This document shows, piece after piece, positions 1 to 40,502 of a stretch of DNA of 40,502 nucleotides; the stretch's first letter is position 1; each line of letters opens with the position of its first letter. Position numbers and translations under genes: made by a program. Source of the DNA: a bacterium (lineage in GTDB: Bacteria; Patescibacteriota; Gracilibacteria; UBA1369; PNNO01); NCBI GenBank assembly GCA_021158225.1, contig JAGGUZ010000027.1, positions 1 to 40,502 of the forward strand. Direction: 5' to 3'. Under the pieces are notes generated by a model. The model worked only from the letters and a program-made list of their open reading frames with translations, ran no database searches and was not told where the DNA came from.

Positions 1-2
1 AT

Positions 3-1745
3 TTTAAAGTTGAGGTAGCTTCTGAAATACATGGGATTAGAGTTGCTGGTGGTGATGATGATCAATTATATAATATTACTGTACAAAAAACATCTGGAGC
101 TTCCGGTACAGGGGCTAATGCAAAAGTTGGGATACAATTTTTAGATGGTAGTTCTACTGATTTGGTTCGTCCCGTCATAAAGAACTGTAGGGTTTTTGGA
201 AATGGTACCGGTAATTATTTTACAGATGGAATACATGTGAGTTCCGATAATAGAATAACCGGAGTGTGGGGTTATGGGAGCAATGTTTTAAATGCACTTG
301 TGGAAGGAAATAATGTGGATTTTGTAGGAGAAACGGCATATGTATTTGTTGGCGCCGATAGCAGTTCATTATTTAATAATAGAGCTTCTCGAATGGGTGT
401 TAGTGGGTCTGCATTTGGTATATATATGGGAAATATTACGAATGTGACAATGAATAACAATGTTTTCGTAGATTCTATATCTAGTGGAACAGTTGCTATT
501 GGTATTGATGCTGTAGCTGTTACAGGCGGATCCGGTACTTACGATAGTGTTTTTAGCTCAAACATTATTAATGGAACGGCTAGTGGAGGAACTGGCTTTG
601 TTGATGGGTTTCAAGTTGGGGCATCCGGAAATGGGGTTTATAGAACCTTGTTTGAAAATAATTCAGTTCTTGGTGCGACCACATCTTCAAAACATGCTTT
701 TACAGTTTTGGGTGATGTTGATGACAGTACTTTTACAAGTAACAGTATAACTGGTTGGGATTACGGAGTAACTTTAAGTGCCTCAACTCAAGATCGTAAT
801 AATATTCAGGAGAATGTCTTTGTTAAAGTAACTCAGCCGATTCAAGATTTAGGTACCGATACCAAAGTTGATGTTAGTGCTCATAGGGCTAGTGGTAATC
901 CTACAGCAACTGATGATACGGATTCAGGTTTTTATATCGGGGCGGTTTGGATTAATACTTCTACGGATGAAAGCTGGATATGTGTTGATGATACTGCTGG
1001 GGCTGCAGTTTGGAATAAAATTGTTGACGATACTACCAATATAGGAGGAACAGACGCGAATAATTTTGTGTTGGATCAAGATGGAACTGGTGGTGATGTA
1101 ACCTTACAATTTGGGACGACTTTAACACGTTTGCTTGGATGGGATTCCTCTGAAGGAGTGTTGTCTACATTCAATAATCAATTTGTATTTAGGAATCAGC
1201 AAAGTTCAAATCCTCCGGTTGCGTGTAGTTCCGCTGTTTCGGGCAGGCAATGGATGGACAGCGATACTGGAATTCTTTACATTTGCGATACAAGCAATGG
1301 AAGGAACAAATGGCTTTCTACATATGAGGCGGTGATGTTTGGTGATGAAAGTGGGTCTTGCGGTTCCGGAAATGATCTAAGTAACGATGCGGATTGTAAT
1401 GTTGACTGGGGAAATGGTCTTGGTCCTGATACGAATACGGATCTCGGATTTTATATTCCATATCCAATAACAATAACTGGTTATGGATTTTCTGAAGACA
1501 ATGATGCCTGTACAAGCGGTTCGTTTGATTTAGAGGTTTGGTCTACAGGTAGTAACTCAAATGATAACAATTATACCCTAGAATCCACTGTTGCTTCCGG
1601 ATTAACCGGACAAGCACACAACAGCAATACTCTTAATATCAACCTTGCCGGGAATGAATATATCTTATGGGGAATAGACAACAACTGCGGTCAGGCAATT
1701 GATGATTGGAATATGATTCTTTATTATCGGGCCAGACACGACTAA
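3..1745 (+). CDS. Beta-helix repeat surface or tail-fibre-like protein, 5' partial
   Basis: The frame is open from the left edge (first full codon at 3), so the TTG at 162 is not a real start and the N-terminus lies outside the window. The first ~270 visible residues are short repeats rich in Asn, Gly, Val and Thr (NN.V......G spacing), typical of a right-handed parallel beta-helix such as pectate-lyase-like or phage tailspike folds. Then comes a segment with GAVWINTST, WICVDD and GAAVW, a module I associate with phage tail fibres and large surface proteins. The last ~130 residues are Cys- and aromatic-containing beta-rich sequence ending in YYRARHD. No catalytic site is recognisable. Likely role, by inference: secreted or surface adhesion or glycan binding. 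The stop codon overlaps the stop of the opposite-strand phosphatase gene. Confidence 0.7.
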   Translation, partial: FKVEVASEIHGIRVAGGDDDQLYNITVQKTSGASGTGANAKVGIQFLDGSSTDLVRPVIKNCRVFGNGTGNYFTDGIHVSSDNRITGVWGYGSNVLNALVEGNNVDFVGETAYVFVGADSSSLFNNRASRMGVSGSAFGIYMGNITNVTMNNNVFVDSISSGTVAIGIDAVAVTGGSGTYDSVFSSNIINGTASGGTGFVDGFQVGASGNGVYRTLFENNSVLGATTSSKHAFTVLGDVDDSTFTSNSITGWDYGVTLSASTQDRNNIQENVFVKVTQPIQDLGTDTKVDVSAHRASGNPTATDDTDSGFYIGAVWINTSTDESWICVDDTAGAAVWNKIVDDTTNIGGTDANNFVLDQDGTGGDVTLQFGTTLTRLLGWDSSEGVLSTFNNQFVFRNQQSSNPPVACSSAVSGRQWMDSDTGILYICDTSNGRNKWLSTYEAVMFGDESGSCGSGNDLSNDADCNVDWGNGLGPDTNTDLGFYIPYPITITGYGFSEDNDACTSGSFDLEVWSTGSNSNDNNYTLESTVASGLTGQAHNSNTLNINLAGNEYILWGIDNNCGQAIDDWNMILYYRARHD

Positions 1746-2203
1746 AGTAGTTCGGGAGTAATAGCATAAAGAAGAGACCACTCGTCTTGATTGTCTTTTT
1801 CAAGACATACAACACCTCCTTGCTGGAATTTAACAGGGTCTTCGTCTTGTGTGTGTGCTAACAAAAACGATGCAAGTTTTGTCATAAATGGTAAGTGTCC
1901 TACGAGCATTAAACTTCCTTTGTAATATTCAAATGTGTCGAGCCAATATACTATATCGTCCATTGGTTTTAAGCCCTTCTTTTCTTCTATGGCATGTTTT
2001 ATAAGAAGATCTTTTGCGAATATCTCAGCGGTTTGTTTGGCACGTAACTTCACGCTGTGAAAAATTTCATCAACGGTTATGCCGGCTTTCTTTGCAAATT
2101 TTGCTACTTTTGTTACATCGGAAACTCCTTTATCCGAAAGCGGTTCTGATGGATCTTCCGACTCTGGTTTTTGCTCGCCATGTTGAACTAAGAATAGCTT
2201 CAT
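1742..2203 (-). CDS. SixA-like histidine phosphatase
   Basis: A 153-residue protein of the histidine phosphatase (phosphoglycerate mutase-like) superfamily, close to SixA in length and layout. The phosphate pocket shows QHGE at residues 7-10 (catalytic His8; the family's usual Arg of RHG is Gln here, as in SixA proteins), EPLSDKG at 20-26, KLRAKQTAE around 52-60 with Arg54, and the second catalytic His in VGHLPF at His103. SixA removes phosphate from phosphohistidine in phosphorelay proteins; whether this one does so or acts on a small molecule cannot be told. The ATG at 2203 lies about 22 bases after the predicted start point of a promoter shared with the divergent TrpR-like gene. Tail-to-tail overlap with the beta-helix gene covers the two stop codons. 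Confidence 0.85.
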   Translation of the reverse strand: MKLFLVQHGEQKPESEDPSEPLSDKGVSDVTKVAKFAKKAGITVDEIFHSVKLRAKQTAEIFAKDLLIKHAIEEKKGLKPMDDIVYWLDTFEYYKGSLMLVGHLPFMTKLASFLLAHTQDEDPVKFQQGGVVCLEKDNQDEWSLLYAITPELL

Positions 2204-2227
2204 ATGTAGTTTTATTATTTACGATAT

Positions 2228-2261
2228 TTGTATTGTATTCCAAAAATTAGAATGATACAAT
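2228..2261. promoter_or_regulatory. Symmetric bidirectional promoter
   Basis: A perfect inverted repeat ATTGTAT (2232-2238) - 16 bases - ATACAAT (2255-2261) reads as a promoter on both strands. On the plus strand: TTGTAT (2233-2238), 17 bases, TACAAT (2256-2261), pointing to the TrpR-like gene. On the minus strand the identical boxes TTGTAT (2260-2255), 17 bases, TACAAT (2237-2232) point to the SixA-like gene. Each -35 overlaps the other strand's -10, so polymerase can probably bind in only one direction at a time. Confidence 0.6.
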
Positions 2262-2264
2262 AAC

Positions 2265-2283
2265 ACTGTACTAGTATAACAGT
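2265..2283. promoter_or_regulatory. Candidate TrpR-like operator
   Basis: ACTGT (2265-2269) and ACAGT (2279-2283) form an inverted repeat. Inside it is GTACTAGTA, whose last eight bases TACTAGTA (2269-2276) are a perfect palindrome. The CTAG core with flanking GTA resembles known E. coli Trp repressor operators (ACTAGT halves). It sits where the plus-strand transcript should start, just before the ATG at 2287 of the TrpR-like gene, which fits autorepression. This is inferred from sequence alone. Confidence 0.5.
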
Positions 2284-2286
2284 ATT

Positions 2287-2562
2287 ATGAATAAATACAT
2301 GAAAAATTTGGTGCAAGTCCTTGTTGATATTGATAATGTCAAAAAAATGGAAGGATTTTTAAATACTATTTTAACGGGACACGAGAGAGATTCTATCCCG
2401 AGGCGTTTGGAAATAGTTAGATTGTTAAAAAAGGGAGTTAGTCAGCATGACATAGCTAAAAAACTTGGAGTAGGAGTTGCAACAGTTACAAGAGGCTCCA
2501 AAGAACTTCAAAACAGTAATTGGTGGCGAGATTATTCCTCCTCAACTCATCCCAGTTTTTGA
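2287..2562 (+). CDS. TrpR-like transcriptional repressor
   Basis: A 91-residue DNA-binding protein of the Trp repressor superfamily. The stretch from ILT (28-30) to RGSKEL (69-74) aligns without gaps with E. coli TrpR, including the helix-turn-helix SQHDIAKKLGVGVATVTRG (52-70). Of the tryptophan-pocket residues, the equivalents of Thr44, Arg54 and Arg84 are kept (Thr30, Arg40, Arg69), while Ser88 is Glu73. That makes amino-acid binding possible but not certain; related YerC/YecD-type proteins have unclear ligands. It has its own promoter and a palindromic operator candidate overlapping the likely transcription start. No tryptophan biosynthesis or transport gene is seen nearby. Start: ATG at 2287, with ATG at 2299 as the alternative. 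Confidence 0.85.
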   Translation: MNKYMKNLVQVLVDIDNVKKMEGFLNTILTGHERDSIPRRLEIVRLLKKGVSQHDIAKKLGVGVATVTRGSKELQNSNWWRDYSSSTHPSF

Positions 2563-2621
2563 TGAGATTGCATGGGGATACGAAGCTTTCTCGCATGATG
2601 TCTCGCAGTTGCTCGGTACTG

Positions 2622-2696
2622 TGGTAGTCTCAAGGGGAATCGAACCCCTGTTTTCAGGATGAAAACCTGATGTCCTAACCACTAGACGATGAGACC
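2622..2696 (-). tRNA. tRNA-Glu (anticodon TTC)
   Basis: On the minus strand a full cloverleaf can be folded. The acceptor GGTCTCA pairs with TGAGACT (first pair G-U). The anticodon stem TCAGG/CCTGA holds the loop TTTTCAT with anticodon TTC, and the T arm contains GGTTCGATTCC. The discriminator is A and CCA is encoded in the DNA (2624-2622). There is no intron. It decodes GAA/GAG. It is a single gene, with its own promoter at 2751-2778. Confidence 0.95.
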
Positions 2697-2750
2697 TTAT
2701 TGTTAAACAAACTGATTAAACGGTTCTGATAGGCGCAAGTAGCAAGAAAA

Positions 2751-2778
2751 AGTATATATAAAACCCACTTAAAGTCAA
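2751..2778 (-). promoter_or_regulatory. Promoter for tRNA-Glu
   Basis: On the minus strand, TTGACT (2778-2773), a 16-base spacer and TATACT (2756-2751) make a strong sigma70-type match. The start point would be near 2744, about 48 bases before the mature tRNA 5' end. It lies just downstream of the stop codon of the FtsL-like gene, so the tRNA is probably transcribed independently. Confidence 0.6.
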
Positions 2779-2783
2779 ACTCT

Positions 2784-3119
2784 TTAATTGTCTATGCGAA
2801 TTTCTTTATCGGGTTTTAACATATTTTTAATATGATTCGTATTTTCAAGATTAATCATTGAGCGGGCATTCATAACTTTCATCTTAAGTGCCTTGTTCGT
2901 GTTTTCCAGTTCCTCATTTTGCAGTATTAGTTGAGAGTGAACATATCCTTTTTGCGCCGAATTACTTGTGTTCAATAAAAAAACAATACTTAAAATAACG
3001 GTAATTAGAACTAGCCCGAACATTAAAGTAACTATTGTTTTACGAACTTCTTGCGAGAGAGTGCTTTTTTTTCTAATTACTTTCCCTCCGTATTTTCTGC
3101 CTATTATGCTATCCGTCAT
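2784..3119 (-). CDS. FtsL/DivIC-like single-pass coiled-coil membrane protein
   Basis: A 111-residue protein with a basic cytoplasmic N-terminus (about 1-27), one membrane helix at about 28-49, and an external segment predicted as coiled coil (about 55-92, with NEELENTNKALKMKV). This is the layout of the FtsL/DivIC/FtsB divisome family, which recruits septal wall enzymes, but sequence identity is too low to name a member. It starts 6 bases after the stop of the SLH-RlpA gene, so the two are probably co-transcribed. That pairing of a septal-type wall enzyme with a divisome-like scaffold supports, but does not prove, a division or wall role. Confidence 0.5.
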   Translation of the reverse strand: MTDSIIGRKYGGKVIRKKSTLSQEVRKTIVTLMFGLVLITVILSIVFLLNTSNSAQKGYVHSQLILQNEELENTNKALKMKVMNARSMINLENTNHIKNMLKPDKEIRIDN

Positions 3120-3125
3120 ATTTAT

Positions 3126-4100
3126 CTACTGGGTTATCACTTCGTATTCGACCCATATTATACCGCTACCAAGGTTTGCTATTTTTTGGAATGCAGCTTT
3201 TGACAAATCAAGTGATCTACCGGTTACATAAGGACCTCTATCGTTTATCCGTACATTAACAGATTCATTATTTGCCAAGTTTGTTACTCTAACAATTGTT
3301 CCAAAGGGGAGAGTCCTATTTGCGGCGGTAAGATCAGTAGCCGTATAAGGTTCCCCGCTTGAAGTGCCATGTCCTTCTAAATAGTCACTATAGTAACTTG
3401 CTTTTCCAAATTTATGATTCTCTTTACTCTTTATATATCGATAAATAAGTTCTGCAAATTTTGATCTTGTCATTTCTTTACCTGGGTTGACGTTGTTTTG
3501 TATTGTTATATATATGATTCCTCGCAATTTTGCTTCCAAAATATATGGGGCAAACCATTGCGAGACATGCACATCATTAAATGGATCCTGTGTAACTTCC
3601 GGAAGGGTAACGTCATCACTTTCCATTGTCATTTTAAAACTTTCAACCCTACTAACCGTCTTTGATGGCTTAAAAGTTCCATCTTCATATCCTTTAACAA
3701 TTCCCAGTTCTACGCCTTTTTTAAGATATGGATAATACCACAAACTTTTATAAATGTCTGTAAATTTTAGCATCCCATCGGTAAAATTTATACCACCTAG
3801 ACTGTTGTTTTTAATATAAAGAGGATCTATTAAATTATTTGCTTTAAGAATAATTTTTAGAGCCTCGGCTCGACTAATCGGACTATCCGGCTTAAAACTA
3901 CCATCTTTGTATCCGATTATAATTTCTTTCTCACTTAAATATTTAAGTGCCGTATACTCAGGATGCCCTATACTTACATCTGTATAAAGATTCTCATCGC
4001 TGTTTTGCTCATCTTGCGTATCTTGGGCGTAAACAAAAGTCGCAGATGCAAGAATTCCGATAATAAACAATAAACCTAAAATGTAACGATTAATTTTCAT
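3126..4100 (-). CDS. SLH-domain / RlpA-like wall protein
   Basis: A secreted protein of 324 residues from the ATG at 4100; a TTG two codons upstream (4106) is a less likely start. A signal peptide covers about 1-25 (ends VYAQ). Three S-layer homology repeats follow: about 42-85 (GYKDGSFKPDSPISRAEA), 107-150 (GYEDGTFKPSKTVSRVES) and a weaker one at 170-215. The C-terminal ~95 residues are an RlpA-like double-psi beta-barrel: GKASYYS, TAANRTLPFGT, INDRGPY and GRSLDLS. RlpA proteins bind or cleave peptidoglycan glycan strands; SLH repeats anchor proteins to cell-wall polymers. The aspartate in NDRGPY is kept, but the His common in TAAHRTLP is Asn here. The gene overlaps the 3' end of khpB by 11 bases. 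Confidence 0.85.
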   Translation of the reverse strand: MKINRYILGLLFIIGILASATFVYAQDTQDEQNSDENLYTDVSIGHPEYTALKYLSEKEIIIGYKDGSFKPDSPISRAEALKIILKANNLIDPLYIKNNSLGGINFTDGMLKFTDIYKSLWYYPYLKKGVELGIVKGYEDGTFKPSKTVSRVESFKMTMESDDVTLPEVTQDPFNDVHVSQWFAPYILEAKLRGIIYITIQNNVNPGKEMTRSKFAELIYRYIKSKENHKFGKASYYSDYLEGHGTSSGEPYTATDLTAANRTLPFGTIVRVTNLANNESVNVRINDRGPYVTGRSLDLSKAAFQKIANLGSGIIWVEYEVITQ

Positions 4101-4560
4101 ATACAATAGTCACTTGTCTATGATCTCCATTCCCTATGCTTTCAGTTTTAATGTTGTCGTAGCCGGCATTGGCTATATAAAGATGTACAACTCTTCTAAA
4201 ATAGGGAGACATCGGAGGAAGGACTTGAGTTTTTTTTGTCTTTTTTGCCATTTCTATTTTCTTTTCCGTAAGACTTATTACATTGTCTTCTTGTCTCTGA
4301 CGATAATTGTCAACATCAAGAAGAATATTAAAATCTTTTTGAGTTTGCTTCCAAGCAATTACCTTTACCAGATGTTGCAGAGAATGGATGTTTTCTCCAT
4401 GAAAGCCGATTAGTATACTTGGATCTTCAGTTTCAATGTTAATGCGATATAAATCGGTTCCGTTTTGATCTTCGCTTTTAATGATTACCTTGTCAAAAGG
4501 GACTTCAAGTTTAATAAGCATTTGCTCAAGTATTTCTTTTAATGTTGTATCAGTTTTCAT
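4090..4560 (-). CDS. khpB: KhpB/Jag RNA-binding protein (KH-R3H)
   Basis: 156 residues with two nucleic-acid-binding domains. A type-II KH domain covers about 25-85 with the loop GFHG at 52-55 (SILIGFHGENI). An R3H domain covers about 115-156 with RRVVH at 122-126 and a DHRQVTIV end strand. This is the KhpB/Jag/SpoIIIJ-associated family, RNA-binding proteins linked to cell elongation and division control; the N-terminal Jag_N domain of Firmicutes is absent. Its place right after yidC is the conserved arrangement. A 57-base gap with an extended -10 box separates it from yidC, so it may also be transcribed alone. Confidence 0.9.
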   Translation of the reverse strand: MKTDTTLKEILEQMLIKLEVPFDKVIIKSEDQNGTDLYRINIETEDPSILIGFHGENIHSLQHLVKVIAWKQTQKDFNILLDVDNYRQRQEDNVISLTEKKIEMAKKTKKTQVLPPMSPYFRRVVHLYIANAGYDNIKTESIGNGDHRQVTIVYEN

Positions 4561-4603
4561 TTTTTAAATATATTAATTAAGATTAGGTGATTTTTTCTGG
4601 TTT

Positions 4604-4612
4604 ATTATAGCA
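4604..4612 (-). promoter_or_regulatory. Extended -10 promoter before khpB
   Basis: The minus strand reads TGCTATAAT, a perfect TATAAT with the TGn extension. It lies between the yidC stop and the khpB start, with a leader of about 37 bases. No clear -35 is seen. It may allow khpB and the RlpA gene to be expressed apart from yidC. Confidence 0.45.
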
Positions 4613-4617
4613 GGTAA

Positions 4618-5856
4618 TTACTTTTTTTCTATAACTCTTACCTGAGCTTTATTCTTTTTGTGTTTACCGGAAACACGTTTATTTACATATAACTGTTGCA
4701 ATATTCCAAACACGGTTGATGTTCCCCAATAAAGACCAACTCCGGAAGGGACGGACGCCGTGAACAAAGCTATCATTACAGGCATAACATAGACCATCAT
4801 TTTGCTTGCCATTTGCATTTCATGTCCTTTCCCGCTCTTTTTATTGTTATCGTCATTATTATTCTTAATAGCCATGGAAAGTTTTAACTGGAAGTATTGT
4901 AATGAAGCAACAATTAACGGCAATGCAAAGACATTTCGTGTTTGCAGATCAAGTAGTCCCAAAAAGTTTGAATTAATTACGGACAGATCAAACCCTTTTA
5001 AAGGGGCGTATAGTAGATAAATATTATCCGGATTAAGCCCTGTTCTAATTACATAAAACAGTCCGATTAGAATAGGCATTTGAAGTAATAACGGTAAACA
5101 ACTTCCAAACGGATTAACTTTATATTCTTTGTATAAAGCAAAAGTTTCTTGTGCGATTTTTTCTTGATTGTTTTTATATTTTTCTTGAAGTTTTTTTATT
5201 CTCGGTTGTAATTCTTGAAGTTTTTTTTGTGATTCCAGCCCTCGTTGAGAAGGGATAAACAAGATCGATCGAAGAATAATTGTAAGGAGAATAATGGCAA
5301 GTCCAAGATTGTAGTTTGGGACAATACTTACCAGATAAATAAGTGAATTGTAGATTGGTTGGTATAAGAATGTTCCCCATATATACCCGAGCCACGATTT
5401 ACCGTTAACTGTAAACTCATTTGATTGAAATTCTTTAACGCCATCCGGAGTAATTAAGTTCGCTCCGATTTTATATTTTCCTATGTCATGAAAAAGGGCG
5501 TGATTCCAAGATGTATAACTAATTTTTAAGTCTTCTCCAGCCTTAATTGTGATGTTATCTTGTGAATTGCATATAATTTTTGGGCTTGCTTTAAGTTGTA
5601 CCCATTCCCCATTCTGGCTTTTATAAACATTAAGTGGCTCACGAGGGCAATCGTTCTCTATTGTTATTTCCTTGTCGGTATTGTTTCTTAATTGAACCGT
5701 AACAAGATCGTTGAGTTTATATTCGTTGTTAAGTACGGCAATGCCAAGATCTCCTCCTGTTAAATTTGCATCTAAATTGGTATTCCCATTACATCCTTTA
5801 AATAGGAGCAATAGTGCAATAAAAAATAGTCCGAAAAGTAAAAATTGTCGTTTCAT
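4618..5856 (-). CDS. yidC: Membrane protein insertase YidC with N-terminal Ig-like domain
   Basis: 412 residues. It inserts and folds membrane proteins alone or with the Sec channel. The N-terminus is a hydrophobic signal ending FKGC, with Cys22 as a possible but imperfect lipobox (Lys at -2). Residues ~36-150 form an extracellular beta-rich domain resembling BsuPI/Ig-like folds (KEITI, FTVNGK). The insertase core runs from about 165 to 395: TM helix LGLAIILLTIILRSILFIP with the groove arginine Arg196, the charged cytoplasmic hairpin (~205-245), NPFGSCLPLLLQMPILIGLFY, then the last helices and a basic C-terminal tail (KRVSGKHKKNKAQ) that could touch ribosomes. This external domain differs from the large periplasmic domain of Gram-negative YidC. 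It overlaps rnpA by 4 bases (ATGA). Confidence 0.95.
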   Translation of the reverse strand: MKRQFLLFGLFFIALLLLFKGCNGNTNLDANLTGGDLGIAVLNNEYKLNDLVTVQLRNNTDKEITIENDCPREPLNVYKSQNGEWVQLKASPKIICNSQDNITIKAGEDLKISYTSWNHALFHDIGKYKIGANLITPDGVKEFQSNEFTVNGKSWLGYIWGTFLYQPIYNSLIYLVSIVPNYNLGLAIILLTIILRSILFIPSQRGLESQKKLQELQPRIKKLQEKYKNNQEKIAQETFALYKEYKVNPFGSCLPLLLQMPILIGLFYVIRTGLNPDNIYLLYAPLKGFDLSVINSNFLGLLDLQTRNVFALPLIVASLQYFQLKLSMAIKNNNDDNNKKSGKGHEMQMASKMMVYVMPVMIALFTASVPSGVGLYWGTSTVFGILQQLYVNKRVSGKHKKNKAQVRVIEKK

Positions 5857-6209
5857 GATTTAATAGATAATAAAAATTTTAATATATCTCTAGTATTCTG
5901 ACCTATTTTCTCATAATTGCAAGACACAATTTCTTTATAGGGTATAAGCACAAGGTCAAAATGAAAGTCTACTTTGTCTTCGAGATGTGCTTTTGTTTGC
6001 AATCTAATGCTTTCATAAATTTGTCTTCTTTTTAGGTTTCTTATAACTGCACGTTTTTCCACTTTCTTACTTATTACTATAGCCCATCTGTTATATAAAA
6101 GTCTGTTGGGTTTATATTTTACAATAAAAAACCCGATCTTTTTGCTGTTTGGTTGCTTCAAGAGCTTTTGTACCCGCCATCTGTGTAGGCGAAATTTTTG
6201 AGCAATCAT
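5853..6209 (-). CDS. rnpA: Ribonuclease P protein component
   Basis: 118 residues, basic, the normal size for RnpA. The signature KRAVIRNLKRRQIYESIR (about 52-69) matches the family's RNR motif region that contacts the catalytic RNA, and the surrounding strands (GFFIVKYKPN, WAIVISKKV, DFHFDLVLIPYK) fit the fold. It partners with RNase P RNA to mature tRNA 5' ends; an RNase P RNA gene is found in this window at 25345-25728. Start is ATG at 6209, 14 bases after the rpmH stop. The stop region overlaps the yidC start by 4 bases, suggesting coupled translation. Confidence 0.93.
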   Translation of the reverse strand: MIAQKFRLHRWRVQKLLKQPNSKKIGFFIVKYKPNRLLYNRWAIVISKKVEKRAVIRNLKRRQIYESIRLQTKAHLEDKVDFHFDLVLIPYKEIVSCNYEKIGQNTRDILKFLLSIKS

Positions 6210-6223
6210 AAACTTTAGATGCC

Positions 6224-6367
6224 TTATTTCAGTTTCTTTTCTACTGTCAGTTCTTTTCTTCCTTTCCTTCTTCGCGAATTAATTACTCTTCTGCCGTTTT
6301 TTGTACTCATACGAGTCAAAAAACCGTGTTTTCTTAGCCGTCTTTTCTTTTTAAGTTTTCCAAGCAT
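6224..6367 (-). CDS. rpmH: 50S ribosomal protein L34
   Basis: A 47-residue, very basic protein. It starts [15 protein letters not shown], followed by [20 protein letters not shown] and [10 protein letters not shown], matching the universal L34 pattern (KHGF..RM.TK.GR.V...RR.KGR). It is a large-subunit ribosomal protein near the exit-tunnel region. It is the first gene of the rpmH-rnpA-yidC-khpB cluster, an arrangement widely conserved in bacteria and often near the replication origin. A strong promoter lies directly upstream (6395-6424). Confidence 0.95.
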
Positions 6368-6394
6368 TGTATATGTTCCTTAAATAGCGGAGAG

Positions 6395-6424
6395 ATGATA
6401 CTTTAAAAGACCTGTTTAAGTCAA
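6395..6424 (-). promoter_or_regulatory. Promoter of the rpmH operon
   Basis: Minus strand: TTGACT (6424-6419), 18-base spacer, TATCAT (6400-6395). The start point would be about 20 bases before the rpmH ATG at 6367. Confidence 0.6.
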
Positions 6425-6450
6425 TGCAATAATTTAATGCCGGCAATTTA

Positions 6451-6478
6451 TTGACAAATCTGTTTAATATGGTAAGCT
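6451..6478 (+). promoter_or_regulatory. Candidate promoter for the 6510 gene
   Basis: Plus strand: consensus TTGACA (6451-6456), 16 bases, then TAAGCT (6473-6478) preceded by TGG, a TGn extension. The -10 is weak. The predicted start point is about 25 bases before the ATG at 6510. It faces away from the rpmH promoter. Confidence 0.4.
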
Positions 6479-6509
6479 TTACAACCTTGTAAAAATCTAA
6501 AAAATTGTA

Positions 6510-7028
6510 ATGGGAATAGATCATATAGAACCAGATGACACTGGCAAAGCGTTAAAGACCTCTTTTGAAGAGTTAGATAAAGAGTTAGATGTCTTGTCTA
6601 AATTAATTTTAGATAATAATGCTATCAAAAATTTGAATAGATTGACCGAAGAAACAAGGGAAGAATTTGTTATTGGATTAAATGATTTATTTGCTTGGTT
6701 GCGCGAAAAAGGAATAGTGACCGAAGATCAAATTCAAAATGATAGCGAATTTAAAGAAATTGTCGAAAGACTTGGTGGGGCACGTTTACTGCTTGAGAAA
6801 ATCCCGGATTTGTTGACTATCTTTATAAGGCAAACTACACTCGATGTTCTTGAACGCGAATATAGAGCCTCAAAGGTTAGACGACTTTTTACGACATTCA
6901 CTTTGCTTATTGGAATTCTTGGAATTGCTGCTTTTTCATATGGTGTTTATAGAGCGGTCTCTCACAAAGAAGTTTCTCCAGTTACAGTAAAGTGCCAAAA
7001 ATCCATGAATAAAGATTTATCAAAATGA
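6510..7028 (+). CDS. Unrecognised membrane-anchored protein
   Basis: 172 residues; I do not recognise the family. Residues 1-120 are mostly charged and predicted helical, with FEELDKELDVLSKLI, a central LNDLFAWLREKGIVTEDQI, and a conserved-looking IPDLLTIFIRQTTLDVLEREYR. One membrane helix lies at about 127-147 (FTLLIGILGIAAFSYGVYRA), followed by a short tail of about 25 residues with a single Cys. There is no signal peptide, so the helical domain is probably cytoplasmic. It is followed after 75 bases by the PP2C-like/propeller membrane protein on the same strand, so the two may work together. This is inferred from position only. Confidence 0.7.
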   Translation: MGIDHIEPDDTGKALKTSFEELDKELDVLSKLILDNNAIKNLNRLTEETREEFVIGLNDLFAWLREKGIVTEDQIQNDSEFKEIVERLGGARLLLEKIPDLLTIFIRQTTLDVLEREYRASKVRRLFTTFTLLIGILGIAAFSYGVYRAVSHKEVSPVTVKCQKSMNKDLSK

Positions 7029-7062
7029 TTGAACTTGAACTTAATTTCATTTTAGGTTAAAT

Positions 7063-7092
7063 TTGACAAGAGCGTTTAGATAGATGTCTAAT
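7063..7092 (+). promoter_or_regulatory. Candidate promoter for the PP2C-like gene
   Basis: TTGACA (7063-7068), 18-base spacer, TCTAAT (7087-7092). The start point would be near 7099, only about 5 bases before the ATG at 7104, which suggests a nearly leaderless transcript. Confidence 0.45.
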
Positions 7093-7103
7093 CTTTAGTC
7101 AAA

Positions 7104-9044
7104 ATGAAACTACGAAATCAATTTGAATTTCTCTTTATGGGAAAGGAAGAAGGAAGTTTTCTTGAGAATTATTCATATGACCTTGGGGAGGGGGAGGAGG
7201 AAGCAGGACAGCTTTTTGTTAATGTTGAAATCCAAAACAATCCTGCGGATGCCGAACTTATTGCAGAAACAATTTTTGATTCGGCGCGTAAAATTTTCTT
7301 TTCCGATTTGGAAAAAGATGTGTATTCAAGGTTTGAAGATGCACTTAAAGAAGTTAATACGGCGATTGATGCATTTAAAGCTGAAACAGTATCTCATTTT
7401 ATTGGGAATTTACATGTAATTATAGGTGTTGTTGCCGGAAATGAGCTTCATCTATCTCAAACCGGCGATGCGGAGGCATACCTTGTTAGAAAAAGATATT
7501 GCAGTATTATTTCAGAAGGGCTTTCGGATCATTCTTCCAAGAAAGAAGAAACTTTTTCCAATATAGCCAGCGGGACAATCGAACCGGGTGATTTTATTTT
7601 ATTCAGTACTACAAGACTTCTTAGATATATTTCAAAGAGTGATTTTATTCAAACTTTAAAATCTCAAGATTTGGTTGGATCATTGGGAGATCTTAAAGAT
7701 GCTGTTACTCCGGAAATTTTAAGTAAAATTGGTATTATCGGAATGACTTTTCATGAGGGGCTTAGTGAACTTACCGATAAAGAAAAAAGGGGAGTTACAG
7801 AATATCTTGAGGAAGAAAATCCACAAAGAGCTCGCCATGCAAAAATAAAGCCAAAAAAATTAGGAGCTATGCTAAGCGGACTTGGTGATAAAGCAGTATA
7901 TTATTTAAATAGAGGGTTAAGAGGGATGACATCTAAACAGCTTACCAAAGATAAAATTTTGGCAATGCTTATAATTGTGATCGTTTTACTTACCGCTGTT
8001 ATTTGGTATGTTAAAAATAATGGTGCGACTCAAAGGGAAATAGCAAAATTGGACGAAGTTTTAACACAGGTTCAGGATGAAGTAAATACTGCCAGTTTGC
8101 GAGGAATAAGCAACAAAGATGCAGCCTCAAGTATTCTTGATGATGCGCAAAAAAAAGCGGTTGATGTTCTTAATTCTGGATATCACAGAAATAAGGCAAA
8201 TGAACTTTTAGGTCTTATAGAGGAAGAAAAAACAAAACTTGATAACATTACTTATATTACCAAGCCAAAAGTTATTGCGGATCTTGCCACACAAAGAGAT
8301 AATATTAGCGCACTTGGATTGATTCCTTATAAAGACCATCTTTTTGCATTTGAATACAATGCACTTTACGAGATTTTACTTAATAAAGTTGAAAAACCTG
8401 TAACGATTGATGATAACGAAACTGTTGTAGCCGGAGCTTATGATGATGATAACGATTCACTCTTATTCGCGACAAAAAGTGGAAAGATTATTGATTACTC
8501 AAACGGACAATTCCAGTTTATGGATACTAGTGACGGGGCTTTTCACAGTGCTATATCAATAGATGTTTATAACGGAAAGATGTATTTGCTTGATTCGACA
8601 ACAAAACAGATTTGGAAGTATTCAAGGAACAGGGATTCGTACGGCTCTGCTGAAGGATATATTTCAGCAGAAGATCTTGCCGGACTTGGCGATGTTCAAG
8701 ATTTTGCAATCGATGGATATATTTATGTGCTTCAAAAAGATGGGCAGATTGTTAAGTTTGATAGAGGTGCAAAAACGGATTTTACTATACAAAAAGCACC
8801 TTTGGATGAACTTTCCGCTCCTACAAAAATCTATACGGAACTTGATTTAAATAAGATATTTGTTCTTGAGTCTTCAAAAAATAGAGTTGTTGTTTTCGAT
8901 AAAGATCTTAAAGGCGGAGGAGCTATTTATAGCGGACAATATGTGTTTGATGATTTGAGTGATATCAAAGATATATTCTTTGATAAAGACTCAAACAGAT
9001 TATATTTGCTTGGTTCTCAAAAGCTTTACGAAGTGGAAACATAA
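7104..9044 (+). CDS. Degenerate PP2C-like / membrane / beta-propeller protein
   Basis: 646 residues in three parts. Residues 1-230 look like a PP2C (PPM) phosphatase fold: LHLSQTGDAEAYLVRK (115-130) matches the family's GDSRAYL strand and IEPGDFILFSTTRLLRYI (159-176) matches lePGDvlLLcTDGL. The metal-binding Asp-Gly of TDGL is Thr-Arg here, and the N-terminal RxxNED and DGMGG motifs are not seen, so it is probably not an active phosphatase. One membrane helix at about 285-303 is followed by a helical stretch (about 310-385, with KLDEVLTQVQDEVNTA), then a C-terminal region (~390-646) of repeated beta-sheets (GKIIDYSNGQF, YNGKMYLLDSTTKQIWKYS, GYIYVLQKDGQIVKFDRG) like an NHL-type propeller. Likely topology: PP2C domain inside, propeller outside. 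It ends 6 bases from the convergent glycosyltransferase gene. Confidence 0.7.
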   Translation: MKLRNQFEFLFMGKEEGSFLENYSYDLGEGEEEAGQLFVNVEIQNNPADAELIAETIFDSARKIFFSDLEKDVYSRFEDALKEVNTAIDAFKAETVSHFIGNLHVIIGVVAGNELHLSQTGDAEAYLVRKRYCSIISEGLSDHSSKKEETFSNIASGTIEPGDFILFSTTRLLRYISKSDFIQTLKSQDLVGSLGDLKDAVTPEILSKIGIIGMTFHEGLSELTDKEKRGVTEYLEEENPQRARHAKIKPKKLGAMLSGLGDKAVYYLNRGLRGMTSKQLTKDKILAMLIIVIVLLTAVIWYVKNNGATQREIAKLDEVLTQVQDEVNTASLRGISNKDAASSILDDAQKKAVDVLNSGYHRNKANELLGLIEEEKTKLDNITYITKPKVIADLATQRDNISALGLIPYKDHLFAFEYNALYEILLNKVEKPVTIDDNETVVAGAYDDDNDSLLFATKSGKIIDYSNGQFQFMDTSDGAFHSAISIDVYNGKMYLLDSTTKQIWKYSRNRDSYGSAEGYISAEDLAGLGDVQDFAIDGYIYVLQKDGQIVKFDRGAKTDFTIQKAPLDELSAPTKIYTELDLNKIFVLESSKNRVVVFDKDLKGGGAIYSGQYVFDDLSDIKDIFFDKDSNRLYLLGSQKLYEVET

Positions 9045-9050
9045 AATTTA

Positions 9051-10172
9051 TTAGACGATTGAGTTTATAAATTCAGCTATTTTTATTGCCGCACGCGGTT
9101 TGCTTTCTTCTTTAAGAGCGCTGGAATATTTTTGGTTTTCTTTACGAAAATTAGATATTAAAGAGGGGAGTTCGTCTATTCCTTTGTTTCCTTTTTTTAA
9201 GACTACTCCAAGATTGTGTTTTTCTATTAAAATCGCATTACCTTCTTCTTGTCCGGGGATGATTTGAGTGATTATCATTGGTTTTTTAGCGGCAATACAT
9301 TCCATTATCGTGGCTCCTCCAGCTTTTGTGATAATTAAATCGCTTGTTTTCATTAGTTCCGGAATATTATTAACCCATTCCAAAAATGCCACATTTTTTT
9401 GAGTTTTAAGATGTTCTATTTTAGGCAATAAAGATTTGTTTCTTCCCATAACACCTATTACATTGTAATCTCTCTTATTATTTATAACTTTTTCGAATAT
9501 TTTCATATTTCTTTTGTCATTACCCATTGTTGCAAAAAGTAGAACGGTATAGAGACGCGGATTAAGATTTAAATTTTTCAGTACTTGTTTTTTATCAACT
9601 TCTTTTATGAAATCAAGGCTTACCGGGAATCCGAGAATTTTAATTTGGTTTCTCGGCACGCCTTCTTGTATTAGAACTTCTGCAGTATCTTCGTTTGGGA
9701 CAACGCGATAATCGCAGTCCGCAATAAGCCAAGCTTTATGAATGGAAATTGAATCTGTAATAATGTTTACGAATTTTGATCCGGGGTGTTTCTTCTTCCA
9801 TACTTGAGCAATTGCATAGTCCCATATTGGAAATGTGGAAATTATAATATCGGGCTCTGTTTCTTTAAGTAATTTTTTCATTGCCGATTGGAGCGAAATA
9901 TAATTAATCGCATTTAAAAATTTAATTGACCATCTTTTGTCGGAAAGCTCAAAAAAAGCTCGATAGAAAGATGGAATAAATTTAACAGAACTATCATACA
10001 TTTTTTGTGTGGTTTTGCTAAAACTCTTGGATAACAATTGAAAGAAATCAACCATTACAACATTCATTTTGTCGCCGTAAAGTAATTCTAAGGCTTCTTT
10101 TGTTGCGGAGCTTGCGCTAAAATGCCCTTTTCCCATTTTGGCGTACAAAATCAAAATATTTTTCTTTTTCAT
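9051..10172 (-). CDS. UgtP/MGDG-synthase-like glycosyltransferase
   Basis: 373 residues from ATG 10172 (a TTG one codon earlier is unlikely). GT28/GT-B family, closest in pattern to diacylglycerol glucosyltransferases (UgtP) and plant MGDG synthases. It has the N-terminal glycine loop KMGKGHFSAS (about 12-21) and the partner-domain sugar-nucleotide site TKAGGATIMECIAAKKPMI. The linker has the typical PNEDTAEVLI..GVP..QIKILGFPV pattern. The expected reaction is transfer of glucose or galactose from the UDP-sugar to diacylglycerol, giving membrane glycolipids; MurG is the related alternative but lacks this N-terminal pattern. UDP-sugars could come from GalU and GalE encoded in this window. It is the last gene of the pta-ackA-AMP phosphorylase-R15P isomerase run, 19 bases after its neighbour. 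Confidence 0.85.
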   Translation of the reverse strand: MKKKNILILYAKMGKGHFSASSATKEALELLYGDKMNVVMVDFFQLLSKSFSKTTQKMYDSSVKFIPSFYRAFFELSDKRWSIKFLNAINYISLQSAMKKLLKETEPDIIISTFPIWDYAIAQVWKKKHPGSKFVNIITDSISIHKAWLIADCDYRVVPNEDTAEVLIQEGVPRNQIKILGFPVSLDFIKEVDKKQVLKNLNLNPRLYTVLLFATMGNDKRNMKIFEKVINNKRDYNVIGVMGRNKSLLPKIEHLKTQKNVAFLEWVNNIPELMKTSDLIITKAGGATIMECIAAKKPMIITQIIPGQEEGNAILIEKHNLGVVLKKGNKGIDELPSLISNFRKENQKYSSALKEESKPRAAIKIAEFINSIV

Positions 10173-10191
10173 CAAAGTAATAAGTTAGGTT

Positions 10192-11052
10192 CTATTTAAA
10201 CATCCATTTATAGGCATCTTTTACAGCGTGTATAAGTGATTCCGGTTTGTATATACCAAGCTCTGTTATTACTCCTGTAAAGACATCCGGAGCTGTTATT
10301 TCAAATGCTGGATTATAAATTTTTACTCCTTTCGGTGGATTTTCCCATACTTCATTTGGATCTCTTTGTTCGATTTCTTCATCGAACCCATAAAGAGTAT
10401 TCGGATCGAATTTCCACGAGTTTGTACATGAATAAGCTGGGATGCTGGATTCACGTGCCGTTTGTGCGAGCATCTCTGTTCCTATTTTATTAATCAGTTT
10501 TCCTTCGGAAGTAATTGCATCGCAACCAAAAAGAAATAAATCGGTTTTTCGAAGCATAGATCTTCCCGCACTATCAACAAAGTGGGTAACCGGAATCCCT
10601 TCTTTTGCAAGGTTTGTAGCTGTTTTACGACCTTGAAATTTTGGCCTTGTTTCCGTGTTGTATACCTCGAATTTTTTCCCTTGCTTCCATGCTTTCACTA
10701 TAATAGCTTCTACGGTTGAAGAATGACAATGGGTAAATATTTTCATTCCGTCGTGAATTTTTTTTGCTCCGTATTCGGCAATTTTCTCCTTGGATTTTTT
10801 AAAATGATTAGTTACAAACAAATCTGCATTCGGATTTTCTTTGTAATTTTGTAAGCAGTAAGAGAGTGAATTGCGAAGAGCCGGTTCGGTCGGTCTTGTA
10901 TTCTCCAATTCTTTTACGCTTTTTTTCATTTCTGCGTATTTGCTTGTTTTTTGAAGCTTTAATGTAAAAGCTTGTGTCGCAGCAATTGCAATAGCTTCCG
11001 CTCCTTGAATTTCAAGTGCCTTGATTTTTTTTATAATCTCTTTGTAGTCCAT
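10192..11052 (-). CDS. Ribose-1,5-bisphosphate isomerase
   Basis: 286 residues, eIF2B-alpha/beta/delta-like superfamily. Motifs fit archaeal-type ribose-1,5-bisphosphate isomerase: THCHS with Cys109, ETRPKFQGR (134-142), FGCDAI with Asp178, NKIGT and YNPAFE. Cys109 and Asp178 match the catalytic pair known in the Thermococcus enzyme. It converts ribose-1,5-bisphosphate, made by AMP phosphorylase, into ribulose-1,5-bisphosphate, the RuBisCO substrate. The AMP phosphorylase gene sits 17 bases upstream, which makes this call much stronger than methylthioribose-1-phosphate isomerase or an eIF2B-like protein of unknown role. No RuBisCO gene is in this window. Confidence 0.92.
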   Translation of the reverse strand: MDYKEIIKKIKALEIQGAEAIAIAATQAFTLKLQKTSKYAEMKKSVKELENTRPTEPALRNSLSYCLQNYKENPNADLFVTNHFKKSKEKIAEYGAKKIHDGMKIFTHCHSSTVEAIIVKAWKQGKKFEVYNTETRPKFQGRKTATNLAKEGIPVTHFVDSAGRSMLRKTDLFLFGCDAITSEGKLINKIGTEMLAQTARESSIPAYSCTNSWKFDPNTLYGFDEEIEQRDPNEVWENPPKGVKIYNPAFEITAPDVFTGVITELGIYKPESLIHAVKDAYKWMFK

Positions 11053-11069
11053 GGATGAATTTAAGTTAA

Positions 11070-12551
11070 CTATTTAATTGTATAAGCTTTCTTGTATTCA
11101 AGGTTTCTTACATATCCAATGCGAGTTTTGTTCTCTGCATAAACGGTAAACAAGGCTTCTCCTTTTCTCACTTTTTCTCCGAGTTTCTTGTTTATATAAA
11201 CTCCGGCACCGGGATCTTTTGGAGCTCCTGCGCTTCTTGCTATTGTGGCTATCAGTTTGTTTTTAATCATTGTTACTTTCCCGGATCTTCCGGATCTTAC
11301 AACAAACTTATATTCACCGACTTTTGGCATCCTTCTTTTACCTTGGGCTTTAATTATTTTTTGAAACTGTTCCCAAGCTTTCCCGGATTCTAAAGTTTTG
11401 ATAGCTGTTTTTCTTGCTTGATACTTAAAACTGTATTTTTTTGTTAAATAAAGCAGTTCTGTTACAAGTTTGATAGCTTTATCTCTAAGATCTTTTGGTG
11501 CGTCGGGTTCGTTTTTTAATACCTTAATAACATCTATAGCCTCCAATACAGGGCCTATGCCGTTTCCTACAGGTTGATCCGCGCTTGTGATTATTACTTT
11601 CATTCTCATTCCAAGCATTTTCCCTATTGTGAAGAATCGTTTTTTTAGTTTTGCAGCATCTTTTTTATCTTTTACTTTTCCTTGCGGTCCTATTGGAATA
11701 TCTATAAGTACGTGATTTGAAGATACTGAGAATTTTTTAGCCATAATAGATGCCAAGAGCATACCTTGAGGATCCAGTTTTAATGGGTATCTTACTCTTA
11801 TTAACTTGTCATCTGCGGCTGCAAGATCAACGCCACCTCCCCATGTAATAAATCCACCGACTTTCATTGCTATTTTCTTCAATTTTGAGGCTTCATTTGT
11901 TACATTAGCAAGAACTTCCATTGTATCGGCTGTCCCGGATGGGCTTGTAATAGCTCTTGATGAAGTTTTTGGCATTCTATACCCAAGTGCTGTAATTATA
12001 GGAACCACAATCATTGTTGTTCTGTTCCCGGGTACTCCTCCGATACAGTGTTTATCCATAACTATCTTATCTTTGAATTTTAATTGACCTCCATGTTTAA
12101 CGATTGATTTGGTTAGATTAACCGTTTCACGGTCAGAAAGTTTTCTTGCAAAACATCCGGCTACGAAATATGTCATTTCTATATCAGAAAGATCATCATT
12201 TACAATGTCTTCAACAATTTCATCAATTTCTTTGGCTGTTAAAGGTTTTCCTTCCAGTTTTGCTTTTATGTATTTGTCGGTTTTTGGTTTCTGAGCAGGT
12301 TTAACTCTAATTTTATCTTTTGTTGTGATTTTAAGTTTATCCCAAGTTTCTGCGAATAAACCGATTTCGTTATCTTTAAGTTCGTTTTTTTCCGTGATAT
12401 CAACGATTGCTGTTATTTCTTTACTTTTAACTGTAAGTATAATGCGTTCTGCGGTTCTTACATCAAGTTCCTTGGCATTATTTTCGTTTAAAATTGCGAT
12501 GTAACGATTACCAACTCTAATTGGGATTTTCTTTGGTTTAAATGTCATCAT
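11070..12551 (-). CDS. AMP phosphorylase
   Basis: 493 residues, thymidine/pyrimidine phosphorylase superfamily. It carries the ~85-residue N-terminal extension (PIRVGNRYIAILNENNA) that marks archaeal-type AMP phosphorylase and is absent from ordinary DeoA. The catalytic and phosphate-binding segments are KHCIGGVPGNRTTM (167-180) and KTSSRAITSPSGTADTME (195-212); the C-terminal domain has GAPKDPGAGVYINKKLGEKV. The reaction is AMP (or CMP/UMP) plus phosphate to base plus ribose-1,5-bisphosphate. It is paired with R15P isomerase downstream and sits 22 bases after ackA. Many CPR genomes carry this nucleotide-salvage pathway. Two adjacent ATGs (12551 and 12548) are both possible starts. Confidence 0.95.
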   Translation of the reverse strand: MMTFKPKKIPIRVGNRYIAILNENNAKELDVRTAERIILTVKSKEITAIVDITEKNELKDNEIGLFAETWDKLKITTKDKIRVKPAQKPKTDKYIKAKLEGKPLTAKEIDEIVEDIVNDDLSDIEMTYFVAGCFARKLSDRETVNLTKSIVKHGGQLKFKDKIVMDKHCIGGVPGNRTTMIVVPIITALGYRMPKTSSRAITSPSGTADTMEVLANVTNEASKLKKIAMKVGGFITWGGGVDLAAADDKLIRVRYPLKLDPQGMLLASIMAKKFSVSSNHVLIDIPIGPQGKVKDKKDAAKLKKRFFTIGKMLGMRMKVIITSADQPVGNGIGPVLEAIDVIKVLKNEPDAPKDLRDKAIKLVTELLYLTKKYSFKYQARKTAIKTLESGKAWEQFQKIIKAQGKRRMPKVGEYKFVVRSGRSGKVTMIKNKLIATIARSAGAPKDPGAGVYINKKLGEKVRKGEALFTVYAENKTRIGYVRNLEYKKAYTIK

Positions 12552-12573
12552 GGTTTGCTTTTGTTATAATGAA

Positions 12574-13749
12574 TTATTTTAAAAATGAGACAATTTCTCG
12601 TGCCATTTGTTTTCCTTCGTTGGCTTTAATTACGAATACTTTAACTTTACTGTCGGGGCTGTGTATTTGGGTTGCGTTTATGCGATTTTTTTTGCTGTTA
12701 AGTTTAACTCCAAGATAACTTAAATATGAACAAATATCTCTTCTTAAGTACCACGCATTTTCACCTATACCGGCTGTAAATGTAATTGCATCAAGTCCGT
12801 TTAAAGATGTGGCATAAGCTCCGATTTTCATGGCTACTTCATATGCAAGTTTCTCTAGAGTGTAAAGCGCGTTTTTATGCCCTTTTTGGGCTTTTGCCCA
12901 TATATCTCTTACGTCCGAGCTAAAATTACTAATAGCAAGTATTCCCGATTTCTTGTTCAAAAAACCATTCATTTTATTTGAATCGACTTTTAATTTTTCC
13001 ATCATATAAAGCGGGATTGCCGGGTCGATTGACCCACTTCGTGTTCCCATTGGGATACCATCAAGAGGAGTGAATCCCATACTGGTATCTATACATTTAT
13101 TATTATCAATAGCACTAAGACTTGATCCGTTTCCTAAATGACATGTAATAAGTTTACCTTTGTTTTTTCCTATTAAATTATAAGTTTGATGCGCAACATA
13201 TTTATGATTTGTTCCATGAAATCCATATTTTCTTACATGATAGTCTTTGTACCAAGAGTTCGGCAAAGCATACATGTAAGCTTTTTGAGGTATGGTTTGA
13301 TGAAACGCCGTATCAAAGATGGCAATATGAGGTGCGTGTGTTATTATCTTCATCGTCGCATATATTCCTTGGAGATTTGCCGGATTATGAAGAGGGGCAA
13401 GTTCAGCAATAGCTTCTATATTTCTTATAACCGGAACGGTTAGTTTTGTAGCTTTTACATATTTTTCTCCTCCGTGTACAACTCTATGTCCAACGGCATC
13501 AATTTTGTTTAAACTGTTTATTACTCCAAATTCAAAAAGAATGCTGATTGCTTCTTTAAGAGCTCTTTCGTGCGTGGGGATGCGTTTTTTGTATTCTATC
13601 TTTTTCTTGCCGGCCGATGCTCTAAAAAAACACGACGCGCGTCCGATTCCATCAACAATTCCTTCATAAATTGTTTCAAACTCATTCCCGGCCTTTATAA
13701 GCTGGAATTTAAGAGATGAGGAGCCGGCATTTACGATGAAAATATTCAC
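12574..13749 (-). CDS. ackA: Acetate kinase
   Basis: 391 residues, the usual AckA length. Family motifs: NAGSSSLKFQL at 7-17, VGHRVVHGG with Arg89, IFDTAFHQTIP, the adenosine/phosphate segment HLGNGSS, MGFTPLDGIPMGTRSG, and TFTAGIGENA near the C-terminus. It transfers phosphate from acetyl phosphate to ADP, giving acetate and ATP, the energy-yielding end of fermentation. It overlaps pta by 4 bases (ATGA), so the two are translationally coupled. Confidence 0.97.
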   Translation of the reverse strand: MNIFIVNAGSSSLKFQLIKAGNEFETIYEGIVDGIGRASCFFRASAGKKKIEYKKRIPTHERALKEAISILFEFGVINSLNKIDAVGHRVVHGGEKYVKATKLTVPVIRNIEAIAELAPLHNPANLQGIYATMKIITHAPHIAIFDTAFHQTIPQKAYMYALPNSWYKDYHVRKYGFHGTNHKYVAHQTYNLIGKNKGKLITCHLGNGSSLSAIDNNKCIDTSMGFTPLDGIPMGTRSGSIDPAIPLYMMEKLKVDSNKMNGFLNKKSGILAISNFSSDVRDIWAKAQKGHKNALYTLEKLAYEVAMKIGAYATSLNGLDAITFTAGIGENAWYLRRDICSYLSYLGVKLNSKKNRINATQIHSPDSKVKVFVIKANEGKQMAREIVSFLK

Positions 13750-14762
13750 TTTGAATTTTTTAAGTGTTTACATTTAACAGGAGTTACTTGCGCTTCAACG
13801 GATGTGAATGCGATTAAATTAACAATATCTTTGTAATTGCATCCGCGAGATAAATCGTTAACAGGTTTTTTAAGACCTTGAAGCATTGGTCCGATGGCTT
13901 TTGCTCCGGCTAGACGCTCTACAAGTTTATAAGCAATGTTTCCGGCTCCAAGATTTGGAAATATTAATATATTTGCATCTCCTTTTAATGCGGATGTTGG
14001 AAATTTTCTTCTTGATACCTCAGGAACAAGTGCTGTGTCCACTTGCATTTCACCATCGATTATTAAGTCCGGACGTCTTGATTTAACGATTGCGGTTGCT
14101 TCTTTAACCTTTTCAGCATCCGGATGATGAGCCGATCCTGCTGTTGAAAAAGAGAGCATCGCGACTTTTGGTTCCAAGCAAAACTTACGAGCCGTTTCGG
14201 CGGTATCTATTGCAATATCTGCGAGAGTATGAGAATCGGGGTCAATTATAACAGCGGTATCTGCGAAAAGAAGAAGTCTATTATCCAAAATAAGGAAAAA
14301 AACACCTGAAACTTTATGGAATTTTTCTTTTGTTTTAATTATTTGCAGTGCCGGTCTTATTGTATCCGCAGTCGGGTAAGTTGTTCCGGATACCATCCCG
14401 TCAACTTCATCCAAATACACCATCATGGTTCCGAAATAATTAATGTCTTCGACAATTTTAAGTGCTTGTTCTTCGGTTACTCCTTTATGCTTTCTAAGTC
14501 TATAAAATTCTTCCGCATATTTTTCTTTTTTCTTTGATTTTGGATTAACGATTTCAAGTTTTTCGAACGGAACTCTGATATTTAAATCTTTGGCAATTTT
14601 TCTAAGTTTATCCGGATCTCCAACAAGAACAGGAATCGCTGTTTTTTCTTTTATAACAGTGGCTGCGGCTTTTAAAATTCGGGGCTCAAAACCTTCAGGT
14701 AAAACAATTCTGTGAAGATTTTTTTGAGCTAGTGATTTTACCTGTTTTATAAATTTCTTCAT
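13746..14762 (-). CDS. pta: Phosphate acetyltransferase
   Basis: 338 residues, the short single-domain form (PTA_PTB catalytic domain only; no N-terminal DRTGG regulatory part as in E. coli). Motifs include RIVLPEGFEPR near the start, VSGTTYPTADTIRPALQ, SFSTAGSA and the C-terminal IGPMLQGLKKPVNDLSRG. It makes acetyl phosphate and CoA from acetyl-CoA and phosphate, feeding acetate kinase. It is the first gene of a five-gene minus-strand run ending at the glycosyltransferase. An extended -10 promoter lies about 30 bases upstream of the ATG at 14762. Confidence 0.96.
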   Translation of the reverse strand: MKKFIKQVKSLAQKNLHRIVLPEGFEPRILKAAATVIKEKTAIPVLVGDPDKLRKIAKDLNIRVPFEKLEIVNPKSKKKEKYAEEFYRLRKHKGVTEEQALKIVEDINYFGTMMVYLDEVDGMVSGTTYPTADTIRPALQIIKTKEKFHKVSGVFFLILDNRLLLFADTAVIIDPDSHTLADIAIDTAETARKFCLEPKVAMLSFSTAGSAHHPDAEKVKEATAIVKSRRPDLIIDGEMQVDTALVPEVSRRKFPTSALKGDANILIFPNLGAGNIAYKLVERLAGAKAIGPMLQGLKKPVNDLSRGCNYKDIVNLIAFTSVEAQVTPVKCKHLKNSK

Positions 14763-14791
14763 TTTGTTTTTTATCTAAAAATCTATTTATA

Positions 14792-14800
14792 ATTATATCA
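14792..14800 (-). promoter_or_regulatory. Extended -10 promoter of the pta operon
   Basis: Minus strand TGATATAAT: a perfect -10 with the TGn extension. The start point would be near 14785, leaving a leader of about 23 bases. No good -35 is visible. Confidence 0.5.
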
Positions 14801-14820
14801 TAAAAAAGCGCTTTGTAATA

Positions 14821-15531
14821 CTATTTAAAAATAAATTTATATAATTTTTTGATATATTCCAAGAACATAAGTCTTCCTGTCATACCTATAAGTAAAATTG
14901 CATTCATCGGTTTTGTACTTATTTCCAAGTTTCCTTTTTTTACAGCATTTAAAATGTCATGTGTCGTTTTTTGTGGGGCTTTAACAACGGAGTATGTGTA
15001 ATTTAAATATCTAAGTACATGGTTATCGGATGTGCCGAGCATCGGAAGCTTCATTTCTTCCGCCTTTTTTTTCGCTTTGTTGTTGAATTTAAAATGTTTT
15101 GTATAAAAAGAACTCCATTCAATCGCATCAAATAAATGAATATTCTCGTCCAATTTATGTCTCAGACTAACTAAGCCAACTGGCAGAGGATGGTATGGGT
15201 GTGGTGCGAATATAAGAGAATCAATATGATTTTTTTTGTAAAATTCCAGATCTTCAAAAGTTTGCAAAAATTCGGCTTCTTTTGATGCATTTATTATAAC
15301 GACATGTTTACCTTCGATTGTTTTTTCAATTCCCGGGATTAGGAGCAAACCTTTTTTCTTGGCATACTCTGCCAACTCTTGTGTGTGTACGATTTTATTA
15401 TGACATGTAAGAGCCAGTACATCGTAATTATAATGCACGGCTTTATCGATAACATCTTTATCACTATGAAAAATGAAGTCATCTGGGTCACTTCCGGAAT
15501 GACAGTGAAACTGGATTTTATATCTATTCAT
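14821..15531 (-). CDS. PHP-domain phosphoesterase
   Basis: 236 residues with the metal-ligand motifs of the PHP superfamily in order: HCH at 9-11, TCHN with His44, Glu69 (GIEK), APHPYH at 109-114, and TSDNH with Asp169 and His171. PHP proteins hydrolyse phosphoesters such as histidinol phosphate, nucleotides or RNA/DNA ends using 2-3 metal ions; the substrate here is not deducible. The C-terminus (about 210-236) is hydrophobic then basic (LLIGMTGRLMFLEYIKKLYKF), perhaps a membrane-associated helix. It overlaps the 3' end of the small lipoprotein gene by 8 bases and is the last gene of the gltX run. Confidence 0.85.
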   Translation of the reverse strand: MNRYKIQFHCHSGSDPDDFIFHSDKDVIDKAVHYNYDVLALTCHNKIVHTQELAEYAKKKGLLLIPGIEKTIEGKHVVIINASKEAEFLQTFEDLEFYKKNHIDSLIFAPHPYHPLPVGLVSLRHKLDENIHLFDAIEWSSFYTKHFKFNNKAKKKAEEMKLPMLGTSDNHVLRYLNYTYSVVKAPQKTTHDILNAVKKGNLEISTKPMNAILLIGMTGRLMFLEYIKKLYKFIFK

Positions 15532-15796
15532 TGTTTATTATGCCAGAGACACTTTTGGTTGCCTGATTTACTTGATTAACCGTATTCCCAACATTTTTCG
15601 CTGTTTCTTTAACCGTATCTACGCCGTCTTGAACTGTTTTTACTGTTCCTTCCACATTTTCTTTTACATCTGTAACGCCATCTTTTAAATTATTGAAAGA
15701 ATGGGTAGCGTCGGCTGCAAACTCATTAGCTTCGTTACATCCGGTAATAACAACAAAAGAAAGAGCGATAAAAATGAAAGTAATAAGTTTTTTCAT
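15524..15796 (-). CDS. Small lipoprotein with amphipathic repeats
   Basis: 90 residues. It has a signal peptide with a good lipobox ITGC (lipidated Cys20). The mature part is a low-complexity run with Val/Thr/Asn every few residues (GVTDVKENVEGTVKTVQDGV, DTVKETAKNVGNTVNQVNQA), forming a repeating amphipathic helix like those in LEA or apolipoprotein-type proteins. No enzymatic motif. Likely membrane-anchored outside the cell, with unknown function. Its ATG overlaps the previous stop by one base (TAATG), indicating translational coupling with the zinc-ribbon gene. Confidence 0.75.
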   Translation of the reverse strand: MKKLITFIFIALSFVVITGCNEANEFAADATHSFNNLKDGVTDVKENVEGTVKTVQDGVDTVKETAKNVGNTVNQVNQATKSVSGIINNE

Positions 15797-16095
15797 TATT
15801 GTTTTTTTGAATGATTAAAAAGTTTTTTAAAGTCCCCATTAAAACTGCCGAGGAAATTACGTATATTTTCAACATCATTTTCAGTTACAATCGAACGGTG
15901 TTCTCTTTCCGGTTTAATACCGATGTTTACAAGCATTGTATTTCCACATTTCTTACAATTTAGTTGAAAAATCGCTTCAAAAGGAAGTGTCGCCAAAATA
16001 GAAATGTCTTTATCGGTGAAATGCCCGTTACATTCGGAGCACTTTGTTATCTTCTTCAGATAATGTATTACTTCTTTTAAATCTTCATAATTCAT
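15796..16095 (-). CDS. Small protein with two CxxC pairs (zinc ribbon-like)
   Basis: 99 residues, family not recognised. CSEC (19-22) and CKKC (47-50) form a four-Cys zinc-ribbon-like unit with a helical linker (FTDKDISILATLPFEAIFQL). The C-terminal half is charged and predicted helical. There is no signal peptide, so it is cytoplasmic. It may bind zinc and nucleic acid or protein, but function is unknown. It lies 21 bases after gltX in the same direction and is coupled to the lipoprotein gene. Confidence 0.7.
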   Translation of the reverse strand: MNYEDLKEVIHYLKKITKCSECNGHFTDKDISILATLPFEAIFQLNCKKCGNTMLVNIGIKPEREHRSIVTENDVENIRNFLGSFNGDFKKLFNHSKKQ

Positions 16096-16116
16096 ACTCC
16101 AATATTACATCTGTCT

Positions 16117-17700
16117 TTATTGATTTTCAAGCTTTGAAAGTGCTTTTTTAATACGATTTATTGTTTTCTCTTTTCCCAGAACAAATGCTACTTCAAATAC
16201 ACCGGGAGAAAATTGTTTACCGGTAAGTGCCGATCTTAAAGGCCATAGTACTTGACCGTTCTTTACGCTCATTTGTTTAACCAAGTTGAGCAAAACTTCT
16301 TTTATTTTGTCTTCAGAGTTAAAATTATCAAGGTTGGCTAGGGTTGCCAGCGATTTTTTAAGAGCGGTTTTTGCCATTTCTTCATCGACTTTCATCTTTT
16401 CGTTTGTAAGCAGAGCTTTCTCATAATTTTCAATTTCAAAGTAGAAATCTATAAAGCTGTTTATTTCTCTCGGATTACGTAAAATTTTTTCTTCAACTGT
16501 AATAAGCGCTTTATTTAAAAGTTCCGGATTGATCTTATATTTTTTATCTAAATATTCTTCGCATAATTTAAGTATGGTTTGAGCTCTTTTTCCCAGAAAA
16601 GTCTGCTTGGCCTTCTCATTGTTGAATTTATAAACAAATTCACCTTTTTTCGGATTTTCTATTAACACATTCGGATCAATCTCCGTGGCGATTTTTTTAA
16701 GTTTTTCATGAAGATTTTTGCGATTCCATTGCCAATTAAACCAGTCCAGTTTTTTGATATCGAATATTGCTCCGGATTTATGAACTTTCTCAAGAGTAAA
16801 TTTTGAACTTAGTTCTTCCAATGTGAAAATTTCATTTTCTTCCGCTTCTCCGGGATGCCAACCTAGAAAAGCTATAAAATTAATAATTGCTTCTTTTAAA
16901 TAATCTTTTTTAATGTAATCTTCCACGGAAACATCACCTTGCCTCTTGCTTAACTTGCTTCTATCTTTGTTAAGTAGAAGAGGAATATGCGCGAACTGAG
17001 GAGGTTCCCACCCAAACGCCTTGTACAAAAGAATATGTTTCGGTGTACTTGGAAGCCATTCTTCTCCTCTTATTACATGCGTGATTTCCATTAAATGATC
17101 ATCCACCACATTTGCAAGATGATAAGTCGGATACCCGTCTGATTTAAGAAGAACTTGATCGTCAAGCGTTTTACCTGCAAAACTTACTTTACCTCTTATA
17201 TGATCGTCGAATTTCACAACTTCGGAGGATGGAATTTTCTGTCTTATAACAAACGGGATTCCTTCATCGAGTTTTTTTTGAATTTCTTCATCGCTTAAAT
17301 AAAGACAATGTCTGTCATACATTGGAGTTTTTTTTTGTTTTTCTTGATGAGCTCTCATTTCATCCAGCCTTTCTTGTGTACAAAAACATCTGTATGCAGC
17401 TTTTTTATCGAGTAATTCTTGTGCATATTTTTTATAAAGCTCTGTTCTTTTCGATTGTATGTATGGTCCAAATTCACCTGCTTTATCAGGGCCTTCGTCA
17501 TAATCGAGACCGGCCCATTTCATCATTTTGATTAAATGTTCCAAGGCTCCTTCAACAAATCGTTTTTGATCTGTGTCTTCTATGCGTAAAATAAATTTGC
17601 CATTGTTTTTTTTTGCGTATAAATAACTATAAAGGGCGGTGCGCAATCCGCCTACATGTAGATATCCTGTTGGAGATGGGGCAAATCTTGTTCTTACCAT
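16117..17700 (-). CDS. gltX: Glutamyl-tRNA synthetase
   Basis: 527 residues, class I aminoacyl-tRNA synthetase charging tRNA-Glu (and possibly tRNA-Gln in species using the amidotransferase route). It has the HIGH-type motif HVGG at 15-18 (APSPTGYLHVGGLRTALY), RIEDTDQKR at 39-47, and the KMSKS-type motif KLSKR at 249-253. Cys105, Cys107 and Cys132 have the CxCx24C spacing of zinc-binding GluRS forms, although the fourth ligand is unclear. The anticodon-binding helical domain fills the C-terminal third. It is the first gene of a minus-strand run, divergent from ftsK. A tRNA-Glu is also encoded in this window. Confidence 0.97.
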   Translation of the reverse strand: MVRTRFAPSPTGYLHVGGLRTALYSYLYAKKNNGKFILRIEDTDQKRFVEGALEHLIKMMKWAGLDYDEGPDKAGEFGPYIQSKRTELYKKYAQELLDKKAAYRCFCTQERLDEMRAHQEKQKKTPMYDRHCLYLSDEEIQKKLDEGIPFVIRQKIPSSEVVKFDDHIRGKVSFAGKTLDDQVLLKSDGYPTYHLANVVDDHLMEITHVIRGEEWLPSTPKHILLYKAFGWEPPQFAHIPLLLNKDRSKLSKRQGDVSVEDYIKKDYLKEAIINFIAFLGWHPGEAEENEIFTLEELSSKFTLEKVHKSGAIFDIKKLDWFNWQWNRKNLHEKLKKIATEIDPNVLIENPKKGEFVYKFNNEKAKQTFLGKRAQTILKLCEEYLDKKYKINPELLNKALITVEEKILRNPREINSFIDFYFEIENYEKALLTNEKMKVDEEMAKTALKKSLATLANLDNFNSEDKIKEVLLNLVKQMSVKNGQVLWPLRSALTGKQFSPGVFEVAFVLGKEKTINRIKKALSKLENQ

Positions 17701-17777
17701 AATTCTTGAATTAATTCGCAGGTAATAATAACAGCAGGATGAGGGTTTGGCAAAAAGTTGAATTTAAGCGTGACAAC

Positions 17778-17807
17778 TTGCAATTTATGTCGTTTTGTGT
17801 CTAAATT
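17778..17807 (+). promoter_or_regulatory. Candidate ftsK promoter
   Basis: TTGCAA (17778-17783), 18 bases, TAAATT (17802-17807) in the 136-base gltX/ftsK intergenic region. Both boxes are 4/6 matches. The leader before the ATG at 17837 would be about 23 bases. Confidence 0.35.
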
Positions 17808-17836
17808 TAATCTGCGATTATTAATTTTTAATATTT

Positions 17837-20116
17837 ATGACCAAAAGAAGAACCAGAAGGGTTAGAAGAACTTCTCGCAAGACTGCCAATACTCGAAGAA
17901 CGGCAACTACACGAAGAAAAACTACAACAATGAAATTTGAAGTTAAACAATCCATTCTTAGAGAGATATGGGCTGTTGTATATTTTGCTCTTGCGACGGT
18001 TATATTTTTAGCAATTAGAGGAGCGTTTGGGATTGTTGGAGACTTACTTATGGAATTACTTCGTCCGGCTCTTGGATGGGGAGTGTTCATGCTACCGCCA
18101 ATTTTTCTTTTGGTTTCTTTTATGTTGTTTTTTGCAAGAACAATCAATTTTGGACTATCCAAAATAGTTGGGATTGTGTTGATGGTTATTTCTGTACTTA
18201 GTATTATTCATTTGGCGGTGCCAACAGATCAAATTTACGAAGTCGCAAGAGTTGGAAAATATGGAGGTGATGTTGGTTTTGTAACGAATTTTTTTATGCG
18301 AACGTGGCTTAATATCGGGAATACCGGTGCTGCTGTTATTTTTGTTACAACAGGGATAATATCGATTCTTCTTACATTCGAGATTTCTCTTGCTGAAATA
18401 GCAAGGTTATTTAAACCTGAAATTAGAAAAGTAGAGACGAAAAAGGACAGAAAAGAAAAAGTTGTAGAACAAGCGGAACAAGAAGATAACAGCGAAATAA
18501 ATGCTGGTAATGTTCAGGTTGTAAGCGATGAGGTGCTTAAAGCAATTTACGGTACAAAAGAAACTAATATAAGAATCAAACGAGCCAGACCTCTAAATGA
18601 AAGTAAGGACAATGACGAGAAAGATACAATGACAATGGAAAAGCATTCTCTTGAAAATGAAATGTTCAATGACAACGAAAGTAAAGATCAAAATAAAGAA
18701 GAACAGGATTACTCGCAATGGGAATTTCCATCAATGGATTTACTTGATAAAGATGTGTCTGAAATAGAATCTAACGATGATGTCTTAAAACAGAATGCGG
18801 AGGTCATAAGAAGTAAGCTTGAGCAATTCGGTATTCGAGTTACGATGCGCGATATTCATCTTGGGCCGACTGTAATTCAATATACTCTTAAGCCCGATGA
18901 AGGAGTGAAGCTTTCAAAAATAACTTCGCTTAAAAGTGATTTGGCTCTTGCTTTGGCTGCATCATCTGTTCGTATTGAAGCTCCTATTCCGGGGAAATCA
19001 CTTGTGGGAATTGAAGTCCCTAATCAACATAGAGCTATAGTTCATCTTCGAGAAATTCTTGAAAGTTCGGAATTTAAGGTAGTGGATTCAATGTTAAAAT
19101 TTCCTCTTGGAAGAGATGTGGCTGGAAATCCTATTATCGCGGATTTAAAACAAATGCCTCATCTCCTTATGGCGGGAGCTACGGGAAGCGGAAAGTCGGT
19201 AGGAATGAATACGTTTCTTGTCTCACTGCTTTATCAGAATTCTCCGATTGATTTAAAACTTATATTAATTGATCCCAAGAAAGTTGAATTGCGTGATTAC
19301 AACAATATTCCGCATTTGCTTACACCGGTTATTAACGATCCGGAGAAAGCTACAATTGCGCTTAGATGGTGTGTTGCGGAAATGAACAGGAGATATCAAC
19401 AATGTGCAGATAAAGGGAAACGTAATATAACGGATTATAATGCGGATCCGGCTATGGAAGAAAAAATGAGTACAATAGTTATTGTTATAGATGAGCTTGC
19501 AGATCTTATGATGTCGGCCGGAAAAGAAGTTGAAGCGTCAATTTGCAGAATTGCGCAAATGGCGCGTGCGGTTGGAATGCATCTTGTTATAGCGACACAA
19601 AGACCTTCTGTGGATGTAATTACAGGATTAATTAAAGCTAATATCCCATCACGTATAGCGTTTGCCGTAAGTTCTTCAATAGATTCAAGAACGATTATTG
19701 ATGGGACAGGTGCTGAAGATCTTCTTGGTAAAGGAGATATGTTGTTTTTGCCTAGCGGAAAGAATAAGCCAATACGTATTCAGGGTATTTATACATCAAG
19801 TAAAGAAATAGAGAAGGTTACAAACAGAGTTAAATTAACTTCCGCTCCGGATTTTAATGATGAAGTTGTTTCAACAAAAGTAGCTGGACAAAAATTAAAT
19901 GGTATACCAGATTCATCTGCCGGAAATACTGAAGACAGTTTATATGAAGATGCTATTACGGTTATTAAAGAAAATCGTAAAGCTTCTGCCTCTCTTTTGC
20001 AAAGAAGGCTTAAGGTGGGTTATGCGAGAGCTGCCAGACTTCTTGATATATTGGAGGAGAATGGAGTTGTCGGACCTTCAAATGGGGCAAAACCGCGTAA
20101 AATTTTGATTGATTAA
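17837..20116 (+). CDS. ftsK: DNA translocase FtsK/SpoIIIE
   Basis: 759 residues. It pumps chromosomal DNA through the closing septum. The first 31 residues are almost entirely Arg, Lys and Thr, an unusually basic cytoplasmic tail. About four membrane helices follow (~45-185), then an acidic, probably disordered linker (~195-315). The motor domain has the Walker A GATGSGKS at 447-454 and Walker B IVIDELAD at 549-556, with the family's IATQRPSVDVITG. The C-terminal gamma winged-helix (~695-755, LLQRRLKVGYARAARLLD) would read KOPS/SRS-like DNA polarity signals. galE starts 3 bases after the stop. Confidence 0.97.
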   Translation: MTKRRTRRVRRTSRKTANTRRTATTRRKTTTMKFEVKQSILREIWAVVYFALATVIFLAIRGAFGIVGDLLMELLRPALGWGVFMLPPIFLLVSFMLFFARTINFGLSKIVGIVLMVISVLSIIHLAVPTDQIYEVARVGKYGGDVGFVTNFFMRTWLNIGNTGAAVIFVTTGIISILLTFEISLAEIARLFKPEIRKVETKKDRKEKVVEQAEQEDNSEINAGNVQVVSDEVLKAIYGTKETNIRIKRARPLNESKDNDEKDTMTMEKHSLENEMFNDNESKDQNKEEQDYSQWEFPSMDLLDKDVSEIESNDDVLKQNAEVIRSKLEQFGIRVTMRDIHLGPTVIQYTLKPDEGVKLSKITSLKSDLALALAASSVRIEAPIPGKSLVGIEVPNQHRAIVHLREILESSEFKVVDSMLKFPLGRDVAGNPIIADLKQMPHLLMAGATGSGKSVGMNTFLVSLLYQNSPIDLKLILIDPKKVELRDYNNIPHLLTPVINDPEKATIALRWCVAEMNRRYQQCADKGKRNITDYNADPAMEEKMSTIVIVIDELADLMMSAGKEVEASICRIAQMARAVGMHLVIATQRPSVDVITGLIKANIPSRIAFAVSSSIDSRTIIDGTGAEDLLGKGDMLFLPSGKNKPIRIQGIYTSSKEIEKVTNRVKLTSAPDFNDEVVSTKVAGQKLNGIPDSSAGNTEDSLYEDAITVIKENRKASASLLQRRLKVGYARAARLLDILEENGVVGPSNGAKPRKILID

Positions 20117-20119
20117 TTT

Positions 20120-21115
20120 ATGACTAAACATATTCTTGTAACCGGTGGAGCTGGGTATATAGGTTCGCATGTTGTGAGGAAACTTATTGATAATGGGTAT
20201 ACGGTTTCCATTTTGGACAACCTGATAAACGGGAATAAAGAAAGTGTTCCGTCTGAAGTTGCTTTTTATAAAATTGATCTTGGGGATATTTCAGAGTTAA
20301 GAAAACTTTTTGATGAAAATAATTTTGATGCTGTCATGCATTTCGCCGCATTTATAGAGGCGGGAGTATCCATGAAAAAGCCAGCTGAATTTTTTGCGAA
20401 TAATTGTATAAACGGATCGTATTTATTAAACGAGATGTTGAGGCATGGAGTAAAAAAGATTATTTTCTCTTCAACTGCAGCGGTTTATGGAAATCCGATT
20501 GGAAATAAAATAAAAGAAGATCATCCTTTAAATCCGGTTAATCATTATGGAAGAACAAAACTTATTTTTGAAGAACTTTTAAGGATGTATAAGGAAAGTT
20601 ATGATCTTGAATATATTGCGCTTAGATATTTTAATGCGTCCGGTGCAGATGAAAGCGCTGAAATAGGAGAAGATCATGATCCGGAAACCCATTTGATTCC
20701 GCTTGTTTTAAAAACCGTACTTGGTGAAAGAGAAAATATTAAAATATTCGGTACTGATTATGGTACTCCGGATGGGACTTGTGTAAGAGACTATATCCAT
20801 GTTAATGATCTTGCAAATGCTCACATACTTGCTCTTGAAAGACTTTTTAAAAATGGAGAAAGTGATGTTTTTAATTTAGGAAATGGGAAAGGCTTTTCCG
20901 TGGAGCAAGTTATTGATTCCGCTAAAAAAATAACCGGTAAGGATTTTAAAGTTATAAAAACTAACAGAAGGAAAGGGGATCCTGCTGTTTTGGTTGCTGA
21001 TAGCACAAAAGCTAGAGATATTCTTAAATGGAATCCAAAATATACTTCAATTGATGATATTATAAAAACAGCTTGGCGATGGCATAAGAAACATCCAAAC
21101 GGATATAACAATTAG
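20120..21115 (+). CDS. galE: UDP-glucose 4-epimerase
   Basis: 331 residues, extended short-chain dehydrogenase family. It has the NAD-binding GGAGYIGSH at 9-17, the SST triad segment (117-119) and the catalytic Tyr143-x3-Lys147 (HYGRTK), plus family signatures FIEAGVSMKKP, LRYFNASGA, and DGTCVRDYIHVNDLANAH. It interconverts UDP-glucose and UDP-galactose (possibly the N-acetyl forms) for glycan and glycolipid synthesis; GalU in this window could supply UDP-glucose. It is co-transcribed with ftsK (3-base gap), a functionally unrelated pairing. Confidence 0.95.
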   Translation: MTKHILVTGGAGYIGSHVVRKLIDNGYTVSILDNLINGNKESVPSEVAFYKIDLGDISELRKLFDENNFDAVMHFAAFIEAGVSMKKPAEFFANNCINGSYLLNEMLRHGVKKIIFSSTAAVYGNPIGNKIKEDHPLNPVNHYGRTKLIFEELLRMYKESYDLEYIALRYFNASGADESAEIGEDHDPETHLIPLVLKTVLGERENIKIFGTDYGTPDGTCVRDYIHVNDLANAHILALERLFKNGESDVFNLGNGKGFSVEQVIDSAKKITGKDFKVIKTNRRKGDPAVLVADSTKARDILKWNPKYTSIDDIIKTAWRWHKKHPNGYNN

Positions 21116-21144
21116 TAAGCTCGCGATAGCATTTCCGCTAGCAC

Positions 21145-21168
21145 AGTGCCGAGTGATAACGAGGCACT
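21145..21168. repeat. Inverted repeat at the galE/secA junction
   Basis: AGTGCC (21145-21150) and GGCACT (21163-21168) form a 6-bp stem with a 12-base loop in the 51-base convergent gap, and overlap the secA stop. The stretch is more GC-rich than its surroundings. No U-run follows directly on either strand, so it is at best a weak bidirectional terminator. Confidence 0.35.
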
Positions 21169-23815
21169 AAGCTCCGTGACATTTTTTAAATTTCTTCCCG
21201 CTTCCACAAGGACAAGGGTCGTTTCGTCCGACATTTTTAAATCGAGGATCTATTTCAGGAATTTGAGATACATTTTTTTTGGTTTGGTTTGCCATCATTG
21301 TCCGCATAATATTTGATCCTTTGTCTTCATGTCCGGAAAGAACTTCTTTTATTGCTCCTTCATTGGTTCTTGTAAGTGTAGGTTGATCGGCGCTAATTAC
21401 ACGTACAGGAGCTTGTCTTTCGATATCAACTTTAAATAACGTATTTATTGTGTTTGTTTTGATATTATTCATTAACGAGTTAAAAGCCATAAATGCTTCT
21501 TGTTTATATTCAACAAGCGGATCTCTTTGTCCATAACCTTTAAGTGATACATTCTCACGTATGCTGGTTAAATTTGTTATATGTTCCATCCATAAAGTAT
21601 CTATTACATGTAAATAGACACTTTTTTCTATGTTTCTAAGCAATTTAGGATCTGGAACCATTTTTTCTCTTTCTTCATATTCATCAAAGAAATAAAGTTT
21701 AATGCGTTCAATTATTTCATCACGATTTGTAATTGATGAGATATCGTCAACATTAAAATTCTTTGATGGATTTCTGTGAATAGCCATAACGCTTTGAACG
21801 ATTTCTTCGTAATTCCAGTTCTCATTTTGGCCGTTTGTATGCATTAAAACAATGCCTTCGATTTCCTTTTCAATAAGCAGAATAATCTCGTTCTTAATTG
21901 TGTCGCTTTCAAGTATTTCACGTCTCTTTTTATAAATGATTGTACGATGATGATTTATTACATCGTCATATTCAACGAGGTGTTTTCTTATATCGAAGTT
22001 TCTTCCTTCAACTTTTTTCTGAGCGCTTTCTATTGATTTTGAGATCATCTTATTTTCTATCGGCATATCATCCGGGATTTTGAGCATATTCATCATTTTT
22101 TGAACTCTTTCTCCTCCAAACAGACGCATCAATTCGTCTTCGGTTGATACAAAAAATTGGCTCATACCTTTATCACCTTGACGACCACTTCGTCCTCTTA
22201 GCTGATTATCTATACGTCTGCTTTCATGTCTTTCTGTTCCTATTACGCATAGTCCTCCAAGCTCACCGACACCTTCTTCAAGTTTAATATCGGTTCCGCG
22301 CCCGGCCATATTTGTAGCAATCGTAATGGCTTTTTTTTGCCCGGCATTGGCTATTATTTCCGCCTCTTTCTCGTGAAATTTGGCGTTCAAAACATTATGA
22401 GGAACTCCTTGCATTTTAAGAAGCTTGCTCATCATTTCGGATTTTTCAATTGAAATAGTACCTATTAAAACAGGTTGTCCTTTTTCGTACATTTCTTTTG
22501 TTTTGTTTGCGACCGCGATATATTTTGCTTTTTGAGTTTTATAAATTGCATCCGGCTTGTCATCTCTTCTAATCGGTTCATTTGTCGGAATAATTAGCGT
22601 ATCGAGCCCATATATTTTTAAGAATTCTTCAGCTTCCGTTGCGGCTGTACCGGTCATTCCGGCAAGTTTATCGAAAAGTCTGAAATAATTTTGGAAAGTG
22701 ATAGTCGCGAGTGTTTTACTTTCTCTTTTTATTTCTACACCTTCTTTTGCTTCTATTGCTTGATGTAAGCCATCTGAATATCTTCTTCCCGGCATTAAAC
22801 GTCCGGTAAATTCATCAACGATTATTACTTCGTTATCTCTTACAACATAATCGGTATCTCTTTTAAAAATCGCAGTTGCTTTTAAAGCTTGCTCAATATG
22901 GTGTACTTCTAAGAATCCGGCTTCCGTATATATATTCTCAACTCCAAGAAGATTTTCCATTTTTTTAATACCTTCATCCGTTAATGTTACTGCGCGGTCT
23001 TTCTCATCGATATCATAGTCTGTGTTTTCTGTTAATTGTGTAACAAGCTGAGTGTATCTTTGATATTTGCTTGTTGATTCCTCGGCAGGTGCGGAAATTA
23101 TTAAAGGGGTTCTGGCTTCATCTATTAAAATGGAGTCAACCTCATCCACAATTGCATAATGAAGATTTCTTTGCACAACTTGATCCATACTTGTGGCCAT
23201 GTTGTCTCTCAAATAATCAAAACCGAACTCATTGTTTGTTCCGTAAGTTATGTCACATTCATATGCTTTACGTTTCTCGTCGGGGGATTGTCCGTGCGCA
23301 ATAATTCCGATGGAAAGTCCAAGAAATTTATAAAGTCCGCTCATCCATTCGGCATCACGATGAGCAAGATAATCGTTTACTGTTACAACAAAAACTCCTT
23401 TTCCGGTTAATGCGTTTAAATATACCGGCATTGTACAAACTAAAGTTTTACCTTCACCTGTTTTCATTTCGCCGATATTGCCATTATGAAGGACGAGTCC
23501 TCCAATAATTTGTACATCATACGGAACCATGTTCCATTCAATTTCATTTCCTCTAACATTCCATTTTCTTCCGAGTAATCTTCTACATGCAGCTTTCACG
23601 AGGGCAAACGTTTCAACGGTAAGGTCGTCAACGGATTCGCCGGAAGCAAGGCGTCTTCTAAATTCATTTGTTTTTGCAGGGAAATCTTCATCTTTGGTTA
23701 ATTCTTCCGTGTATTTAACTTCAAGTGCATTTATTTTTTCTACGAGAGGTTCCAATTTTTTAATAGCTTTTTGGTTTTGATCACCAATTATTCTATTTAT
23801 AATTCTTTGTAACAT
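21167..23815 (-). CDS. secA: Preprotein translocase ATPase SecA
   Basis: 882 residues, full length. Motor that pushes unfolded preproteins through SecYEG. Walker A MKTGEGKT at 117-124, DEVDSILIDEARTP (Walker B region), TNMAGRGTDI and QLRGRSGRQGD (motifs of the second helicase domain), helical scaffold with YDDVINHHR, and a C-terminal SEC-C zinc motif NDPCPCGSGKKFKKCHG that in other bacteria binds SecB or ribosomes. It is monocistronic by appearance: its own promoter lies at 23856-23884, and it converges with galE at its 3' end. Confidence 0.98.
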   Translation of the reverse strand: MLQRIINRIIGDQNQKAIKKLEPLVEKINALEVKYTEELTKDEDFPAKTNEFRRRLASGESVDDLTVETFALVKAACRRLLGRKWNVRGNEIEWNMVPYDVQIIGGLVLHNGNIGEMKTGEGKTLVCTMPVYLNALTGKGVFVVTVNDYLAHRDAEWMSGLYKFLGLSIGIIAHGQSPDEKRKAYECDITYGTNNEFGFDYLRDNMATSMDQVVQRNLHYAIVDEVDSILIDEARTPLIISAPAEESTSKYQRYTQLVTQLTENTDYDIDEKDRAVTLTDEGIKKMENLLGVENIYTEAGFLEVHHIEQALKATAIFKRDTDYVVRDNEVIIVDEFTGRLMPGRRYSDGLHQAIEAKEGVEIKRESKTLATITFQNYFRLFDKLAGMTGTAATEAEEFLKIYGLDTLIIPTNEPIRRDDKPDAIYKTQKAKYIAVANKTKEMYEKGQPVLIGTISIEKSEMMSKLLKMQGVPHNVLNAKFHEKEAEIIANAGQKKAITIATNMAGRGTDIKLEEGVGELGGLCVIGTERHESRRIDNQLRGRSGRQGDKGMSQFFVSTEDELMRLFGGERVQKMMNMLKIPDDMPIENKMISKSIESAQKKVEGRNFDIRKHLVEYDDVINHHRTIIYKKRREILESDTIKNEIILLIEKEIEGIVLMHTNGQNENWNYEEIVQSVMAIHRNPSKNFNVDDISSITNRDEIIERIKLYFFDEYEEREKMVPDPKLLRNIEKSVYLHVIDTLWMEHITNLTSIRENVSLKGYGQRDPLVEYKQEAFMAFNSLMNNIKTNTINTLFKVDIERQAPVRVISADQPTLTRTNEGAIKEVLSGHEDKGSNIMRTMMANQTKKNVSQIPEIDPRFKNVGRNDPCPCGSGKKFKKCHGA

Positions 23816-23855
23816 GTGATTTGTATTTCATAAAGATTTCAAGACCAGCTAACCC

Positions 23856-23884
23856 ATTTTAGTTAATTAAAGATGCTTTCTCAA
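23856..23884 (-). promoter_or_regulatory. secA promoter
   Basis: Minus strand TTGAGA (23884-23879), 17 bases, TAAAAT (23861-23856). The leader is about 35 bases to the ATG at 23815. It lies in the 84-base gap after the sugar phosphotransferase stop. Confidence 0.6.
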
Positions 23885-23899
23885 GCACAAAAGATATTC

Positions 23900-25327
23900 T
23901 TATACATCTTGCGCATCCTTGGCTGTTTTACCGGTTAATACTACACCAAAAGTTTTCATAATTATCTTGATGTCGAGCCAAATAGACCAATTCTCTATAT
24001 AATACGTATCAAGTTCCACTTCTTTTTCAAAATTCAAATTACTTCTGCCTGAAATTTGAGCGAGTCCCGTGATTCCCGGTTTTAATGCAAGAACAAATTT
24101 TTGATGTCTTTCATATTTTGCCACTTCTTCCGGCAGATGAGGTCTTGGTCCAACAAGAGACATATCGCCTTTAAATACATTCCATAATTGAGGGAGTTCG
24201 TCTATACTCCATTTTCTGATAAATTTTCCTACTCTTGTTACTCGCGGATCATTCTTTATTTTTACCATTGGTGATCCTTTCCTGATATTTTTGTACGCAA
24301 GCTTTGTATACCTTAAATTATGAGTATTTGGAAACATCGATCTGAATTTATAGAAATTAAACAGATTCCCATATTGTCCCACTCGTTTAACTCGTGATCC
24401 GTCGTCTAAATATTTAAATAAGATATCTCCTTTTGAATCGATTTTTATTATAATCGCCGTAATCAGTAAAATTGGTGAAAATAATATAAGTCCAAATAAT
24501 GAGCCTGTTATATCAAAAAGACGTTTTGTGATTTTTCCCCATCCATCAAGGGGTGTAGGTTTTAAAGAAATAAGAGGAATTCCTCCCGGCGAAGATATTT
24601 CTATATTTGTTCTTTGTACTTGCACCAAATCCGGGACAAAATGATAATGAAGATGATATTCACGGCAAATATTAAGAATATCTTTTGCATGCGCTCGATT
24701 TATATTTGCGTTTGTTTGAATAATCTCTTCAACTTTCTTCTTTTTAATAATGGAAATAAGATTGTCGAGTTGATTTGCGTTAACAATTCCAACAATTGTA
24801 AATCTTGGATTATCTTTATATATGTATTTTAAATCTTCAGAGATTTTGTTTTTTCCCACAAATAGAATTTTTCTTCTTCCTATGTTTGCTTTAAGCAGTA
24901 GATGTTGTATTAAATGAATTAAAATTCTTCCGAAAGAAATTAAAACTATTGTTAAAATAAAACTGTACACAAGTGCTAAACGAGAGAAAGGGAATTGTCT
25001 GATTGAAAAGAAATATGTAATTATGATTAGCATCCAGAATGTTGATAATCTAATCACGCTTCCTATTTCTTCACTAATTTTTGAAGATGATTTAAGTTGA
25101 TACATTCCATATAGCGCAAAAAGCAGGAATAAGAATATTCCGGCAATAATGCTGAATTGAATATAATCGTTTAGTGGTGGGAATGAAGATAAATTCAGAT
25201 CAAGTGTTATTCCCGGTAATAGATTCGTAAAAGTTCTTAGATGATATGCGGAAATGAACGCCAAAATAGTCATGAGAATATCAATCGGAATTCGAAGGAT
25301 ACCAAACACAATTTCAATTTTCTTCAT
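23900..25327 (-). CDS. Polyprenyl-phosphate sugar phosphotransferase (WcaJ/WbaP type)
   Basis: 475 residues, long polyprenyl glycosylphosphotransferase. The N-terminal half has about four membrane helices (~10-140) and a CoA-binding-like soluble region (GRRKILFVGKNKISEDL). The C-terminal ~200 residues are the bacterial sugar transferase domain: a membrane-entering helix (KRLFDITGSLFGLILFSPIL), FYKFRSM, IDELPQLWNVFKGDMSLVGPRP, and KPGITGLAQISGR. It transfers a sugar-1-phosphate from a UDP-sugar to undecaprenyl phosphate, the first step of capsule, exopolysaccharide or surface glycan assembly. The exact sugar is not deducible. Its start is about 18 bases after the 3' end of rnpB with no terminator seen. 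Confidence 0.93.
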   Translation of the reverse strand: MKKIEIVFGILRIPIDILMTILAFISAYHLRTFTNLLPGITLDLNLSSFPPLNDYIQFSIIAGIFLFLLFALYGMYQLKSSSKISEEIGSVIRLSTFWMLIIITYFFSIRQFPFSRLALVYSFILTIVLISFGRILIHLIQHLLLKANIGRRKILFVGKNKISEDLKYIYKDNPRFTIVGIVNANQLDNLISIIKKKKVEEIIQTNANINRAHAKDILNICREYHLHYHFVPDLVQVQRTNIEISSPGGIPLISLKPTPLDGWGKITKRLFDITGSLFGLILFSPILLITAIIIKIDSKGDILFKYLDDGSRVKRVGQYGNLFNFYKFRSMFPNTHNLRYTKLAYKNIRKGSPMVKIKNDPRVTRVGKFIRKWSIDELPQLWNVFKGDMSLVGPRPHLPEEVAKYERHQKFVLALKPGITGLAQISGRSNLNFEKEVELDTYYIENWSIWLDIKIIMKTFGVVLTGKTAKDAQDV

Positions 25328-25344
25328 ACTGGTTTTTTATATGA

Positions 25345-25728
25345 AATGCTGACAATAGGCTCTATAAGCCGAATTCTGTTTTTGCTTAACGCAAGTGTGA
25401 TCATCTATCTAACTTACAAATTGCTAAGTAAGTTTAGCGGTGGATAGTAAGGGCCTGTAAGAACTCAAGCAATTCCTTATCTACCATTCCACCTTGCACC
25501 AGGTAGGGTTTACCGAGTTGTCCCGATTACTCGGGAACTCCCCGCTTAAGGCAGGGCTTTTCACCTTTTTGCTCACAAGTGAGCATAGTATAGTCTCTGT
25601 GGCACTTTCCCTATCGATTATATTTCTATAAACGATGACTGGCGTTACCAGTTACCCTGTTCTATGGTGTTCGGACTTTCCTCCTTATACTTTAAAGTAA
25701 AGGCGATCACGAAATCCCAAAGTCAGCT
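25345..25728 (-). ncRNA. rnpB: RNase P RNA
   Basis: The minus strand carries the conserved core blocks of bacterial RNase P RNA: GGAGGAAAGTCCGAACACC near the 5' end, the CCACAGAGAC segment mid-way, GGTAAACCCTACCTGGTGCA, and ACAGAATTCGGCTTATAGAG at the 3' end. The ends pair as helix P1 (GCTGAC at 25727-25722 with GTCAGC at 25353-25348). Length is about 383 nt, normal for the class. It is the catalytic partner of RnpA (5853-6209). The region 25328-25790 otherwise holds no gene. End positions are set by P1 pairing and are good to a few bases. Confidence 0.95.
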
Positions 25729-25733
25729 AAATC

Positions 25734-25739
25734 ATTATA
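25734..25739 (-). promoter_or_regulatory. rnpB -10 box
   Basis: Perfect TATAAT on the minus strand, 7 bases before the RNA 5' end at helix P1. A poor -35 (TTGCGT) lies 16 bases further upstream. Confidence 0.55.
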
Positions 25740-25790
25740 CGAGTTTGAAAGTATTACGCAAGAATGTAATTGATTTTATTAAACAATCAT

Positions 25791-26399
25791 TTAAGATGAC
25801 TGATTATCGGTCTTCTTGAGCTTTTTATATTCGTGTTTAAAAAAGCGTACGGCGTTAAGACATTCTTTTGCTTTTTCATTGGCAGGCTCTATGTCTAAAA
25901 CGGTTCTAAAGAGTTTAGATGCGCGTTCAAATTTTTTGCTATTCAAGTAACACACACCAAGATCGCTAAGAATAAGAGAATCTTGAGGGCTAAGTGCTAG
26001 AGCTCTTTCTAAAAGGACTATTCCTCGTCGTCTTTGTCCATCATGATACAAAGACCAGCCAAGACATCTTAAAATTTCAGGATGGTTTGGTTCGTATCCA
26101 TCTGAAATTTCCAAGTATTTAATTGATTTTTTAAACTCTCCGATTGCGGAATATAAGAATCCTAGAAGGTAGTTTGCATTTGCACTTCTTGCATTTGTTC
26201 TTAGTGCTTGGCGTAGAGCTTTCTTAGCTTTATCGTACTCTCTTAAACTTAAATAATTATCTCCGATTTCTTCATATGCTTCGGTATAAGTAAGATCTGA
26301 ATAAAGGGCTTTTTCACATTTTTTAATTGCCTCTTCATGATTTCCCTCCATTTTAAGTTGCTCAGCTTCTTTTATTAGAAAACTGCGTTCGTCAGACAT
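25791..26399 (-). CDS. TPR-repeat protein
   Basis: 202 residues built of about five tetratricopeptide repeats (for example AEQLKMEGNHEEAIKKCEKAL, AYEEIGDNYLSLREYDKAKK, YLLGFLYSAIGEFKKSIKYL, DLGVCYLNSKKFERASKLF). TPRs form a helical scaffold for protein-protein binding; there is no signal peptide or membrane segment, so it is cytoplasmic. The partner is unknown. It lies between galU and rnpB with its own promoter, so it is probably monocistronic. Confidence 0.88.
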   Translation of the reverse strand: MSDERSFLIKEAEQLKMEGNHEEAIKKCEKALYSDLTYTEAYEEIGDNYLSLREYDKAKKALRQALRTNARSANANYLLGFLYSAIGEFKKSIKYLEISDGYEPNHPEILRCLGWSLYHDGQRRRGIVLLERALALSPQDSLILSDLGVCYLNSKKFERASKLFRTVLDIEPANEKAKECLNAVRFFKHEYKKLKKTDNQSS

Positions 26400-26433
26400 G
26401 TTTTTTATTTTTATTTTTTTATTTTTTCAAATC

Positions 26434-26462
26434 ATTATATCTGAATTCTTAGCCAAGATCAA
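26434..26462 (-). promoter_or_regulatory. Promoter of the TPR gene
   Basis: Minus strand TTGATC (26462-26457, inside the end of galU), 17 bases, TATAAT (26439-26434). The leader is an A-rich run (26400-26430). Confidence 0.5.
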
Positions 26463-27321
26463 GAGATCTAATGTATTTCTTTAACTCATCTGCAATGTCT
26501 TCTCTTTTTAAAGCAAAGTCAAGAGTGGCTTTTATAAGCCCAAAGGTGTATCCGGTATCATATCTTTTTCCTTCCAGTTCGTATCCGTATATATCTTGAA
26601 AATGAATTAATTTTCTAAAACCATCTATTAATCTTATCTCGCCGTCCGGAGAGCTAGTTGCATTGTCCAGAGCATCAAAAATTTCCGGAGTAACTATATA
26701 TTTACCAATAATTGCTAAATCAGAAGGAGCATCTTCCTGTTTTGGTTTTTCAACTAATGATTCAATGGCGTGAAGTCTTCCGTCTGATGATTTTGGGGCT
26801 ATTACTCCATATTTGTCAACATCTTGTATAAGGACTTTGTTTAAACCGATAATACTTGATCCGGTTTTTTTATACACATCTATTAATTGTTTTAGCGCAG
26901 GAACTTTATGATCGACGATATCGTCACCGAACAAGACGGCAAACGGTTCGTTCCCGATTACATCTCTTGCTCTTAATATTGCGTCTCCGTCTCCAAGTGG
27001 CATAGGTTGTCTAACGTAAACAAACTTCGCAAGATTTCTTACATCTTGAACTTTTTTGAGAAGTTCTTTTTTTCCCTTTTTTTCAAGGACATATTCAAGC
27101 TCAAAATTATAATCAAAATGATCTTCAATCGCTCGTTTACTGCTACCGGTTATAATAATTATTTCTTCAATTCCGGAGTTAACAGCTTCTTCTACAAGAT
27201 ATTGAATAACAGGTTTATCTACAATTGGAAGCATTTCTTTTGGTTGAGCTTTTGTCGCCGGTAAAAACCGGGTTCCAAAACCTGCGGCAGGTAAAACTGC
27301 TTTTCTGATTGGCATATTCAT
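26449..27321 (-). CDS. galU: UTP-glucose-1-phosphate uridylyltransferase
   Basis: 290 residues, bacterial GalU family. The nucleotide-binding loop AAGFGTRFLPATKAQPKEM is at 12-30; it also shows GLGDGDAI-type QPMPLGDGDAILRA, LFGDDIVD, and GKRYDTGYTFGLIKA near the C-terminus. It makes UDP-glucose, the precursor for GalE, the UgtP-like enzyme and surface glycan synthesis. It starts 2 bases after the hsp20 stop and closes the RNHCP-tilS-ftsH-hsp20-galU run. Confidence 0.96.
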   Translation of the reverse strand: MNMPIRKAVLPAAGFGTRFLPATKAQPKEMLPIVDKPVIQYLVEEAVNSGIEEIIIITGSSKRAIEDHFDYNFELEYVLEKKGKKELLKKVQDVRNLAKFVYVRQPMPLGDGDAILRARDVIGNEPFAVLFGDDIVDHKVPALKQLIDVYKKTGSSIIGLNKVLIQDVDKYGVIAPKSSDGRLHAIESLVEKPKQEDAPSDLAIIGKYIVTPEIFDALDNATSSPDGEIRLIDGFRKLIHFQDIYGYELEGKRYDTGYTFGLIKATLDFALKREDIADELKKYIRSLDLG

Positions 27322-27323
27322 AG

Positions 27324-27698
27324 CTATTTTTTTGAGGTTTTAATACGAATAACTTTAGATCTTATTTTTTCTATTTTAGGGATTTTAATTTCCAGTACAC
27401 CATCTTTAAAATCGGCACTTATCTTATTGGTATCAACAGAAGCCGGAAGTACGACAGACCTTGAAAAGTCTCCCCAAAAACATTCTTGAGTAAAATAATT
27501 TTCTTCCTTAATTGTGTTTTCTAAATGTCGATGTCCACTTATTGTTAAAACATCATCGGTTATTTCCACTGACATATCTTCAATTTTAACTCCTGCGATC
27601 GGAGCTAGAATAACAATATGCGATTTTGTTTGATAAACATCCAATGCCAACTGCCCATCGGTGTTATCTTCAATTTGAGTTAATGGTGTTTTTTTCAT
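27324..27698 (-). CDS. Hsp20 / alpha-crystallin small heat-shock protein
   Basis: 124 residues. An alpha-crystallin domain covers about 18-112 (LAPIAGVKIEDMSVEITDDV, SRSVVLPASVDTNKI, DGVLEIKIPK). The C-terminal VIRIKT contains the IxI motif used for oligomer assembly. The N-terminal arm is short. It is an ATP-independent holdase that keeps unfolding proteins soluble. It overlaps ftsH by 4 bases, coupling a holdase with a quality-control protease, a sensible proteostasis pair. No CIRCE or other heat-shock operator is seen. Confidence 0.93.
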   Translation of the reverse strand: MKKTPLTQIEDNTDGQLALDVYQTKSHIVILAPIAGVKIEDMSVEITDDVLTISGHRHLENTIKEENYFTQECFWGDFSRSVVLPASVDTNKISADFKDGVLEIKIPKIEKIRSKVIRIKTSKK

Positions 27699-29578
27699 AA
27701 TTTTGATGACTTATTTTTTATACTTTTAGAATACATTACTTTTTTCGGAACTTTAATTTTTCCGAAAAACGATGCGAATTCTTCTCCTGTAAGGGTTTCT
27801 TTTTTAATTAGGCTTGTAGCCACTCTGTCTAGAAGTTTTCTGTGTTTGCCAAGAATATCTTTTGCTCGTTTGTAGGCTATTTCTATGAAGTTTCTAATTT
27901 CAGTGTCTATTCTTTTAGCCATTTCTTCGGAATAATTTTTAACATGTCCGAAATCTCGCCCAAGGAAAACTTCATGATTTTTCTCGCCGAAAGTTACAGG
28001 ACCAAGTTTGCTCATCCCATATTGCGTAACCATTTTTCTTGCCATATTCGTTGCTCTTTCGAGATCGTTTGATGCTCCTGTAGTCATTTCTCCAAATACA
28101 AGTTCTTCGGAAACATATCCGCCAAGCAGGCTAACAAGTTCATCTTCAAATTTACTTTTTGTGTAAAGATGCTTGTCTTCTTCCGGAAGGAACCATGTAA
28201 CTCCAAGAGCCATTCCGCGAGAAATAATTGAGATTTTATGGACAGGGTCGCAATTTGGGAGCAAATGTCCGATTATGGCGTGTCCGCTTTCATGGTAAGC
28301 TGTAATTTCTTTTTCATGTACGGAAAGCACTCTCGATTTTCTTTCCGGCCCCATTAAGACTTTTTCTATTGATTCTTGAAGTTCTTTCATTGAAATATGT
28401 TTTTTCCCTCTTTTTGCAGTAAGAATTGCAGCTTCATTGAGAAGGTTTTCAAGGTCTGCGCCGGAAAATCCGGGGGTTTGACGGGCGATTTGTTTAAAAT
28501 CAACAAGTTTGGTAAGAGGTTTTCCTCTTGAATGGACCAGCAATATTGCTTCGCGATCTTCTATATCTGGCATATCAACAACTATTCTTCTGTCGAATCG
28601 TCCGGGACGCATAAGTGCCGGATCTAAAATATCAGGTCTGTTTGTTGCGGCTATGACAATTACATTTGTATCTTTTTCGAATCCATCCATTTCTGTGAGA
28701 ATTTGATTTAATGTTTGTTCACGTTCATCGTGACCTCCTCCTAGTCCGGCTCCGCGTTGTCTTCCCACGGCATCGATTTCATCGATAAATACTATGGATG
28801 GAGCATTCCTTTTAGCCTTTTTAAATAAATCTCTTACACGGCTGGCACCAACACCAACAAACATTTCTACAAATTCCGATCCGGAAATATTAAAAAACGG
28901 TACATTTGCTTCTCCGGCAACGGCACGAGCCAATAAAGTTTTACCGGTTCCCGGGCCACCGATTAAAATTACTCCTTTTGGAATTTTTGCACCCATCTGT
29001 GTGTATTTTGTTGGAGTTTTTAAAAAGTCCACAACTTCAATAAGTTCTTCTTTTGCTTCTTTTGCTCCGGCAATATCTTTGAAGGTTGTCTTGTTTTTTT
29101 CTTTATCGTTAAGTCTTGCTTTGCTTTTTCCAAAAGACATTGCTTGATTATTGCTACTTTGAGCTTGCTTCATCATAAAGACAAAAAATCCTATTATAAG
29201 AAGGAATGGAACTATGCTAAGTAGCAAGCTGTACCAAAGTTCTTCTCCTTCAGTTGATATTATTTCTGTATCGATATTGTCTGTTATATTACTCGGAATT
29301 CCTTGCAGAACCTCCTTAAGCGTTTCTCCTTTTTCTTTAAATGCAAATTCTTTGGTGTCGTCTACAAGTGTGATGTTGATTTTTTCATTTTTAACTTCAA
29401 TGGCTTTTACTTCTTCATTTTTAACTTGTTCTATAAAAGCATTCATACTTACTTTTTTTGCGGCTCCTTCTCCGGGATTAAAAATTATTACGACAGAGGT
29501 GACTATAAGAGCTGCAACAATCAGATATAAAAAGCTGTTTCTTGGTTTATTGGTAGGCATTTTAAGTTTTGAGTTCAT
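27695..29578 (-). CDS. ftsH: ATP-dependent zinc metalloprotease FtsH
   Basis: 627 residues. Membrane-anchored AAA+ protease that degrades damaged membrane and short-lived proteins. It has TM helices at ~16-34 and ~115-136 with a short extracytoplasmic domain between, Walker A GGPGTGKT at 207-214, Walker B VFIDEID at 263-269, the second region of homology ([18 protein letters not shown]), the zinc site HESGH at 429-433, and the third ligand Asp505 (ASNDLERAT). Everything needed for activity is present. It lies 39 bases after tilS; the tilS-ftsH order is conserved in many bacteria. Confidence 0.98.
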
Positions 29579-29617
29579 AACGAATCTTAATGTTAAGCAA
29601 AGTAACTACAGTTTACT

Positions 29618-30970
29618 TCATTTTTGTTTGTTTTCAAGAGGTGGTTTAAAGCTAATGGAGATTATTTGTTTTGTATGTCTTGTAATTTTGCAACTATCTG
29701 ATATTGCTTCGTTCCCAATTGCAATAATGTTGTTGGTTTTATCTATAATGATTGGGATTGTATCTCGCTTTTGCGATGGAATTTTTTTGTTAACAAAGAA
29801 GTCTTGTAATTTTTGTCTTCCTCTCATCCCAATATTTTTAAATGTATCTCCATTCTTTTTACCTCTTATATATAAAGGAAATTTACATTTCAAGTAGTCA
29901 AGAAAAATTCCATTAGATAGTTCCTTCGGAACTTTATTTAAAATTTTCAGTAATATTTTTCCGTGAATATACTGAGTTTCTCCCGGGATTTGTAATTTTT
30001 TAAGAAGTATTTTTTTTATTTTATTAGTGTTTCTTATCTCGAACGAATTCGAATTGATTATTAGAATTGTTTTTTGCCCAAATGGGGTTTTTTTTCCTGT
30101 TTTTTCTTCATTAATAATTTTTTGCGCTCTTAAAACAGTATTTTTGGAAAGATTATCTGTTGTCTTGTGGTAGAGATAAAACAGCTTTCTAATAATAAGT
30201 GTTTGTAAAAATTGTTCTGTGTTGTTAAATTTTTTTAAATTTATTTCATATTTCTTTTTCATGTTTTTTTTAATCCAAGTTTCAGCGTTCTTATCAATGA
30301 ATTTTTGTGTTTGAGACATTGTTTTCCAGTTGCGTAAAAATATTTTATCAAAAGAAGGTTGAATCTTTCTTAAAAGAGGAATTATGTTTTTTCTTACATT
30401 GTTCCTTGTATAAGATTCATCAAAATTTGTCTTATCAATACAAAATCTTATTGAATATTTTTTTAAATACGAAAGAATTTCTTTTTTAGACACTCCAAGA
30501 AGAGGTCTCAATATGTTTAACGATTTTACTTGCATTGCGCTTAAGCCTTTTAGTCCAGTTCCTCTCATGAAGTTCATTAAAAAAGTTTCGATATTATCGT
30601 CTAAATGATGGGCGGTTACAATAAACTCGGCATCATATTTTTCTTTTACTTTATTAAGAAATTTATAACGATATTTTCGTGCAATATCTTCTGTATTGCC
30701 TTTTTTATTTTTAATATTCGCACTTCCGATTTCTATAATAACTTTATTTTTATTCGCAAATCGTTTACAAAATTGTTCATCTTTTATACTGTCTTTTCCA
30801 CGTAAATTATGATTGAAATGCGCCAAAATTACTGTAAAGGGATGTAATTTTTGTACTTTTTTAATTTGATAAAAAAGATATACGGAATCCGGTCCTCCGG
30901 AGAATGCTAAAATTACTGTAGTGTTCCGCAATATATTTTGTTTGATATATTTTGAGATACTTGTAATCAT
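29618..30970 (-). CDS. tilS: tRNA(Ile)-lysidine synthase
   Basis: 450 residues. It changes the wobble cytidine of tRNA-Ile(CAU) to lysidine so that it reads AUA. It has the PP-loop SGGPDS at 24-29, HFNHNLRG and AHHLDDNIETFLMNFMRG of the N-terminal ATP-pyrophosphatase domain, a lysine-rich linker, and a C-terminal TilS domain (YIRGKKNGDTFKNIG, KLQDFFVNKKIPSQKRD). It overlaps the RNHCP gene by 4 bases (ATGA) and precedes ftsH. Confidence 0.95.
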   Translation of the reverse strand: MITSISKYIKQNILRNTTVILAFSGGPDSVYLFYQIKKVQKLHPFTVILAHFNHNLRGKDSIKDEQFCKRFANKNKVIIEIGSANIKNKKGNTEDIARKYRYKFLNKVKEKYDAEFIVTAHHLDDNIETFLMNFMRGTGLKGLSAMQVKSLNILRPLLGVSKKEILSYLKKYSIRFCIDKTNFDESYTRNNVRKNIIPLLRKIQPSFDKIFLRNWKTMSQTQKFIDKNAETWIKKNMKKKYEINLKKFNNTEQFLQTLIIRKLFYLYHKTTDNLSKNTVLRAQKIINEEKTGKKTPFGQKTILIINSNSFEIRNTNKIKKILLKKLQIPGETQYIHGKILLKILNKVPKELSNGIFLDYLKCKFPLYIRGKKNGDTFKNIGMRGRQKLQDFFVNKKIPSQKRDTIPIIIDKTNNIIAIGNEAISDSCKITRHTKQIISISFKPPLENKQK

Positions 30971-31290
30971 AAGTTTTTATGTGTACTTAATGCGATAATA
31001 GCATCAATTGAGTCGTCTGTGGCGGTTTTATTTCTCATTTCTTTACCGCATTTTGTGCATTTATGAATGATTATATAACCTTTTGGACCCGATTGATCCA
31101 ATTCTATTGGTTTCATTAGGCTTTTGCAGTCACTTTTTCGGTCTCCGGGAATCTTATTGTCAACATGCTTGGAATAAAGACAATATTTACAATGATTTCT
31201 GCAACTTCCCTTAAGTAAATCATTCTTTCTTCCGCAATTTTCACAAATAAATGTTTCGTTTATCACAATAAAATTTTTTCTATCGTTCAT
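30967..31290 (-). CDS. RNHCP-domain protein
   Basis: 107 residues matching the RNHCP domain along its whole length: FICENCGR (Cys16, Cys19), GSCRNHCKYCLYSKHVD (30s), PGDRKSDC, MKPIELD, KGYIIIHKCTKCGKEMRNKTATDD. The eponymous proline after RNHC is Lys here. The many Cys/His pairs suggest zinc binding. Its function is not established; the domain is common in CPR and some Firmicutes. It is translationally coupled to tilS, hinting at an RNA- or translation-related role (inference). Confidence 0.88.
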   Translation of the reverse strand: MNDRKNFIVINETFICENCGRKNDLLKGSCRNHCKYCLYSKHVDNKIPGDRKSDCKSLMKPIELDQSGPKGYIIIHKCTKCGKEMRNKTATDDSIDAIIALSTHKNL

Positions 31291-31305
31291 TTTGGGCTTA
31301 CTTTA

Positions 31306-31334
31306 TTGATTTATTCCAAGTCTTATAGTATAAT
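31306..31334 (+). promoter_or_regulatory. Promoter of the type IV pilus operon
   Basis: TTGATT (31306-31311), 17 bases, perfect TATAAT (31329-31334). The leader is about 38 bases, A-rich, with no Shine-Dalgarno, to the ATG at 31379. It lies between the divergent RNHCP and pilN-like genes. Confidence 0.65.
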
Positions 31335-31378
31335 ATATAGACAAATAAAATAAAAAACAAAAATAAAAAACTATCACT

Positions 31379-31960
31379 ATGAACCATACACCAAAAAAAT
31401 TCTCATTTCTTCTGATTCTCTCTTTTTTGTTTGTTCTTGGCGTTGGACTTGGATACGGTTATTACGCTTCCCAGATTAAGGTTAATCAAGATATGTCAGC
31501 TACTCTCGATCAAGAAATCGCCGATATTACAAATCAAATAGAAAAATTGAAATCCGACGATATAGTTTCGGCACAAACAGCTGTTTCGGCGCTTAATAAA
31601 ATTTCTTCAAGTGAAATAGAGTGGTCTAAAGTTTTGGGATCGGTTATAGATATAGCTCCAAAAGATTTAATTGCTGTGCGTGCACTGATTAAGTTCACTT
31701 CGTATAGCGGTTCCGAAGGGGGACGTCTTAATTTAAATGCGCAGACTTATCCATCTAGAGATGTTTATAAACTTTTAAATTCTATTGCAAAAACTATTGA
31801 TGCTTTTAATGAAAACCCGGATTTTAGAGATGCTTTTGTCCCATCAATAAGTAAAAGTGTTTCTGAGGATGGAGAGACTGTTCTTTCGTTTATTTTAAGC
31901 GTTACTTATAAACCTTCATATACAGATGCTGAAGCATCCGCATCTGTTCAGAGAAAATAA
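31379..31960 (+). CDS. PilN-like type IV pilus assembly protein
   Basis: 193 residues: short cytoplasmic N-terminus, one membrane helix (~8-28, FSFLLILSFLFVLGVGLGYGYY), then a coiled-coil (ATLDQEIADITNQIEKLKSDD) and an external alpha/beta domain with WSKVLGSVIDIAPKDL. This is the PilN/GspL-C-like layout of the pilus alignment subcomplex; primary sequence similarity is modest, so the name rests on layout plus the following pilO- and pilC-like genes. PilM and the ATPases PilB/PilT are not in this cluster. Confidence 0.7.
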   Translation: MNHTPKKFSFLLILSFLFVLGVGLGYGYYASQIKVNQDMSATLDQEIADITNQIEKLKSDDIVSAQTAVSALNKISSSEIEWSKVLGSVIDIAPKDLIAVRALIKFTSYSGSEGGRLNLNAQTYPSRDVYKLLNSIAKTIDAFNENPDFRDAFVPSISKSVSEDGETVLSFILSVTYKPSYTDAEASASVQRK

Positions 31961-31981
31961 TTTATTAACTTAACTTTATCA

Positions 31982-32527
31982 ATGTCTATTGAACAACAAC
32001 CCAATAAATCCAATTCTAGCGTAGTAACAATAATTGCTCTTTTGTTATTGATTGTTGCCACTGTGGGCTTATTTATTTTTGTTTTTCCAAAGAAGGATTC
32101 TCTTAATAAGCTGGCCGTCGATATTGCTCAAAAGCAAGTGGAATTAAATAAATCAAAATCACAGCTTGCTAAATTGCAATCCGTTAAAGATTCCTTTAAA
32201 GGTGGAGAAGTAACACAAAAAGATGTATTAAATCTAGTTCCGGATAATGTTGAAGAGGGGAAGATAATTCGTACGCTTGCAAATCATTCAAAGGAAAATG
32301 AGATAACGATTAATTCTCTTAGTTTTGGTATAAACAACAATAAAGATGGAGATTACAGTATCCTTTCTGTTACAACAAATCTTTCAGGAACACACCGTAA
32401 TTTAATCAAATTTCTACAATCTTTAGAAAAGGATGGGCGAAAATTTTCAATTAATACAATGAGTGTTCAGGTTCTTGAAAACGGACTTGAGAATATGAGC
32501 CTTAACATATCAGCATTTTATCTTTAA
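31982..32527 (+). CDS. PilO-like type IV pilus assembly protein
   Basis: 181 residues. One membrane helix (~15-36), a coiled-coil (VDIAQKQVELNKSKSQLAKL) and a PilO-type ferredoxin-like domain (LVPDNVEEGKIIRTLANHSKENEITINSL, GTHRNLIKFLQSLEKDGRKF). PilO pairs with PilN to align the inner-membrane platform. It starts 21 bases after the pilN-like gene and precedes pilC by 23 bases. Confidence 0.8.
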   Translation: MSIEQQPNKSNSSVVTIIALLLLIVATVGLFIFVFPKKDSLNKLAVDIAQKQVELNKSKSQLAKLQSVKDSFKGGEVTQKDVLNLVPDNVEEGKIIRTLANHSKENEITINSLSFGINNNKDGDYSILSVTTNLSGTHRNLIKFLQSLEKDGRKFSINTMSVQVLENGLENMSLNISAFYL

Positions 32528-32550
32528 GAAGTTAACTTTTATTTAAATTT

Positions 32551-33777
32551 ATGTCTAATCAATATATAGATTCTTCGCAGGGTAAAGAGGTATCCAACGA
32601 TAAAGTTAAATCGCTTCTTTCAGAAATCTCAAAGAAAGGAGTAAGAAAAAAGGAAACAGCTGTTTATGGGGTTTACGACAATAGGAATGCTTCACTTTTT
32701 ACAAAAATAAATGATTTTTTAATAGATCACACAAGGATTCCGTTAAAGGAAAAAGCATATTTCTTTCATCTTATGGCTGTGATGATTGATGCCGGTATTC
32801 CGGTGCTTCAGACATTAAGAATCCTTGCCAATAAAACTGAAAATCTTCATTTTCAACGTATATTAAATACACTTGTTTACTCAACTTCAAGAGGGGCTTC
32901 ACTTTCCGATGCGATGGCAAGATTTCCAGATGTATTTACTCCTGCGGATCTTGGCGTTATTAAAGCCGGAGAAGCTGTTGGAAGTTTGAACAAAATGCTT
33001 TTTAGGCTTTCCGAACAAACGGAAAAAAGTCATACATTGCAAATGAAACTTGTTACGGCGGCAACATATCCGCTTATTGTTTTTGTAGTACTTATTGGTA
33101 TTTCGGTGGCAATGATGATTTGGATTGTTCCAACTTTGATTAATCTGTTAAAAGACGGTGGACTTTCAGATGATCAGTTCCCAGTTGCAACAAGGGTATT
33201 AATTGCAATAAGTCATTTCATTGAATGGTATTGGTGGCTTGTTGTTATAGGTAGCGTTATTATTTATTCTTTGTATAAAGTTTATAGAGGGACTGAAGTT
33301 GGAAGATTTCAAAGTGATTATTTTAAACTTAGGATTCCAATTGTCGGAACATTGATTAGAAAAGTTTTAGTACTTCGTTTTGTCAGTTTGCTTGGAATTT
33401 TAATAGAGGCTGGTTTGCCGGTGTTAAAGACTCTTCAAATTATAGCAAGTTCAATAGATAGTGCCCCATATAGAGCAAAAATATGGGAAGTAATACGAAA
33501 AGTACAGGCTGGAGAAAAAATATCGGTGAATCTTGAAAATTCTCCATTCCTTTTTCCGGAAACAATAACTCAAATGATAGGGGTTGGAGAGGATTCGGCG
33601 GCTATTGGATCCATATCACAAAAAATTGCAGATCATTACGATCGTGAAATTGATAACTCGTTAAAAAGATTAACATCACTTTTTGAACCGTTAATGATTT
33701 TATTTGTAGGGCTTATTGTAGCTTTATTGGCACTTGCAATACTTATGCCGATATTCGATTTAACAAAACTTGTTTAA
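32551..33777 (+). CDS. pilC: Type IV pilus inner-membrane platform protein PilC
   Basis: 408 residues with two type II secretion F domains (about 70-195 and 270-400), each showing the family pattern: FHLMAVMIDAGIPVLQTLRIL and FVSLLGILIEAGLPVLKTLQII, with GEAVGSLNKM and GEDSAAIGSI turns. Membrane helices at about 172-192, 222-243 and 378-400. It is the platform around which the pilus ATPase polymerises pilins. Its stop TAA overlaps the next ATG by one base (TAATG). Confidence 0.93.
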   Translation: MSNQYIDSSQGKEVSNDKVKSLLSEISKKGVRKKETAVYGVYDNRNASLFTKINDFLIDHTRIPLKEKAYFFHLMAVMIDAGIPVLQTLRILANKTENLHFQRILNTLVYSTSRGASLSDAMARFPDVFTPADLGVIKAGEAVGSLNKMLFRLSEQTEKSHTLQMKLVTAATYPLIVFVVLIGISVAMMIWIVPTLINLLKDGGLSDDQFPVATRVLIAISHFIEWYWWLVVIGSVIIYSLYKVYRGTEVGRFQSDYFKLRIPIVGTLIRKVLVLRFVSLLGILIEAGLPVLKTLQIIASSIDSAPYRAKIWEVIRKVQAGEKISVNLENSPFLFPETITQMIGVGEDSAAIGSISQKIADHYDREIDNSLKRLTSLFEPLMILFVGLIVALLALAILMPIFDLTKLV

Positions 33778-34394
33778 TGAATCGTTTGAGATCAAAAAAA
33801 AAAGGATTTACATTGATTGAGATACTTATAGTTATCTCAATTATCGGTATGATTATGTTAGTTGGAATCGGTAGTTACGGGGTTGCAAGAAAGAAAGTTG
33901 AATTGGATGTCGCTACGAATTATTTGCAATCGACTATTGTTGAGGCAAGAGATAAAACCAGAGCGGGTTATTATGAACAAGGACAGGATATTTCAAATGC
34001 AAAGTCGTTTTGTTTTGGGTTTTTGATTAAAAAAGGTGAATTTATAAAGCCTCTTAAGACAGATTATGATAGATTAAAAGTTGAGGGATCGCAGTGTGAT
34101 AAACAAAATGCGAAAGAGTTGAATACAACAAATAAACAAAAAAATATTATAGTGAAAAATATTTATATTTACGGGCAGGATACCGGTTCTGAGGCGGAGG
34201 TGTTCTTTGCTCCTCCGGACGCTAATGTTGAAATAGAAAAACAATTGACAGAACAAGATAAACCGGAGCTTAGAGTTGTTTTGGGTTACAATGATTCAGA
34301 TGAGGATTTAGACAAAAGAGAGGTTGTATTTAATATATTAACAGGGGCCGTTTATTCTCAAACTTTTACAACAAAAGATGAAAATCAGCAGTGA
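33777..34394 (+). CDS. Type IV prepilin-like protein
   Basis: 205 residues. Class III signal KKKG/FTLIE with cleavage after Gly10 and the key Glu at mature position 5, then a hydrophobic helix (ILIVISIIGMIMLVGIGSYGVA). The globular part resembles minor pseudopilins (GspH/FimT-like). Prepilin peptidase is not in the window. Overlaps pilC by one base and the next gene by 17 bases. Confidence 0.88.
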   Translation: MNRLRSKKKGFTLIEILIVISIIGMIMLVGIGSYGVARKKVELDVATNYLQSTIVEARDKTRAGYYEQGQDISNAKSFCFGFLIKKGEFIKPLKTDYDRLKVEGSQCDKQNAKELNTTNKQKNIIVKNIYIYGQDTGSEAEVFFAPPDANVEIEKQLTEQDKPELRVVLGYNDSDEDLDKREVVFNILTGAVYSQTFTTKDENQQ

Positions 34395-35028
34395 TACAAA
34401 AAGAGGGTTTTCGATACCAGAAGTAATTGTGGCAATATCTATTCTTACATTGGTTATTCTAACCGCAACAAATCTTCTTGTTTCATCAATGCGCGCCAAT
34501 AGAAATAATGTAGATAGAATCATTGCTTATAATTTGGCACAAGAAGCTTTGGAGGGAGTTAGAAATATTAGAGATGGGAATTGGCTTCAGAATCAGTATT
34601 GGAGAGGGGATTCGAAGTATAATTTCTTTGGAACTCCTTTTAATGAAGATGGTAAATATATTATTAAAAGAAAACATAATTTATTTACGGAGGATCAATG
34701 TAAGCAAGAAATTAATTCTATAAATGATAAAGATATCGTTAAATCTGCGTCTCCTTGGGATATGGTTGCGTATAACGATGAGGCGAGCAAGCTCTATTAT
34801 AAAAATACGAATAATCGTGTTGAGTATGTGCATGAACCGGGACTTAACGATAGTGGGTTTAGACGTTGGGTTGAAATTACAACAATTCATTATGATGGAA
34901 GTGATATCGACAATCAAAATAAATTGAAAATTTTAGTTACAGCTACTGTGGAGTGGATGGAAAATAGCCATCCTAAATCGATGGAAATTTCTACTATTTT
35001 AACCGATTGGAAATCGGGAACAATCTAA
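34378..35028 (+). CDS. Minor pseudopilin (PilV/GspI-like)
   Basis: 216 residues. Prepilin signal KRG/FSIPEV (cleavage after Gly10, Glu at mature 5) and helix VIVAISILTLVILTATNLLVSS. The NLAQEALEGVRNIRDGNW stretch after the helix is typical of PilV/GspI-type minor pilins in CPR and Gram-positive clusters. It starts within the previous gene (ATG at 34378) and is 8 bases from the next. Confidence 0.85.
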   Translation: MKISSDTKRGFSIPEVIVAISILTLVILTATNLLVSSMRANRNNVDRIIAYNLAQEALEGVRNIRDGNWLQNQYWRGDSKYNFFGTPFNEDGKYIIKRKHNLFTEDQCKQEINSINDKDIVKSASPWDMVAYNDEASKLYYKNTNNRVEYVHEPGLNDSGFRRWVEITTIHYDGSDIDNQNKLKILVTATVEWMENSHPKSMEISTILTDWKSGTI

Positions 35029-35036
35029 CTTGAGTA

Positions 35037-35693
35037 ATGATAAAAAAAATACAAACAAAAAAAGGGTTTACATTGATAGAAGTACTTGTTGCGATTACAA
35101 TTTTTATGATTTTCATGACTTCAATAAGTAGTGCGTATTTGAATATTGCGAGAGGGCAAAGAGAGGCAAATGCTGTACGAGTTATTTATTCAGAAATGAG
35201 ATATGTTTTTAATTTGATAGGAGAAGAAGCCAGAGAGAAAACTATTGATTATGGATGTCCCGGAGAATATGGAAGTTGCGCTAAACTCAACAATATTCCA
35301 AAGTCAAATTATTTGGCGCTTATAAGTGATGATGGAACAAAAAGGACAGTGTTTTTGGTTGAAGATGATATTAAGGATGGGATTAAAAAACTTTATTATT
35401 ATAAAGAAGTAAAACAGGTCGGGACTAATGTTTGGAATGTAGCGGATGGGTTTAAGAATGGTTATGAAGAAATTGAACTTAAAAATATAGTTTTGGATAA
35501 CTTTGCTTTTGAAATTTCACCGCTCGTAGATCCTTTTAATCCCGATAATATAGGATGTGGGGCGATACAGTTTCAACCAATGGTTAGCGTGTATACAACG
35601 ATTCGCGGAGTTAACAGTGATGTTTCTAATTTTAAATTGGATTTGCAAACGACCATTTCTTCCAGAGTTTATAATCATCAAACGAATTTTTAA
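35037..35693 (+). CDS. Minor pseudopilin (PilW/GspJ-like)
   Basis: 218 residues. Prepilin signal TKKG/FTLIEV (Gly10, Glu at mature 5) and helix LVAITIFMIFMTSISSAYLNIA. The downstream pattern RVIYSEMRYVFNLIGEEAR resembles GspJ/PilW minor pilins that sit at the pilus tip. The ORF start (ATG 35037) is 8 bases after the previous stop. Confidence 0.85.
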   Translation: MIKKIQTKKGFTLIEVLVAITIFMIFMTSISSAYLNIARGQREANAVRVIYSEMRYVFNLIGEEAREKTIDYGCPGEYGSCAKLNNIPKSNYLALISDDGTKRTVFLVEDDIKDGIKKLYYYKEVKQVGTNVWNVADGFKNGYEEIELKNIVLDNFAFEISPLVDPFNPDNIGCGAIQFQPMVSVYTTIRGVNSDVSNFKLDLQTTISSRVYNHQTNF

Positions 35694-35697
35694 GTAT

Positions 35698-36840
35698 ATG
35701 AATAAAAACAAAACACAAAAAGGTAGTGCACTTATTATTGCACTTTTGATTATGGGAATTCTTATGACACTTGCTCTTGGTCTTAGTAATTTGGTTATTA
35801 GAGAAGTCAGGATAACAAGTGATATTATTAATTCCGGTAAAGCTTATTATTCTGCAGAAGCCGGGGTGGAAAGTGCTTTGCTTGATTTGCATCAGAATCT
35901 TCCCGGATATGAAAATGAGGGGGGAATGTACAAGAAGTTTGGCGGGAAACTGACTTTTGAATACTCAATTAAAAATAAAACGCATACATATCCTTATGTT
36001 GATACTGAAATTATTAATAGAGAAATCGCACAACAATCTCCCAAAAAATATCAATATAATGTGCTTAATTTAAGTGATAGTATTAGTATTCCGTTGTTTA
36101 CGGTTGACGATAATGGGAATGTGGAAAGGATTACCAATTTCAGAGTTGAATTTTTTATAGATGCGGATATAAAACCTGAATTTAGAAATTCGGATATTAG
36201 TGGGCTTGTCGTAGATATGCTTCGTTGGAAAATTACGGGAATCAAAAGAAATTTGGGGAATTCGGGATTTCTTACAGAATCAATAGGAGATTACATGCCG
36301 GTATTTGCAGGGAGTAGCGTTACAGAACCAACGTGTCTTGGAACACAGTCAAGTGCAGTAAATTTTAAAGATCCGGATAGTGATATAATTTATAACCCTA
36401 ATTGTAATAATTTTATTTGGCAGTGGGCACGTGAATCTTATGTTTTTGATCCTCTAACTGGAACTACCCAGTCAAGAGTTTGGGATCCTCAAAATAATCA
36501 GGACGATCCTGTTAATATAGATGAGTTTTTAAAAGGTCATAATACAAACTATTTAACACTTACAAATATTTTCAATCCGGATGTTCTTCAAGATAAACCT
36601 GCGATTACAAAGGCGGAGCAGGCAAAAATCTATTATAGAATTATTGTACCTGATGAAAATCAAAAAATTGTTCGTGAATTTGCAAAAATAAAATCAACAG
36701 GGTCTTATGGAAAATTAAGGCAACAAATAGAAACATTTATTAGACCTGAAGGATTTCTGCCCGTATTCAATTTTTCACTTTACAGGACGGATACACAAGA
36801 TAATAAAGAAGATCCTAGCGGATTTGCACCATCTACTTGA
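35698..36840 (+). CDS. PilX-like minor pilin
   Basis: 380 residues from ATG at 35698, 4 bases after the previous stop. The longer open frame back to 35557 runs over the previous gene and is not used. It has a short signal QKG/SALIIAL (after Gly9), lacking the Glu at position 5 as PilX-type proteins do, helix IIALLIMGILMTLALGLSNLV, and YYSAEAGVESALLDL, the PilX N-terminal signature. The large C-terminal part is unrecognised and rich in Asn/Asp; it may be an adhesive or tip domain. It ends the pilus operon. Confidence 0.82.
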   Translation: MNKNKTQKGSALIIALLIMGILMTLALGLSNLVIREVRITSDIINSGKAYYSAEAGVESALLDLHQNLPGYENEGGMYKKFGGKLTFEYSIKNKTHTYPYVDTEIINREIAQQSPKKYQYNVLNLSDSISIPLFTVDDNGNVERITNFRVEFFIDADIKPEFRNSDISGLVVDMLRWKITGIKRNLGNSGFLTESIGDYMPVFAGSSVTEPTCLGTQSSAVNFKDPDSDIIYNPNCNNFIWQWARESYVFDPLTGTTQSRVWDPQNNQDDPVNIDEFLKGHNTNYLTLTNIFNPDVLQDKPAITKAEQAKIYYRIIVPDENQKIVREFAKIKSTGSYGKLRQQIETFIRPEGFLPVFNFSLYRTDTQDNKEDPSGFAPST

Positions 36841-36864
36841 ATCTTTCATATTAAAGGCTAAAAT
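36837..36864 (+). promoter_or_regulatory. Candidate metG promoter
   Basis: TTGAAT (36837-36842, overlapping the previous stop), 16 bases, TAAAAT (36859-36864). The start point would be near 36871, inside the inverted repeat listed separately. Confidence 0.45.
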
Positions 36865-36886
36865 GATTAGGAGTTATTAATCATTT
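36861..36886. repeat. Perfect 9-bp inverted repeat before metG
   Basis: AAATGATTA (36861-36869), an 8-base middle (GGAGTTAT), then TAATCATTT (36878-36886), ending 4 bases before the metG ATG. The middle contains GGAG. It could be an operator overlapping the promoter, or an RNA hairpin if transcription starts upstream. AT-rich and without a U-run, it is not a convincing terminator. Confidence 0.5.
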
Positions 36887-36890
36887 ATTT

Positions 36891-38417
36891 ATGGAGCGTT
36901 TTTATGTGACTACGGCAATTCCTTATGCCAACTCCGCACCACATATAGGTTTTGCAATGGAAGTTATTCAAGCGGATGCACTTGCACGGTATCATCGTTT
37001 AATAGGCGATGATGTGTATTTTTTAACCGGTACTGATGAACACGGAATGAAGATTTTTGATACTGCAAAGGAGCTTGGTTTAACGGCGCAAGAACATGTT
37101 GATATGGTCGCCAAATTAAATATGGATTTAAAAGAACAACTGGGGTTATCTTATGATGATTTTATTCGTACAACATCGGACAGACATAAAATCGGGGCAA
37201 AAGCATTATGGATGAAGTTATTTGAAAAAGGGGATATTTATAAAGGCAAATATGATGGGTTTTATTGTAGTGGATGTGAAGCTTATATAACGGAAAAAGA
37301 TTTAGTTGATGGAAAATGTCCTATTCATGAAAAACCTGCAATTAAATTCTCGGAGGAAAATTATTTTTTTAAACTCTCTAAATATTCAAAAGAAATTGAA
37401 CGATTAATTGAATCTGATGAGCTTTTGATTTTACCAAAATCAAGGAAGAAAGAGTTTTTGAATGTTGTAAAAGAGGGGCTTACCGATGTAAGTTTCTCGC
37501 GTCCCAAAGAGGCACTTACATGGGGGATCGAGGTTCCCAATGATCCAAATCAAACAATGTATGTTTGGTGTGATGCGTTATCGAATTATATTACGGCTTT
37601 GGACTTTGAAAATAATGGAAAACTTTTTGAAAAATACTGGCCGGCTGATGTTCATATTATTGGAAAGGATATTTTAAGATTTCATGCGGGAATTTGGATT
37701 GGAATGCTTTTATCTGCCGGGATAGAAATTCCAAAAGCTATTTATGTTCATGGATTTATAACTTCCGGTGGGCATAAAATGAGTAAATCTTTGCATAATG
37801 TTGTGTCCCCGGTTGATATAGCGGAAGAGTATGGAAATGAAGCCTTGCGTTATTATTTGCTTCGCGAAATTCCAACTACAGATGATGGCGATTTTACGAT
37901 CGATCGCTTTAAAGATCTTTATAATAGTGATCTGGCAAACAATCTTGGCAATTTGGTTAATCGGGTTTTTTCTATGACAAATAGATATTTAGATGGGGTT
38001 GTTCCAAGGAAACCTGTTGAAAATTCCGCTTTTTATGAAAAATATTCCGCCATGTGGGAGCATTATCATGAAGCTATTGAAAATTTTAATCTTAAAAAAG
38101 CTCTTGAAGAAGTTATGCTTCACGTAGATGATGCTAATAAATATATTGAAGATGAAAAACCATGGGTTGTAGCAAAAGAAGATAAAGAAAAATTAAAAGA
38201 TATTCTTTATAACTTACTTGAAATGTTAAGGCATATAGGCGGTGCTCTTTATCCGTTTATTCCAAAGACATCTAAAAAAATTCTTACGGCTCTTGGATGT
38301 AAACTCTTTGATGGTAAATTTGCAGATACGCAACTTTGGGGAAATTTAGAAGAGGGGACAAAGCTTAAAAAACTTGAGCATTTATTTCCACGCATTGAAG
38401 ACTTAAAAAAAAATTAA
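36891..38417 (+). CDS. metG: Methionyl-tRNA synthetase
   Basis: 508 residues, class I synthetase charging both tRNA-Met types. Signature APHIGF at 16-21 (HIGH), zinc knuckle Cys126/Cys129/Cys143/His146 (CSGCE and CPIHE), and KMSKS at 296-300. The anticodon-binding helical domain is at the end. The C-terminal EMAP-type tRNA-binding domain of longer forms is absent, so it is the short type. Stop overlaps the stop of the convergent pilin-like gene by 2-4 bases. Confidence 0.97.
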   Translation: MERFYVTTAIPYANSAPHIGFAMEVIQADALARYHRLIGDDVYFLTGTDEHGMKIFDTAKELGLTAQEHVDMVAKLNMDLKEQLGLSYDDFIRTTSDRHKIGAKALWMKLFEKGDIYKGKYDGFYCSGCEAYITEKDLVDGKCPIHEKPAIKFSEENYFFKLSKYSKEIERLIESDELLILPKSRKKEFLNVVKEGLTDVSFSRPKEALTWGIEVPNDPNQTMYVWCDALSNYITALDFENNGKLFEKYWPADVHIIGKDILRFHAGIWIGMLLSAGIEIPKAIYVHGFITSGGHKMSKSLHNVVSPVDIAEEYGNEALRYYLLREIPTTDDGDFTIDRFKDLYNSDLANNLGNLVNRVFSMTNRYLDGVVPRKPVENSAFYEKYSAMWEHYHEAIENFNLKKALEEVMLHVDDANKYIEDEKPWVVAKEDKEKLKDILYNLLEMLRHIGGALYPFIPKTSKKILTALGCKLFDGKFADTQLWGNLEEGTKLKKLEHLFPRIEDLKKN

Positions 38418-38854
38418 ATTCCGAGTATTATTTGCATTACCCATTTTATAATAAAGTATGAAAATATGATTACTATCATTCCGATGACTCCATATATGAG
38501 TGTATTTTTTGCGAATTCAAGCTGTTGTTGATTGCCTCTTGAGGTTACATACATTATTCCACCCATAGAAATAACAATTACGGCAATTCCACCGGAGAGC
38601 ATTAAGATTGCGCCACCTATAATTTGGATATATGCATTTATAGGATAATCTTCTTCACCTGAACAAAGCTGTGCATTCTTATCCCATTTTCCACCATTTT
38701 TCTCACATTCTTTTTTTGTGGATCCTGCTACGGGTATGTCCGGAGAGTTAAGAGGTTTTAAACTTGGATCGATTGTCCGTTGCGCACTTGTTATGGGAAC
38801 AATGAGCGTTGCTATTACGGTTAGAATCAATAATGTAAGTACTTTTTTAATCAT
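38414..38854 (-). CDS. Pilin-like two-helix membrane protein, paralog 1
   Basis: 146 residues: signal peptide (~1-24, ends TSAQ), a short external part with KKECEKNGGKWDKNAQLC (two Cys flanking GGKWD, likely a disulfide loop), then two membrane helices (~78-103 and ~120-143) joined by a charged loop TSRGNQQQLEFAKNTLIYGVIG. The layout resembles VirB2/TrbC pilins of type IV secretion systems; in CPR such genes sit in tandem. It is the last of five tandem relatives on the minus strand. No conventional T4SS ATPase is in the window. Confidence 0.75.
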   Translation of the reverse strand: MIKKVLTLLILTVIATLIVPITSAQRTIDPSLKPLNSPDIPVAGSTKKECEKNGGKWDKNAQLCSGEEDYPINAYIQIIGGAILMLSGGIAVIVISMGGIMYVTSRGNQQQLEFAKNTLIYGVIGMIVIIFSYFIIKWVMQIILGI

Positions 38855-38861
38855 ATGTTTA

Positions 38862-39302
38862 TTATGGATGGAAAAAATTCAAGTGAGTTACTCCTGTTAC
38901 AATAGCAAGTGATACCGCCGCGATAGCCATAGCCAAAACTGTATAGGTTAAAATACTTTTAGCTTTGGTTAAGTTTTCATCATTTCCTTGAGAAATAATC
39001 ATAAATATTCCGGCTACAAGAAAAGATATGAAAGCAAGTATATTTGTAACAACTAATGCATAATAAGTTATTTGTCCTAAAATGAAGCCTGCATCGTCAT
39101 CTGGGAGTGAAGCAATATAATCCGTTGTTGTCGGATTATCGGTTCCCTCGGTTTCAAATTTATATAGGAGATTGTCAATATTTGGAGCGTTTACAGTGCT
39201 TTTTGGCTCCGTTTTTTTATCCGTGGCAAAAACAGTTTGAGATATCATTAAAAGTGTTGCTGTAAGTAGGAGAATCGTTTTTATTTTTTGATTTTTTATC
39301 AT
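38862..39302 (-). CDS. Pilin-like two-helix membrane protein, paralog 2
   Basis: 146 residues. Signal peptide (~1-26, ends VFAT), an acidic external segment (~30-75), then two membrane helices with the shared loop motif ISQGNDENLTKAKSILTYTV. The same motif (polar-Gly-Asn, then AK and a second helix) recurs in its neighbours. VirB2/TrbC-like by layout. It overlaps paralog 3 by 4 bases (ATGA-type) and lies 7 bases from paralog 1. Confidence 0.72.
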   Translation of the reverse strand: MIKNQKIKTILLLTATLLMISQTVFATDKKTEPKSTVNAPNIDNLLYKFETEGTDNPTTTDYIASLPDDDAGFILGQITYYALVVTNILAFISFLVAGIFMIISQGNDENLTKAKSILTYTVLAMAIAAVSLAIVTGVTHLNFFHP

Positions 39303-39709
39303 TTTATTTCAGTTACATGAAATCCAGTGAAGAAAATAATTTGTACTATTGCAAAGGAGAGCAAGCTTATTCCTAATCCTATTACGGCAAATGTTACCGT
39401 TTTTTTTGCGTTTCCGAATTTCTCTTCATTTCCGTATGCGGTTAAGAATTGAATTGACCCGAATATAATAAATATTACAGAGAGAGTTGTTGCAAGTCCG
39501 GTTACAGTTCTTGCTATTTGCGGTAACAAATTTGATGTTAAATATTTATTTGTATCTTCAAGTTTTTGGTTTGAGTTTGGTCCCGGCAAAGTTGATATAT
39601 CCGGAATTTTAGGAGCTACCGTATCTGCAAAAGAAATAGGCGTAGCAAGTTGTAATGCCATAATGCACATGATTATTAAAGTCGAAAATTTTATTATGGC
39701 TTTATACAA
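39299..39709 (-). CDS. Pilin-like two-helix membrane protein, paralog 3
   Basis: 136 residues with TTG as the likely start at 39709 (the next ATG is inside the signal helix); it overlaps paralog 4 by 8 bases. Signal peptide (~1-28, ends SFAD), proline-rich spacer (KIPDISTLPGPNSNQ), then two helices around AYGNEEKFGNAKKTVTFAVIG. Of the five, this is nearest to the consensus VirB2/TrbC-like pattern. Confidence 0.72.
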   Translation of the reverse strand: MYKAIIKFSTLIIMCIMALQLATPISFADTVAPKIPDISTLPGPNSNQKLEDTNKYLTSNLLPQIARTVTGLATTLSVIFIIFGSIQFLTAYGNEEKFGNAKKTVTFAVIGLGISLLSFAIVQIIFFTGFHVTEIK

Positions 39710-40283
39710 AAAAAGTCGGGTTAATTGTATAAAGAATTAATCCTGATAAGAAGAGGATAACAAGTCCGGTTAACGATTGCATTATTCTGTTTTTATAATT
39801 ATCGATTTTGCCGGAATCTCCGCCTGCCATTGAAATTCCGATTCCACTGTAAACAAGTGTAAATACGGATATTATTCCAATAGTTCCGACCGCCCATAAG
39901 TAAATCATTCTTACATATTTGTATATTAGATCGGAACCTGAATCCGCTTTTATAACTTGAATTCGTTGACAACTTGTTTTTCCCAAGTCTTTATCTCCAG
40001 CTGTATCGCAACTGTCTTGAATTTTACATTTATTTACTTTTGTGCCCGGTTTATTCGGATCTAAAATACTGCAAACTCTAAAGCAATATTTTGCATCCGG
40101 CCCTCCAATCGGTTCTTCTAAAATCACATAGAATCCTCCCGAATTTTCTGAACTGGAAACATCTTTGCAATTAATGTCGCTGTTTGTTCCTTTTGATGAG
40201 GATGAATCTTTAGCAAAAGAATAGGGTGTTAAAGCTCCTATAAAAAGAAATAAACTTATTATTATGATAATCTTTTTGAACAT
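39702..40283 (-). CDS. Pilin-like two-helix membrane protein with Cys-rich domain, paralog 4
   Basis: 193 residues, the longest of the set. Signal peptide (~1-24, ends SFAK), an external domain with six or more Cys (INCKDVS, KYCFRVCSI, NKCKIQDSCD, TSCQRIQ) probably disulfide bonded, then two membrane helices (~122-150, ~165-190) around AGGDSGKIDNYKNRIMQSLTG. The extra domain suggests a surface-exposed variant of the same pilin-like fold. Confidence 0.72.
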   Translation of the reverse strand: MFKKIIIIISLFLFIGALTPYSFAKDSSSSKGTNSDINCKDVSSSENSGGFYVILEEPIGGPDAKYCFRVCSILDPNKPGTKVNKCKIQDSCDTAGDKDLGKTSCQRIQVIKADSGSDLIYKYVRMIYLWAVGTIGIISVFTLVYSGIGISMAGGDSGKIDNYKNRIMQSLTGLVILFLSGLILYTINPTFFV

Positions 40284-40502
40284 TTATATGGTAAAGAATA
40301 ATGATTGAACAAATGTAACTATAATAAGTGACAGAAATACTACGGCGAGTCCGAGAAGTGAGTATAAAATCATCTGTTTTCCTCTTGTTTGAAGTTGTGA
40401 ATTTCCATGAGAGATCATCAATATAAGCCCTCCTGTAATTAAAAAGAGTAAGGCAAGAGACCCTATTACTTTTGTGGCCAATTCAATAAATTTTATAATA
40501 AA
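40284..40502 (-). CDS. Pilin-like two-helix membrane protein, paralog 5, 5' partial
   Basis: The frame is open to the right edge (FIIKFIELATKVIGS upstream of an in-frame TTG at 40481), so the true start lies outside the window. The visible part has two membrane helices joined by ISHGNSQLQTRGKQMILYSLLG, the shared loop of this family. It abuts paralog 4 without a gap, so the cluster is one operon whose promoter is beyond the window. Confidence 0.7.
   Translation of the reverse strand, partial: FIIKFIELATKVIGSLALLFLITGGLILMISHGNSQLQTRGKQMILYSLLGLAVVFLSLIIVTFVQSLFFTI

Follow-up and report, generated by a model that had tools for sequence, protein, structure and literature searches.

Why would a bacterium keep five diverged pilin-like genes side by side? 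The question is raised by a 40,502-bp stretch of DNA (the window), at the right-hand end of which five minus-strand ORFs lie in tandem (38414-40502). The original prediction described them as VirB2/TrbC-like membrane proteins encoded by one operon, and offered two uses for such a set: a multi-subunit pilus or surface apparatus, or a supply of variants with different surface binding parts. It also held that conjugative pilus operons usually have one pilin. This is true for diderm conjugation systems but not for Patescibacteria, in which VirB2 arrays of 2-11 tandem pilins with an average mutual identity of 25% are described in the main text of Quinonero-Coronel et al. 2025 (PMC12102498), whose authors suggest that the arrays give versatility towards hosts. 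A tandem pilin array in this group is therefore already known and is not new in itself. What appears new, relative to the published descriptions with which we compared it, is the fixed five-part composition reported here. The Patescibacteria are a very large group, mostly host-dependent, and a related pilin array is essential in one of their few cultured members. The finding that five paralogs are kept one-to-one across an order moves the question from host-binding variants to the role of each part.

A tandem array of five pilin-like genes

All five ORFs, as well as the loop motifs that had been quoted for them, were present in the sequence. We numbered the genes in the direction of transcription, with pos1 first. 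The features of the locus are as follows.

40284-40502, minus strand: pos1 pilin-like gene, 72 aa in the window, 5´ end lost at the contig end; PF18895 E 4.8e-7, above cut-off
39702-40283, minus strand: pos2 pilin-like gene, 193 aa, six Cys, C-terminus ILYTINPTFF; PF18895 E 3e-7
39299-39709, minus strand: pos3 pilin-like gene, 136 aa, Pro-rich external segment with an LPGP motif; PF18895 E 5.5e-6, narrowly above cut-off
38862-39302, minus strand: pos4 pilin-like gene, 146 aa, acidic external segment; PF18895 E 5.5e-4, below cut-off
38414-38854, minus strand: pos5 pilin-like gene, 146 aa, Cys pair in the external segment; PF18895 E 4.5e-7
36891-38417, plus strand: metG (methionyl-tRNA synthetase), an ORF named by sequence inspection, convergent with the array with a 4-bp overlap of ends; context only
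31379-36840, plus strand: type IV pilus gene run encoding a PilN-position protein, PilO, PilC, three prepilin-like proteins and a PilX-like protein; context

Two of the junctions between the five co-directional genes are gaps (0 and 7 bp) and two are overlaps (4 and 8 bp); on the basis of this spacing the genes likely form a single operon, as had been proposed. Each encodes one two-helix domain of the PF18895 (T4SS_pilin) family, and hairpin identity between pairs of the five genes is 17-34%. The claim that the external parts differ was borne out for the four genes that are complete (Cys pair, acidic, Pro-rich and six Cys), while the external part of pos1 falls outside the window. The type IV pilus run gave Pfam matches for PilO (PF04350), T2SSF (PF00482, E 6.9e-51) and, on the first prepilin, N_methyl (PF07963); its other members were named by sequence inspection. 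True prepilins are confined to this separate run (33777-36840). None of the array proteins matched N_methyl, the prepilin N-methylation motif that marks the class III signal of type IV pili, and they carry Sec-type signals instead.

The start of the array lies on a second contig

The window is the whole of contig C33 of a 99%-complete, 990-kb genome in 33 contigs, so its right edge is a contig end and pos1 is truncated there. The signal peptide and the start of the pos1 external part were found on the minus strand of contig C16 (1-210), in an ORF that runs off the start of that contig directly after a gene for a PilT-family ATPase (C16:240-1250, minus strand, above the curated cut-off). No sequence overlap of at least 10 bp was detected between the two contigs, and the adjacency of C33 and C16 thus rests on gene content, orientation and synteny with a relative, isolate SW.3.65, in which the region is contiguous. 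There, the order is a ftsQ-like gene, DUF1290, two small genes, dus, pilT and pos1-pos5, followed by convergent metG and the type IV pilus run. This contiguity, together with the gene content, accounts for the 5´ end of pos1 and for the upstream ATPase. The operon does continue past the right edge as predicted, though that edge is the end of a contig and not of the window alone. An ATPase gene is also located there, but it encodes PilT rather than VirB4, and no channel gene was found beside it.

The nearest named relatives by MetG are Patescibacteria, mostly labelled Ca. Peregrinibacteria, with SW.3.65 the best match (81% identity). By this sequence comparison the organism belongs to the Ca. 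Peregrinibacteria (Patescibacteria), and it is a tiny, probably host-dependent bacterium.

The array proteins form one family, distinct by sequence from PF04956

The Pfam profile comparison placed all five proteins in a single family, PF18895. Four of the five score above its curated cut-off of 26.6 bits and pos4 scores below it, at 20.4 bits; pos4 is nonetheless grouped with the other array members by position profile and tree, and reached 147 bits against the position 4 profile versus 61 for the next best, the window array being part of the training set. PF18895 exceeded its cut-off in only one of 14 control genomes, and a comparison of the pos2 and pos3 profiles gave a probability of 97% (E 1e-11) across the hairpin. 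Chance similarity of hydrophobic segments was ruled out by the curated cut-offs, the control genomes and this profile comparison. Three array proteins also matched NCBIfam NF045849 (pilin-like conjugal transfer) weakly, below cut-off (best E 2.6e-8), which we count in favor of a pilin-like nature.

The more specific label, VirB2/TrbC-like, fared less well. None of the five proteins matched the TrbC/VirB2 profile PF04956, for which the matches were sub-threshold and to the proteins of a different locus (locus B on contig C9, E 1.5e-5); we count this against a VirB2-like pilus or channel. Profile comparison with TrbC of plasmid R751 gave no match, in what is a weak test since the template is one sequence, and searches of PDB sequences with the pos2 and pos3 profiles returned nothing significant. 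By sequence, then, the array falls in the PF18895 family and outside PF04956. This lowers confidence in the array being a VirB2 but does not affect the proposal that it functions in the same way.

Five genes in a fixed order across relatives

We compared 80 named loci fetched via MetG, plus further loci from whole-genome searches, counting pilin domains in six frames and excluding arrays cut by a contig end (L046, L058 and L062). The relatives found by MetG have the array adjoining metG. Exactly five pilin domains in an identical order were present in 48 of the 49 complete arrays, the window included, confirming that copy number is conserved in relatives. The single exception, L134, has six domains with pos1 duplicated; in the sister family f18, four domains are found in place. 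Profiles built for each position from 35 arrays gave the order 1-2-3-4-5 in 48/48 cases, including 13 arrays outside the training set.

The positions also keep to themselves in sequence comparisons. BLAST best matches between genomes fell on the same position for 87, 100, 90, 85 and 71% of pos1-pos5 with the hairpin only and for 91, 100, 91, 91 and 78% with full proteins, against 20% expected by chance, although these percentages are slightly inflated as the window array was counted twice (L008 and L125). A maximum-likelihood tree of 175 hairpin domains required four changes of position, the minimum possible, compared with a mean of 106 after shuffling. Branch support was full for pos2, 94/95 for pos4 and 79/75 for pos5; neither pos1 nor pos3 forms a single branch, as other groups nest beside them, and with only 72 alignment columns the deep branching between positions is not resolved. 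Hairpins at the same position in different genomes are 42% identical, versus 29% for different positions within one array. These patterns indicate that the five genes are ancient, vertically inherited, non-interchangeable subunits. Since 48 of the 49 complete arrays keep all five in one order, the genes resemble fixed components of a single machine more than versions of one protein that could replace each other. For this order at least, the result speaks against the published proposal that such arrays supply variants. Conserved order does not by itself prove physical assembly, and we count this against a pilus or channel.

A conserved hairpin with variable external segments

Across all 35 arrays, hairpins are 37-50% identical and external segments 20-24% identical with many gaps. 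An N-terminal hydrophobic segment with an AxA-like site was detected in 32-35 of the 34-35 sequences per position, using a simple rule rather than a trained predictor. Hydropathy shows two hydrophobic helices and a short polar loop, and the pos2 and pos3 models agree. The single-chain models of pos2 and pos3 (mean pLDDT 81.8 and 75.4) both show a signal helix at the N-terminus and a long hairpin of two helices, with a pLDDT of about 80-94 in the helices, and that of pos2 has an extra small external beta domain with four strands of at least three residues. The pos2 proteins always have at least four Cys, end in ILYTINPTFF or a near variant, and share C39, N188, P189 and F191 as invariant positions of the alignment. 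Foldseek searches with the two models gave no match at E <= 0.001; Foldseek and VIA-align matches were to generic helix hairpins with no conjugative pilin among the matches listed, an absence that does not exclude pilin likeness.

In this genome and in relatives, the hairpin also occurs as three fused copies in a single chain, or joined to PKD repeats. Fusions of pos3 to pos4 occur in a few genomes (L061, L069 and L071/L193). As proof of contact these were rejected and kept only as a hint, given that three have an AxA site between the halves and may be cut apart. A T4CP-pilin fusion in L193 (826 aa) was likewise set aside, since the signal peptide is kept inside the ORF and an indel merging two overlapping genes is likelier.

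No fixed link to a single ATPase

As in this genome, PilT is encoded upstream on the same strand within 3 kb in 27 of the 41 arrays whose upstream sequence is long enough. Other lineages have RmuC, FtsK or a VirD4/TrwB-like ATPase as the upstream neighbor, with the array unchanged. The window and several relatives have type IV pilus genes beyond metG; together with PilT, these suggest another partner, and we count them against a VirB2-like pilus or channel. VirB4 (NF045971, CD1110 family) was above the curated cut-off in 6/6 genomes tested. In the genome studied here it is a lone gene beside gyrA on contig C6, and it adjoins gyrA in all four neighborhoods read (G000, G002, G046 and G053), with gyrB close by in the three stretches that reached far enough (gyrA and gyrB were named by sequence inspection). 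No pilin array was seen beside VirB4 in these four neighborhoods, which also counts against a pilus or channel, and none of the array loci inspected showed a VirB4 gene adjacent to the array. As the upstream gene varies and VirB4 lies apart, the array is a stable unit whose link to any single ATPase is not fixed. Genome-wide statements here are based on family searches and fetched stretches.

Proposed parts of a single envelope assembly

We favor, with modest confidence, a reading in which each of the five genes encodes its own subunit, not exchangeable for the others, of a single envelope assembly that belongs to the patescibacterial VirB2-like (T4SS_pilin) family. It is grounded in the family membership, the operon spacing, the signal peptide and two helices, the fixed number and order, and the ancient separation of the lineages. 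Each protein would be exported by Sec and its signal peptide then removed. The mature protein would span the membrane as a helix hairpin, its two ends outside and its short charged loop inside; F pilin is arranged in this way, with outward-facing termini and a loop that lines the lumen (PMC5018250). That a filament forms is inferred, along with the stoichiometry and the function: the five hairpins may assemble into one hetero-oligomeric pilus or channel whose outer face carries the differing N-terminal segments, these segments may contact a host or partner cell, and the lone VirB4 and/or PilT may energize the assembly. Host-cell contact is probably the role of such a hetero-oligomer. The nearest system with experimental data is the array of six pilins in Southlakia epibionticum, which is essential for epibiotic growth on its host (PMC12857230).

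Other readings make different use of the same observations. The five could be static two-helix membrane proteins with external domains, forming a scaffold or adhesion complex and never polymerizing into a pilus. The weak sequence contact with proven pilins, external domains of up to 287 aa (large for a packed filament), and triple-hairpin chains and PKD-repeat fusions unlike filament subunits all fit this idea. We nevertheless regard it as possible but on the unlikely side, as Pfam and NCBIfam group the hairpin with T4SS pilin-like proteins and the outward position of both termini in the F pilus (PMC5018250) means that external domains can be accommodated. It is rather unlikely that the array is instead an accessory of the type IV pilus and its PilT machine, such as a pore in the membrane through which DNA or nutrients are taken up in concert with retraction. 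The adjacency to pilT and the pilus genes past metG invite this reading, as does the Sulfolobales model, in which Ups pili and VirB2-like Ced are both needed for efficient DNA exchange (PMC9905601). However, PilT is not obligatory and synteny alone can explain the adjacency. In addition, loss of comEC leaves the viability of S. epibionticum intact (PMC12857230), so competence is not why its array is essential.

The remaining proposal follows suggestions made for Patescibacteria and for Bartonella Trw: the five would be versions of a single pilin, maintained so that the surface can vary for host range or to escape immunity. It could draw on the faster divergence of external segments (36-60% identity within the family) than of hairpins (69-77%), and on the low identity shared by array members here and, according to the main text of PMC12102498, in published arrays. 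Under this proposal arrays should expand, shrink and recombine between species, yet number and order are constant, positions never mix in the tree, and members of one array are less alike than the same position in different genomes. We consider it largely refuted for this order, and very improbable. Of the two uses first envisaged, the multi-subunit apparatus is thus strongly favored, with the positions forming separate orthologous lineages of fixed order and number in 48 genomes, and the variants with different binding parts are disfavored by the same pattern.

A more specific version of the envelope assembly is a hetero-pentameric conjugation-type pilus or channel with one gene per strand, each strand a different protein. 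Solved F-family pili are five-start filaments, or equivalently stacked pentamer layers, built from a single pilin (PMC5018250), and a homomeric ring could have become heteromeric by gene duplication. Its only specific support is that five genes match five strands; the six genes of Southlakia and the four domains of f18 speak against a strict rule of five genes for five strands, and we think this version improbable.

Comparison with known systems

The array resembles the Patescibacteria VirB2 arrays, including that of Ca. Southlakia epibionticum ML1, in its PF18895 domains, tandem layout and low mutual identity. It differs from the arrays described in the main text of PMC12102498 in lying apart from virB4, in being a fixed five in a fixed order across an order-level group, and in having a separate orthologous family at each position; we found no position-by-position orthology described in that main text. 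With VirB2/TrbC/TraA (PF04956; F, T and R388 pili) it shares the signal peptide and a two-helix hairpin with loop inside and ends outside, but those systems have one gene as a rule, in VirB4-linked operons, and no direct sequence match to the array. CedA1/TedC of archaeal DNA-import systems (PMC9905601) are likewise small hairpin pilins with a VirB4/HerA-type ATPase, and Ced/Ups works with type IV pili; as described, they are set apart by being archaeal and by having a single pilin and no fixed paralog array. The multi-copy VirB2/VirB5 of Bartonella Trw are also multiple diverged pilin copies. Those copies have been proposed to serve antigenic variation, whereas the fixed one-to-one orthology of the array argues for separate roles. 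The array is also a place to look for VirB6, for which profile searches give no match in this class.

A second conserved locus with fused hairpins

Of the 16 PF18895 domains in the whole source genome, the array accounts for five and a second conserved locus (locus B) for seven; the other four are single matches, one of which, on contig C23, is weak. Totals in the relatives are similar, mostly 13-16 (at E 0.001), and the locus B gene set, placed by PF18895 matches, was present in 10/10 genomes listed.

PF18895 locus B and its counterpart in the relative SW.3.65
L009 (G000:C9) 1040-7654, second conserved PF18895 locus
L136 (G002:C1) 6608-13238, locus B counterpart

Locus B contains two ORFs of 370 and 315 aa, each with three fused PF18895 hairpins, next a protein of 1494 aa that combines a single hairpin with ~7 PKD domains, and then further PKD proteins. 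One study describes VirB6 as missed by profiles in Gracilibacteria (PMC12102498), and CedA is a VirB6-like channel whose N-terminal region is reportedly common to the pilin CedA1 (PMC9905601). We infer that the three-hairpin proteins of locus B are candidates for this profile-missed VirB6.

Fusions and variants of the array

Fusion was also seen for pos3 and pos4, the third and fourth array genes.

Fused pos3-pos4 ORFs and their AxA-like sites
L061 8008-9069, IPIAHA-AV
L069 4551-5432, METAYA-QA
L193 5156-6022, IPRSYA-AE

Because a signal-peptidase-like AxA site is retained directly past the second helix of pos3, the sequences of these ORFs suggest a polyprotein cleaved by signal peptidase.

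At the same metG site, the sister family f18 (L177, L178, L181, L194) carries a pos2-like gene, a fused gene with two hairpins and one more hairpin. In most loci the fused gene was assigned to pos3+pos4, with weak scores; pos1 was not seen at this site in the four loci. Family f17 (L157, L158; L175, L176) encodes, away from metG, a pos1-like protein of 473-478 aa and then a pos2-like protein. Pos2-type hairpins ending in (I/V)L.TINP are found in other classes of the phylum (L159-L173, L183-L190, a set picked for pos2 similarity that gives no frequency of such hairpins), accompanied in some arrays (L166, L169) by a two-hairpin fused gene.

ATPase genes

The gene preceding the array in family f4 encodes a VirD4/TrwB-like ATPase.

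VirD4/TrwB-like ATPases
L193 6872-9352, one ORF with pos1
L133 6788-8803, 4-bp overlap with pos1
L135 11153-13204

The single ATPase-pos1 ORF in L193 probably arose through an indel.

VirB4 adjoins gyrA, with gyrB near, in three genomes of different families, and a large protein without significant Pfam match is encoded close by in each.

VirB4 genes
L199 6609-8900
L200 6625-8850
L201 5950-8769

A near-origin VirB4 setting is reported for some Patescibacteria (PMC12102498).

Near the type IV pilus run on the far side of metG, the window encodes an RNHCP zinc-ribbon protein (30967-31290; PF12647, E 4.2e-26). Gene lists of several relatives likewise place such a protein close to their type IV pilus run.
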